Shown one piece after another: positions 1 to 64,000 of a stretch of DNA of 64,000 nt; position 1 is the stretch's first letter, and each line of letters opens with the position of its first letter. The notes under the pieces were generated by a model that was not told the DNA's origin, did no database searches, and was given only the letters and a program-made list of their open reading frames with translations. The DNA is from Cymodocea nodosa. Taxonomy: Eukaryota > Streptophyta > Magnoliopsida > Alismatales > Cymodoceaceae. Both the position numbers and the translations under genes were made by a program. The stretch covers positions 4,298,001 to 4,362,000 of the forward strand of contig JAZBRI010000010.1 in NCBI GenBank assembly GCA_036874045.1. Reading direction: 5' to 3'.

Positions 1-790
1 TAACTCACCGAAAAGAGTTTAAGTTTCGGATAGTTACGGATGTAAGTCACCGAAAACTCTTTATATTATAAAACTAGTGAGACACGTGTTAAGACCTGAA
101 AATATGACTTAAGTTACCTTTCGGATAGTTATGACTGTAAGTCTCTGAAAAAAACTTTAACTCACTGATTCAGTAATAAACAAATATTTTTATAATAAGA
201 ATTTTACCATGTGCAAAAATAACAACTTAAGTTTATAACGCTAACCTAACGCGTTGCCTTAGTGTTCAATATAGCAACTCAATGCATTTAGTTATGTTAA
301 CTTAACGAGTTAAACATGTGCACCTCACGTGATATAATACAACATTCATAACTTATAATTTCACCATGTGTATAACACTAACTTAACGAGTTCGTCTCTT
401 CTTTTACTCACTAACTTAATGAGTTATCACGTGATCTATTTTAACCTTTAAGCCTCTAACTTAACGAGTTCTCATGTGACCTCTATACAAACAAAACTCT
501 AACTTAATGAGTTGTCTAAACGTGCACTGTTCATGATATAGAAGATATAACTTTAAAACATATTATGCTTTTCAATAAAAACACACGTTAACTTAACGCT
601 TAGCTAAATGAGAAATTAATGCAACGAAATGACTAGTTATTAACTTCAAATCCAATACAGACAAGTATTTATATCAGTAAGCTTTTTCTGTATTAATTGA
701 TGATTTTAATTTCTTTTCACAAGCAATAATAATTGAGCAAATATGATTATTTTCATTCAACACACATCATCAAAACAAAAATACTCAACA
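1..790 (-). mobile_element. LTR of a Sirevirus-like Ty1/copia element (S0), left end outside window
   Basis: The inner edge reads CTCAACA and is followed at once by a minus-strand polypurine tract (AAAAAGGGGGAGAT), so this is a 3' LTR in minus orientation. The text is dense in short palindromic modules of the type TCGGATAGTTA and AACTTAACGAGTT, with CACGTG-like cores nearby. It resembles the S1 LTR in composition but not in terminal sequence, so it is a different family or subfamily. The start of the LTR lies outside the window. Confidence 0.75.
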
Positions 791-1077
791 ATCTCCCCCT
801 TTTTGATGATGACAAAACCATATTAAATCAATTATGACTTAAGCTTATTTCTATTGTTTTTGTAAATTTTACCTCTCAGAACTAAAACTCTCAGATGTCA
901 ATAATTATATAAGTATTAGTTTTCTAATTATCATCTATTAAATTACAATAACCATTTAAATAGCATCTCCTTTTATGATATATATATGCAATTAAGATCA
1001 TAATCATCTTTTTATAATATATCTCCCCCTTTTTGTCATTAATCAAAAAGATAATTACAGAGAATATATATATATAT
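791..1077 (-). other. 3' internal non-coding end of S0 with two polypurine tracts
   Basis: The plus strand reads ATCTCCCCCTTTTTGATGATG at 791 and a second ATCTCCCCCTTTTTG at 1021, each the complement of a Sirevirus-type polypurine tract. No coding sequence is visible. The segment ends in an AT repeat where the Tork-like LTR begins, so the rest of S0 was displaced or lost. Confidence 0.7.
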
Positions 1078-1373
1078 TGTTATTATGTGTCTTGAATTAG
1101 TTTGTTACACATAGGGGTAGTTTTGTCCTTAGCCACTTGGGGGTACACAATAAATAGACCCCCAACATGTGCTTAGAGTTTATGTTGAATCTTGTATCCC
1201 TTTGTGATCACCTAGAGAATCATTTAGTTAAGCTCCATCCGTGGACGTACCCAATTGGGGAACCACGTTAAACCTTGGTGTTTTTGCATTTGCTTCACAC
1301 GTCTTTCCCATTTGTCTTCTTTCTTCTCCACAAGTCCAAGCTTCTCCCTTTCTACGCTTCTCTTCGCATAACA
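1078..1373 (+). mobile_element. 5' LTR of a Tork-like Ty1/copia element
   Basis: A 296-bp segment begins TGTTAT and ends ATAACA, a perfect 6-bp terminal inverted repeat of the TG...CA type. It lies three bases before an initiator-Met primer binding site. The short length is usual for Tork-type copia elements and unlike the 1.2-1.5 kb Sirevirus LTRs in this window. No matching 3' LTR is present, because the 3' half of the element was replaced at about 31420. Confidence 0.8.
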
Positions 1374-1375
1374 AG

Positions 1376-1387
1376 TGGTATCAGAGC
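1376..1387 (+). other. Primer binding site, tRNA-iMet type
   Basis: TGGTATCAGAGC lies directly after the LTR end and is the standard plant copia primer site complementary to the initiator tRNA-Met 3' end. Confidence 0.92.
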
Positions 1388-2384
1388 TAAGCTTCAGGAG
1401 TTGGCCGTGGATTAGGCTTGGAAGAAGAAAAGAAAGATCTTGGCCAACGCTCGAACGCCTGACGCCCAACGCCCGCACCCGATGCCCGTGCCCGATGCTC
1501 GCCTGTGCCAAACGCACGCATTCGCCTGCGTTCTTGCCTACGCAATCGTTCACGTCTCCGCCCACGCTAGTGTCCGCGTGCATTCGCTCGTGTTCTTGCT
1601 CGCGTGATCGTCCTCATCTCCGCCCGCGCCAGCATCCGCGCGCATTCGCTTTTGTTCTTGCTCGCGTAAACGTCCGCATCTTTGCTCGCACCTACACCCG
1701 CATGTATTCGCCCACGTCTTCGTCCGCGCTAGCGCTCGCACATAACCGCTCGCGTCCTCGCCCGACGACACAAGCGCCTACGTGCATTTGTCTACGTCAT
1801 TGCTTGTGCCAGCACCTGTGCATGATTGCTCGCGTTCTGTAGGATGCCAGCGTTCACGTATCAACGCTTGCGTTCTTTGTTCGACGCCAACGCTTACGGT
1901 TTGCTCACGCGATCTTTGTTCGCGACCTGTGTTCGTGACAAAGCATCCGTGGTTGGAATTCTTATTCGACGTCTACGATCTTGAAGCTGACAACGTGCAC
2001 TTGGTCATCTATCGTTTCCACATTGGTGAAACAAGTTGTAAGAATTCCTATCATAACTTTTGAAGTTTGTTGTTGTGATTTTGCGGAATTCTTTTTCGGC
2101 CTTTTTTGGTAGATCAAGTGTGGCCAGTTCTTTGGAATTCTTTAGCAGTTCTTTGGAATTCTTTGAAGTTCTTTGGGAATTTTGAGACAATATGTGTGAT
2201 CTTGGCTCATCTTTGTTTGTTTTGGATTCTTTACGAGTGATCTTTTGAATTTGGTAGCTGCATTTGTTAGTTGGGATATTTTGAATGAAAGATTCATCCG
2301 CAGCTTTGGGATAACAAATTTTGTGCTTATTTGTTGTCCGAATTATTTGGTATTTGCTTGCTGTGTTTGTGTTGTTCTACTGTC
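1388..2384 (+). other. Untranslated leader of the Tork-like element with GC-rich 62-bp tandem repeats
   Basis: The leader between primer site and gag is long. From about 1469 to 1850 it holds a GC-rich degenerate tandem repeat with a 62-bp period: the phrase TTCTTGC or a close variant recurs at 1531, 1593, 1655 and 1717. From 1850 to 1925 the same vocabulary continues without clear register. The open frames across this block come from low stop density in GC-rich repeats, since 62 is not a multiple of three. From 2000 on the sequence is AT-rich with short TTCTTTGGAATT repeats near 2130-2180. Confidence 0.7.
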
Positions 2385-2834
2385 ATGGCATCTTCAGCCT
2401 TGAAAGTTGAAAAGTTCAACACCAAGAACAACTTTAGTTTGTGGCAGATTAAGATGAAAGCACTTTTGAAACAGCAGGGTATTTGGACTCCCTTAAATGT
2501 GGAGACAACCCTAGATAAGAAGTCTGCCGAATTTGAACAGCAAAAGGAGAAGGCACATTCAACTATTCTGCTATGTTTATCAGATGAGATAATCATTGAG
2601 GTAGTAGATGAAAATACAGCTTTGCGTCTTTGGAATAAGTTAGAATCTTTGTATATGACTAAGTCTCTTACGAATAAGTTGTTGTTGAAGCAAAGGTTGT
2701 TCTCTCTAAGGATGAAGGAAGGTACACCATTGAAGCAACATTTGGATCAACTCAACACCATTCTCATAGAGTTGAGGAACATTGGTGTTACTGTGGAAGA
2801 TGAGGATTCTGCTCTCATCTTATTGGTATCTCTC
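2385..2834 (+). pseudogene. gag: Tork-like copia gag, 5' part, interrupted by S2
   Basis: Structural protein of a Ty1/copia element that would form the virus-like particle. The frame starts with ATG at 2385 (MASSALKVEKFNTKNNFSLW) and has the copia gag pattern: an N-terminal F-x-L-W-x-x-K-M block, then an LYM/LTNKLLLKQRLFSLRM block and an LDQLN block. It is open for 150 codons and stops being gag exactly at 2834, where S2 begins with the duplicated target CTCTC. The next part of the same frame is at 31195. No zinc knuckle is seen in either part. The interruption makes this a pseudogene. Confidence 0.88.
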
Positions 2835-4040
2835 TGTAGGATTGTTTGTATCACAAGAGGGGGGGTGAATTGTGTCTTTAGTAATTAAACTAGAGGATAA
2901 AACAAGAGCACAAAACACTCGTAAATGAAATTCTATTCTTTTATTTCAAGACAGAATTTACAATATCTTTTCAGCTCAATTCCCTTCTTGACGGTTTTGA
3001 TACAGTAATTTTTGATATACAATTCAAATAGGAAAACAAAGCTCTTTTTCAAAACTAATTTTGAATTATATAAAACCTGATCTTTATGCACACAGCTATT
3101 TTCTTTCTCTTTGCTCAACTTCTGTATCTCTTCTTCTCCAGTTGTCGAATTTCCAGACTTCTTGTGTTTGCAGCTCCTTTTCAAAAATTTCTTGGAATTT
3201 CGAACTTCTTCTGATGTTGGAGAACTTTTCAGAATATGAATATTCAAACTTAACTTTTCAGTTAGGGATCTAGATTGAATATTCAGACTTGGTTTTTGAG
3301 ATTAGGATCCTTTATTGTAATGTAGCTCATACTCTCTATTTGTAGTCAAACTTTGTTGTCTTTCACGTTCAACATGTTCATCCACTTGATCCACAATCCA
3401 TAATCCATAATCCACATACTAATTTTCTCTTTAATCCAAATTACTTTCTATTTAAATTTCCACTTTCTTCACTAACAATTTGAGTTTCCACGATCTCCAC
3501 TCGTAGATTCACTGAAATTTTATCTTCCTAGAGTCTTGTAGAATATCTTCTAAGTCTTCGATTTAGTCGAACATTTATCCTTTAACTCCTGTCAAAACTC
3601 AAACACTTATCCTTTAACTCTTCGAGTTCTTGCACCTACAAAACATGTGACTAAACAAGGAAACTTATTTGTTCGTTAGTCCTTTTATAAAACTCGAACA
3701 ATTATCTATCCATGCGTATAAAAACTCGAACATTTATCTAACTATTCAATTTTTCATTACCGAACGCACATGGAAAACACATGACAACTTAAAACATTAA
3801 AAACACACGTGCGGATAACTTAACTATACGAGTTTTTAACATAAAGTATTCGACAAAAACGAAACGTTAACTATCCGAAAGTTTAACTATTGCAAATCTA
3901 GCTCTTCAGAAATCTTTAATTTATCCGACATAAAAATGAAACTTTCCGATAATCTGTTAACTATTATACTTGGAGAATATTATGTAGACTTATTTAAATA
4001 CGTTAATAAAGCATACATCTTCAAAATTAAATACCTAACA
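2835..4040 (-). mobile_element. 3' LTR of S2
   Basis: 1206 bp. On the plus strand it begins TGTAGGAT and ends CCTAACA. It is nearly identical to the LTR at 29977-31189, with scattered substitutions of roughly a few percent by eye over the first 300 bp. The inner half holds repeated modules such as ACTCGAACA and AACTATCCGAAAG. A G-run follows the outer edge (CACAAGAGGGGGG). Confidence 0.93.
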
Positions 4041-4061
4041 ATCTCCCCCTTTTTGATGATG
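4041..4061 (-). other. Polypurine tract of S2
   Basis: Plus strand ATCTCCCCCTTTTTGATGATG, directly inside the LTR. On the minus strand this is AAAAAGGGGGAGAT next to the LTR start TGTTAGG, the usual Sirevirus plus-strand priming site. A second copy (ATCTCCCCCTTTTTGGC) lies at 4090. Confidence 0.9.
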
Positions 4062-4379
4062 TCAAAACCTAATAAGTCACTTAATTTATATCTCCCCCTT
4101 TTTGGCATTATAAAAAAGTAAACAAACTATTTTCTCCTCCTTAGTTAAGTTTTATAAATGTAAGGAAGGATATCTTAGTAAGTATATATTAATCAAAACG
4201 ATAGTGTCAATCATACATAGGATTTATGGATTAAGCAAAAACTATTTAATATCATAAACTGTGAAAAATAATCACGTAACTTTAAAATCTGTAAACAGTT
4301 TACATAATGATTTTGGTTACAAATTACAAAAAATAAATCATGTAATACATAATTTGTATAATCACAAGCCTCTTTGTCT
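4062..4379 (-). other. S2 3' untranslated region
   Basis: AT-rich sequence between the extra ORF and the polypurine tract. It holds a duplicate polypurine-like string at about 4090. No gene is seen. Confidence 0.6.
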
Positions 4380-6524
4380 TCAAAAAATATCAATCAGGGT
4401 ATCTGAAATTGTCTTTGCAATATTTGTACTAACTCTGTTTATCTGATCAAGTAATGCCTGATCTAAATCATTTTGAGAAACTTGTGATGGTTGCTGTAAA
4501 AATTCAGTATGTATGTCTGTATCTATACTTGTATGTATTTCTCTGTGTATACTTTGTTGTATATCTATATGTATATCTTGTTGTATATCTGTATGTTGCT
4601 GTGTTTTTGTAAATTCTATGGATTGTTGCTGTGCTTGTCGAACCTGTTGTTGTTGTTGTCTGAGGATAGGTGTATCTGCCGCTTGGTATTTTGGAGTTCC
4701 TTTGCAGAGAAAGATCGTGACTTTAATCTTTTCTGTGGCCAAGGTGTAATATCTATTTGACTTGCCACAATTCTCAAAATTGTATCACCATAAAATAATT
4801 TACTCTGCAAATGTAAGATATGAGAAACAAAAATATCATACCAGTTCACCTGTATATGGTTGATTAATGCGTATGTAGCATAAAGACAACATCTGCCAAC
4901 TTCTGCCCTATGACCAAACCTCTGAAACAATGTAGCATGCAATATTTTTGCAATAAAACGTGCTTGGCCATTTAAGTCATTTAGTAATGTCAATGGTTTG
5001 TTGGCAATTGGGTCTTTGGCTAAACTTGTAATGTCCCATCCCAATTGATAAACCTGTTTTCTTTCTGATAATTTAACTCCTTTATTTTTCAGACTAAGTA
5101 CCTGATGAAGTAAATCTGGAGTTAAATATATGTCATTTTCTTGTATATTAGAAAGAGGAATACCTTCTTCCACTGTTAAGTTTGAGTAAAAACAACTGAG
5201 AAGTTCGGGTATAGCAAGATGGCCTGGCTGTTATGGAAATAGAGTCAACAAGCCTTGAAATTCAAACAATTCACGTATGTGTGCCATCCCTTCAAACTTA
5301 ATTGGTCTTGAATATAAAACTGTAAAAGTTTTATATGTTTGAAATTTGTCATAACAGGAATTATTTCTGAACCATAATAGTGTATTTGCATCTAAACTCT
5401 GTTCAGGATTAGGTATTTTCCTGTCATGATGTTCTGATCTGGGACTTGTTTCAATATTATCAGCAGCATCTATATTGTCAGATCTTTCAGAACTGGTGGA
5501 ATTTCTATCAAAACTAGTATAAATGTTTGAAATATCTGTTATTGTCGTATCAATAATCTACTGAATTTCTTCTGTTTATTCTTCTGGAAACATTTCAGTA
5601 GCAACAGTCTCTGTAACAATCTGTATATCAGCAACCTATATATCTATATGTGATCTATACAACTGTCTCTATATGAAAGAATGTTCTATATCTGTTTGTG
5701 GAATAGAATCATCTTGTATTTCTGAAATTTGTATATGTGAGACATTGGTAGTATCATATTCTATTTGTAATTGTGTATGTTGTTGATTATATACATTTAT
5801 CAACAAGTATACGATATATTGTAACAGACATAACCATACATATAAAGTGTAGTATAAGCAATTGTACCAAAATTCAAAAGTCTCTGTTCGAGATACAGTA
5901 AGAGGAATAATATCTATACATTCCTCTTCAGATGAAATATCTTCAAAATTCATAGACTTAGTGTCTACGTCATCAATAATATCATCAAATTTGATATCAT
6001 TTGTATATATATCATCAAAATTTCCTACATTCTCACTTTCCGTAGGAAAAGAATGTGTGCTTGCAACATTGTGTGAAAAACTGTCCATTGTATTAAAAGA
6101 TACATTATGCACTAATGTGACACAATACCTTAGAGTATATGCTTGTAAGCCAATATTTGTCACATCTATTGGGATTCCTGACAAAAATGTCTGTCCAGCT
6201 TCTACAATGGAGCATAGTTTTCCATTTTTCACTGATTCTTCTTTTTGCTGCAATATTCCTTGTACACCTGTAGTTAGTCCAAAATATTCAATTGTCTTTT
6301 TCTTTTTCCGACTATATGTCTGCAGTGTTTCAGGTTGTTCAGGAGGTTCTAAAATTGTCTTAATTTCTCCTATTAAAGGCACCTGTTGTCTTGATGGTCC
6401 TTCACCATGATGCCTAGGTGGTAATAATGGAATATAGAGTTTTAAGCTCTCCAACTCTGCCATTTTGAGTTGATAAACTCTTTGTCCTTCACTTCGAAGG
6501 CCCATTTTGCTAATGGCAGTTCTC
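4380..6524 (-). pseudogene. S2 post-pol extra ORF (env-position, membrane segment), C-terminal part
   Basis: Read on the minus strand from 6524 to 4380, continuing an ORF that starts at 20960 beyond gypsy A. Visible in order: a basic KKKK stretch and acidic D/E-rich region (6505-5900); a strongly hydrophobic stretch of about 28 residues (5872-5789, FWYNCLYYTLYVWLCLLQY and on) that could span a membrane; stop codons near 5670 and 5530-5570; a conserved block with YSRP, ELFEFQGLL, TPDLLHQVLSLKN, LNDLNGQA and LFYGD; then a glutamine-rich tail (4742-4380). The conserved block matches the gypsy ORF2 products at 14791-17022 and 47109-49332 block by block and resembles the plant-transposon domain of Athila env-position ORFs. 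Function is unknown; an envelope-like role is inference from position and the membrane segment. Confidence 0.75.
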
Positions 6525-6525
6525 T

Positions 6526-7377
6526 GTTATGGATTCATATTTTTAGTAAATGATAGAAGCAGGATTATATGAGATTGGTGTTTTACTGCATTTGTATTAA
6601 TGAAATACGTGCATATAAAGTATGTGATTAATGCTTTGTTTTGTGTGTGCATTTATTTTTAGAAAAAAAAAAAAGAAAAAAAAAAACTTTGAGAGTTTAT
6701 TGACTTGTTTGATCACGAGCCTTTTGTACTTGAGCAGATAGGTATGTAAGGATTATTGACATGAAAAAGGACTCTGAAAATCTGGCAACCTAAGATCCTG
6801 ATCAGATCTGGGATTGTTGACTGAAAGCTCGTTACATGGGTACATTAGAAAGCCCTTGTATGATTCAAGCTTGTAAAATTAACTTTTAAAGTACAAAAAT
6901 ATATATATATATATATACTGTTTTGAAAAGATACAAGTATTTTGTGAAATACAAATATCTTATGAATCGAGTATATTTTCTGTTATCTAGAATTGCTGAA
7001 ATATGAATCTGGAATTGACTTTTGAAGTTGTTTAATGGAAATACAATTCTTTATTCTACTTGTCTTAATCAGATTGAATTGGATTGTACTTTGATTCGTA
7101 TGTTGTTAAAATTTCTTCTAAAAAACTTATTGGAAAATTCAGGATTACAGATGATGAAAAGAAGAACAAACGATAATATAATTAACACCTATATGAAGAT
7201 GATATATACTTTGTATGTAATTTACATATATTCTAAATATCTTTGTAGGTTGATTACTAACACATATAGAATATATGTTTATGCTAAACAAAAGAAAAAA
7301 AAAAACAAAAGGGGAAGAATTAATTCTAGCACTTTTTGAAAGACCAATTAATTAGATCTTAGTTTGCTAAGGGACTA
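6526..7377 (+). other. 3' UTR fragment of gypsy copy A
   Basis: Matches 58007-58833 of copy D (both begin GTTATGGATTCATATTTT). AT-rich with poly(A) and (AT)n runs near 6660 and 6900. No coding content; the 105-codon open frame at 7022 is not conserved as a protein. Confidence 0.75.
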
Positions 7378-7400
7378 GCAAAATTTAGGTATAGGGGAAG
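7378..7400 (+). other. Polypurine tract of the gypsy family (copy A)
   Basis: GCAAAATTTAGGTATAGGGGAAG directly precedes the LTR start TGTTTAG. The same string precedes the D LTR at 58834-58856 and, in complement, the G 3' LTR at 41813-41835. Confidence 0.85.
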
Positions 7401-8121
7401 TGTTTAGAATGAAAAAGTGCATATTATTAACGGTTAAATGATGGTTAATTGCATAATATTTAGCTTATCATATGAGAATTAAGCCATTATGTTATAATTG
7501 CACTATTATATGCTTTAATTGAAGAATCTGCTTAATTTTGGGGAATTAATGTTAATTTAGTATATTTATGAACTGTCGATAAGTTGCAGGTTGTGAAATT
7601 CTTAAGTATCCGAAAATGCATCTGAGCATCGGATAGTTATACCTGTAACTCTCCGAAATGTTATTTTATGTTTAACTGCTGTTGACACATGTCGAGATCT
7701 GGTAGATTTACTTAAGTTATAACCCGTTAAGTTAGCATAACTGTACGCGTTGAGTTACATGAATATACACTAAAGTAACGCGTTATGTTAGCGGCTTATT
7801 TCTTTATTGCATGTATTTTATGCACGTGTTGAATTTAAATGCTTTAGAATATCACGTGAGATGCACATGTTTAACTCGTTAAGTTAGCATAACTGTACGT
7901 GTTGAGTTACATGAATATACATTAAGGTAACACGTTAGGTTAGCGGATTATTTCTTTATTGCATGTATTTTATAGTTATTTTCTAAAATGCCACTGTAGC
8001 GGTTGCAGGAACAGATAGTTGGAAGGAAAAACCACGTTTGCACGTATCACGCAGGAATTCAATCGCGCATGGAGAAGGAAGCATCGCCGTTTATCTAAAG
8101 GAAGGAAATCCAACCGATCAT

Positions 8122-8424
8122 TCAAGCAGAAGCAGTTACTACTAAAGAAATATAAAAGAAAAGAAGAAAAAAAGAAGGTGTGATCGATGGACGACTAGTG
8201 TATACAGAGGAGGAGCACCGAACTTTCTGCAGATAGTACCGGTGATTCTCCGAAGTATCACACCAACCATCGTCATCACCACCATAATCACCAATCATCG
8301 GAGGTCTGTGAGGATACTTGCCTGATGTTAGGTCGATTCCGAGCCAAACACAGTGCCTGACAACCACTGCGAGGAGTGATCGCGTCGTGAGAAGGGAAGA
8401 CATTTTCACCAAGCGTCGACTCAT
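8122..8424 (-). CDS. Antisense ORF within gypsy LTR (copy A), function unknown
   Basis: A 100-codon ORF read opposite to the element, starting MSRRLVKM, with a central GDYGGDDDGWCDTSEN block and a hydrophobic C-terminus (FFLLFFYISLVV). Full-length counterparts with small differences are at 22870-23175. The D (59659-59965) and G LTR copies keep the first about 55 residues and then diverge in frame. I recognise no family. The hydrophobic end is largely the complement of the purine tract after the TATA box, so it may be accidental. It could be a real antisense product or a by-product of LTR similarity. Confidence 0.3.
   Translation of the reverse strand: MSRRLVKMSSLLTTRSLLAVVVRHCVWLGIDLTSGKYPHRPPMIGDYGGDDDGWCDTSENHRYYLQKVRCSSSVYTSRPSITPSFFLLFFYISLVVTASA
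8151..8157 (+). promoter_or_regulatory. Putative LTR TATA box
   Basis: TATAAAA followed by a purine-rich AAGAAAAGAAG tract. The same sequence occurs in the D LTR (59688-59694) and in complement in the solo and G LTRs. Position after a 750-bp U3-like part fits an LTR promoter. Start site not demonstrated. Confidence 0.55.
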
Positions 8425-9343
8425 ATTTCAGGAGATCATAAAGCTTTTAGCCTTGGCTTCGGGTTGATGCCTGTATGCTGAAGAGGAGATCATCTTGCAA
8501 TTCTGGACTCACGATTCTATAGGGAGAGGAGACAGAATTGTAAGTGGTTTAATTTTCAGTGGTGTAATCATGTTGCAAGTAGTGTCGGAAGTATTTACTG
8601 TCAAGTGAGATTACTTTACATTTCACCTTTCGCCCATTTCCATGTTCACATCAAAACAAAAATACCAAAAACAATTTATCTTTGTTTGTATGTTGTATTT
8701 GAGTGTTGTATCGTGATTAATGTTATCTGTATCAGTTTTATGATTGTTTTATGTTAGTTTTAATTTTATAGTTTACTGAAAGTGGTTCGTACAAAAACAT
8801 AAAGGTTTTAATGGTTACTGTTTGAATCATCTAAATGTTAGTATTGCATAATGATAAATTCAATGTTAACTAGCATTAAAAAGCTTAATTGATGTTATTT
8901 ACAATCTGTGGAATCACCCAATGGTTGGCCGAATTCCTCTTTAAATAGCAGTATTATAAAGAAGAGACAAGCTCGTAGAGTTAACTTAAGTCCACGAGGA
9001 TAGTCTGTTGAGTTATCCATAACTCAATGAACTTAGTCCATTGAGTTTACTGTAACTCAACGGAGTGCTTATTGAATATAAATTTGAATTGTTCACAATC
9101 AAACATTTCTTAAATTCGTCAGCAATTCCCTATGGGATCGACTTGTACTTGCACATTGATACAATAGACACTCTGCACTTGCAGTTAAAGTACAAATTGG
9201 AATTAATATCTAAATTGTATTAAAGGTTGTTTGTTTACTTCTAAAAGAAAGAATAGGCATAAAGATAAATTAACTAAGTAAAAATAGAAGTAACAAATCC
9301 AAGTTTTTCTAGTGTAGTGCTGGAAAAATCCAAACAAGTTTTA

Positions 9344-9361
9344 TAGCGCCATTGCTGGGGA
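9344..9361 (+). other. Primer binding site, tRNA-Asp type (copy A)
   Basis: TAGCGCCATTGCTGGGGA, a decayed form of the TGGCGCCGTTGCCGGGGA type used by Athila-like elements. It lies 7 bases after the LTR end; copy G has the better preserved TGGCGCCGTTGCTAGGG. Confidence 0.85.
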
Positions 9362-9465
9362 ATTGAATAGAATTGAATTGAACAGAATTGAATTAATATA
9401 AGCAACTGTTAGAGCTGTTTCATTTTATTAGCCAAAGTTGTGTGTTTTCTTCTGTAATTGAGAAT

Positions 9466-10458
9466 ATGGCATATGCTTATGCTCAAAGATTTCTGAAACC
9501 TTTAATTAGCATATGTGAATTCTGCAATTTTGAAGGACACGACATTTCTGATTGTTTGAAATTGAGACATTTACAGATTGTTAGATCCCATGAACAACAA
9601 ATGAATTATCCTCAATATAATAGAGTCGAGTATGAGAATCCTATAGTTTACCCAACTGATGGTCAGTATAGAATGTGTAATATGATGAGAGACACTAAAG
9701 TTTGGAATAGCTATGACAGACTAGAGCATAGTATAGAGCAAAATCTAGACAAACTGGAATACTTTGTGTGTCAACAACAAGAAGTCAACCGGTTAAACTA
9801 TAAGGAGGCATATTCAGAACCTAAACAGGATATAATTTACGAAATTGAAAAAGCTATAAAGAAAATTGATCAAAAATTGAATGCAATGAAATTAGATGAT
9901 CTGGAAACAAAATTAAAAGCATTAGACAAAAATGCAATGAAAATACAAGTTTTGCAACAGGACAATGAAAATTATAATGTTATAAACTTGTAATACTTGC
10001 AAAATATACAACAAACAGAAAACACTAATGTAAGAGAATTTAAAGAATGCACTTTAAAACTAAAAACAATTGAAGATCATAATCACGAAAATGATATACA
10101 AAAACATCATGAAAGTAACGAAAATCTGGAAGATGTATGTGTAACATTAAGATCTGGAACTGATATACCACCAAGAACTCAAAATGAAAATGATATGAAG
10201 GTGGACAAGAGTAAAAATCAAAATGATAATGAAAATGTAATAGCTGAAATTCTAGAAATCACTGAAGAATAATCTGAATCTGCAATTGAAGTTAAAAATG
10301 ATCAAACAAATCAACTGAAAGAAAAAGAGTCTTTGAAATCAAAATCTTTAGCACCCTATCCTGAAAGATTACAATAAACAATTCTTGAAAAACAAGAAAA
10401 AATCAGAGAAATTTTTGAAAAAGTACAAGTTAACAATCCTTTGTTAGATCTATTGTAG
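9466..10458 (+). pseudogene. gag: Gypsy copy A gag nucleocapsid region (zinc knuckle) without capsid
   Basis: RNA-binding nucleocapsid part of an Athila-like gag. A perfect CX2CX4HX4C zinc knuckle (CEFCNFEGHDISDC) is encoded at about 9513-9554, only about 150 bp after the primer site. There is no room upstream for the usual matrix/capsid domain, which instead sits at 18134-19306. After the knuckle comes a charged, coiled-coil-like stretch, then VCVTLRSGTDIPPR, a typical Athila gag-end block. Stops: TAA at about 9991 and 10270, CAA to TAA at about 10375, and TAG at 10456-10458, the last also present in copy G. The start is uncertain: ATG at 9466 is absent in copy G (ATA), where the frame is open further upstream. 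Confidence 0.8.
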
Positions 10459-11246
10459 AATATGCCACCTTGTGCTAAATTTCTGAAGGATTGGTGTACT
10501 AAGAAAAGAGAGCGAAAAGTTCTTAGAAAGGTCTTTTTAGTTGAGCAAAGTAGTTCCCTATTTCTGCCACAAATTCCTAAATGGTTATCTGATCTTGGAA
10601 TCCCTGTTATATCATGCACATAGGAAATACCATTCTAGAAAGAACCTTAATAGACTTAGGTGCAGGTATAAATGCTATGCCAAGTGATATATTTGCATCC
10701 TTAGGATTAGAAGGCTTAACTCCTACTAGTACGGTTATTCAATTAGCTGATAGAAGTATAAGATACCTTAGAGGAAAAATAGAGGATGTCTTAATTAAAA
10801 TCAAGAATTTTATATATCCTATTGATATTGTAATTTTGGATTCCCAACAAATTAAGCATAAAAATAGTGATACATCTTTAATTTTGGGAAGGCCATTTTT
10901 AGCAACATCAGGGGCTGTTATAAATTGTAAAACTGGAGTAATGAAGTTAGCATATGGTAATGAGGATACTCAATTAAATATTTTCAAACTAGAAAGGTTT
11001 GAGGAGTTAGAAATGTCCTTACATACCGTAGACTTTTTAGAGGATGAAGGAGATATGTTAGATGATGTGATTCAAGAAGAATTAAATAGGCAAATCAATT
11101 CTGAAACTTTAGAAGAAAGTGAAAGCATAAATATAGAAGGAGATCAGGAAGAAATTAATTTAAAAAATGATGATGTTCAATTAGGAGCTCTAGCTTCTGA
11201 TGGGCAGCATTTAGAATTAAAACCTTTACTTCCTGAATTAACCTAG
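10459..11246 (+). pseudogene. pro: Gypsy copy A protease region
   Basis: Aspartic protease that would process the polyprotein. It holds the active-site block LIDLGAGINAMPSDIF in the Athila form (D-L-G-A rather than D-S/T-G) and the flap-side block SLILGRPFLATSGAVINCK. A one-base loss near 10612 (compared with copy G) shifts the frame ahead of the active site, and TAG ends the frame at 11244. The acidic linker (EEELEMS to EGDQEE) leads into RT. Confidence 0.85.
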
Positions 11247-12891
11247 ATATTTCTGGAAGATAAACGGACCTGCCCAATCATTATTGCTTCAGATTTAAAA
11301 GAGGATCAAATAGCTAAATTAAAAGATGTAGTAAAAAGTTATAAAGAAGCAATAGGATGGACTATGACTGATATAAAAGGGTTAAGTTCAACTTTATGCT
11401 ATCAACACATATATTTAGAAGAGAATGCTAAACCTGTTAGAATTCCTGAGAGGAGATTAAATCCAAACCTTAAAGAAGTAGTTAGGAAGGAAATAGTTAA
11501 ATGGTTAGATAATGATATAATTTATCCGATTTCTGATAGCTCATGGGTTAGTCCAATCCATGTAGTTCCTATGAAATCAGGATTAACAGTTATTAGGAAT
11601 GAAAGTCAAGACTTGATACCTACTAGAATTCAATCAGGCTGGAGAGTATGTATAGACTATAGAAAGCTGAATGTTGTAACTAGGAAAGATCATTTTCCCT
11701 TACCTTTTATAGATCAAATGCTAGAAAGATTAGCAGGGCAAGAATATTTTTATCTCCTAGATGGGTATTCAGGGTATAATCAAATTCCAGTAGCATTAGA
11801 GGATCAAGAGAAAACAACTTTCACCTGTCCTAATGGAACTTATGCTTTTAAAAGAATGCCATTCAGATTATGCAATGCGCTAGCTACCTTTCAAAGGTGT
11901 GTGCAGGGCATATTTACTAGAATGACTGAAGAATTTTTAGAAATATTTATGGATGATTTTACTGTATATGGCAACTCATATGAAGTGTGTTTAAGCAATT
12001 TAGACCAAATATTAAAATGCTGTGGAAAAAAATCTAGTTTTAAATTGGGAAAAATGTCACTTCATGGTTAAACAAGGAATAGTCTTAGGGCATGTTGTTT
12101 CTAAAAAAGGGTTGGAAGTAGATAAAGCTAAAATAGAAGTAATTTCTAATCTACCTGAACCTAAATCAGTAAAAGATATTAGATCATTTCTAGGACATGC
12201 TGGTTTTTATAGAAGATTTATTAAAGACTTTAGCAAGATAGCTAGACCTTTAACTAATCTATTAAAAGATGTTCCATTTAACTTTGATAAAAATTGCAAG
12301 GAAGCATTTTTTAGACTTAAGACTAGCTTAATTTCAACTCCTATAATTCAAGCACCAAATTGGAACCATCCATTTGAATTAATGTGCGATGCTTCTGATT
12401 TTGCTATAGGAGCAATGTTAGGACAGAAGATAGAAAAATCTCCTAGAGTGATTCATTATGCAAGCAAAACCTTAAATGATGCTCAAGTTAATTACACAAC
12501 TACTAAAAAAGAATTATTAGTTGTTGTGTTTGCTTTAGAAAAGTTTAGATCATATCTGATTGGAGCTAATGTAATAGTATACGCGGATCATTCAGCTCTA
12601 AAACATCTTATAAAGAAAAAAGAAACTAAACCTAGATTGATCTGATGGATATTATTATTGCAAGAATTTGATTTAGAAATTAAAGATAAAAAAGGTTGTG
12701 AGAATGTAGTAGCAAATCATTTATCAAGATTACAAATAGAAAAATCAAATATTGAAATTAAGGATAATTTTCCTGATGAACAATTAATGACCATCAACAC
12801 AATGCCTTGGTATGCAGACATAGTTAATTACTTAGTTACTGGTTTAACACCTAAGGATTGGAATAGACAGGATAAGAAATTGTTTTTCTAA
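11247..12891 (+). pseudogene. pol: Gypsy copy A reverse transcriptase and RNase H
   Basis: RNA-directed DNA polymerase plus RNase H, copying element RNA to DNA. Visible: VRIPERRLNPNLKEVVRKEI and SSWVSPIHVVP (fingers), RVCIDYRKLN, DGYSGYNQI, then the catalytic FMDDF near 11950; RNase H begins with [18 protein letters not shown] and has YTTTKKELL and [10 protein letters not shown]. Faults: loss of two bases near 12023 shifts the frame just after the catalytic site; CGA to TGA at 12643-12645; stop at about 12889. Lineage is Athila-like by motif style. Clear pseudogene. Confidence 0.92.
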
Positions 12892-14100
12892 AGAGTAAAA
12901 TATTACTATTGGGAAGACCCTTACTTATTTAAGAAATGTCCTGATCTGGTTTTAAGGAGATGTGTTCCAGAAACTGAATATTCGAGCATATTGTCTTTCT
13001 GTCATGACCAAGCTTGTTGAGGACATTTTGGTTCAGGGAAAACTGCTGCAAAAATTCTGCAATGTGGGTTTTATTGGCCAACACTATTCAAAGATGCTCA
13101 TAAATATTGCTTAAGTTGTTTAAGATGTCAACAAATAGGAAGAATATCAAAGAGGAATATGATGCCTCTTAATCCTATTGTTGAGGTTGAAATCTTTGAT
13201 ATGTGGGGAATAGATTTTTGGGTCAATTTCCTATGTCTAATCAATTTAATTACATATTGTTGGGGGTGGATTATGTATCTAAATGGATAGAAGCTATTCC
13301 TACAAAAACTAATGATAACAAAGTGGTAATACAATTTATAAGAACAAATATATTTGCCAGATTTGGAATACCTAAAGCTATTATCAGTGATAGAGGAACT
13401 CATTTCTGTAATAGAGGTTTTGAAACCTTAATGAAGAAATACGGAGTAAACCACAAAATTGCAACATCATATCATCCGCAAACAAGTGGACATGTAGAAA
13501 GTGCAAACTAATAAATTAAATTAATCTTGGAAAAAGTAGTAAATCCTACTAGAACAGATTGAGCTAATAGATTGATAGATGCACTTTGGGCTTATAGAAC
13601 TACTTATAAAACGAGCTTAGGTATGTCACCTTTTAGGCTAGTATATGGAAAAAGTTGTCATTTACCAATTGAAATTGAACATAAAGCTTATTGGGTATTA
13701 AAAACTCTGAACACTAATTTAAATCAAGCTGTTGAAAATAGAAAAATGCAACTAACTGAATTAAAAGAATTTAGAAATGAAGCTTATTGTAAGAGAAAAA
13801 GAGAAAATTAAATTCTAGCATGATAGAAAAATTATTCCTAAAAGCTTTGAAATAGGACAAGAAGTATATCTTTATATGGCTAGACTCCATAACCATCTAG
13901 GAAAATTAAGATCTAGATGGGCAGGACCTTACATAGTTTGAAATGTTTATCCTTATGGAGCGATTGAAATTGAAAATCCTAAAAATCAGAATATATTTAA
14001 AGTAAATGGACAAAGACTTAAACCTATTCTGAAAACACCAAAAAGCTTCTTTGGAATTATAGAAGAAGTCAGAGTAGATGACTACTCGAGCTTTACTTAG
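12892..14100 (+). pseudogene. pol: Gypsy copy A integrase
   Basis: Integrase, which inserts the DNA copy. N-terminal zinc-binding block (CHDQAC...GHF, CLSCLRCQQ) runs from about 12990 to 13140. The first catalytic Asp is kept (WGID, codon 13213-13215), the second is in IISDRGTHF, and the Glu is in HVESAN. The C-terminal GPY/F-like block is SRWAGPYIV. No chromodomain is seen, as expected for Athila-like elements. Faults: stop near 12889, TGA at about 13018, one-base loss at about 13218, TAA TAA at 13509-13514, TGA near 13560, TAA at 13809, TGA at 13939-13941. Frame ends TAG at 14098. Confidence 0.9.
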
Positions 14101-14790
14101 TAAGAAATCAGTTTTTATGTTTATATATATATGATAAAAAAAACATTAAAAATATATATAAAACATAAAAATAGTTGCGGTTCAATCGACTAGATCCATC
14201 GGTATGATCGGAACATTAAAATAAAAAATAAAAATTGTATATTAATTTTCAGAAAAAAATATTGGTTTTACCGAAACATAGTATCGGTCCAACCGAAAGA
14301 AAAATAAAAAAATAAAAAATATTTAGGTCTGACCGAGGCATAGTATCGGTTAAACCGACAAAAATATTAATTTTCAAAAAAAAAATATTGGTTTTACCGA
14401 AACATAGTATCGGTCCAACCGAAAGAAAAATACAAAAATAAAAAATATTTAGGTCTGACCGAAGCATAGTATTGGTTAAACCGGTAAAAAAATAAAAAAA
14501 CTATTCTCTGTAATATTTTTATTATTATATTTGCTTGTACGGGGAGTCCATTGAGTTATTATTAACTCAACGAGCTTATTCCGTTGAGTTAACTGTAACT
14601 CAACGGAGTACTGTAGCTAAGACCGCGGATAAAAAAGTAATATTTTGTTTGGGAAATGACCCGATTACCCGCCTAAACTTAGGGCTTATTTAAACTAAAA
14701 CCTAAGGTTTTGGGGGCATTATCCGGCAAATCATTTAGAATCTAGAACAGTAGAAATCAGAGTGATTCCGTGCTGTTGTGTAACTCCACG
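14101..14790 (+). repeat. Pol-ORF2 spacer with 125-bp tandem repeat and CCGA palindromes (copy A)
   Basis: From 14241 to about 14490 a unit of about 125 bp is present twice (ATTAATTTTC at 14241 and 14366). It is made of short inverted motifs such as ACCGAAACATAGTATCGGT and GGTCTGACCGA. The same motifs lie at the same place in G (49680-49850) and H (62880-63110). Then comes a TTGAGTTA/TAACTCAACGG palindrome (14550-14606), and a short conserved leader before the ORF2 ATG. No gene. Confidence 0.7.
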
Positions 14791-17022
14791 ATGAGGAAAA
14801 TGACGCCTGAATTCTAGGAAGAGGTAGTGAACACCGCACAGTTTTTGAAGGAATCTGAAGAATGGCACACGCAGCAAAAGATCTGAAATACAACAAGAGA
14901 GAAAGAGCTACAAAAGGTAGAATCAGAACTTTTCAATTTCAGAAGAGATTTAGTAGATTTGGGTATACAAATACCATAGATAATGGAGACACGAATTAGA
15001 GTGGCAACTGAAATAGCAGTAAGTAAAGAAAGAAAGATACAGCCAAACAATGAAGTTGCCCTAGAATTAATCCAGCGTAAGTCCCAACTCTGGTTCAAAA
15101 GACGAATCTCTAGATGAGCTAAATGGGTGATCTGGGAGTAAGAAAGGAAAGAAAATGAAGAAGAGGCAACTAAAGAATGGGAGGAACCAACTACTGAAAG
15201 ACCTGTTCCTGAGGAGCAATAGTTTGGACCTTCAGTTCCACCATTTAAGCCATTGGCATGAGCAGAAATGATGGGGCCTTCGACTGAAGAAGAAATAAGA
15301 GAATTTGCAGAACTGGTTCAAGTAGGAAAAAACCAAGGAGAATCAGAAGATTTGGCAGTGGCTAAAGCACACCAGGTGTTTGATGCACTGTACAAAAAAA
15401 GGGCTGTAGAAAAGTTGAAAGCCCAATATAAAATTAAAGTGGAACAGCATCAAGAAGCTACTACCAGAACTGCTGTTAGATATGCTGCAAAAGAAGGAGA
15501 GGCTGGTCCTTTGAGACCAGCAATTATTGGAAGAATTAAACAAGAAGATCCAGTACCTATGGCTCAAAAGCTTGCAGAGCCTATTTTTGTGGATTTAATT
15601 TCAAAAGATGAAGAGGAAGAACAAACACAACTACTCAAAAAAAGGAAAGGAAAAGAAAAAGTGCCTGAATATGAAGAAATTAAATCTGAAGTACCAATTT
15701 TTACAAGGCTTGTGGAGTAGATTTTTATTAACCTACTATCCGAATCTGAGGAGGAGCAGGAGGAGCAAAGACAAGAAGAAAATCAGGCTGAAATTAGTTT
15801 ACAGCCTGTACAAGAAGAAACAGAAATTAGGGCAGAAACTGAATTGCTCGTGACTCCATCCCAATCTGTTACAGAATTAGAAAGAACAGTAACAGAATAG
15901 ATTGGTAGTCAGGAGGAAGAAGAAAGAGTAGAAAATGAAGAGGCTGAAAGAAGCCATTTGGACAAAAATAATTTCACAGATTCCACTGAAGAGCAAGAAA
16001 CTCTTCAACAAATTATGGAAAGAATTCAAGACAAAGTGGAGAGTTCTGTCGGCTCACCACCACAGACAGAAGCAAAAGCAAAAATTTAGGAATCTGAAGA
16101 GAATGTCCAAATGTAGCCTATGCTAGAGGAAGAGCAAGAGTAAACCCCTCTAGAGCAACAAAGTCACTTTCCTGACCCGACTGAAACAACAATTTTGAAT
16201 AAAGTACATTTTTGTAGTCAAGAAGCTTATACCAAATACCAAGAAATAAGGGGTTACGATATTATTTACAGTAGACCATTAAATTGGGATGGAATGCAAG
16301 AAATCAAAGATCTATTTGAATTCCAAGGTCTACTGCAATTTATATCTCAAGAAAGAGGGCATGCAGTATATGAGAATTTAGTGCATTGTTTCTATGCAAA
16401 TTTAAGAGAAGGAGAAGGAGGATTAATTTCAAACATGGAGGAAGCTGATGTACAGATAACACCAAAGCTTCTCCACAACATATTTGGTTTAAAGAATGAA
16501 GGAACAAAAATTTTGGAAGATACAACTGCAATTGAATGGACTGAGCAGCAAATTAAGGATTGTTTAGCTATCAATCCTGGTGTGCCATTATTAAACAGAT
16601 TGAAGAATTTAAATGGTAAAGTACATATGGTAGCTAACATTCTGATTAAGAATGTCTATTAACGACAGGGCCATGACATAGAATTAAGTCAAATTGTCAA
16701 ATGGACCACGTATGTAGTTGTAAATAAGATCCAAATAAATTGGTCTGCAATTTTTATCTCCAAGCTGAAAACAGTGAAGAAGAAATTATTTTATGGAGAT
16801 TTGATTTCATTGCTGATGGTGGATTGTATTGATTTCACTAAATGAACATCAAAAAGGATTAGATCTAGAACCATTTTAGTGAAAGAATACAGAAATTTTG
16901 TAGCTGCAAAATTAGCTGTACCTTCTGGAGAAATTTCAGGAGCAGTAGAAAGGATAAATCAATTAGAGCAGCAACTAGAAAAACTCCAGAAGGAAGTAGA
17001 TGAACTTAGGCATAAAGATTAA
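14791..17022 (+). pseudogene. Gypsy copy A ORF2 (env-position ORF, plant-transposon type domain)
   Basis: Starts MRKMTPEF at the ATG after a conserved leader and ends TAA at 17020. N-terminal third: charged coiled coil with EKELQKVESEL, AVSKERKIQ and a basic LWFKRR. Middle: very acidic, E/Q-rich low complexity (15600-16150). C-terminal third: the conserved block IIYSRPLNWDGMQEIK, LFEFQGLLQFI, AVYENL, LLHNIFGLKNEG, LNRLKNLNG, INWSAIFISKL, KKLFYGD, and a final coiled coil. Several stops (14815, 15718, 15898, 16660 and others) inactivate it. The block resembles the putative plant transposon domain known from Athila-type env-position ORFs and also matches the S2 ORF. Function unknown. Confidence 0.78.
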
Positions 17023-18133
17023 ATTGTATTGTTCGTCTACTTGTGTAAAATTGTATGAAATTGTATGGTGTACTTGTAATGTAATTGATTCATATTAATG
17101 AATATAATTTTTCAGATGCAATTTTCATACGTATTTGGATGTGAAATGAATGGAATTTATTGAATATTATGTAATTTGTGGAACTTTATGAAAATGTAAC
17201 AGATTTACAATTTGCTGAATGACAAGATAACTGCTTAAAAATTTTCTGCATGTTATAAGGTAAAATGTAAATTATGCATAACATAAAATGACCTACAAGT
17301 TAAATCTTTATATAATGTTCAGATTTAAATATATTTTAATCAAAATGAGGCATTAATGACATAGATTTAACTTTATTGCAGTTAGTAGAATGATAGAGCA
17401 AAAAAAGAAAAAAAAAATAGAATAGAAACACTTACGGGAGTAAAACTTAGTTGTTGCTAAGTGTTAACTCAACGAAGTAAGTCCGTTGAGTTAACTGTAA
17501 CTCCACGAGGTCAGTAATATAATATAAGGTCACTCCGTTGAGTTATCTGTAACTCAACGAAGTTAGTCCGTGGAGTTAGCAACAATAATCGACTATGTTC
17601 TGTTGAGTAATCTGTAACTCAATCAGGTTAGTTCGTGGATTAAGCAGAACGGTTATTCTTTCAACCACAAACAAAACTTCGTCGGTTTAGTGGTTACCAA
17701 AATTTGAAATTAGTAGTGGTACACGTACCTATAAAAACAGGAACCACGATGCACGTTGCAAGACACGCTCTTGCAACGAGATTTATTCACTTTATGGATG
17801 CGCAGTATATATATGAAACAAAATGTTATTTACGAGTTACCAGCACTTTTAAAAGAAAGGAGAAAGCGTTGGAGGAACTAGAAGGAGAAGTAGCTGATTC
17901 AACCTTCATCTGACAACAAATATTTATAGAATGGAAAGCTTCAGACTGGTATGTAATTAATCTTCTACTATTTATTTATGAGCACATGGACTCGTTCTCT
18001 AAGCACTAAACGATTAGTAAAAACACCTACCTAGGAATTTTCATTGTAGAAGAGTACTGAAAAATTTTCTGAACTGAACTTTAACAAAATTCTTTGGGGT
18101 ATAGCTAACCTTTCTTTAAAAGAGAACATAGAG
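17023..18133 (+). other. ORF2-capsid spacer with palindromes, small ORF and putative intron (copy A)
   Basis: AT-rich to 17440, then a cluster of TTGAGTTA/TAACTCAACG palindromes (17460-17640). A 69-codon frame at 17704-17913 (MKLVVVHVPIKTGTTMHVAR) is conserved in D (36845) and roughly in G. It is followed by a strong donor-like CTG|GTATGT at 17949 and an acceptor-like TTTTCATTGTAG ending at 18049; the same pair is in D (37089, 37189) and G (46281, 46191). The capsid frame is open back to this acceptor. This suggests a downstream promoter and a spliced leader, which is inference. Confidence 0.5.
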
Positions 18134-19306
18134 ATAGCTGCTCCAGTAGAAAAACCATTAGGAGAGATTCTGTATCCTGAATTAATTGATGAACCTTCAT
18201 GTATTCGATTGCCAAACTTTGAGGGAGATAGGTTTGAATTGAAATCTAATTATATTAGTCAATTGCCACATTTTCATGGATTAGAAAAAAAGGATGCCTA
18301 TTATTTCCTTAGAGAATTTAACAAAGTTTGTCAAATGATGAGAATGACGAACATGAGTATAGATGCTATTAAACTTAGATATATCCCTTTTGCTTTAAAA
18401 GATACAGCTAAGAAATGGTTATATACTCTATCTCCTAATTCAATTTCTGCATGGACTGAATTTTTCTCTGTTTTTTTGGAAAAATACTATCCAACACATC
18501 AAACGATTAAAAAGAAGAAAGAAATATTAATGTGTAGCCAAAAACAGGGTGAATCATTCTGGAAATATTTTGAAAGATTTAAAGATTTACTGACTCAATG
18601 TCCACATCATGCAATGAGTAAAGCACAATTAATAGGCATAGATGTTTTAATGAAATCTTTATTAGAATCTATTTGTCAAAATGGATTTTTAAAATTATGT
18701 AGTGAAGAAGCATGGGCATATTTAGAAAATTTTGCAAAAAGAACTGCATAGTGGGAAAATTTGGCTGAAGCTATTGTAGATAAAAGATTATTGCCAAGAA
18801 GAATGCATGAAATAGATTCCAATACTATGCTCGAGGTGAAATTAAATGAATTAACAAAGAAAATAGAAGAGTTATCATTAAATCAAAAACTAGCAGAAAA
18901 GAATACAAACATAAATGACTTAGATATTATTTATGCTAGAAACCAGAGAGATAACTTGGGAAATTCTTATAATTTTAATTGGAGAAATCACCTGAATTTA
19001 TCTTGGAGAAACAACAATTTCCAAGGAGGAGAAAATATAAATGAGAAGAACATAGGTTATGAAGTATTAATTTAACAAGGAACTAGAATAGAGAAATTAG
19101 AAAAGATAATCCAACAAGTAAACAATCGTCTATAATTTATATTTGGAAATGCTGCAAATCAAAATCAGAATAGAAATATATCACTTAGACAGAAGGAAAT
19201 AATGGAAGTTAGACCTACTAGAGGATTGCCAATACAAGGTATACCTAATCCTGTCAATAGAACGGTTAATGAAATTGATACCTCTTCTAGGAGGGCAGCT
19301 AAATGA
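18134..19306 (+). pseudogene. gag: Gypsy copy A capsid (Athila-type gag CA) located 3' of pol
   Basis: Capsid domain of an Athila-like gag, the shell-forming part of the particle. Diagnostic blocks: LPNFEGDRFELKSNYISQL, FHGLEKKDAYYFLREFNKVC, DAIKLRYIPFALKDTAKKWL, FLEKYYPTHQTIKKKKEI, SFWKYFERFKDLLTQCPHH, and the late gag block NWRNHLNLSW. It lacks a zinc knuckle, which is encoded separately at the 5' end of this element. The start codon of copies D and G is ATA here (18134). Stops at 18749 and 19072. In standard Athila elements this domain directly follows the primer site, so its position after ORF2 is unusual. The same position is seen in D and G. Confidence 0.87.
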
Positions 19307-19467
19307 AGCAACATATCTGAAGCAACTATCTGTATGTATATATGTTTTATTTTAAGTTAATAGTATCGTAGAGTTAATTTTTATGCCTTAACTCCACGAG
19401 GGTGTGCAGTAGTTATGTTAATTTTTGTCTCTGCTAAATTTTTGTTTTTATTTTACAGAATCGACAA
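19307..19467 (+). promoter_or_regulatory. Putative intron and splice acceptor ahead of the F-box ORF (copy A)
   Basis: Between the capsid stop and the F-box ATG lie a GTATGT donor-like site (19332) and a pyrimidine-rich TTTTTATTTTACAG acceptor-like site ending at 19458, nine bases before the ATG. The acceptor is kept in D (ends 38643) and G (44730). The segment also holds one CGTAGAGTTA / TAACTCCACG module. Splicing is inferred from consensus only. Confidence 0.45.
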
Positions 19468-19790
19468 ATGGAATTGATGCAATTACCAATGGATGCACTA
19501 AGGGAAGTACTAAGTAACTTGTCAGCTAAAGATCTGTGTAGGCTGTGTTGTGTATCAAAGGAAATTAAAGACTGTATTGAAGAAAAATATTTTCAGGAAC
19601 TACAAGCTACAAAAATGACTTAGATTAGAGATGGATTCATATGGAGGTCATTTAATCGTAGTTCAAATACCCATGAATATCTGGCTATGGAAGAAACTAC
19701 TGGAATTCCACCCAATGCATTAGAAGGAATGAGTCATATTATGGGGATAGATGAAGGATTAATATAATATTTATGCCATTACTAATTTTA
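19468..19790 (+). pseudogene. Truncated F-box gene of gypsy copy A
   Basis: Starts MELMQLPMDALREVLSNLSA and matches the N-terminal 99 residues of the D and G F-box products (F-box core at residues 6-37, then RDGFIWRSFNRSS and HIMGIDEGLI). A TAG at about 19621 and loss of everything after GLI make it a remnant. The break falls where the permuted copy ends. See 38653-39580 for the full description of the gene. Confidence 0.85.
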
Positions 19791-20021
19791 TGCAAAAAAT
19801 TAGCATAATATTTCCCAGCAAACATAAAACTTGTTTGGATTTTCCCAGCACTACATTAGAAAAACTTGGATTAGTTACTTCTATTTTTACTTAGTTAATT
19901 TATCTTTATGCCTATTCTTTCTTTTAGAAGTAAACAAACAACCTTTAATACAATTTAGATATTAATTCCAATTTGTACTTTAATTGCAAGTGCATAGTGT
20001 CTATTGTATCAGTGTGCTTGC
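19791..20021 (-). mobile_element. Inverted scrap of gypsy primer site and LTR
   Basis: About 40 bp of unassigned AT-rich DNA, then a deleted primer-site region (CCCAGCAAACATAAAAC), then TGTTTGGATTTTCCC at 19832, the terminal end of a gypsy LTR in reverse orientation. It continues to about 20016 (GTGTGC) and is cut abruptly into S2 sequence (CATCAAAATTTCC). Only about 185 of about 2000 LTR bases remain. Confidence 0.8.
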
Positions 20022-20960
20022 ATCAAAATTTCCTACATTCTCACTTTCTGTAGGAAAAGAATGTGTGCTTGCAGCATTGTGTGAAAAACTATCCAATGTA
20101 TTAAAAGATACATTATGCAGTAATGTGACACAATCCCTTAGAGTATATGCTTATAAGCCAATATTTGTCACATCTGCTGGGATTCCTAACAAAAATGTCT
20201 GTCCAGCTTCTGCAATGGAGCATAGTTTTCCATTTTTCACTGATTCTTCTTTTTGCTGCAATATTCCTTGTACACCTGTAGTTAGTCCAAAATATTCAAT
20301 TGTCTTTTTCTTTTTCCGACTATATGTCTGTAGTGTTTCAAGTTGTTCAGGAGGTTCTAAAATTGTCTTAATTTCTCCTATTAAAGGCACATGTTGTCTT
20401 GATGGTCCTTCACCATGATGCCTAAGTGGTAATAATGGAATATAGAGTTTTAAGCTCTCCACCTCTGCCATTTTGAGTTGATAAACTCTTTGTCCTTCAC
20501 TTCGAAGGCCCATTTTGCTAATGGCAGTTTTCTGTTCATCGATATACTGTTTAATATCATCTAAAACAGTTGGGGGAAAATAATGTTGGGAATACAAGGA
20601 TTGTAATTCCCTGTTTGCATTTTCGATCATTGGTCCTCACTTCTTTCCATAATAAGTGATAGACTGTACCGATGTCTCTGGTACATGTCCAGAACTTACA
20701 ACTGCAGGGTTAGGTTGTAAATTTCTTTTCCATAAATCCAATGCAGAAAGTTCTGTCTGTTTTAGTCTAAACTGTGTTTCAGCATAATTTCGAATAAATT
20801 TCCAACAGAAATTTTTCTCATCTTGAACAACTTTTCTGATTTCGTGTAGTATTTTGTTTGAAAAAGTGTACCTGGAGTAAATATCGTTGATTTCATTCTG
20901 CATTTTCTGAAGTTCCAGCTCTCTTTTTTGCACTTTGGTCATTCTACCACGTCCTGACAT
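20022..20960 (-). pseudogene. S2 post-pol extra ORF, N-terminal part
   Basis: Minus-strand ORF starting at ATG 20960 (MSGRGRMTKVQKRELELQKM). The N-terminal 100 residues are a charged coiled coil ending in LDLWKRN, comparable in size and style to the N-terminal third of gypsy ORF2 (which ends LWFKRR). A TGA at 20637 breaks the frame, which reopens as MIENANRELQSLYSQHYFP and runs into MGLRSEGQRVYQLKM. The segment 20022-20528 duplicates 6005-6524 (about 505 bp, a few percent diverged), so the downstream continuation lies on the far side of gypsy A. Function unknown; probably an env-position protein with a membrane segment in its later part. Confidence 0.72.
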
Positions 20961-21938
20961 TGTTGATTAATCTTCGCTTTGCACTGTAGAACTTAGTGGA
21001 AGGAAAGATTATGAAGCTAGGGTTTTACCAAGGTAGAAACACAAAAGGTTGTTAGGAAAACATTCATAACTCTCTGAGTTTATAAATGGACAAACGAATT
21101 CAATCATTGAAATCATAAATATAATATCCATTACCGATAAATAACTCGAGTGCTTGCAATAACTGTACAAGTTTTACAACCAACAATTGCAGAATACTTA
21201 GCGTAATTGTGCATATAAAGAAAATAACTTCAGGCTAAGTGAAAAAGTGAGAAAACTCAAAGACTTATGATAACTGTTCGAGTTTCTTGGAGGAATAGGT
21301 GTGAAAACTCGAAGATTTAAACATAACTGTTCGAGTTTCGACTGAGACATTATAAAGCAGTGAAATTCAACACATGCACAATTTGAACTTAAGGTGTTCA
21401 GAAAGTTTCAGAGACTTATAAACCTAACTATCCGATGCTCAGGTGTATTTCGGAGAGTTACAGATAACCTTCCAAAAGATAACTTAAGTTAATCGTCTAG
21501 ATCACGACACATGTACTTAAGCAGTTTTATAATAAAGAGATGTTTCGGACAGTTACAAATCTAACTTTTCGATGCCTAGACGCATTTGGGAGAGTTACAG
21601 ATAACTTACCAAAAATCCACTTAAGTCATGCATTATGGTTTCGACACGTGTACTTTAGGAAATAATAAAATAGTCTATTGAACGTTTTAAAACACAACTG
21701 TCTGATACTTGTAATATAACTTGTCGAAACAATAGAAAATTCAGATACTTAAGAATTAAAATACCTGCAAGTCACCGACAGTTTAGAAATGTACTTAATT
21801 AAGGTGTATTTCCTGAAATTATGGAGATTCTTTCATGAAAACATATAATAGTTCAAAAGTTATGAATTATTATACGAGAAATTGCTCCCCCTACATAAAT
21901 GTAGTGTAAAGAATCTATGGCGTACTTAATCTGGGTTG
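20961..21938 (-). other. S2 spacer between pol and extra ORF, part 1
   Basis: No coding sequence. Holds modules such as ACTCGAAGATTT with AACTGTTCGAGTTT (21240-21350), TTCGGACAGTTAC and GAGAGTTACAGATAAC (21420-21600), the same vocabulary as the Sirevirus LTRs. Interrupted at 21939 by a gypsy solo LTR. Confidence 0.65.
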
Positions 21939-22216
21939 CCAAGTGTTTGGATTTTCCCAGCACTACACTAGAAAAACTTGGATTTGTTACTTCTATTTTT
22001 ACTTAGTTAATTTATCTTTATGCCTATTCTTTCTTCTAGAAGTAAACAAACAACCTTTAATACAATTTAGATATTAATTCCAATTTGTACTTTAATTGCA
22101 ACTACACAGTGTCTATTGTATCAGTGTGCAAGTACAGGTCGATCCCATAGGGAATTGCTAACGAATTTAAGAAATGTTTTATTGTGAACAATTCAAATTT
22201 ATGTTCAATAAGCACT

Positions 22217-22308
22217 CCGTTGAGTTACAATTAACTCAACGGACTATGTTCGTTGAGTTATGGATAACTCAACGGACTATCCTCGTGGACTTAAGTTAAC
22301 TCCACGAG
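22217..22308. repeat. Cluster of three inverted-repeat modules in gypsy LTR
   Basis: CCGTTGAGTTA (22217-22227) pairs with TAACTCAACGG (22232-22242) across a 4-base loop. CGTTGAGTTA (22251-22260) pairs with TAACTCAACG (22265-22274), again with 4 bases between. CTCGTGGA (22282-22289) pairs with TCCACGAG (22301-22308). All arms are perfect. The cores contain CAACGG/CCGTTG, a known plant MYB-type recognition core. Comparable clusters occur in every gypsy LTR and in the ORF2-capsid spacers. Confidence 0.85.
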
Positions 22309-22869
22309 CCTGTCTCTTCTTTATAATACTACTATTTACAGAGGAATTCAACCAACCATTGGGTGATTCCACAGATTGTAAATAACATCAATTAAGTTTT
22401 TTAATGCTAGTTAACATTAGATTTATCATTAACCAAAACTAACATTCAGATGATTCAAATAGTAACCATTAAAACCTTTAAGTTTTTGTACGAACCACTT
22501 TCAATAAACTATAAAATTAAAATTAACATAAAGCAATCATAAAACTGATACAGATAACATTAATCACGATACAACACAAACAATACAACACTCAAATACA
22601 ACATACAAACAAAGATAAATTGTTTTGGGTATTTTTGTTTTGATGTGAACATGGAAATGGGTGAAAGGTGAAATGTAAAGTAATCTCACTTGACAGTAAA
22701 TACTTCCGACACTACTTGCAACGTGATTACACCACTGAAAATTAAACCACTTACAATTCTATCTCCTCTCCCTATAGAATCGCGAGTCCAGAATTGCAAG
22801 ATGATCTCCTCTTCAGCATACAGGCATCAACTCGAAGCCAAGGCTAAAAGCTTTACGATCTCCTGAAAT

Positions 22870-23175
22870 ATGAGTCGGCGCTTGGTGAAAATGTCTTCCC
22901 TTCCCGCGACGCGATCACTCCTCACAGTGATTGTTAGGCATTGTGTTTGGCTCGGAATCGACCTGACATCAGGCAAGTATCCTTACAGACCTCCGATGAT
23001 TGGTGATTATGGTGGTGATAACGATGGTTGGTGTGATACTTCGGAGAATCGCCGATACTATCTACAGAAAGCTCGGTGCTCCTCCTCTATATACACTAGC
23101 TATCCATCAATCACACATTCTTCTTTTTTTCTTCTTTTCTTTTATATTTCTTCAGTAGTAACTGCTTCTACTTGA
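22870..23175 (+). CDS. Antisense ORF in solo gypsy LTR, function unknown
   Basis: A 101-codon ORF starting MSRRLVKMSSLPATRSLLTV, with GDYGGDNDGWCDTSENRRY and a hydrophobic end. It is the best-preserved counterpart of the antisense ORF in copy A and lies opposite to LTR transcription. No family recognised; may be incidental. Confidence 0.3.
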   Translation: MSRRLVKMSSLPATRSLLTVIVRHCVWLGIDLTSGKYPYRPPMIGDYGGDNDGWCDTSENRRYYLQKARCSSSIYTSYPSITHSSFFLLFFYISSVVTAST

Positions 23176-23748
23176 ATGATCGGTTAGATTTCCTTCCTTC
23201 AGATCAACGGCGATGCTTCCTTCTCCATGCGCGATTGAATTCCTGCGTGATACGTGCAAACGTGGTTTTTCCTTCCAACTGTCTGTTCCTGCAACCACTA
23301 CAGTGGCATTTTAGAAAATAACTATAAAATACATGCAATAAAGAAATAAGCCGCTAACATAACGCGTTACTTTAGCGTATATTCATGTAACTCAACGCGT
23401 ACAGTTATGCTAACTTAACGAGTTATAACTTAAGTAAATCTACCAGATCTCGACATGTGTCAGCAGTAGTTAAACATAAAATAACATTTCGGAGAGTTAC
23501 AGGTATAACTATCCGATGCTCAGATGCATTTTCGGATACTTAAGAATTTCACAGCCTACACTTATCGACAGTTCATAAATGTACTAAATTAACATTAATT
23601 CCCCAAAATTAAGTAGATTCTTCAATTAAAGCATATAACAGTGCAATTATAACATAATGGCTTAATTCTCATATGATAAGCTAAATATTATGCAATTAAC
23701 CATCATTTAACCGTTAATAATATGCAATTTTTCAGTCTAAACACCAAG

Positions 23749-24800
23749 CCCTAAGTAGAGTTGGCTTAAAAAGGTCAAATAGCTTACTTAAAGAGGATGC
23801 TAAGCCTTAAATAGATTTGAGTCTCTCTTTTTTTTTTTTTAATTTGAATGAAATACAGAAATAAGTAGTAGAGTTAACAATTTAGACTTTCTGGCTTTTA
23901 TCTTATTCAGTTTATAAAAGATAATTCATAGAGATATACCTACAAAAACTTAAAAGATTTCAATAATGAGTACACAACCTAAGACAAGTAAATATCGTAC
24001 ATTATGTGTAAAGAGTAGATAATAACAAAAATAACAAGGATTATATGCACAGATTATGTCAGGATTATTATAACACCTTGAAAGATAAATTAAGCTTGAG
24101 TACATTGCCCCCTTTTTTTTTTTTTTATATTCATATATATATATGTTATGTATTACCTCCCACAATATCATCTTTTTACGTGATCATAATCCCTTTCTTA
24201 GGGGAAAGATAACCAGTTACTCAATGACAAGTGAGAACAGCTAATTTTTTTATTTTTTATTTAAATATAATCTGAATTACTTGCAAAATGAGTTTTCAGT
24301 CAGCACATCCCAAACTAGTTGGTTTAAGTGACTAGGGTTTAAGATCCCCCAACGGACTTAATTACTCAAGTAATTACAGACAAAAAATAAACAAAAATAA
24401 AACAAGACAGTAAATTAAATTAGAGGCAACCGCAAGACTTAATTTTTCTAACAGAATGTTAATAACTTTCCTTTAATAAAAAGTACATACTTTCTATGTA
24501 TTTTCCTATTAAAATCTCTGTAATAGCATATACGTAAGTAACAAAAATATAGTTGGCACTCACATTGAATCAAATTAACTTTTCCTTAAGTAATCTTTTC
24601 TGAATTTTTCTTAAATAAATTGACTTCAATAAAAATCAGAATTTCATAAATTCTTAACTACCAGAAAACTGTAATTAAAAAAAAAATGTTATTTTGTTTT
24701 TTTTTTTTAATAAAAAAGACATTAAATTCTAAAACTACTTTATAACAAACCAAAATACAATGAACAGGACCATTTAAATATCAGATAACCTACAGATACC
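23749..24800 (-). other. S2 spacer between pol and extra ORF, part 2
   Basis: AT-rich with several poly(T)/poly(A) runs (23828, 24113, 24680). It contains no supported gene. The 73-codon open frame at 23950 is low complexity. Confidence 0.6.
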
Positions 24801-26945
24801 AAGTTCTAATCATAATTTTGAGAATGTATTTTCATTTAAGGGTTTTGTAAATAGATCTGCTAATTATTCTATGGTAGGAACAAAATTTAATACTATTTTT
24901 CCTTTTATAACATTATCCCTTAGAAAATGATGTCGAACTTCTATATGTTTTTCTCATGAATGTAAGACAGGATTTTTAGATAAACTTATTGCAGAACTAC
25001 TATCACAGAAAATCTTAGTTGGTTCATAGTTTAAATTAAAATCTTTTAAGGTTTGTCTGATCTACAGGATTTGAGCACAGCAAAGTGCAGCAACTATATA
25101 TTCAGCTTCAGTTGTAGATAATGCTACACAATTTTGCTTTTTGCTAAACCATGACATTGAAGAATTACCTAACAATTGACAAGTGCCACTAGTGCTTTTT
25201 CCTTCAGACTTACATCCTGCGAAATCAGCATCACTATAACCTACTAAGTTTAAAGAATTGTGTTTAAAGTAAAACAGTCCGAAATTGATGGTTCCTAATA
25301 GATATTTAAAAATTTGTTTAACAGCAAGTAGGTGTAATTCCTTAGGATTTGATTGATATCTAGCACAAGTACACACACTAAACATAATATCTGGTCGGCT
25401 AGCTATTAAATAAAGTAATGAACTAATCATACTTCTATATTGTTTTACATCTACAGTTTTTACAGAGTCATCTTTATCCAACTTGGTGATAGTACTCATT
25501 GGTGTATTCTTTGTTTTAGTGTTGTCTAAACCAAACCTCTTTAATAAATCTTGAGTATATTTTTCTTGTGAAATAAAAGTACCCTGATCTAATTGCTTAA
25601 TTTGTAAGCCTAGGAAAAATGATAGTTCACCCATCGTACTCATTTCAAATTGATTAGTCATGTCTTTCGAAAAGGATTCAACTAATTTATCATTTGTTGC
25701 TCCAAATATGATGTCATCTACATAGATTTGAACTACTAATATATATTTTTCGATCTTCTTGATAAAAAGAGTGTGATCTGCCTTTACCATAGAATACCCT
25801 TTTTCCATAAGAAATTTAGATAATCTTTCATACCAAGACCTAGGAGCTTGTTTAAGGCCATATAGTGCCTTCTTAAGCTTGTAAACATACTCAAGTTGTT
25901 TTGAATCTTCAAAACCTAGAGGTTGTTTTACATACACTTCTTCTTTTATATATCCATTTAAAAAAGTAGTCTTAACATCCACTTGATATAATTTGAAATC
26001 CATATAACAAGCATATGCTAACAAAATTTGTATTGATTCTAGTCTAGCAAGAGGAGCAAATGTTTCATCATAATTAATTCCTTCCTCTTGCTTGTAACCT
26101 TGAGCAACTAATCTAGCTTTGTTTTTAACTATATGTCCATCTTGATCTACTTTGTTTCTAAATACCCACCTTGTTCCTATTATGGATTGATTTTCTGGTG
26201 GTGGAACTAGATCCCATACCTCATTTCTTATAAATTGATTTAGCTCATCTTGCATAGCTAAAAACCAAAATTCATCTTCTAAGACATCTTCAATTTTCTT
26301 AGGTTCTAGTAAAGAAACAAATGAATAAGCACCACAAATGTTGACTACTGATGACCTAGTCCTAACTCCTTGATTAGGATCGCCTATTATCTGATCAATA
26401 GGATGAGATGAAGCATAACGCCAATTTTTATGTTGTTCCATATTTTCTATAGGTATGACATTATTTTCTTCTAAATTTTCATCATTCAAACTTAGATTTC
26501 TTATTCCGTCAGATAATCTATCAATTTCTCTGTCAACATCATTTGGTACTATTTCTGAGAGAATTTCTGAATCAAAGTTTTCAGCATGTCTTAAATCCAA
26601 ATAAGAATTTTCATGAAATTTCACATGTAGGGTTTCCTCAATGGTTTTTGTTGATTTATTATAAACTCTATATGCTTTACTTCTAATGGAATAACCAACA
26701 AAAATCCCTTCATTTGATTTGGCTTTAAATTTGTCTCTTTGTTCCTTAGTGTTTAAAATAAAACACTTACAGCCAAAGGGTTTTAAATAACTTATTTTGG
26801 GAACCCTGTTATACCATATCTCATAAGGAGTTTTATCTAAAATTGGTCTTAGATGTACTCTATTTATAACATAGTATGCTGTATGAGCTGCTTCTACCCA
26901 GAGAAAAAGGGGTAACTTATTCTCATTTAACATGGTTCTAGACAT
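24801..26945 (-). pseudogene. pol: S2 copia reverse transcriptase and RNase H
   Basis: Read from 26945 to about 24801. The frame 26945-25062 is open for 627 residues. It begins in the integrase C-terminus ([23 protein letters not shown]), then [69 protein letters not shown] and the catalytic [11 protein letters not shown]. RNase H follows with [16 protein letters not shown] and [12 protein letters not shown] at 25062 breaks the RNase H just after CCAQIL; the remaining conserved end (FCDSSSAISLSKNP, LADLFTKPL) continues to about 24810 with two more stops. Best-preserved pol in the window, but the whole polyprotein is interrupted. The motif style is Sirevirus. Confidence 0.93.
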
Positions 26946-27850
26946 TTCCTAAAGTGATTTGTTCTTTCGTTCTATTATCCCATTTTGTGAAGGAGCTCTT
27001 GGAAATGAGTACCTATGATCTATGCCTAATTCTTCACAAAAGGTGTCCATTTGATCATTATCAAATTTTGTACTATGATCACTCCTAAGTTTTTGAATTT
27101 TAACAATTTGCTCATTCTGAACTTTATTACAGGATATCTTAAATATTTCAAAAACTTCAGTTTTATTAGCTAGAAAATAGACCCAAGTAAATCTAGAATA
27201 GTCATCAATTAGTACAAAAGCATAATGTTTACCTCCTAGACTGGTTGTTCTAGTAGGTCCAAATAAATCCATATGCACTAGTTCTAATACTCTTTTGCTT
27301 GTTATTTCATTTAAGCTTTTAAAGGATGTTTTATGTAATTTACCTAGTTGAACACATCACACATAAACTCTTTCGAGTACTTAATACTAGGTAAACCTCT
27401 AACTAGATTCTTTTTAGACAGCTTTTGTAATAATTTTAAGTTTGAGTGTCTTAGCCTTCTATGCCATAAAATAACTTCATCTAATTTTGCAATTAAGCAA
27501 GCATTGTCTTTAATAATATCAGAAGGCAAATTTAGAATACAAATAGATCTTTTCTTGTATGCAGTAAATAAAATTTCGTTTGTAGTAATGTCCATAATTT
27601 TACAGGAATCTATTTCAAAAATTACTTTGTAAATCTTCATTAAAACAGGAACACTCAATAAATTAAAACCTAAGTTTTCAACTAATAAGACATCATTTAT
27701 AAAACATTTCTTAGTTACCTGAACCTTGTCAGACACAAGGATATTTGTTTTGCTTTTATTTCCAAAGGTAACTTGTCCGTTCTTGGTGTTTGTTATTTTT
27801 GTAAGTAATCGTATATCTCCAGTCATGTGGCTGGATTCTCCACTGTCCAT
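26946..27850 (-). pseudogene. pol: S2 copia protease and integrase core
   Basis: 27850-27344 begins at the protease active site MDSGESSHMTG (usual copia form has Cys or Ala where E is here) and runs to the pre-integrase zinc block WHRRLRHSNLKLLQKLSKK. 27278-26949 is the integrase core: HMDLFGPTRT holds the first Asp, RSDHSTKFDN the second and NGIIERKN the Glu, giving the D,D-35-E pattern. Stops at about 27343 and 26947 separate the pieces. It supplies particle maturation and DNA insertion in the intact family. Confidence 0.88.
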
Positions 27851-29872
27851 TATCCATTTTGATTTGTGTACCTACAAAACAGTCAAAAAGAGATTTTATC
27901 TCTTGGAACTCATTTTTGAGTGGGTCCAAGAATTTTAGAGAGAGTCATATCAAAATTATCCATATTTTTAGACTTCAACTTATCTATTTTCTAATAATTA
28001 TTTTTGCGTTTCTTTCTCTTAGTGTTATAATTATCAAAACATTTATCTCCATGTAAACCAAAGTTGAAATTTTCGTTTTTGACATTATTTGATTTCCAAT
28101 ATCCAATATTCTTTAAATATGAAGAAAATTGATCAAGAATATTAAAATTCTCAAATGTCTTAGCTTGATTCTTCTGAAGATTTCTTTTGAAATTCTTGCA
28201 TCGTGTGCTATCATTTATATGCTGCATTTCATCAATTTGCACATATTTTTCTCCCTTTTTGATTACACACGGAATAGTTTTTCTCTTACTATTCTTAATA
28301 CTGGAAATAAAGACATTATTTTTAGCAGTACCATCATGCAATATATAATTTTCAGAAGATGCATCGTGTAAACCAATACCATGTTTTTCTACATTTGATA
28401 TTTTACTATTGAGTTCATTTGTTAAAGTTTGACTATTATTCCATTTACTTAATATAGCCTTTTGATCGCAGACTTTAATCTTTAACACGTCAATTTCTGA
28501 ATTTAAATCAGTAATAGTCAGTTCAAATTTTTCAATTTCACAGATCATTTTCTTCTTATCAGCAATTAAATTTTCACAATCAGCATGCAATTTTCTTTCT
28601 ATAGCAGTGAACTTTAAAATTTCATGTGCATGCCTTTAATTTTCTTCTTTAAATTTATGTAACGTAGAGTTTAGAAAATCAATCTTATTTTTAGATTCAT
28701 CTAGCATTTTCCTAGTGTCCTTTCTTTCTATTTTGGCATTCTTATATTTTCTGGCCAGTCTATTGTATTCAACAAGTAATCCATCAAAACTATCAAAATT
28801 AGCATTTTGATCAAAGGATACCTCACTGGATTTTACCATAAAGCATACATTTGCCAGATTTTCTTCTGAATCTGATGTTGATGAGGATTCATTGTCTAAT
28901 GTTGAATCCTTTGTTTCTTCACTTTGTGAAGTTGAAGAGTCATCCCATGTCACTTCTTATTCCTGAAATTCCTCCTCGAATTCTTCTTATCTTTGTTGAG
29001 AGAACAATCAGTTTGAAAGTAACCCGGCCTGTTGCACTTGTAGCATATACTTTTGTCTTTCGTGAATGACTTTTTCTCCATATCTCCAGATGTCTTTGCT
29101 AACCTGAAGTTCCTGTGTTTCTTCAACAGATTTCTAAATTTTCTGGTCAACAACAATAAATCATCGTTAGAATCACTAATGACTTTTGAGACTTTATCAA
29201 CCTCAAAAGCCAGATCCCTTCTAGGATTTTTCCCTTTTGGATCTAAATGTTGTACTTCATAGGCTATTAGATTTCCTATGAGATCATCGAGAGTATATGT
29301 ATTTAAGTCTTTGGACTCTTCAATAGATGTTGTCTTTTGAGCCCAAATTTTAGTAAAAGATCTAATGATCTTTCTTACCAAGTCTTTTTTTTCTCGAATT
29401 TCTTGCCTAAAGATTTTAATGAATTTACAATGTCAAGAAAACAGGAAAATATGTCAGAGATAAATTCATTTTCGTGCATTTTAAAAAGCTCATATTTATG
29501 TACTAACATATTGATCTTAGATTCCTTGACCTGATTAGTACCTTCGTTAGCAACTTCTAATGCATGCCATATCTCATATGCAGTTTGATATGCAAAAACT
29601 TTATTAAATTGATCATGAGATAAAGCACAAAATAAGATGTTTAAACCTTTAGCATTTAGTGTCATTCGCTCCTTTTCATCAAAAGTCCAAGTATCATATG
29701 GAGTCGTAACTAACACTATAGGATTGCTAATTATATGCCATAATTTGAAATCGATTGATTGAAAAAATACTTTCATCCTATATTTCCAGTAGCTATAATT
29801 GCTACCTTCAAACATAGGAGGACGATTAGTGGTCTGTCCTTCAATCTTAACTAAGATTTCAGAATTATTCAT
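27851..29872 (-). pseudogene. gag: S2 Sirevirus-like gag
   Basis: Starts at ATG 29872 (MNNSEILVKIEGQTTNRPPM) with the Sirevirus gag opening PPMFEGSNYSYWKYRMKVF, then AYEIWHALEVANEGTNQVKES. The frame slips near 29378. The next frame (29381-28950) has a zinc-knuckle relic CYKCNRPGYFQTDC in which the usual His is Tyr. The acidic WDDSSTSQSEE block (28953 on) and a long coiled coil (28590-28400) are typical Sirevirus gag tails. Stops near 28948, 28634 and 27990 break it. The primer site is about 90 bp upstream of the start. Confidence 0.9.
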
Positions 29873-29962
29873 TTTAAACAGATGATCTGAAGTAAATGAC
29901 AGGAAAAACCAATTCCTAAATAGAGAAATGAAGGCTTTCGAATGCTTTAAATAGTTTAAAAT

Positions 29963-29974
29963 GCTCCAATACCA
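29963..29974 (-). other. S2 primer binding site, tRNA-iMet type
   Basis: Minus strand TGGTATTGGAGC, two bases from the LTR end (ATCCTACA). A one- or two-base variant of the common TGGTATCAGAGC. Confidence 0.88.
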
Positions 29975-29976
29975 GT

Positions 29977-31189
29977 TGTAGGATCGTCTGTATCACAAGA
30001 GGGGGGGTGAATTGTGTCTTTAGTAATTAAACTAGCGAATAAAACAAGAGCACAAAACACTCGTAAATGAAATTCTATTCTTTTATTTCAAGACAGAATT
30101 TACAATATCTTTTTAGCTCAATTCCCTTCTTGACGGTTTTGATACAGTAATTTTTGATATACAATTCTAATAGGAAAACAAAGCTCTTTTTCAAAACTAA
30201 TTTTGAATTGTATAAAACCTGATCTTTATGCACACAGCTCTTTTCTTTCTCTTTGCTCAACTTCTGTATCTCTTCTTCTCCAGTTGTCGAATTTCCAAAC
30301 TTCTTGCGTTTGCAGCTCCTTTTCTAAAATTGCTTGGAATTTCGAACTTCTTCTGATGTTGGAGAACTTTTCAGAATATGAATATTCAAACTTAACTTTT
30401 CAGTTAGGGATCCAGATTGAATATTCAGACTTGGTTTTTGAGATTGGGATCCTCTATTGTAATGTAGCTCGTACTCTCTATTTGTAGTCGAACTCTGTTG
30501 TCTTTCACGTTCAGCATGTTCATCCACTTGATCCACAATCCATAATCCACGTACTAATTTTCTCTTTAATCCAAATTACTTTCTATTTAAATTTCCACTT
30601 TCTTCACTAACAATCTGAGTTTCCACGATCTCCACTCGTAGATTCACTGAAATTTTATCTTCCTGGAGTCTTGTAGAATATCTTCTAAGTCTTTGATTTA
30701 GTCGAACATTTATCCTTTAACTCCTATCAAAACTCGAACACTTATCCTTTAACTCTTCAAGTTCTTGCACCTGCAAAACACGTGACTAAACAAGGAAACT
30801 TATCTATTCGTTAGTCCTTTTATAAAACTCGAACAGTTATCTATCCATGCATATAAAAACTCGAACAGTTATCTAACTATTTGATTTTTCATTACCGAAT
30901 GCACATGGAAAACACGTGACAACTTAAAATATTAAAAACACATGTGCGGATAACTTAACTATACGAGTTTTTAACATAAAGTATTCGACAAAAAGGAAAC
31001 GTTAACTATCCGAAAGTTTAACTATTGAAAATCTAGCTCTTCGGAAATCTTTAATTTATCCGACATAAAAATGAAACTTTCTGATAATCTGTTAACTATT
31101 ATACTTAAAGAAATATACTTAGAGAATATTATGTAGACTTATTTAAATACGTTAATAAAGCATACATCTTCAAAATTAAATACCTAACA
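29977..31189 (-). mobile_element. 5' LTR of S2
   Basis: 1213 bp, plus-strand TGTAGGATCG...CCTAACA, the counterpart of 2835-4040. It is followed by the target copy CTCTC (31190-31194) and then the continuation of the Tork gag. Confidence 0.93.
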
Positions 31190-31194
31190 CTCTC

Positions 31195-31420
31195 CCTCTC
31201 TCCTTTGAGAATTTTGTGCAATCTTTTGTGGTTGGCAAAGATTCTATTACTTTGGAGGAGGTAAGATCGAGTCTTCATTCTCGAGAATTGAGACATTTGG
31301 CTACACATGGTAGCAATGATGCTAGCAGATCAGGTTTGACAGTGCATCATTCAGAGTCTAGAGGATGGCAGAGTAGAAGAGGCAACAGGTGTAGAGGCAA
31401 AAGTAAGTCCAGAGGTAGAA
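31195..31420 (+). pseudogene. gag: Tork-like copia gag, 3' part, fused to S1 RT
   Basis: Continues the frame broken at 2834: the SLP-type block spanning the S2 insertion site, then FVVGKDSITLEEVRSSLHS, ELRHLATHGS and a basic RGNRCRGKSKSRGR tail. The tail would normally lead to a zinc knuckle. Instead, at about 31420 the sequence passes directly into a Sirevirus-like RT in another frame, so knuckle, protease, integrase and most of RT of the Tork element are gone. Confidence 0.85.
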
Positions 31421-32540
31421 TTTCCATGTATACAAATTGAATAAAGCTCTCTATGGTTTGAAGCAAGCACCATGTGCATGGTATGATAAACTGAAGAGTT
31501 TCCTTCTTGAGAATCAATTTAACATAGGAACTATAGACAACACCTTATTCATCAAATCTGAAGGTTCTCATATGTTAATTATTCAAATCTACGTGGTTGA
31601 TATCATTTTTGGTGCCACACATGACAATCAATGTCATGATTTTCAAATCTTAATGAAGAATGAATTTGAGATGAGTCTTATGGGAGAATTAAAATTCTTT
31701 CTAGGATTGCAAATTCATCAACTTAAGCATGACATTTTCCTAAATCAAGAAAATTTTTGCAAAGAGATTCTCTTGAAATTTGGTATGGATAAATCCAAAG
31801 CAGCAAGTACTCCAATGAACTCAAATGAAAAACTTGATAAGGACATTTCTGGCATTCCAGTAGATCAAAAGAAATATAGAGGTATGATTGGATCACTTTT
31901 GTATCTAAAAGCCAGTAGACTAGATATAATGTTTAGTGTTTGTACTTGTGCAAGATATCAAGCCTCTCTAAGAGCATCACACTTAAAATCAGTTAAACGT
32001 ATATTTAAATATCTACAGGGTACCAAGGAGTTTGGCTTATTTTATTCTTCACAGAATCAATTAACTTTAGCAAGATACAGTGATGCAGATTATGCAAGAT
32101 GCAAATCAGATCGAAAAAGCACTAGTAGGACATGTCAGTTGCTTGGTCATTCAGTTGTTTCTTAGTTCAGTAGGAAACAAAACTCTATAGCTCTATCCAC
32201 CATTGAAGCTGAATATATGGTAGCAGGCCTATGTTGTGCACAGATCTTATGGATGCAACAATCTCTAACAGATTATAAGCTAAATTTTCAGAATACCATT
32301 ATTTACTGTGATAGCAGTAGTACCATCAATCTCTCCAAAAATACAGTTCTACACTCTAGAGCAAAACATATCGAGATTAGGCACCACTTTTTAAGAGACC
32401 ATGTTGAAAAAGGTCATATTTCCTTAGAATATGTCTCTACTAAAGAACAACTTGCAGATATCTTCACCAAACCATTATCTGAAGCTGCATTTAATCATAT
32501 TATACGAAATTTAGGGATTTGTTCTTTATATGATTTATAA
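31421..32540 (+). pseudogene. pol: S1 Sirevirus-like copia RT (C-terminal part) and RNase H
   Basis: Begins inside RT at the conserved [19 protein letters not shown]. The catalytic motif reads YVVDIIFGAT, so the first Asp of YVDD is Val. FLGLQIHQL and the RNase H blocks SDADYARCKSDRKSTSRT, CDSSSTINLSKN and LADIFTKPLSE follow. TAG at 32163 splits the frame after HSVVS, and the rest is open to TAA at 32538. Best read as the tail of a second Sirevirus-like element joined to the Tork gag by deletion or recombination. The RT is dead by truncation and by the lost Asp. Confidence 0.88.
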
Positions 32541-32894
32541 TTTCATATCTACTCTCCAAGCTCACAACTAGGAGCTTGTTCTACTAACTTCTCTGTTTTT
32601 TGCAGCAACTTAGACATTTTGACACTCAGCTATAATTGCTCTACCAACTCAGTATCTATCTTCTCACTTCCTTTTGACAATTGGCAAAAAATAGGGAGAA
32701 ATATCATATTTTGGTAAGCAAAGCTATAGTAAAGTAGGGGGAGAAATTCAGGGGGAGTGATTTCAGAAAATCATGGGGAGTCTTTAAATTTACATTATTC
32801 TATATTCCTCGTGTGCTTTTCTGTATAGATATATAGGTAGAGAAATACATGTAATACATTGTAAGGTTTTTGCCATTATCAAAAAGGGGGAGAT
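32541..32894 (+). other. S1 3' untranslated region and polypurine tract
   Basis: Non-coding. Contains G-rich strings (AAAGTAGGGGGAGAAATTCAGG at 32734-32755) and ends with the polypurine tract CAAAAAGGGGGAGAT (32879-32894, adjoining the LTR). No extra ORF like that of S2 is present here. Confidence 0.8.
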
Positions 32895-34418
32895 TGAAAG
32901 GACCTCTAGATTTTGATAATGCAAAAATCAATGTAAGGTTTTGAATTGTATTTATTAGGATTAGTCTGTACAGCAAAAAGATCAGAAGACAAACAAATCG
33001 AAGTAGCAAACAGGTGGTAGTAAATCTCAAAATATGTTGTTGTAGAAAGTTAGACAGTTAAGAAGTGTATTTCTCAAGTTAAGGAGGATTGAATGATCGG
33101 ATAGTTAAGGAGTTAACTATCCGAAAGCTTAAAGGACTTTTCGGAGAGTTACAAGTATAACTATCAGAAAGATAAGTCATTCAATAAATCACGTGTAGAA
33201 ATACAGAATGGAAGCTTAAAGGACTTGTTGGAGAGTTAGATAACTATCCAAATTTTCTTTTCGGAGAGTTAGATAACTATTCGAGTTTTTCGGTAAGTTA
33301 CAGGTATAGCTTTTCGGAACTTAAGTCATCCTATTATACACGTGCAGAATAGAGAAGTCGACAGTCAAAAGCTTAAAGGAAAATTTCGGAGAGTTAGAAA
33401 GATAATTATCCGAAATCTTGAGGCGTTTCGGTGAGTTACAGTTTAATCATCTGAAACTTAAGTCATTGAATTTCCCATGTGTAGAATTCCAGAAAAAAGC
33501 TCAAATAAGTTTTCGGAGAGTTAGAAAAATAACTATCTGAAATCCTGAAGCATTTCGGTGAGTTACAGGGATAACCATCCGAAACTTAAGTCAGCCTTTT
33601 ATGCACGTGCTAAATTGAAGCAATCGGAAAGTTAACAGAGGCCAACTATCCGATAGTTATATAACTATTCAGTGAGTTACAATTATAAGTATCCGATTGA
33701 ATGACAGCTCATAGTAATTATTCTGGAATCCTACCTAGCAGAAAGATTTAAGTGATCTTTCGGTGAGTTACAAATTTTCTTTGGAGAGTTACACAGCTAA
33801 CTATCCAAAAGGATAAGAAAATTGGTAAGACATCTTGAAATGACTTTCTGAATGGTAACTTACCGTATTTGGGACTGGAGTCTAATCAAGTATAGTAGAA
33901 TACATCCGTTGGAAGAAAATATGATCATTGCACATGTTAGGTATATATACAAGATACAGACAACGGATTTTAAGTAGTGCTTTCCTGATACATATACTTA
34001 CACCAAGCTCAACAGAAGAAAAGCTTTAGAGATCAAATCATCTTCAACACTTACAGACCAAATTTCAAAAGCTCATCACGCATTCAACTCTATTGTTCAC
34101 TAGATAGTGTTTACTAAAGTACACAGATTAAAACTTCAGAGAAAGGATTGATTGAAGCTTCGACAAGGAAGCTCAAGTGAATGGTTAGTTGGATCTTGCT
34201 TAAACCTTAAAGCAAGTGATTATAAGTTTACAAGAGTTTAGTGAAGCCTAAGTATCCCATGGGGGTGGACTAGCCGTTAGTGGTGAACCACCTAAAAATC
34301 TCTATGTGATTTCTTTTATTGTATACCTGCTATCAGTTTACATTAAACTACTTCTAAAAGGTTAAGAAACGAATTTTTACCATTCACCCACCCTCTAGTA
34401 AGCCTTAAGGTCCTAACA
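32895..34418 (+). mobile_element. 3' LTR of S1
   Basis: 1524 bp from TGAAAGGACC after the polypurine tract to GGTCCTAACA, so the ends are inverted repeats over GGACC/GGTCC. The first kilobase (33060-33830) is almost wholly built of modules like TCGGAGAGTTACA...TAACTATCCGAAA. The end has the conserved Sirevirus stretch around CCCATGGGGGTGGACTAG. It abuts gypsy ORF2 at 34419 (TTTAC), so S1 was inserted in, or joined to, copy D. Confidence 0.88.
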
Positions 34419-36165
34419 TTTACTAGCTTGGTCAAAATAGCAAGAGACCCAAGGTGATAATGAAGAAATAGCTACAGTTAAGGCACATATTTTATATGAT
34501 GCCATTAAGAAAAAAAGGGTTGAAGAATAGTTGAGGGTCCAGTACAGAATAAAGGTTGAATAGCATCAGGCAGCAACTAAATCAAGTGCTACAAGAGAAG
34601 CTGAGGCTGATCCTTCGAGACCAGTAATTATAGAGAGAATTAAACAAGAAGAGCTAGTACCTGTAGCTCGAAGGCCTGTAGAGCCTACTTTTTTAGATTT
34701 AATCTCAGATGATGAAGAGGAAGAACAAGCACAATTAATCAGAAAAAAGAAAGGAAAAGAGATAGTGTCTGAATATAGAGAAGAGATTAAATCTAAGGTA
34801 CCAATTTTAATAGGGCCTGTGGAGCCAATTTTTATAAACCTGCTATCCGATTCTGAGGAGGAGCAGGAGCTGTAGCAATAGGAGCAAAGAGCTGCAGCAA
34901 TAGGAGCAAAGACAAGAAGAAAAATAGGCTGAAATTAGTCTACAGCTTGTACAAGAAGAAGAAACAGAAATTAGGGCAGAAATTGAATTGCCTGTGACTC
35001 CATCCCAATCTGTTACAGAATCAGAAAGAATAGTGACAGAGTAGATTGGTAGTTAGGAGGAAGAAGAAAGAGTAGAAAATGAAGAGGCTGAAAGAAGCCA
35101 TTTGGACAAAAATAACTTTATAGATTCCACTAAAGAGCAAGAAAGTCTTCAGCAATTTATGGAAAGAATTCAAGACAAAGTGGAGAGTTCTACCGGCTCA
35201 CCAACACAGACAAAAGCAAAAGCAAAAATTCAGGAATCTGTAGAGAATGTTCAAATGCAGCCTATAGTAGAGGAAGATCAAAAATAAACCCCTCTGGAAC
35301 AACAAAGTCACATTCCTGACTCGACTAAAACAATAGTTTTGAATGAAGTACATTTTTGGAGTCAGGAAGCTTATATCAAATACTAAGAAATTAGGGGTTA
35401 TGATATTATTTACAGTAGACCAGTAAATTGGGATAGAATGCAAGAAATCAAATATTTATTTGAATTCCAAGGTCTACTGAAGTTCATTTCTCATGAAAGA
35501 GGGCATGCAGTATATGAGAATTTATTGCCCTATTTTTATGCAAATTTAAGAGAATGTGAAGAAGGATTAATTTCCAACGTGGAGGAAGTTGATGTACAGA
35601 TAACACCAGAACTTCTCCACAACATTTTTGGATTAAAGAATGAAGGACTAAAAATTTTGGAAGACACAACTACAGTCAAGTGGACAGAATAGGAAATCAA
35701 AGATTGTTTAGCTATCAATCCTGGTGTGCCTTTATTAAACAGGTTGAAGCATTTAAATGGTAAAGCACACATGGTAGCTAACATTCTGATTAAGAATGAC
35801 TATCAACGACAAGGCCATGACATAGAATTGAGTCAATTTGTTAAATGGGCCATGTTTGTAGTTGTAAATAGGATTCAAATAAATTGGTCTACAGTTTTTA
35901 TCTCCAAGCTAAGAACAGTAAAGAAGAAATTGTTTTATGGAGATTAGATTCCATTGTTGATGGTGGATTGTATTGATTTCACGAAATGGGCATCAAAAAG
36001 GATCAGATCCAGAACCATTTCAGTGAAAGAATATAGAAATTTTGTAGCTGCAGAGATAGCTGTACCTTCTAGAAGAATTACAGGAACTATAGAAAGAATT
36101 AATCAATTAGAACTTCAATTAGAAAAACTCCAGAAGGAAGTAGATGAACTTAGGAATAGAGATTA
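34419..36165 (+). pseudogene. ORF2 of gypsy copy D, N-terminus missing
   Basis: Same product as 14791-17022. It enters at the region matching TSLVKT in copy G, then an acidic low-complexity middle (34690-35290) and the conserved C-terminal block: GHAVYENLLPYFYANL, TPELLHNIFGLKNEG, LNRLKHLNGKAHMVANIL, INWSTVFISKL and KKLFYGD. Stops at about 34528, 34561, 34876, 35042, 35287, 35690 and 35945. Ends TAA at 36163. Confidence 0.78.
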
Positions 36166-37273
36166 AATTGTATTGTTCGTCTACTTCTATATAATTGTAT
36201 GAAAAATGTCTGATGTATTTGTAATGTAAATTGATTCATATTAATGAATATAAATTTTTCAAATGCACTTTTCATACGTGTTTTGAATGAGAAATGAATG
36301 GAATGTATTGAATATTATATATATTTTGTGGAAGATTATGAATGAATGTTTAACAGATTTACAATTTGTTGAATGATAGGATAAATGCTTAAAAATTTCT
36401 ACATGTTGCAAGGTAAAATGTAAATTCTGCATAACATAAAATGACTTGCAAGTTAAATCTTTATATAATGTTCAAATTTAAACGAATTTTGATTAGAATG
36501 ATGCATTAATGACATAGATTTAACTTTATTTCAGTTAGCAAAATGAAAAAGAAAAAAAAAGTAGAGAGGAACTTACGAGAGTAAAACTTAGAGGTTACTA
36601 AGTGTTAACTCAACGAAGTAAGTTCGTTGAGTTAAACGTAACTCCACAGGGTCAGTAATATAATATAAGGTCACTCCGTTGAGTTATCTATAACTCAACG
36701 AAGTTAGTCCGTGGAGTTAGAACCAGTAACCGACTTTGTTTCGTTGAGATATCTGTAACTCAACGAGGTTAGTTCGTGGATTAAGTAAAACAGTTATTCT
36801 TTTAACCATGAACGAAACTTCGTCGGTTTAGTGGTTACCAAAATTTGAAATTAGTAGTGGTACACATACCCATAAAAACAGGAACCACGATGCACATTGC
36901 AAGACACGTTCTTGCAATGAGATTTATTCACTTTATGGATGTGCATTATATATATAAAACAGAATGTTATTTACGAGTTACCAGCACTTTTAAAAGAAAG
37001 GAGAATGCGTTGGAGGAACTGGAAGGAGAAGCAGCTGATTAAACTTCATCCGACAACAAGTATTTATTGAATGGAAAGCCTCAGACTGGTATGTAATTAA
37101 TCATCTGCTATTTATTTATGAGCACATGGACTCGTTCTCTAAGCACTAAACGATTGGTAAGAACACCTACCTAGGAATTTTCATCGTAGAGGAGTACTAA
37201 AAAATTTTCTGAACTACACTTTAATGAAATTCTTTGGGGTGTAGCTAACCTTTCTTTAAAAGAGAACGTAGAA
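36166..37273 (+). other. ORF2-capsid spacer of copy D
   Basis: Same composition as 17023-18133: AT-rich, a palindrome cluster of TTGAGTTA/TAACTCAACG type (36605-36780), a conserved small frame at 36845-37042 (MKLVVVHIPIKTGTTMHIAR), donor-like GTATGT at 37089, acceptor-like TTTTCATCGTAG ending at 37189, and an open capsid frame from there. Confidence 0.5.
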
Positions 37274-38460
37274 ATGGTTGCTCTAGTAGAAAAACCATTA
37301 AGAGAAATTCTGTATCCTGAATTAGTTGTTGAGCCTTCATGTATTCGATTGCCAAACTTTGAGGGAGATAGGTTTGAACTGAAATCTAATTATATTAGTC
37401 AATTACCACATTTTCATGGATTAGAAAGAGAGGATGCCTATTATTTCCTTAGAGAATTTAATGAAGTTTGTCAAATGATGAAAATGCCGAACATGAAAAT
37501 AGATGCTATTAAACTTAGATATATCTCTTTTTCTTTAAAAGACATAGCTAAGAGATGGTTATATACTTTGTCGCCTGATTCAATTTCTACATAGACTGAA
37601 TTTTGTTCTATTTTTCTGAAAAAATATTATCCGACACATCAAACGATTAAAAAGAAGAAAGAAATATTAATGTGTAGCCAAAAAAAGGTGAATCATTCTG
37701 GAAATATTTTGAAATATTTAAAGATTTATTGACTCAATGTCCACATCATATAATGAGTAAGGCATAATTAATAGATATAATTTATGAAGGCATAGATGTT
37801 TCAACAAAATCTTTATTAGAATCTACTTGTTAAAATGGATTTTTAAAGTTATGTAGTGAAGAAGCATGGACATATTTAGAAAACTTTGCAAAAAGAATTA
37901 CACAGTGGGAAAACTCGGCTGAAGCTATTGTAGATAAAAAAATATTGCCAAGAGGAATGCATGAAATAGATTCAAGTACTATGCTTGAGGTGAAATTAAC
38001 TGAATTAACAAAGAAAATAGAAGAGTTATCATTAAATCAAAAGCTAGCAGAAAAGAATGCAAACATAAATGATTTAGATATTATTTATGCTAGAAACTAG
38101 AGAAATAACTTGGGAAATTCTTATAATCCTAATTGGAGAAGTCACTCGAATTTATCTTGGGGAAACAACAATTTCCAAGGAGGAGAAAATGTAAATAAGA
38201 AGAAAATAAGTTATGAAGCATTAGTTGAACAAGGATCTAGAATAGAAAAATTAGAAAAGATAATCCAACAATTAAACAATCGTCTAGATTTTGTATTTGG
38301 AAATGCTACAATTCAAAATCAGAATAGAAATATACCACTTAGACAGAAGGAACCAATGGAAGTTAGACCTACTAGAGGATTGCCAATACAAGCAATACCT
38401 AACCCTGTCAATAGAACTGTAAATGAAATTGATACCTCTTCTAGGAGGGTAGCTGAATGA
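37274..38460 (+). pseudogene. gag: Capsid (Athila-type gag CA) of copy D, 3' of ORF2
   Basis: Starts ATG at 37274 (MVALVEKPLREILYPELVVE) and ends TGA at 38458. Conserved blocks as in copy A: LPNFEGDRFELKSNYISQL, DAIKLRYISFSLKDIAKRWL, KYYPTHQTIKKKKEI and NWRSHSNLSWGNNNF. TAG at 37592, a base loss near 37683 and further stops at 37766, 37831 and 38098 inactivate it. No zinc knuckle. The late part ends SRRVAE as in the other copies. Confidence 0.86.
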
Positions 38461-38652
38461 AGTAGCATAACTGAAGCAACTATTTGTATATATATATATG
38501 TTTTTATTTATAGTTAATAGTATCGTAGAGTTAGTCCTTAACTCAACGAACTTAGTCCGTTGAGTTATGCCTTAATTCCATGAGGGTGTGCAGTAGTTAT
38601 GTTAATTTTTGTCTCTGCTAAATTTTTTGTTTATGTTATACAGAATCAACAA
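38461..38652 (+). promoter_or_regulatory. Capsid to F-box interval with splice acceptor (copy D)
   Basis: Contains two palindromic modules (CGTAGAGTTAGTCC, CCGTTGAGTTATG) and a pyrimidine-rich acceptor-like TTTATGTTATACAG ending at 38643. The donor-like site here is weaker (TTTGTATATA) than in copies A and G. Confidence 0.4.
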
Positions 38653-39580
38653 ATGGAATTGATGCAATTACCGTTAGATGCACTAAGGGAAGTACTAAGT
38701 AATTTATTAGCTAAAGATCTATGCAGGCTGTGTTGTGTATCAAAGGAAATTAAAGACTGTATTGAAGAAAAATATTTTCAGGGACTACAAGCTGCAAAAA
38801 TGACTAAGATTAGAGATGGATTTATATGGAGGTCATTTAATCGTAGTTCAATTAACCATGAATATCTGGCTATGGGAGAAACTACTGGAATTCCACCCAA
38901 TACATTAGAAGGAATAGATCATATTATGGGGATAGATGAAGGATTAATCATATACAAGATGAGACCAAGGTATGCAAGTCTATTACTTGATATTTTGATA
39001 AGAAATCCTATAACAAGAGAAGAATGGAATATAGGAAGACCTAATAGATATGAAGTACCAACTATAAATTGTGGATCGGCTTTAATATTTTATGATAAAA
39101 ATTCTACAATTCCTGAAAAATTATATTATTGGAGACCTACAAGAGATTGGGGTGAAGATTTACGCTTAAGTGTGTATAATTTTCTGAATAGATCTTGGAA
39201 TGAAAATATTATGATATATCTAGGACAGAAATCATAATTAACCAAACACATGTCATACTTGATGGATATATATATCTAGTCACAGATATATCAATAGCAT
39301 TTGGATCTGATTTATACATAGTGAGCATAGACAGTTATGATGAATTTATAGAAATTTTACCTATTTCGAGAGAAATAGCTAAACCACCATCTGCAGAATT
39401 TAAGAAAATTCAAATAGGAATGTGGTATAATGAATATAATGATCCTACTTTATGTCTGATAAGATGGTGGGATGAATTGATGAAATTTCAAATATGGATT
39501 ATGAAAGACATTAATGAATGGAAGTGGGAAGAGGAATATATTGAAATAGATGTAGAAATAGAAACTGCTACAATACCTTG
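38653..39580 (+). pseudogene. F-box / F-box-associated gene carried by gypsy copy D (first part)
   Basis: Starts MELMQLPLDALREVLSNLLA: an F-box (residues 6-37, LPLDALREVL...KDLCRLCCVSKEI). Residues 118-125 (NPITREEW) and the later LCLIRWWDEL and FQIWIMKDINEWKWEE match the F-box-associated interaction domain of plant SCF ubiquitin-ligase adaptors. The gene continues after copy G at 56916-57114, giving a product near 375 residues, normal for this class. A one-base loss near 39235 makes TAA at 39236; apart from that and the G insertion the frame is open. In plants such proteins join SKP1/Cullin-1 and pick targets for degradation; the target is unknown. That it lies inside a mobile element is seen directly, and copies A and G have it in the same place. 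Confidence 0.86.
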
Positions 39581-41812
39581 TGTTTGTGTTTTCCCAGCAC
39601 AACACCAGAAAAACTTGGATTTGTTACTTCTGTTTTTACTTAGTTAATTTATCTTTATGCCTATTCTTTCTCTTAGAAGTAAACAAACAACCTTTAATAC
39701 AATTTAGATATTAATTCCAATTTGTACTTTAACTGCAAGTGCATAGTGTCTATTGTATTAGTGTGCAAGTACAGGTCGATCCCACAGGGAATTGCTAAAG
39801 AACTTGAGAACTATTCGTTTGTTAATAATTAAATTTATATATTCAATAAGCTCTCCGTTGAATTACAGTTAACTCAACGGACAAAGTTTGTTGAGTTATG
39901 GCTAATACAACGGACTAACCTCATGGACTTAAATTAACTCCACGAGCCTGTCTTTTCTCTTTAATACTACCATTTACAAGGGAATTCGGCCAACCATTCG
40001 GCGATTCCACAGATTGTAAATAACATCAATTATGCTCTTTAATGTTAGTTAACATTGGATTTATCATTAGTCAATACTAACATTCAGATAATTCAAACCG
40101 TAACCATTAAAATCTTTAAGTCTTTTGAAAGAACCGATTTCAGTAAATTGTAAAACTAAAACAACATAAAACAATCACAACATTGACAAATATAACATTA
40201 ATCACGATACAACACAAACAATACAACACTTAAATACAACATACAAACATAGATAAATTGTTTTTGGTATTTTTGTTTTAATATGAACATGGAAATGGGC
40301 GAAATGTGAAATGTAAAGTAATCTCACTTGATAGTAAATACTTCTGACACTACTTGCAACGCAATTACACCATTGAAAATTAAACCACTTACAATTCTAT
40401 CTCCTCTCCCTATAGAATCACGAGTCCAGAATTGCAAGATGATCTCCTCTTCAGCATACAGGCATCAACCCGAAGCCAAGGCTAAAAGCTTTACAATCTC
40501 TTGAAATATGAGTCGACACTAGGTGAAAATGGCTTCCCTTCCCGCGACGCGATCACTCCTCACAGTGGTTGTCAAGCACTGTGTTTGGCTTGGAATCGAC
40601 CCGACATCAGGCAAGTATCCTCACAGACCTCCGATGGTTGGTGATTATGGTGGTGATGATGATGGTTGGTGTGGTACTTCAGAGAATTGCGACGTTGATC
40701 CTCCTTTGCACACGCTATCCGCCCATCGATCACACACCTCTTCTTTTTTCTTCTTTTCTTTTATATTTCTTCAGTAGTAACTGCTTCTGCTTGAATGGTC
40801 GGTTGGATTTCCTTCATTCGTATCAACGATGATGATTTCTTTCCCTACGCGATACGTGCAAACGTGGTTTTTCTCTTCCAACTGTTTGTTCCTACAACCA
40901 CTACAGTGGCATATTAGAAAATATATAGTCCGTGGAGTTACAGATAACTCAACGGACTTTCTTCGTTAATTTGACTATAAAACACGTGCATAAATTTAAC
41001 TATTCGATGCTCAAGTGCATTTCAGATACTTATAAACTTAACTATCTGATGCTTAGATGCATTTCAAATAGTTACAGATAACTCACCGATATATAACTTA
41101 AGTAAATCTACCAAATCTCGACACATGTCAGCAGTAGTTTAATCATAAAATAACATTTCGGAGAGTTACGGAGCTCACTATCCGATGCTTAGATGCATTT
41201 CGGATAGTTAGAGATAACTCACCGAAAATCCACTTAAGTCACTTTCTTAGAACATGACACATGTCCTCAGCTATTTTATAAATAAAAAGAGATTTCGAAG
41301 TGTAACAAGGCTAACTATCTGATGCCCAACTGCAATTTCGGATAGTTATAGATAACTCACCGAAAGTTCACTTTAAGTCATGCATTATGGTTTTGACACA
41401 TGTTCTTCAAGAAATAATAAAATATTCTCTCAAAACATAACTGTTCGGCAATTTAAACATAACTATCCGATATGTTCGGCCTGTTAAACATAACTATTCG
41501 GCAATTTAAACATAACTATCCGATATGTTCGATCTGTTAAACATAACTATCCGAAATATGTCCGGTATGTTAAACGTAATTGTCCAAAATATCAGAAAAT
41601 TTGGATACTTAAGAATTTCACAGCCTACAACTTACCGACAGTTCAGAAATGTACTAAATTAACATTAATTTCCTTAAATTAAGCAAATTCTTCAATTAAA
41701 GCATATAACAGTGCAATTATAACTAATGGCTTAATTCTTATATGATAAGCTAAATATTATGCAATTAACCATCATTTAACCGTTAATAATATGCACTTTT
41801 TCATTCTAAACA
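39581..41812 (-). mobile_element. 3' LTR of gypsy copy G
   Basis: 2232 bp, plus-strand TGTTTGTG...CTAAACA. It contains the antisense ORF (40523-40777), a TTGAGTT palindrome group (39855-39950) and an expanded run of TAACTATCCGATATG modules (41440-41590), in line with a length greater than the 5' LTR. Confidence 0.93.
40523..40777 (+). CDS. Antisense ORF in G 3' LTR, shortened and frame-shifted
   Basis: 85 codons, MKMASLPATRSLLTVVVKHC. The first methionine of other copies is followed by a TAG here, and after GTSEN a deletion changes the frame. A similar frame is at 55674-55925 in the 5' LTR. The decay argues against strong need for the product. Confidence 0.2.
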   Translation: MKMASLPATRSLLTVVVKHCVWLGIDPTSGKYPHRPPMVGDYGGDDDGWCGTSENCDVDPPLHTLSAHRSHTSSFFFFSFIFLQ

Positions 41813-41835
41813 CTTCCCCCATACCTAAATTTTGC
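41813..41835 (-). other. Polypurine tract of copy G
   Basis: Minus strand GCAAAATTTAGGTATGGGGGAAG, directly before the LTR start TGTTTAG. Confidence 0.9.
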
Positions 41836-43700
41836 TAGTCTAATAATATTAATTAGATCTTAGCAAACTAAGATCTAATTAATTGGTCTTTCAAAAAGTG
41901 CTAGAATTAATTCTTCCCCTTTGTTTTTCTTCTGTTTAGCATAAAAATATATTTTGTATGTTTTAGTAATCAACCTGCAAATATACTTAAAATATATGCA
42001 AATTACATACAAAGTATATCATCATCACATAAGTGTTAATTATATTATTGTTTGTTCTTCTTTTCATCATCTGTCATCCTGAATTTTCCAATAAGATTTC
42101 TAGAAGAAATTTCAACAACATACGAATCAAAGTACAATCCAATTCAATCTAATTAAGACAAGTAGAATAAAGAATTGTATCTCCATTAAACAACTTCAAA
42201 AGTCAATTCCAGATTCATATTTCAGCAATTCTAGATAACAGAAAATATACTTGATTCATAAGATATCTGTATTTCACAAAACACTTGTATCTTTTTAGAA
42301 CAGTATATGTTTTTTTTTTTTTTAAACTTTAAAAGTTAATTTGACAAGCTTGAATCATACAAGAGCTTTCTAATGTACCCATGTAACGAGCTTTCAGTCA
42401 ACAATCCCAAATCTGATCAGGATCTTAGGTTGCCAGATTTCAAGAGTCCTTGTTCAGGTCAACAATCCTTACATACCTATCTGCCCAAGTACAAAAGGCT
42501 CGTGATCAAACAAGTCAATAAACTCTCAAAATTTTCCCCTTTTTTTTTTCTTTCCTTTTTTTTTTTTTTTCAAACTACAAACACAAAACAAAACATTAAT
42601 CACATACTATATATATATGTATTTCATTAATACAGATGTAGTAAAACACCAATCTCATATAGTCCTACTTCTATCATTTACTGAAAATATGAATCCATAA
42701 CAATAAGCTCATGCTTTTTATATAGTTTAGTAAGATTTACACATAAATCATTCTACAAGTTCAATCAGTCAAATTAAATGTATCTTTAATCATATGTGTT
42801 TCATTTAATCTAGAATTCACATCTCACTCTTTCAGGACTTCAGATAATTTACTAATTTTTCATTAAGCATTCTGATTTCATTTTAAAATCGTGAAACTGT
42901 TAAACTCATGAAATTCAGAAAAAAAAACATAAGATACTATATCTAGATTTGCATAAATAGTAAATTCAATAGCATCTTATATAACCTTCTAAATATAACA
43001 TTCAAGCAGTTTATAAAAATTTTACAGTCTCAATTATCAGATAGTTACAGCAAGTTCATAAAAATTTTCAATTTCCTCAAAACTTTGCAGTACCATTTTA
43101 ATTCCTTTAATTAACAAACTTACATGGTTGTTACTTCAATTACCTCCCCCCCATACCTACATTTTGCATTTCCCTCAATGTAATAGATTTAACAAAAAGT
43201 ACAGTAATTGAAGTAGGCTTGGCTACAGGTTTGTTGATTTAAATTCAAGATGAGTAATTAGTTACATACCTTGTTTCATTTGTATCTCCTTCTGCATATT
43301 TCAATTTTTGATTCTGAAAAACTTTTCATTCTCAAATAAACACAGAATATATAACAAAATAACATTTAACAGATATTAATAAATCAGTGTCTTGTGTGGA
43401 ACCCAGGCTCCTATGCCTTTAGTGGCTCACAAGCAAGCCAATTGGTTTCTCCAAACAAATACCAACAAACTGGATTGATATTTTGTTTTTGTTTTTTTTA
43501 TAAAATAAAAATGAAAACAAATTTTTTTTTTTCTCTAAAAATAAATGTAGAATACATACAACATTAAACACACAAAATCACAGCTTAAGAACATGATTGA
43601 AAAGTGGAAACAAATGGAATAAACGTGTTAGTCTAAGCAAACTTTTTAGGCATAGTTCTTCTTGCTATTAATTCTATTTTAATGTAGTTCTTGTTCCTTC
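41836..43700 (-). other. 3' UTR of copy G with a second polypurine tract
   Basis: AT-rich, with poly(T) runs near 42310 and 42540. At 43143-43167 the minus strand reads GCAAAATGTAGGTATGGGG followed by more G and AGG, nearly the same as the terminal tract 1.3 kb downstream. No coding sequence is supported. Confidence 0.65.
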
Positions 43701-43707
43701 TTAATTT

Positions 43708-44720
43708 TTAAACATGTAATATATTATAAATTCCAAATACAAGTGTATTACCATTAATGATATGAAATGTAGAAAGGGATGCTTTTCGGTTCCAAGGTAA
43801 TGTAGCAGTTTCTATTTCTACATCTATTTCAATATATTCCTCTTCCCACTTCCATTCATTTATGTCTTTCATAATCCATATTTGAAATTTCATCAATTCA
43901 TCCCACCATCTTATCAGACATAACGTACGATCATCATATTCATTATACCACATTCCCATTTGATTATATCAAATTCTGCAGATGGTGGTTTAGCTATTTC
44001 TCTCGGTATAGGTAAAATTTCTATATATTCATCATAATTGTCTATGCTCACAATGTATAAATCAGATCCAAATGCTATTGATATATTTGTGACTAGATAT
44101 ATATATCCATCAAGTATGACATGCATGCTATTAATTAATGATTTCTGTCCTAGATATATCATAATATTTTCATTCCAAGATCTATTTAGAAAATTATACA
44201 CACTTAAGCGTAAATCTTCACCCCAATTTCCTGTAGGTCTCCAATAATATAATTTTTCAGAAATTGTAGAATTTTTATTAGAAAATATTAAAGCCAACCC
44301 ACAATTTATAGTTGGTACTTCATATCTATTAGGTCTTCCTATATTCCATTCTTCTCTTGTTATAGGATTTCTTATCAAAATATCAGGTAATAGACTTGCA
44401 TACCTTGGTCTGGTTCTGTATATGATTAATCCTTCATCAATCCCCATAATATGATCTATTCCTTCTAATGTATTGGGTGGAATTCCAGTAGTTTCTTCCA
44501 TAGCCAGATATCCATGGTTAATTGAACTACGATTAAATGACCTCCATATGAATCCATCTCTAATCTTAATCATTTTTGCAGCTTGTAGTCCTTGAAAATA
44601 TTTTTCTTCAATAGAATCTTTAATTTCCTTTGATACACAACACAGCCTACGTAGATCTTTAGCTGACAAGTTACTTAGTACTTCCCTTAGTGCATCCAAC
44701 GGTACTTGCATCAATTCCAT
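43708..44720 (-). pseudogene. F-box / F-box-associated gene carried by gypsy copy G
   Basis: Starts at ATG 44720 (MELMQVPLDALREVLSNLSA) and is open for 268 residues. F-box at residues 6-37, NPITREEW and RPNRYEVPTINCG follow, then YLVTNISIAFGSDLYIVS and PPSAEF. A small indel near 43962 shifts into the frame WWDELMKFQIWIMKD, ending at TAA 43708, about 35 residues before the end of copy D because a TAC became TAA. It lies 188 bp after the capsid stop, with a splice-acceptor-like ATACAG nine bases before the ATG. Likely role if functional: substrate adaptor of an SCF ubiquitin ligase. Confidence 0.87.
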
Positions 44721-44908
44721 TTGTCGATTCTGTATAACACAAACAAAAATTTAGTAGAGACAAAATTAACATAACTACTACACACCCTCGTGGAGTTAAG
44801 GCATAACTCATTGGACTAAGTTCGTTGAGTTAAGGACTAACTCTACGATACTATTAACTAAAAATAAAAACATATATACATACAGATAGTTGCTTCAGAT
44901 ATGCTGCT
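44721..44908 (-). promoter_or_regulatory. Capsid to F-box interval with donor and acceptor signals (copy G)
   Basis: Minus strand has CTATCT|GTATGT near 44888 and an acceptor-like TGTTATACAG ending at 44730, with a palindromic module between. Same layout as copies A and D. Confidence 0.4.
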
Positions 44909-46096
44909 TCATTCAGCTATCCTCCAAGAAGAGGTATCAATTTCATTAACAGATCTATTGACAGGGTTAGGTATTGCTTGTATTGGCAATCCTCTAGTAG
45001 GTCTAACTTCCATTGGTTCCTTCTGTCTAAGTGGTATATTTCTATTCTGATTTTGAATTGCAGCATTTCCAAATACAAAATCTAGACGATTGTTTAATTG
45101 TTGGATTATGTTTTCTAATTTCTATATTCTAGATTCTTGTTCAATTAATGCTTCATAACTTATGTTCTTCTCATTTATATTTCCTCCTCCTTGGAAATTT
45201 TTATTTCTCCAAGATAAATTCGGGTGATTTCTCCAATTAGGATGATAAGAATTTCCCAAGTTATCTCTCCGGTTTCTAGCATAAATAATATCTAAGTCAT
45301 TTATGTTTGCATTCTTTTCTGCTAGCTTTCGATTTAATGATAACTCTTCTATTTTCTTTGTTAATTCATTTAATTTCACCTCAAGCGTTGTACTTGAATC
45401 TATTTCATGCATTCCTCTTAGCAATATTTTTTTATATGCAATAGCTTCAATCGAATTTTCCCACTGTGCAGTTCTTTTTGCAAAGTTTTCTAAATATATC
45501 CATGCTTCTTTACTACATAACTTTAAAAATCCATTTTGACAAGTAAATTCTAATAAAGATTTTGTTGAAACATCTATGCCTTCATAAATTATACCTATTA
45601 ATTGTACTTTACTTATTGCATGATGCAAACATTGAGTCAATAAATATTTAAATCTTTCAAAATATTTCCAAAATGATTCACCCTATTTTTGGCTACACAT
45701 TAATATTTCTTTTTTCTTGTTAATCGTTTGATGTGTTGGATAATATTTTTCAAGAAAAATAGAGCAAAATTTAGTCCATGTAGAAATTGAATTAGGCGAT
45801 AGAGTATATAACCATCTCTTAGCTGTGTCTTTTAAGGAAAAAGGGATATATCTAAGTTTAATAGCATCTATACTCATGTTCGGCATTTTCATCATTTGAC
45901 AAACTTCGTTAAATTCTCTAAGGAAATAATAGGCATCCTCTCTTTCTAATCCATGAAAATGTGGCAATTGACTAATATAATTAGATTTCAGTTCAAACCT
46001 ATCTCCCTCAAAGTTTGGCAATCAAATATATGAAGGTTCATCAACTAATTCAGGATATAGAATCTCTCATAATGGTTTTTCTACTGGAGCAGCCAT
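44909..46096 (-). pseudogene. gag: Capsid (Athila-type gag CA) of copy G, 3' of ORF2
   Basis: Starts ATG 46096 (MAAPVEKPL), ends TGA 44909-44911. Blocks: LPNFEGDRFELKSNYISQL, LEREDAYYFLREFNEVC, DAIKLRYIPFSLKDTAKRWL, KYYPTHQTINKKKEI and NWRNHPNLSWRNKNF. Stops near 46066 and 46022, a TAG near 45682, and another near 45122. No zinc knuckle. The NWRNHPNLSW block in standard Athila gag lies after the knuckle, so the knuckle was lost from between two gag parts here. Confidence 0.87.
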
Positions 46097-47108
46097 TTCT
46101 ACGTTCTCTTTTAAAGAAAGGTTAGCTACACCCCAAAGAATTTCGTTAAAGTTCAGTTTAGAAAATTTTTCAGTACTCCTCTGCGATGAAAGTTCCTAGG
46201 TAGGTGTTCTTACTAATCGTTTAGTGCTAGGAGAATGAGTCCATGTGCTCATAAATAAATAGGAGAAGATTAATTACATACCAGTCTGATGCTTTCCATT
46301 CAATAAATATTTGTTGTCGGATGAAGTTGAATCAGCTGCTTCTCCTTCCAGTTCCTCCAATGCATTCTCCTTTCTTTTAAAAGTGCTGGTAACTCATAAA
46401 TAGCATTCTGTTTTATATATATACTGCACATTCATAAAGTGAATAAATCTCGTTGCAAGACACGTTCTTGCAACGTGCATCGTGGTTCCTATTTTTATGG
46501 GTACGTGTACCACTACTAATTTCAAATTTTGGTAACCGTTAAATTGACGAAGTTTCGCTCGTGGTTAAAAGAATAACCGTTTTGCTTAATCCACGAACTA
46601 ACCTCGTTGAGTTACAGATAACTCAATGGAACATAGTCGGTTACTGTTGCTAACTCCACGGACTAACTTTGTTGAGTTAACACTTGGCAACCTCTAAGTT
46701 TTACTCTCGTAAGTTCCTCTTTGCTTTTTTTTTTCTTTTTCATTCTACTAACTGAAATAAAGTTAAATCTATGTCATTAATGCATCATTCTGATTAAAAT
46801 TCGTTTAAATCTGAACATTATATAAAGATTTAACTTGCAGGTCATTTTATGTTATGCAGAATTTATATTTTACCTTGCAACATGCAAAACTTTTTAAACA
46901 TTTATCCTGCCATTCAGCAAATTGTAAATCTGTTAAACATTCTTTCATAATATTTCACAAAATATATATAACAGTCAATACATTCCATTCATTTTCACAT
47001 CCAAAACACGTATGAAAATTGCATTTGAAAAATTTACATTCATTAATATGAATCAATTTCATTACAAGTACATCATACAATTTTACACAAGTAGACGAAC
47101 AATACAAT
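46097..47108 (-). other. ORF2-capsid spacer of copy G
   Basis: Palindromic TTGAGTTA/TAACTCAA cluster (46600-46690), the small leader frame (about 46530-46330) with one stop, donor-like GTATGT at 46281 and acceptor-like CATCGCAG ending at 46191, then AT-rich sequence next to ORF2. Confidence 0.5.
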
Positions 47109-49332
47109 TTATTCACAATGCCTAAGTTCATCTACTTCCTTCTGGAGTTTTTCTAATTGAAGCTCTAATTGATTAATTCTTTCTACAACTCCTGTAATGC
47201 CTCCAGAAGGTACAGCTATCTCTGTAGCTACAAAATTTCTGTATTCTTTCACTGAAATGGTTCTAGATCTGATCCTTTTTGATGCCCATTTCATGAAATC
47301 AATACAGTCCACCATCAGCAGTGGAATCAAATCTCCATAAAATAATTTCTTCTCCACTATTTTCAGCTTGGAGATAAAAACTGCAAACCAATTTATTTAG
47401 ATCTTATTTACAACTAAATATGTGGCCCATTTGACAAATTGACTTAATTCTATGTCATGGCCCTATCGTTGATCGACATTCTTAATCAGAATGTTAGCTA
47501 CCATGTGTGCTTTACCATTTAAATGCTTCAATATGTTTAATAATGGCACATTAGGATTGATAGCTAAACAATCCTTAATTTCCTGTTCAGTCCACTCAAC
47601 TGCAGTTGTATCTTCCAAAATTTTTATTCCTTCATTTTTTAAACCAAAAATGTTGTCGAGTAGCTCTAGTGTTATCTGTACATCAGCTTCCTCCATGTTT
47701 GAAATTAATCCTCCTTCTCCTTCTCTTAAATTTACATAAAAATAGGGCACTAAATTCTCATATACTGCATGCCCTCTTTCTTGAGAAATGAATTGCAGTA
47801 GACCTTGGAATTCAAATAAATCTTTGATTTCTTGCATTCCATCCCAATTTACTGGTCTACTATAAATAATGTCATAACCCCTTATTTCTTGGTATTTAGT
47901 ATAAGCTTCCTGACTACAAAAATGTACTTCATTCAAAATTGTTGTTTTAGTTAGGTAAGGAAGGTGACTTTGTTATTCCAGAGGGGTTTGCTCTTGCTCT
48001 TCCTCTTCTATAGGCTGCATTTGAACATTTTATATAGATTCCTGAATTTCTATTTCTATTTGTGGTGGTGAGCCGACAGAACTCTCCACTCTGTCTTGAA
48101 TTCTCTCCATAAATTGCCGAAGAGTTTCTTGCTCTTCAGTGGACTTTGTGAAATTATTTTTGTCCAAATGGCTCCTTTCAGCCTCTTCATTTTCTGCTCT
48201 TTCTTTTCCTCTTGACTACCAATCTGTTCTGTTACTGTTCTTTCTGATTCTGTAATAGATTGGGATGGAGTCACGGGAAATTCAATTTCTGCCCTAATTT
48301 CTGTTCTTCCTTCTTGTACAAATTGTAGACTAATTTCAGCCTGATTTTCTTCTTTTCTTTGCTCCTGCTGCTGCAGCTCCTCCTGCTCCTCCTTAAAATC
48401 AGATAACAGGTTAATAAAAAATTTCTCCACAGGCCCTGTAAAAATTGGTACTTCAGATTTAATTTCTTCATATTTAGGCACTTTTTCTTTTCTTTTCTTT
48501 TTTCTGATTAGTTGTGCATGTTCTTCCTCTTCATATTTTGAAATTAAATCTACAAAAGTAGGCTCTGCAGGCCATCAAGCCACAAGTACTGGCTCTTCCT
48601 ATTTAACTCTTTTTATAACTGCTGGTCTCAAAGGACCAGCCTCTCCTATAGCACTTGATTTAGTTGCTGCCTGATACTATTCAACTTTTATTTTGTATTG
48701 GACCCTTATCCTTTCTTCGACCCTTTTTTTCTTAATGGCATCATATAAAATATGTGCCTTAGCCGTAGCTATCTCTTGAGTATCACCTTGGTCTCTTCTG
48801 TCTTGACCAAGCTAGTAAATTCTTTCTCTTCTTCTTCAGTTCTCGGCCAAGCAAATGCAACTCGTGGCAATAGTTCTGTTGGCTGAACTGGAGGTCCTAA
48901 CTGCTATTCCTCAGGAACAGGTCTTTCAGCAGTTGGTTCCTCCTGTTCTTTAGTTGCCTCTTCTTCATTTTCTTTCCTTTCTTGCTCCCAGATCGCCCAT
49001 CTAGCTCGTCTACAGATTCGTCTTTTGAACCAAAGCCGGGACTTACGTTGGATTAATTCTAGGGCTACTTCATTGTTTGGTCGTATCTTTCTTTCTATAC
49101 TTACTGCAATTTCAGTTGCCACTCTAATTCGTGTCTCCATTATCTGTGGTATCTGTATTTCTAACTCAACCAAAACTTTCCTCAAGTTAAAGAGTTCTGA
49201 TTCTACCTTTTGTAGCTCTTTCTCACTTGTTGTATTCCGGATCTTTTGCCACGTGTGCCATTCTTTAGATTCCTTCAAAAACTATGCAGTGTCCATTACC
49301 TCTTCCCAGAATTCAGGCGACATCTTCCTCAT
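47109..49332 (-). pseudogene. ORF2 of gypsy copy G (env-position ORF)
   Basis: From ATG 49332 (MRKMSPEFWEEV) to TAA 47109. N-terminal coiled coil (SEKELQKVESELFNLRK) and basic LWFKRRICRRARW; acidic and E/Q-rich middle (48780-48000); C-terminal block EAYTKYQEIRGYDIIYSRPV, LFEFQGLLQFISQERGHAVY, LLDNIFGLKNEGIKI, LNGKAHMVANIL and EKKLFYGDLIPLLMVDCIDF, with a final coiled coil. Stops at about 49288, 48904, 48572 and 47398, and a few frame slips. The conserved block is shared with the S2 extra ORF. No enzyme motif is seen; role unknown. Confidence 0.78.
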
Positions 49333-49709
49333 CATGGAGTTACACAACAACACAGAATCGCTTTGATTTCTACTATTCTAGATTCTAAATGATTTGCCGG
49401 ATAATGCCCCCAAAACCCTAGGTTTTATTTTAAATAAGCCCTAAGTTTAGGTGGGTAATCGGGTCATTTCCTGATCCAACTATTACTATTTTATCCACAG
49501 TCTTAGCTATAGTACTCTATTGAGTTATAGTTAACTCAATGGAATAAGCTCATTGACTAACTCAAGACTCAACGGAGTAAGCTCGTTGAGTTAAGCATAA
49601 CTCAATGGACTCCCCGTACAAACAAATATAAAAATAAAAATACTATAGATAATAGTTTTTTTGTTTTATTATCAGTATAACCGATACTATGTTTCGGTCA
49701 GACCTAAAA

Positions 49710-49741
<32 letters not shown>

Positions 49742-49926
49742 CCGATTGAACCAATACTATGTTTCGGTAAAACCAACATTTTTTCTAAAAATTAATATAC
49801 TTATTTTTTAATGTTCCGGTCATACCGATGGATCTAGTCGGTTGAACGACAACGATTTTTATATTTTATATATATGTATATATATATATATATTTTTTTT
49901 TTTATAAATATAAAATTGATTTCTTA
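49333..49926 (-). repeat. Pol-ORF2 spacer of copy G with CCGA motifs and long poly(T)
   Basis: Contains TTGAGTTA palindromes (49510-49610), CCGATACTATGTTTCGGT motifs (49680-49770), a poly(T) run of about 30 bases (49711-49741) in place of part of the repeat seen in A, and an (AT)n run at 49860-49890. No gene. Confidence 0.65.
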
Positions 49927-51250
49927 CTAAGTAAAGCTCGAGTAGTCCTCTACTCTAACTTCTTCTATAATTCCAAAGGAGCTTTTTGATGTTTTCAGAA
50001 TAGGTTTCAGTCTTTGTCCATTTACTTTAAATATATTCTGATTTTTAGGATTTTCAATTTCAATAGCTCCATAAGGATAAATATTTCGAACTATGTAAGG
50101 TCTTGCCCATCTAGATTTTAATTTTCCCGGATGGTTATGGAGTCTAGCCATATAAAGATATACTTCTTGTCCTATTTCAAAGCTTTTTGCAATAATTTTT
50201 CTATCATGCCAAAATTTAATTTTTTCTTTTTCTCTTACAGTCTTCAAATAAGCTTCATTTCTAAATTCTTCTAATTTAATTAATTGCATTTTTCTATTTT
50301 CAGCAACTTGATTTAAATTAGTGTTCAGAGTTTTTAATGCCCAATAAGCTTTATGTTTTATTTCAGTAGGTAAATGACAACTTTTTCCATATACTAGCCT
50401 AAAAGGTGACATACCTAAGCTCGTTTTATAAGCAGTTCTATAAGCCCAAAGTGCATCTATCAATCTATTAGCCCAATATGTTCTAGTAGGATTTACTACT
50501 TTTCTAAGATTAACTTAATTTGTTTGTTAGCACTTTCTACTTGTCCACTTGTTTGCAGATGATATGATGTTGCAATTTTGTGGTTTATTCCATATTTCTT
50601 CATTAAGGCTTCAAAACTTCTATTACAGAAATGAGTTCCTCTATCACTGATAATAGCTTTAGGTATTCCAAATCTAGCAAATATTTTGGTTCTTATAAAT
50701 TGTATTACCACTTTGTTGTCATTAGTTTTTGTAGGAATAGCTTCTATCCATTTAGATACATAATTCACCCCCAATAATATGTAATTAAATTGATTAGACA
50801 TAGGAAATGGACCCATAAAATTTATTCCCCATACATCAAAGATTTCAACCTCAACAATAGGATTAAGAGGCATCATATTCCTCTTTGATATTCTTCCTAT
50901 TTGTTGACATCTTAAACAACTCAAGCAATATTTATGAGAATCTTTGAATAGTGTTGGCCAATTAAACCCACATTGTAGAATTTTTGCAGCAATTTTCCCT
51001 GAACCAAAATGCCCTCCACAAGCTTGGTCATGACATAAAGATAATATGCTCGGATATTTAGTTTCTGGAACACACCTCCTTAAAACCAGATTAGGGCATT
51101 TCTTAAATAAGTATGGATCTTCCCAATAGTAATATTTTACTCTTGAGAAAAACAATTTCTTATCCTGTCTATTCCAATCCTTAGGTGTTAGACCAATAAC
51201 TAAATAATTAACTATGTCTACATACCAAGGTGTTGTGTTGATGGTCATTA
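49927..51250 (-). pseudogene. pol: Integrase of gypsy copy G
   Basis: From about 51250 to TAA 49927. Zinc block CHDQACGGHFG...CLSCLRCQQIG; core VWGINFMGPFPMSNQF, IISDRGTHFCNRSFEAL and SGQVESANKQI; C-terminal [20 protein letters not shown]. The first catalytic Asp of the D,D-35-E triad is Asn (codon 50820-50822, where copy A keeps GAT), so this integrase should be inactive. Also one frame break near 50495. No chromodomain. Confidence 0.92.
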
Positions 51251-52689
51251 ATTGTTCATTAAGAAAATTATCCTTAATTTCAATATTTGATTTTTCTATT
51301 TGTAATCTTGATAAATGATCTGCTACTACATTCTCACAACCTTTTCTATCTTTAATTTCTAGATCAAATTCTTACAATAATAATATCCATCGGATCAATC
51401 TAGGTTTAGTTTGTTTTTTCTTTATTAGATGTTTTAGAGCTGAATGATCCGTGTATACTATTACTTTAGCTCCAATCAGATATGATATAAACTTTTCTAA
51501 AGCAAACAAAACAACTAATAATTCTTTTTCAGTAGTTGTGTAATTAACTTGAGCATCATTTAAGGTTTTGCTTGCATAATAAATCACTCTAGGAGATTTT
51601 TCTATTTTTTGTCCTAACACTGCTCCTACAGCAAAATCAGAAGCATCGCACATTAATTCAAATAGATAGTTCCAATCAGGTGCTTGAATTATAGGAGTTG
51701 AAATTAAGCTAGTCTTAAGTTTGAAAAATGCTTCCTTACAATTTTTATCAAAGTTAAATGGAACATTTTTTAATAGATTAGTTAAAGGTCTAGCTATCTT
51801 GCTAAAGTCTTTAATAAATCTTCTATAAAAACTAGCATGTCCTAGAAATGATCTAATATCTTTTATTGATTTAGGTTTTGTTAGATTAGAAATTACTTCT
51901 ATTTTAGCTTTATCTACTTCCAACCCTTTCTTAGAAACAACATGCCCTAAGACTATTCCTTGTTTAACCATGAAGTGACATTTTTTCCAATTTAAAACCA
52001 GATTTTTTTCCACACAGTGTTTTAATATTAAGTCTAAATTTTTTAAACAGAGTTCATATGAGTTTCCATATACAGTAAAATCATCCATAAATATTTCTAA
52101 AAAATCTTCAGTCATTCTAGTAAATATGCCTTACATACACCTTTGAAAAGTAGCTAGCGCATTGCATAATCCGAATGGCATTCTCTTAAAAGCATAAGTT
52201 CCATTAGGACAGGTGAAAGTTGTTTTCTCTTGATCTTCTAATGCTACTAGAACTTGGTTATATCCTAAATACCAATCTAGGAAACAAAAATATTCTTGCC
52301 CTACTAATTTTTCCAGCATTTGATCTATAAAAGGTAAGGGAAAATGATCTTTCCTAGTTACAGCATTCAGCATTCAGCTTCCTAGAAGGCATTCAGCATT
52401 CAGCTTCCTAGAAGCCTGATTGAATTCTAGTAGGTATCAAGTCTTGACTTTCATTCCAAATAACTGTTGATCTTGATTTCTTGGGAACTACATGGATTGG
52501 ACTAACCCACGAGCTACCAGAAATCGGATAAATTATGTCATTATCTAACCATTTAACTATTTCCTTCCTAACTACTTCTTTAAGGTTTGGATTTAATCTC
52601 CTCTCAGGAATTCTAACGGGTTTAGAATTCTCTTCTAAATATATGTGGTGACAGCATAAAGTTGAACTTAACCCTTTTATATCAGTCAT
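51251..52689 (-). pseudogene. pol: Reverse transcriptase and RNase H of gypsy copy G
   Basis: From 52689 (MTDIKGLSSTLCCHHIYLEE) through PERRLNPNLKEVVRKEIVKW and SSWVSPIHVVPKKS, to catalytic [11 protein letters not shown] (near 52088), [11 protein letters not shown], then RNase H with [33 protein letters not shown] and [10 protein letters not shown]. At 52368-52412 the sequence for the conserved RVCIDYRKL block is replaced by a short tandem duplication of CATTCAGCTTCCTAGAAGG. Stops are at about 52128 and 51374. Otherwise the frame is better preserved than in copy A, including the CGA codon mutated to TGA at 12643. Confidence 0.92.
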
Positions 52690-53592
52690 AGTTCATCCTA
52701 TTGCTTCTTTATAACTTTTTACTACATCTTTTAATTTAGCTCTTTGATCCTCTTTTAAATCTGAAGTAATAATGATTGCACAGGTTCATTTATCTTCCAG
52801 AAATATATAGGTTAATTCAGGAGGTAAAGGTTTTAATTCTAAATGTTGCCCATCAGAAGCTAAAGCTCCTAATTGAACATCATCATCTTTTAAATAAATT
52901 TCTTCCATATCTCCTTCTATATTTATGCTTTCACTTTCTTCTAAAGTTTCAGAATTGATTTGCCTATTTAATTCTTCTTGAATCACATCATCTAACATAT
53001 CTCCTTCATCCTCTAAAAAGTCTATGGTATGTAAGGACATTTCTAATTCCTTAAACCTTTCTGGTTTGAAAATATTTAATTGAGTATCCTCATTACCATA
53101 TGCTAATTTCATTACTCTAGTTTTACAATTTATAATAGCCCCTGATGTTGCTAAAAATGGCCTTCACAAAATTAAAGATGTATGACTATTTTTATGCTTA
53201 ATTTGTTGGGAATCCAAAATTACAATATCAATAGGATATATAAAGTTTTTGATTTTAATTAAGACATCTTCTATTTTTCCTCTAGGGTATCTTATACTTC
53301 TATCAGCTAATTGAATAACTGTACTAGTAGGAGTTAAGCTTTCTAATCTTAAGGAAGCAAATATATCACTTGGCATAACATTTATACCTGCACCTAAGTC
53401 TATTAAGGTTCTTTCTAGAATGGTATTTCCTATGGTGCGTGATATAACAGGGATTCCAGGATCAGATAACTTTTTAGGAATTTGTGGCAGAAATAGGAAA
53501 CTACTTTGCTCAGCTAAAAAGACCTTTCTAAGAACTTTTCGCTCTCTTTTCTTAGTACACCAATCCTTAAGAAATTTAGCACAAAGTGGCAT
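52690..53592 (-). pseudogene. pro: Protease region of gypsy copy G
   Basis: 53592-53164 is open: MPLCAKFLKDWCTKKRERKV, then the active site LIDLGAGINVMPSDIFASL and IEDVLIKIKNFIYPIDIVIL. The GRPFLATSGA block follows across a stop at about 53163 (CGA-type to TGA), and 53112-52786 encodes the acidic linker MKLAYGNEDTQLNIFKPERF. The stop TAG just upstream (53593-53595) matches the one in copy A. Confidence 0.87.
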
Positions 53593-54640
53593 TTTCTACA
53601 ATAGATCTAATAAAGGAATGTTAACTTGTACTTTTTAAAAAATTTCTCTGATTTTTTCTTATTTTTAAGGTATTGTTTGTTGTAATCTTTCAAGATAGGG
53701 TGCTAAAGATTTTGATTTCAAAGATTCTTTTTCTTTCAATTGATTTGTCTGATCATTTTTAGCTTCATTAGCAAATTCAAACTGTTCTTCAGTGATTTCT
53801 AGATTTTCAGCTATTACATTTTCATTATCATTTTGATTTTTACTCTTATCCACCTTCATATTATTTTCATTTTGAGTTCTTGGTGGTATATCAGTTCTAG
53901 ATCTTAATGTTACACATACATCTTCCAGATTTTCGTTACTCTCATGATGTTTTTGTATATCATTTTCGTGATTATGATCTTCAATTGTTTTTAATTTTAA
54001 AGTGCATTCTTTAAATTCTCTTGCATTAGTATTTTCTGTTTGCTGTATATTTTGCAAATTATGTAGGTTTATAACATTATAATTTTCATTGTCCTATTGC
54101 ATAACTTGTATTTTCATTGTATATTCGTCTAATGCTTTTAATTTTCTTTCTAGATCATCCAATTTCATTGCATTCAATTTTTGTTCAATTTTCATTATGG
54201 TTTTTTCATTTTCGTAAATTATATCCTTTTTAGGTTCTAAATATGCTTCTTTATAATTTAATTGGTTGACTTCTTGTTGCTGACACATAAAGTATTCCAA
54301 TTTGTGCAGGTTTTACTCTATACTACGCTCTAGTCTGTCATACCTATCCCAAACTTCAGTGTCTCTCAACATGTACACATTCTATACTGACCATCAGTTG
54401 GGTAAACTGTAGGATTCTCATACTCGGATCTATTATACTAAGGGTAATTCATTTGTTGTTCATGGGATCTAACCATCTGTAAACGTCTCAATTTCAAACA
54501 GTCAGAAATGTTGTGTCCTTCAGAATTGCAGAATTCACATATGCTAATTACAGGTTTCAGAAATCTTTGAGCATAAGCATATGCTATATTCTCAATTACA
54601 GAAGAAAACACACAACTCTCGCTATTAAAACGAAACAACT
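53593..54640 (-). pseudogene. gag: Gag nucleocapsid region of gypsy copy G
   Basis: Zinc knuckle CEFCNSEGHNISDC (CX2CX4HX4C) about 140 bp after the primer site, so here too no capsid domain can fit 5' of it. Then the basic/charged linker, RNQKIQ-like coiled coil and CVTLRSRTDIPPRTQNENNM. Stops near 54436, 54315, 54095 and 53660, and TAG at 53593-53595, the last shared with copy A. The start codon is unclear: the ATG of copy A is ATA. Confidence 0.82.
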
Positions 54641-54707
54641 CTAACAGATGCTTATATTAATTCAATTCTATCCAGTTCAGTTCAATTCAATTCAATTCAA
54701 TTCAATT

Positions 54708-54724
54708 CCCTAGCAACGGCGCCA
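54708..54724 (-). other. Primer binding site of copy G, tRNA-Asp type
   Basis: Minus strand TGGCGCCGTTGCTAGGG, 7 bases from the LTR end, close to the Athila consensus. Confidence 0.92.
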
Positions 54725-54731
54725 TAAAACT

Positions 54732-56910
54732 TGTTTGTGTTTTCCCAACACTACACCAGAAAAACTTGGATTTGTTACTTCTATTTTTACTTAGTTAATT
54801 TATCTTTATGCCTATTCTTTCTTTTAGAAGTAAACAAACAACCTTTAATACAATTTAGATATTAATTCCAATTTGTACTTTAACTGCAAGTGCACAGTGT
54901 CTATTGTATCAGTGTGCAAGTACAGGTCGATCCCACAAGGAATTGCTGAAAAACTTGAGAACTATTCGTTTGTTAATAATCAAATTTATATATTCAATAA
55001 GCTCTCCGTTGAATTACAGCTAACTCAACGGACAAAGTTTGTTGAGTTATGGCTAACTCAACAGACTAACCTCGTGGACTTAAATTAACTCCACGAGCTT
55101 GTCTTTTCTCTTTAATACTGCCATTTACAAACGAATTCGGCCAACCATTAGGCGATTCCACAGATTGTAAATAACATCAATTAAGCTCTTTAATGTTAGT
55201 TAACATTGGATTTGTCATTAAGCAATACTAACATTTAGATAATTCAAACTGTAACCATTAAAATCTTTAAGTCTTTTGAACGAACCGATTTCAGTAAACT
55301 GTAAAACTAAAACAACATAAAACAATCACAACATTGACAAAGATAACATTAATCACGATACAACACAAACAATACAACACTCAAATACAACATACAAACA
55401 TAGATAAATTGTTTTTGGTATTTTTGTTTTAATATGAACATGGAAATGGGCGAAAGGTGAAATGTAAAGTAATCTCACTTGACAGTAAATACTTCTGACA
55501 CTACTTGCAACGCGATTACACCACTGAAAATTAAACCACTTACAATTCTATCTCCTCTCCCTATAGAATCGTGAGTCTAGAATTGCAAGATGATCTCCTC
55601 TTCAGCATACAAGCATCAACCCGAAGCCAAGGCTAAAAGCTTTACGATCTCCTAAAATATGAGTCGGCACTAGGTGAAAATGGCTTCCCTTCCCGCGACA
55701 CGATCACTCCTCACAGTGGTTGTTAGGCACTGTGTTTGGCTCGAAATCGACCCGACATCAGGCAAGTATCCTCCCAGACCTCCGATGGTTGGTGATTATG
55801 GTGGTGATGATGATGGTTGGTGTGTTACTTTAGAGAATTGCGACACTGATCCTCCTCTGCACACATTGTCCGCCCATCGATCACACACCTCTTCTTTTTT
55901 CTTCTTTTCTTTTATATTTCTTTAGTAGTAACTGCTTCTACTTGAATGGTCCGTTGGATTTCCTTCATTCGTATCAACGGTGATGATTTCTTTCCCTATG
56001 CGATACGTGCAAACGTGGTTTTTCTCTTCCAACTGTCTGTTCCTGCAACCGCTACAGTGGCATATTAGAAAATATATAGTCCATGGAGTTACAGATAACT
56101 CAACGGACTTTCTTCGTTGATTTAACTATAAAACACGTGCATAAATTTAACTATTCGATGCTCAAGTGCATTTCGGATACTTATAAACTTAACTATTCGA
56201 TGCTTAGATGCATTTCGGATAGTTACAGATAACTCACTAATATATAACTTAAGTAAATCTACCAGATCTCGACACGTGTCAGTAGCAGTTTAATCATAAA
56301 ATAACATTTTAGAGTGTTACGGAGCTAACTATCTAATGCTCAGATGCATTTCGTATAGTTAGAGATAACTCACCGAAAATCCACTTAAGTCACTTTCCTA
56401 GAACATGACACGTGTCCTCAGCTATTTTATAAATAAAAAGAGATTTCGGAGAGTTACAGGGCTAACTATCTGATGCCCAACTGCAATTTCGGATAGTTAT
56501 AGATAACTCACCGAAAGTTCACTTAAGTCATGCATTATGGTTTCGACATGTGTAATTCAGGAAATAATAAAATATTCTCTCAAAACATAAATGTTCGGCA
56601 ATTTAAACATAACTATCCAATATGTTCGGTCTATTAAACATAATTGTCCGAAATATGTCCGGTATGTTAAACAAAACTGTTCGAAATACCAGAAAATTTG
56701 GATACTTAAGAATTTCACAACCTGCAACTTACCAACAGTTCAGAAATGTACTAAATTAACATTAATTCTCCCAAATTAAGCTAATTCTTCAATTAAAGCA
56801 TATAACAGTGCAATTATAACATAATGGCTTAATTCTCATATGATAAGCTAAATATTATGCAATTAACCATCATTTAACCGTTAATAATATGCACTTTTTC
56901 ATTCTAAACA
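54732..56910 (-). mobile_element. 5' LTR of gypsy copy G
   Basis: 2179 bp, plus-strand TGTTTGTG...CTAAACA; counterpart of 39581-41812, a little shorter because it has fewer TAACTATCCGATATG modules near 56600. Contains the antisense frame 55674-55925. Followed by CCTTG (56911-56915). Confidence 0.93.
55674..55925 (+). CDS. Antisense ORF in G 5' LTR
   Basis: 83 codons, MKMASLPATRSLLTVVVRHC, same truncated form as in the partner LTR (40523-40777), so the change predates the insertion of G. No known family. Confidence 0.2.
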   Translation: MKMASLPATRSLLTVVVRHCVWLEIDPTSGKYPPRPPMVGDYGGDDDGWCVTLENCDTDPPLHTLSAHRSHTSSFFFFSFIFL

Positions 56911-57114
56911 CCTTGGAATCAAAAAGGATCCCATTTTGCATTTCATATCATTAATGGTAATACACTTGTATTTGGAATTTATAATATATTACACGTTTAC
57001 AAATTAAGAAGGAACAAGAATTGCATTAAAACAGAATTAATAACAAGAAGAACTATGCCTAAAATGTTTGCTTGGACTGATACATTTGTTCCTACTTTTA
57101 AATCATGTTCTTAA
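56911..57114 (+). pseudogene. F-box gene of gypsy copy D, C-terminal part after copy G
   Basis: After the second CCTTG copy the D frame continues: HIINGNTLVFGIYNILHVYK, then a basic stretch and MPKMFAWTDTFVPTF, ending TAA at 57112-57114. The INGNTLVFGIYN pattern is the late part of the F-box-associated domain. It matches 43790-43708 of copy G but runs about 35 residues further, showing the likely full C-terminus of the family product. Confidence 0.82.
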
Positions 57115-58833
57115 GTTGTGATTTTGTGTGTTTAATGTTGTGTGTATTCTATGTTTATTTTTAAAAAAATTTGTAGTTTTCATTTTTATTTTATAAAAGA
57201 AAAAAAAACAAAATATCAATCTAGTTTGTTGGTATCTGTTTTGGGAAACCAACTAGCTTGCTTGTGAGCCACCAAAGGCATAGGAGCCTGGGTTCCACAC
57301 AAGACACTGATTTATTAATATTTATTAAATGTTATTTTGTTTTATATTTTTCTTTTATCTGTGAATGAAAAATTTTTCAGAATCAAAAATCGAAATATGC
57401 AGAAGGAGATACAAATGAAACATGGTGTGTAACCAATTACTTATCCTGAATTTTAAATCAAAAAAACTGTATTCATGCCTGCTACAATTACTGTACTTAT
57501 TGTTAAATCTTTTACATTGAGGACAATGCAAAATGTAGGTATGGGGGGGAGGTAATTAAAGTAACAGCTACGTAAGTTTGTTAATTAAAGGAATTAAAAT
57601 GGTACTGCAATGTTTTGTGGAAATTGAAAATTTTTATGAACTTGCTGTAACTATCCGATAATTGAGATTGTAAAATTTTTATAATCTATAACTACTTGAA
57701 TGTTATATGTTATATGTAGAAGGCTATATAAGATGCTATAGAATTTACTATTTATGCAAATCTAGATCTAGTATCTTATGTTTTTTCTGAATTTCATGAG
57801 TTTAACAGTGTTACGATTTTAAAATGAAATCAAAATGCTTAATGAAAAAAAATTATCTAAAGTCCTGAAAGAGCTGAGATGTGAATTCTAGATTAAATGA
57901 AATACATATGATTAAAGATACATTTAATTTGACTGATTGAACTTGTAGAATGATTTATGTGTAGATCTTATTAAACTACAGAAAAAGTATGAGCCTATTG
58001 TTATGGATTCATATTTTCAGTAAATGATAGAAGCAGGACTATATGAGATTAGTGATTACTGCATCTGTATTAATGAAATACGTACATATACAATATGTGA
58101 TTAATGTTCTTGTTTTGTAAAAGAAAAAAAAAAAAGAAAAAAGAAATTTTTTTTTGAGAGTTTATTGACTTATTTGATCACGAGCCTTTTGTACTTGAGC
58201 AGATAGGTATGTAAGGATTGTTGACCTGAAAAAGGACTCTTGAAATCTGGTAACCTAAGATCCTGATCAGATCTGGGATTATTGACTGAAAGCTGATTAC
58301 ATGGGTATATTAGAAAGCTCTTGTATGATTCAAGCTTGTCAAATTAACTTTTAAAGTACAAAAAAAAAAGAAAAAGAAACATATACTATTATGAAAAGAT
58401 ACAAGTGTTTTGTGAAATACAGATATCTTATGAATCGAGTATATTTTCTATTATCTAGAATTAATGTAATATGAATATGGAATTGACTTTTGAAGTTGTT
58501 TAATGGAGATACAATTCTTTATTCTACTTGTCTTAATCATATTGAATTGGATTGTACTTTGATTCGTATGTTGTTGAAATTTCTTCTAGAAATCTTATTG
58601 GAAAATTCAGGATGGCAGATGATGAAAAGAAGAACAAACGATAATATAATTAACACCTATGTGATGATAATATACTTTGTATGTAATTTACATATATTCT
58701 AAGTATATTTGCAGGTTGATTACTGAAACATACAGAATATATATTCTTATGCTAAATAGAAAAAAAAGGGAAGAATTAATTCTAGCACTTTTAGAAAGAC
58801 CAATTAATTAGATCTTAGTTTGGTAAGGGACTA
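57115..58833 (+). other. 3' UTR of copy D with a second polypurine tract
   Basis: AT-rich, no gene. At 57528-57553 lies GCAAAATGTAGGTATGGGG extended by more G and AGGT, a near copy of the terminal tract (58834-58856). Poly(A) runs are near 57195, 58125 and 58361. The part from 58007 matches the left fragment of copy A. Confidence 0.7.
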
Positions 58834-58856
58834 GCAAAATTTAGGTATGGGGGAAG
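58834..58856 (+). other. Polypurine tract of copy D
   Basis: GCAAAATTTAGGTATGGGGGAAG directly before the 3' LTR. Confidence 0.9.
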
Positions 58857-60879
58857 TGTTTAGAATGAAAAAGTGCATATTATTAACGGTTAAATGATGG
58901 TTAAGTGCATAATATTTAGCTTATCATATGAGAATTAAGCCATTATGTTATAATTGCACTATTATATGCTTTAATTAAAGAATCTGTTTAATTTTGGGGA
59001 ATTAATGTTAATTTAGTACATTTCTAAACTGTCGGTAAGTTGCAGACTATGAAATTCTTTAGTATCCGAATTTTCTGATATTTTGGATAGTTATGTTTAA
59101 CAGACCAAACATGTATCAGATAGTTATGTTTAAATTGCCGAACAGTTATGTTTTGAAAGAATAGTTTATTATTTCCTGAAGTACACGAGTTGAAACCATA
59201 ATGCATGACTTAAGTGAATTTTCGGTGAGTTATCTATAACTATCCGAAATTGCAGTTGGGTATCGGACAGTTATATGTGTAACTCTTTGAAATCTCTTTT
59301 TATTTATAAAATAGTTGTGGACACGTGTCATGTTCTATGAAAGTGACTTAAGTGGATTTTTAGTGAGTTATCTCTAACTATCTGAAATGTATCTGAGCAT
59401 CGAATAGTTAGCCCTATAACTCTCCAAAATGTTCATTTTATTATTAAACTGTTGTTGGCACGTGTCGAGATCTGGTAGATTTACTTAAGTTATATATCGT
59501 TGAGTTATCTATAACTTCATAGACTATTTATTTTCTAATATGACACTGTAGCGATTGTAGGAACAAATAGTTGAAAGAAAAAAACCACGATTGCACGTAT
59601 CGCGTAAGGAGAAGAAAGCATCGTCGTTGATATGAATGAAGGAAATCCAACCGACCATTCAAGCAGAAGCAGTTACTACTAAAGAAATATAAAAGAAAAG
59701 AAGAAAAAGAAGAAGGGTGTAATCGATGGGTATGGCCAGTGTGTACAAAGGAGGAGCACCGAGCTTTCTACAGGCAGTATTGACAATTCTCCAAAGTACC
59801 ACACTGACCATCATTACCACCACTATAATCACCAACCATCGGAGGTCTATGGGGATACTTTCTTGATGTTGGGTCAATTCTGAGCCAAACACAGTTCCTG
59901 ACAACCACTGTGAGGAGTGATCGCGTTGCAGGAAGGGAAGCCATTTTCACCAAGCGCCGACTCATATTTCAGGAGATTGTAAAGCTTCTAGCCTTGGCTT
60001 CGGGTTGATGCCTATATGCTGAAGAGGAGATCATCTTGCAATTCTGGACTCGTGATTCTATAGGGAGAGGAGACAGAATTGGAAGTGGTTTAATTTTCAA
60101 TGGTGTAATCACGTTGCAAGTAGTGACAGAAGTATTTACTATTAATTGAAATTACTTTACATTTCACCTTTCGCCCATTTCCATGTTCATATTAAAACAA
60201 AAATACCAAAAACAATTTATCTGTGTTTGTATGTTGTATTTGAGTGTTGTATCGTGATTAATGTTATCTTTGTTAGTGTTGTGATTGTTTTATGTTTGTT
60301 TTAGTTTTACAGTTTACTAAAATTGGTTCGTTCAAAAGACTTAAAGATTTTAATGGTTACTATTTGAATTATCTGAATGTTAGTATACTTAATGATAAAT
60401 CCAATGTTTACTAACATTAAAGAGCTTAATTGATGTTATTTACAATCTATGGAATCGCTTAGTGGTTGGCTGAATTCCTTTGTAAATAGCAGTATTAAAA
60501 AGAAAAGGCAGGCTCATGGAGTTAACTTAAGTCTACGAGGTTAGTCCGTTGAGTTAGCCATAACTCAACGAACTTTGTCCATTGAGTTAACTGTAATTCA
60601 ATGGAGAGCTTATTGAATATATAAATTTGATTGTTAACAAATGAACAGTTCTAAGTTCTTAAGCAATTCCCTGTGGGATCGACCTATACTTGCACATTGA
60701 TACAATAGACATTGTGTACTTGTAGTTAAAGTACAAATTGGAATTAATATCTAAATTGTATTAAAGGTTGTTTGTTTACTTCTAAAAGAAAAAGAATAGG
60801 CATAAAGATAAATTAACTAAGTAAAAACATAAGTAACAAATCCAAGTTTTTCTGGTGTCGTGTTGGGAAAATCCAAACA
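58857..60879 (+). mobile_element. 3' LTR of gypsy copy D
   Basis: 2023 bp, TGTTTAGAATG...CCAAACA. TATA box at 59688-59694, antisense frame 59659-59965, palindrome group 60510-60605. It ends directly in ORF2 of copy H (60880, ATTCT). Confidence 0.93.
59659..59965 (-). CDS. Antisense ORF in D 3' LTR, frame-shifted
   Basis: Two overlapping frames. 59965-59768 starts MSRRLVKMASLPATRSLLTV and ends early after LENCQYCL. 59904-59659 carries the other part with the hydrophobic end in another frame. Remnant of the ORF seen intact at 8122-8424 and 22870-23175. Confidence 0.2.
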
Positions 60880-62592
60880 ATTCTTCAATCTTAAAATGTT
60901 GTAGAGAAGCTCTAGTGTTATCTGTACATTAGCTTGCTCTACATTGGAAATTAATCCACTTTCTCCTTCTCTTAAATTTACATAAAAGTAGGGCACTAAA
61001 TTCTCATATACTGCATGCCCTCTCTCTTGAGAAATAAACTACAGTAGACCTTGGAACTCAAATAAATCTTTGATTTCTTACATTCCATTCCAATTTACTA
61101 GTCTACTATAAATAATATCATAACCCCTTATCTCTTGGTATTTACTATAAGCTTCCTAACTCCAAAAGTGTACTTCATTTAAAATTGTTGCTTTAGTTGG
61201 GTCAGGAATTTGCATTTGTTGTTCTAGAGGGGTTTGTTCTTGAACTTCCTCTTCCATAAGCTGAGTTTGAATTGACTGAAAATGCTCGGCAGATTCCTTC
61301 ATTTCTGCTTTTGCTTTTGTCTGTGGTGGAGAGCAGGCAGAACTCTACACTCTATCTTGAATGCTTTCTAAAATTTGCTAAAGAGTTATTTGCTCTTCAA
61401 TGGAATCTGTCGAGTCATTCCTTTCTATATGTACTTGTTTAGCTTCTTGTTCAGTTTCTTCTTTTTCTTCTTTCTCCTAACTACCAATCTGCATTATCAC
61501 TGTTCTTTCTGATTTTGTGGCAGATTAGGATGGAGTTCTAGGCAAATCAGCTTCTACCCTAATTTCAGTTTCTTTTGTTTGTATAGGCTGCAGATTAGTT
61601 TCAGCCTGATTTTCTTCTTCTCTTTGCTCTTGTTGCTACTGCTCCTGCTCATTTTTAGAATTGGATAGCAGGTTTACAAAAATTGGCTCTATAGTCCCTA
61701 TTGATCTTGGTATTTTAGATTTGATCTCCTCTTGATGTTCAGGCACTATCTCTTTTCCTTTTCTTCTTCTGATTAACTGTGCTTGGTCTTTCTCTTCTTC
61801 ATCTGAGATTAAATCTACAAAACTAGGCTCTGCAGGCTTTTAAGCCACAGGTACTGGCTCTTCCTATTTAACTCTTCCCATAATTATTGGTCTCGAAGGA
61901 CTAGCTTCATCTCCTTTTGCAACAAGTCTAGTAGTAGCTTCACGATGCTGTTCCACTTTGATTTTATATTGGGCTTTCAACTTTTCTGCAGCTCTTTTTT
62001 TGCACCATGCATCAAACACCAGATGTGCTATAGCCACTGCCAATTCTTCTGGTTCTCCTTGGTCTTTTCTTATTTGAACCAGTTCTTGAAATTCTCTTCT
62101 TTCTTCTTCAGTAGAAGGCCCCAAAATTGCTGCTCGTTCCAACGGCCTTGTTGGTGGAACTGAAGGTCCTAGCTGTTGTTCCTCAGGAACAGGTCTTTCA
62201 ACAGTCGGCTACTCTTATTGTTCTTCAGTTTCTTCCCTTTGTTGCTCTTGGATTGTCCACTAAGCCTATCTAACTATGCATCTTTTGAACTAGAGTCGGG
62301 ACTTACGTTGGATTAGTTCTAGGGCAACTACGTTATTTGGCCTGATTCTTCTCTCTCTACTTACAACAACTTCCATAACAACTTTGATTCTTATTTCCAT
62401 TATTTGAGGTATTTGTATACCCAAATCTACTAACATTTTCCTCTAGTAAAAAAGGTCAGATTCTACCTTTAGTAGATCTTTTTCTCTCATAGTATTTCTG
62501 ATTTTCTGCCTTACGTGCCATTCCTCTGTATCTTTGAGAAATTCTGATGTGTCTATTGCATCCTCCCAAAACTCGAGTGTCATCTTCCTCAT
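60880..62592 (-). pseudogene. ORF2 of gypsy copy H, 3' part cut off by copy D
   Basis: From ATG 62592 (MRKMTLEF) on the minus strand. Coiled-coil N-terminus; a block at 62142-61864 (MERAAILGPSTEEERREFQE, AHLVFDAWCKKRAAEKLKAQ); an acidic E/Q-rich middle (61850-61200); and the start of the conserved block (IIYS..LVNWNGM, LFEFQGL, RGHAVYENLVPYFYVNL). It stops at 60880, where the D LTR begins, before the LKNEG block. Many stops. More diverged from A, D and G than those are from one another, by eye. Confidence 0.75.
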
Positions 62593-63267
62593 CGTGGAGT
62601 TACGTAATGGAACGAAATCGCTCTAATCTCTACTAGTCTAAGTTCTAAATGATTCTGCAGATAATTTCCCCAAACCATAAGTTTAATATAATTAAGCCCT
62701 AAGTTTAGGTGGGTAATCGGATCATTTCCTATGCAAATTCTCACTCTCCCATCCGTGGATTTACAGTTAACTTATCCTAAACTCAACGAGGTAAGTTCGT
62801 TGAGTTAAGTGTAACTCAACGGACTTTTCATAAAGTTATATCTAATAAAAAATACATATAATAATACTTTTTACCTCGATCAAGATCGAAGAATTTTCGG
62901 TCTAACCGATTCTTAATTTTCCAACATTTTAGAATTTTCGGTCAAACCATTATATATTTCGGTTGAATCGAAATTAAATATTTTCTTTCTTCTTCTGTCG
63001 ATTGAATCGATACTATACTTCAGTAACACCGACACTTAACTAAATATAATATATAGATTTTTTATGTTTTTGCATTCTGGTCAGACCGATGGATCCTGTC
63101 GGTTGAACCACAACGATTTTTTTTCTTTTAAAATATGTTTTTGTAAAACCAATAATTCCCTTCCGTTGAATCGTGACTATATTTTAAATAAGTTTTTTTT
63201 TAATTTTTTTTTATATATTTTATATATACTAAGTAGTCCGTTGAGTAATATATTTTTAATAATTCCC
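62593..63267 (-). repeat. Pol-ORF2 spacer of copy H with CCGA and TTGAGTT motifs
   Basis: Contains CTCAACGAGG and CGTTGAGTTAAG palindromes (62775-62825), then repeated motifs of the form TTCGGTCTAACCGA, TTTCGGTTGAATCGAAA and CGGTTGAACCAC (62880-63110). Same position and style as in A and G. No gene. Confidence 0.65.
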
Positions 63268-64000
63268 TAAGTAAAGCTCAAGTAGTCCTCTACTCTTACT
63301 TCTTCTACAATTCCAAACGAACTTTTTGGAATCTTCAAAATAGGTCTAAGTCTTTGACCATTTACTTTAAGTATGTTCTAATTTTTAGGATTTTCAATTT
63401 CAATAGCTCCATAGTGATAATATTTCGAACTATGTAAAGTCCTGCCCATCTAGATCTTAATTTCCTTGGATGGTTATGGAGTTTAGTCATGTAAAGATAT
63501 ACTTCTTGTCCTATTTCAAAGGATTTTGAAATAATTTTCCTATCATGCCAAAACTTCATTTTCTCTTTTTCTCTTACAGTTTTCGAATAAGCTTCATTCC
63601 TAAATTCTTCTAATTCAATCAATTGTATTTTCCTAATTTCAGTAGCTTGATTTAAATTAGTGTTCAGAGTTTTTAATGCCCAATAAGCTTTATGTTCAAT
63701 TTCAGCTAGTAAATGACAACTTTTTCCATATACTAGCCTAAAAGGTGACATACCTAAGCTTGTCTTATAAGCAATTCTATAAGCCCAAAGTGCATCTATC
63801 AATCTATTAGCCTAATCTTTTCTAGTAGAATTTACTACTTTTTCAAAGATCAACTTAATTTGTTTGTTTGCACTTTCTACTTGTCCACTTGTTTGCGGAT
63901 GATATGATGTTGCAATTTTGTGGTTTACTCCATATTTCTTCATTAAGGCTTCAAAACTTCTATTACAGAAATGAGTTCCTCTATCATTGATAATAGCTTT
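63268..64000 (-). pseudogene. pol: Integrase C-terminal half of gypsy copy H, runs off window
   Basis: Minus strand from 64000 to TAG 63268: DRGTHFCNRSFEALMKKYGV, SYHPQTSGQVESANKQI (catalytic Glu) and then [39 protein letters not shown] and the GPY/F-like LRSRWAGLYIVRN. A stop at about 63812 (CGA/TGG-type change) and a frame slip near 63415 inactivate it. The rest of the element lies beyond the window. Confidence 0.85.

Follow-up and report, generated by a model that had tools for sequence, protein, structure and literature searches.

Transposition of LTR retrotransposons is considered to require no more than the GAG-POL proteins, according to the excerpted text of PMC7264820, and some plant elements carry more. 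Ty3/gypsy elements of orchids encode a captured AlkB RNA demethylase, which has been proposed to act against host control, and the same excerpted source reports 15 domains across 121 angiosperm genomes, those named being PMD, G-patch, AIR1, DUF1409, YgdH, L26, B3, ArgoL2, and 2-ODD (PMC9289625). The text of PMC9289625 nowhere mentions an F-box. Plant viral suppressors are reported to act on SKP1 through F-box-like motifs (PMC6784205 and PMC6593998, in excerpt). Little is known about how LTR retrotransposons answer host silencing.

Element structure and the displaced capsid gene

The window, by which we mean the whole 64,000-nucleotide stretch of DNA analyzed, contains three copies of an F-box gene, in elements A, D, and G. 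Paired LTRs, a target duplication, and the order PR-RT-RNase H-integrase, which fits Ty3/gypsy, identify the element as a Ty3/gypsy LTR retrotransposon. G is complete and has the following features.

39581-56910, minus strand: element G, with paired LTRs and a CCTTG target duplication (39576-39580 and 56911-56915), within the F-box gene of D
54732-56910, minus strand: 5' LTR
54708-54724, minus strand: primer-binding-like site TGGCGCCGTTGC..., 7 nt inward of the 5' LTR
54067-54611, minus strand: 5' ORF region with a zinc knuckle (CX2CX4HX4C, from translation), broken by stops, homologous to A 9442-9993
49927-53595, minus strand: pol (PR, RT, RNase H, integrase), broken, from ORFs
48056-49281, minus strand: low-complexity or coil-like ORFs between pol and the PF20167-like ORF
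47463-47972, minus strand: PF20167-like ORF, whose A homologue weakly matches PF20167 (E 0.0089)
45122-46179, minus strand: capsid ORF (Retrotrans_gag), 3' of pol; PF03732 at E 0.0023 in G's piece, below cut-off
44730-44752, minus strand: putative acceptor-like T-rich stretch ending TATACAG, 9 nt 5' of the F-box ATG
43708-44720, minus strand: F-box/F-box-associated (FBA) gene, carrying a frameshift and, close to its end, a premature stop
41813-43707, minus strand: 3' UTR and purine tract, homologous to D 57115-58855
39581-41812, minus strand: 3' LTR

The two LTRs of G are 92% identical, gaps included, with 119 substitutions in 2178 aligned bp, and its integrase ORF matches rve and Integrase_H2C2. 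The 5' ORF region lacks a capsid domain, the ORFs at 48056-49281 have no significant family match, and G's own copy of the ORF at 47463-47972 does not match PF20167. The other two elements are less complete.

7400-9336, plus strand: A LTR, 5' side
9463-12645, plus strand: A zinc-knuckle ORF, PR, RT, and RNase H, broken by stops
18050-18751, plus strand: A capsid ORF (PF03732, E 2.9e-18)
19468-19763, plus strand: A F-box gene fragment, by homology over 296 bases
37190-38460, plus strand: D capsid ORF, broken, by homology to A and G
38653-39580, plus strand: D F-box/FBA gene, first part, with a 1-bp frameshift near 39235
56911-57114, plus strand: D F-box/FBA gene, last part, past the G insertion
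58856-60880, plus strand: D 3' LTR

The ORFs of A homologous to G pol match RVT_1 and RT_RNaseH, the PR of A has an Asp_protease_2 match below cut-off (E 0.0008), and the D capsid piece 37190-37591 has no Pfam match. This arrangement agrees with the original prediction in that G has both LTRs and a CCTTG duplication with the F-box gene inside, that G interrupts the F-box gene of D, and that the F-box ORF lies 3' of the capsid ORF in all three elements. The fragment in A, predicted at 19468-19790, is indeed homologous to the F-box gene, but its homology stops at 19763. All three window copies of the gene are damaged: D by its frameshift, G by a frameshift and a premature stop, and A by one stop and truncation.

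The position of the capsid gene behind the polymerase is unusual. The capsid lies 3' of pol in A and G, a feature absent from the original prediction, and directly 5' of the F-box gene in two further elements of the same genome, L002 and L014. None of the four 5' ends examined (those of A, G, and the L002 and L014 elements) has a capsid between the primer-binding site and PR, and tblastn of two capsid queries against the 5' ends gave no match at E<0.5. With the capsid absent from the 5' end, the usual fixed coupling of Gag to Pol is lost, and a split, displaced gag raises the question of how the capsid:Pol ratio is set. The TGGCGCCGTTGC motif, a primer-binding-like site that may correspond to tRNA-Asp, follows the 5' LTR of both G and the L002 element, and a variant occurs in L014. 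In the excerpted text of a published survey, the gypsy order is GAG-PROT-RT-RH-INT, and elements that departed from the expected order were removed (PMC6317226); such a survey would lose elements of this kind.

Domains, copies, and selection

The element gene is predicted from its sequence to encode an F-box plus FBA protein of the plant substrate-adaptor type, 378 amino acids long in open relatives. F-box proteins of this kind tell the plant cell which proteins to destroy. The predicted F-box was recovered in the two window ORFs scanned, where PF00646 exceeds its gathering score (G, 43914-44720, minus strand, E 4.2e-8; D, 38653-39237, plus strand, E 8.9e-9). PF00646 is also above that score in L002, L024, L038, and the N-terminal piece of L031, and below it in L041; the pieces of L035, L053, and the C-terminal part of L031 start behind the F-box. 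The predicted FBA part is upheld by relatives, with TIGR01640 over its cut-off in four of the seven same-genome relatives tested (L041, L035, L038, and L031) and under it in L002, L053, and L024, but not by the window pieces, which have no FBA match in Pfam and, in the C-terminal piece of D, reach 23.5 bits against TIGR01640 (E 2.9e-5; cut-off, 37.9). FBA_1 is over its cut-off in one of eight sequences (L035). PDB sequence searches returned nothing significant, scans of viral contigs returned no relatives of the F-box protein or of RT, and fold prediction of the G ORF from a three-row alignment gave no usable fold (mean pLDDT, 30).

The element carrying this gene is a very abundant plant-type LTR retrotransposon. 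The 374.6-Mb genome holds at least 143 F-box gene matches: 143 of the 6039 candidates were scored, and every one matched, at 83 to 100% identity. Further copies, including open relatives, exist beyond the window, and the mobility of the gene with its element, as first proposed, is supported by three complete elements that carry it (G, L002, and L014). G and the L002 element have 5-bp target duplications, and in the L014 element 4 of 5 bp are equal. The LTRs of L002 and L014 have diverged by 6.1 to 6.6%, and those of the three dated elements together by 5.5 to 6.6%, so that none is young. The F-box gene is part of the element. It is also inherited together with the capsid: in 42 of the 54 loci, F-box gene distances correlate with capsid distances (Mantel r, 0.891).

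Codons 262 to 378, in the C-terminal part, lie outside the query by which copies were selected. Indels that break the frame occur there at 0.48 per kb, compared with 0.62 in the capsid, 4.70 in the 3' UTR, and 7.43 in the spacer; they are about tenfold rarer than in the noncoding DNA that flanks the gene in these copies. Indels are rare in codons 1 to 254 too, but this was set aside because the copies were selected by that stretch. Omega for the F-box gene is 0.37 over 53 copies, which were picked by protein similarity, a choice that favors low values, and compares with 0.40 for the capsid and 0.67 to 0.85 for UTR pseudo-frames; the ORF at 47463-47972, used as a reference, gave NG86 values of 0.27 to 0.37. 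In the C-terminal part outside the query, omega is 0.55 (bootstrap, 0.36 to 0.80), overlapping the UTR pseudo-frames. The L002-L044 pair, 52% identical, has an omega of 0.31 (0.22 to 0.43), and the L002-L031 pair has an omega of 0.58, a value inside the range of noncoding pseudo-frames analyzed in the same way (0.45 to 0.81). In the three window copies alone, F-box dN/dS is indistinguishable from noncoding background.

Other evidence was discarded as well. Nei-Gojobori dN/dS of the window copies was rejected since noncoding pseudo-frames give 0.45 to 0.81. The result of a singleton-versus-shared test (F-box N/S, 3.5 versus 1.79; P = 0.03) was not retained, given that a UTR control frame, one of two, shifted alike (P = 0.02) and that nested insertions had disturbed the alignment. 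The rarity of indels, the co-inheritance with the capsid, and the presence in many copies together make a passenger unlikely; most likely the F-box gene is resident in the element and under selection.

Proposed function and its alternatives

The leading explanation, which we advance tentatively, is that the F-box/FBA adaptor would act through SCF to remove a factor that restrains the element. The F-box ORF would be translated from a spliced short mRNA, with TATACAG immediately 5' of its ATG as the splice acceptor; the F-box would bind host SKP1 and bring the protein into an SCF ubiquitin ligase, for which the FBA domain would select a target whose removal benefits the element. That target would most likely be a host restraint, such as RNA silencing, methylation, or restriction of the capsid or of integration. 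Of 32 distinct copies, 22 carry TACAG 8 to 12 nt 5' of the ATG, but because the acceptor-like site is no more conserved than its surroundings, it stays a putative one. The counter-defense originally suggested is supported insofar as the gene is mobile with the element, is kept in frame like the capsid, and appears to encode an adaptor-type protein; its role in host defense is a proposal. If true, this would be a ubiquitin-based counter-defense encoded by a retrotransposon. A probably selected F-box adaptor in an element of such high copy number also offers a concrete protein with a biochemical handle (SKP1 binding and then the target).

In a diverged and broken family, L031, gag likewise follows an integrase end and an F-box gene. 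A gypsy lineage with its capsid behind pol may long have kept its own SCF adaptor, in at least two diverged families, marking a host defense protein for destruction, a reading that is possible but doubtful. There is an appreciable possibility that the L031 family acquired its F-box/FBA gene independently, from a different host gene, making two captures by the lineage rather than one that was kept: the gene order differs (in L031 the F-box gene sits between the integrase end and gag, in the window family it follows the capsid), and F-box identity (34 to 37%) is well under that of the capsid (55%), but the two F-box genes align over 364 codons.

Among alternative functions, it is unlikely that the SCF adaptor acts on proteins of the element itself, through a controlled destruction of Pol, NC-Pol, or capsid that would fix their proportions or close a transposition cycle. 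Such self-regulation would suit the missing 5' capsid in all four ends and an F-box gene that adjoins the capsid and is co-inherited with it. Our literature search, which was not aimed at self-regulation, found no precedent. That the F-box alone occupies SKP1 as a decoy, weakening host SCF ligases without delivering a target, is improbable. The F-box scores well in sequence, and SKP1 binding is reported to stabilize viral P0, so that contact with SKP1 can serve other ends than delivery (PMC6593998, in excerpt), but the FBA part is also kept, with few frame-breaking indels in codons 262 to 378 (the omega of 0.55 there is not decisive), and is still recognizable in L031 at its low identity. It is very improbable that a host F-box gene was merely transduced and multiplied by copying as a functionless passenger. 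Plant elements are known to carry transduced pieces of genes (PMC7264820, in excerpt), omega in the three window copies is indistinguishable from noncoding background, and omega in the C-terminal part overlaps it, but indels as few as in the capsid, the omega of the 53 similarity-picked copies, and the F-box relative in L031 argue against it.

Comparison with known systems

The proteins of the window element presumably resemble those of Athila-type (non-chromovirus OTA) gypsy elements. As in these, RT, RNase H, and integrase follow the gypsy order and extra ORFs lie between pol and the 3' LTR; unlike these, which have gag upstream of pol, the window element has its capsid behind pol, and the F-box gene sets it further apart.

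Polerovirus P0 and crinivirus p22 are viral proteins bearing an F-box-like motif and differ in this from a complete F-box/FBA protein of plants. They resemble the protein of the window element as parasite proteins with an F-box motif; contact with SKP1 and an effect on silencing are reported for P0 and p22, as far as the excerpted sources go, whereas for the window element both are proposals.

VANDAL elements are DNA transposons. Their VANC protein is, as proposed here, a transposon-encoded protein that counters host silencing, but it differs from the window element in being a sequence-specific antisilencing factor with no F-box, as described in excerpts of PMC5735166 and PMC10398659. Retand elements share with the window element a long region between pol and the 3' LTR with extra ORFs; in the excerpted account, known domains there (TRP28, Smc, and others) are antisense and the sense ORFs are without a known domain (PMC11963269), whereas the capsid and F-box of the window element are in sense orientation. 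The orchid AlkB elements carry a different domain but are, in the excerpted text of PMC9289625, like the window element in being large plant gypsy elements in which a host-type protein has been fixed as an extra ORF.

F-box genes in the nested elements

The window consists of LTR retrotransposons nested in one another, and three Ty3/gypsy copies (A, D, and G) contain all or part of an F-box/F-box-associated (FBA) gene:

39581-56910, minus strand: element G, a complete LTR retrotransposon
39581-41812 and 54732-56910, minus strand: LTRs of G
39576-39580 and 56911-56915: CCTTG target duplication of G
38653-39580 and 56911-57114: F-box gene of D, interrupted by G
19468-19763: remnant of the F-box gene of A, first 296 bases only

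As originally predicted, an F-box is recognizable (PF00646, E = 4.2e-8 in G and 8.9e-9 in D), and the LTR pair and duplication enclosing the gene of G are both present; a primer-binding-like site directly follows the 5' LTR, and a purine tract precedes the 3' LTR. The remnant in A starts where predicted but ends at 19763 rather than 19790. All three genes are damaged, by lesions that differ from copy to copy.

The LTRs of the window (39581-41812 and relatives) contain tandem repeats with units of ~136 bp and of 31 to 53 bp. At 6525-9336, a 3' UTR-LTR stretch joins the 5' end of A directly, resembling two elements with one common LTR (tandem or recombinant). Homologous minus-strand ORFs without a significant family match (5669-6526 and 20151-20636) come from another minus-strand element, the second adjoining an LTR (21944-23744) that is 94% like that of A. 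The ~1.9 kb of inner DNA beside this LTR (20018-21943) is unlike that of A, so elements with this LTR need not all carry pol and the F-box gene. A tRNA-Asp (anticodon atc) predicted on the minus strand at 25712-25797, within a long copia pol ORF (25062-26948), is probably a false call.

When the genome (374,616,459 bases, 28 contigs) was searched with the G protein, there were 6039 first-look candidates, and all 143 of those scored matched, giving at least 143 matches in a partial list from which A and D are absent. Identities were 83 to 92% (100% for G itself), and many matches had no stop within the matched stretch. Among the best 30 of the 143, which were extracted as loci and include G (L001), the frame is open to its natural end in four (L002, L011, L016, and L024; 378 to 379 codons). 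Relatives have an N-terminal F-box followed by an FBA domain, with the FBA profile TIGR01640 above cutoff in 4 of 7 relatives tested; of 8 sequences scanned for FBA_1, one exceeded the cutoff. Two genome-wide runs with TIGR01640 started from 1638 and 1636 first-look candidates; 150 were scored, of which 145 matched, and comparison by eye found no locus common to the two lists among the matches listed.

A capsid match is present at 28 of the 30 G-protein loci and at 16 of 24 loci from the TIGR01640 list; the other 8 had none in the 3.5 to 3.7 kb examined per locus, and one of them (L032) has a reverse transcriptase (RT) fragment in its place. Two further elements were bounded as complete from pieces: that of L002, whose LTRs differ at 152 of 2311 aligned columns (6.6%) and whose target duplication is AGTTG, and that of L014, whose LTRs differ at 133 of 2166 (6.1%) and whose duplication agrees at 4 of 5 bases. 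At L011, L016, and L024, LTR sequence was present on the 3' side, with none at the expected 5'-side position. F-box and capsid distances are correlated (r = 0.891, P = 0.001, 999 permutations) across the 42 loci, out of 54, that retain sufficient sequence of each gene. The F-box gene is part of the element and, as had been proposed from G, moves with it.

Selection on the F-box gene

Selection on the gene, expected to appear as a low dN/dS (omega), is likely in the wider family but not evident in the window copies alone. Neutral-corrected values for these copies are 0.68 to 1.0 (not significant), and without correction they are the same as for noncoding stretches read as codons (pseudo-frames). 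Under a codon model, omega is 0.374 for the F-box gene (53 copies), 0.397 for the capsid (40 copies), and 0.67 to 0.85 for three 3' UTR pseudo-frames (46 copies); with singletons masked, the values are 0.363, 0.396, and 0.61 to 0.81. Because the 53 copies were chosen by F-box protein similarity, which favors a low F-box omega, the cleanest test is of codons 262 to 378, outside the searched stretch, at the 30 G-protein loci. Here omega is 0.545 (12 bootstraps, 0.36 to 0.80), compared with 0.447 for the capsid (27 loci) and 0.61 to 0.82 for pseudo-frames (28 loci): the expected order, yet the F-box and pseudo-frame ranges overlap. Deep pairs are mixed. Uncorrected omega in 12 F-box pairs with L002 is 0.31 to 0.58, 8 of them below the pseudo-frame range of 0.45 to 0.81; the pair with L044 (52% identity) gives 0.31 (0.22 to 0.43), and that with L031 (37% identity) gives 0.58 (0.41 to 0.78), not under that background.

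Frame-breaking indels, counted on the single best alignment at each locus, number 5 in 10.5 kb for F-box codons 262 to 378 (0.48/kb), 20 in 32.0 kb for the capsid (0.62/kb), 132 in 28.1 kb for the 3' UTR (4.70/kb), and 57 in 7.7 kb for the spacer (7.43/kb). The match between F-box and capsid carries more weight than the contrast with UTR and spacer, whose makeup alone may raise their indels. The resident F-box/FBA gene has been kept in frame.

Stops fall at identical codons in many copies (L001 to L054, F-box and capsid frames). The commonest group, TGG>TAG, TGG>TGA, and CAG>TAG, comprises 65 of 108 F-box stops (53 loci) and 99 of 159 capsid stops (47 loci), presumably reflecting the decay of methylated copies.

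The displaced capsid

The gag region of these elements (A and G, with L067 and L068) is split and displaced, with a zinc knuckle leading pol and the capsid behind it:

A 9463-9990 and G 54067-54611: zinc-knuckle ORF without capsid, ahead of the pol frame
A 18050-18751 and G 45122-46179: capsid ORF downstream of pol

The ORF between primer-binding site and protease begins MAYAYAQRF or similar in A, G, and the L002 and L014 elements, and none of these four 5' ends contains a capsid. Its knuckle is CX2CX4HX4C, the last cysteine being altered in the L002 and L014 copies. In A (Retrotrans_gag, E = 2.9e-18) and G, the order is pol, coil-look ORFs, a weakly PF20167-like ORF, capsid, and F-box gene; the L002 and L014 loci have capsid sequence immediately upstream of the F-box gene, the pol-then-capsid order being read in A and G.

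This arrangement may not be a one-off. A diverged family (L031; L055:8754-9900; L056:3-1600), which has the best TIGR01640 score among the matches listed, shows a protease-like stretch and integrase-like end, then the F-box gene, then a gag that encodes both capsid and zinc knuckle. The F-box gene thus precedes gag there, whereas it follows the capsid in the A/G family. We treat this order as putative because the element is broken (a copia-like insertion inside, the F-box gene frameshifted), no RT match lies within 19.8 kb, no LTR ends are defined for it, and its protease and integrase are labeled by resemblance to proteins of the window elements.

Possible function and precedents

A T-rich stretch ending in TATACAG or similar lies 9 nt before the F-box ATG, and 22 of the 32 distinct copies have TACAG 8 to 12 nt ahead of this codon; conservation of the stretch is no higher than that of neighboring sequence. 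This stretch suggests that the F-box protein would be translated from a spliced mRNA. The protein might then join an SCF complex and deliver a target. By analogy with viral F-box-like suppressors, our leading guess is that the target would be a host restraint. The chief rival target is the element's own proteins, since the usual Gag:Pol coupling is absent here.

For both a resident F-box gene in an LTR retrotransposon and a capsid behind pol, no report was found in the open-license full-text literature, a weak negative. The available portions of a 121-genome study list other domains (PMC9289625), and those of another state that elements with unexpected domain order were discarded (PMC6317226). 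The portions available of PMC7264820, PMC11963269, PMC12062965, and PMC13317346 describe no such F-box gene or gene order, and the word F-box has a count of 0 in PMC9289625, PMC7264820, PMC11963269, PMC6317226, and PMC13317346. Extra ORFs and captured genes are already known in plant elements; what may be new here is an F-box domain as a resident gene, together with this gene order.
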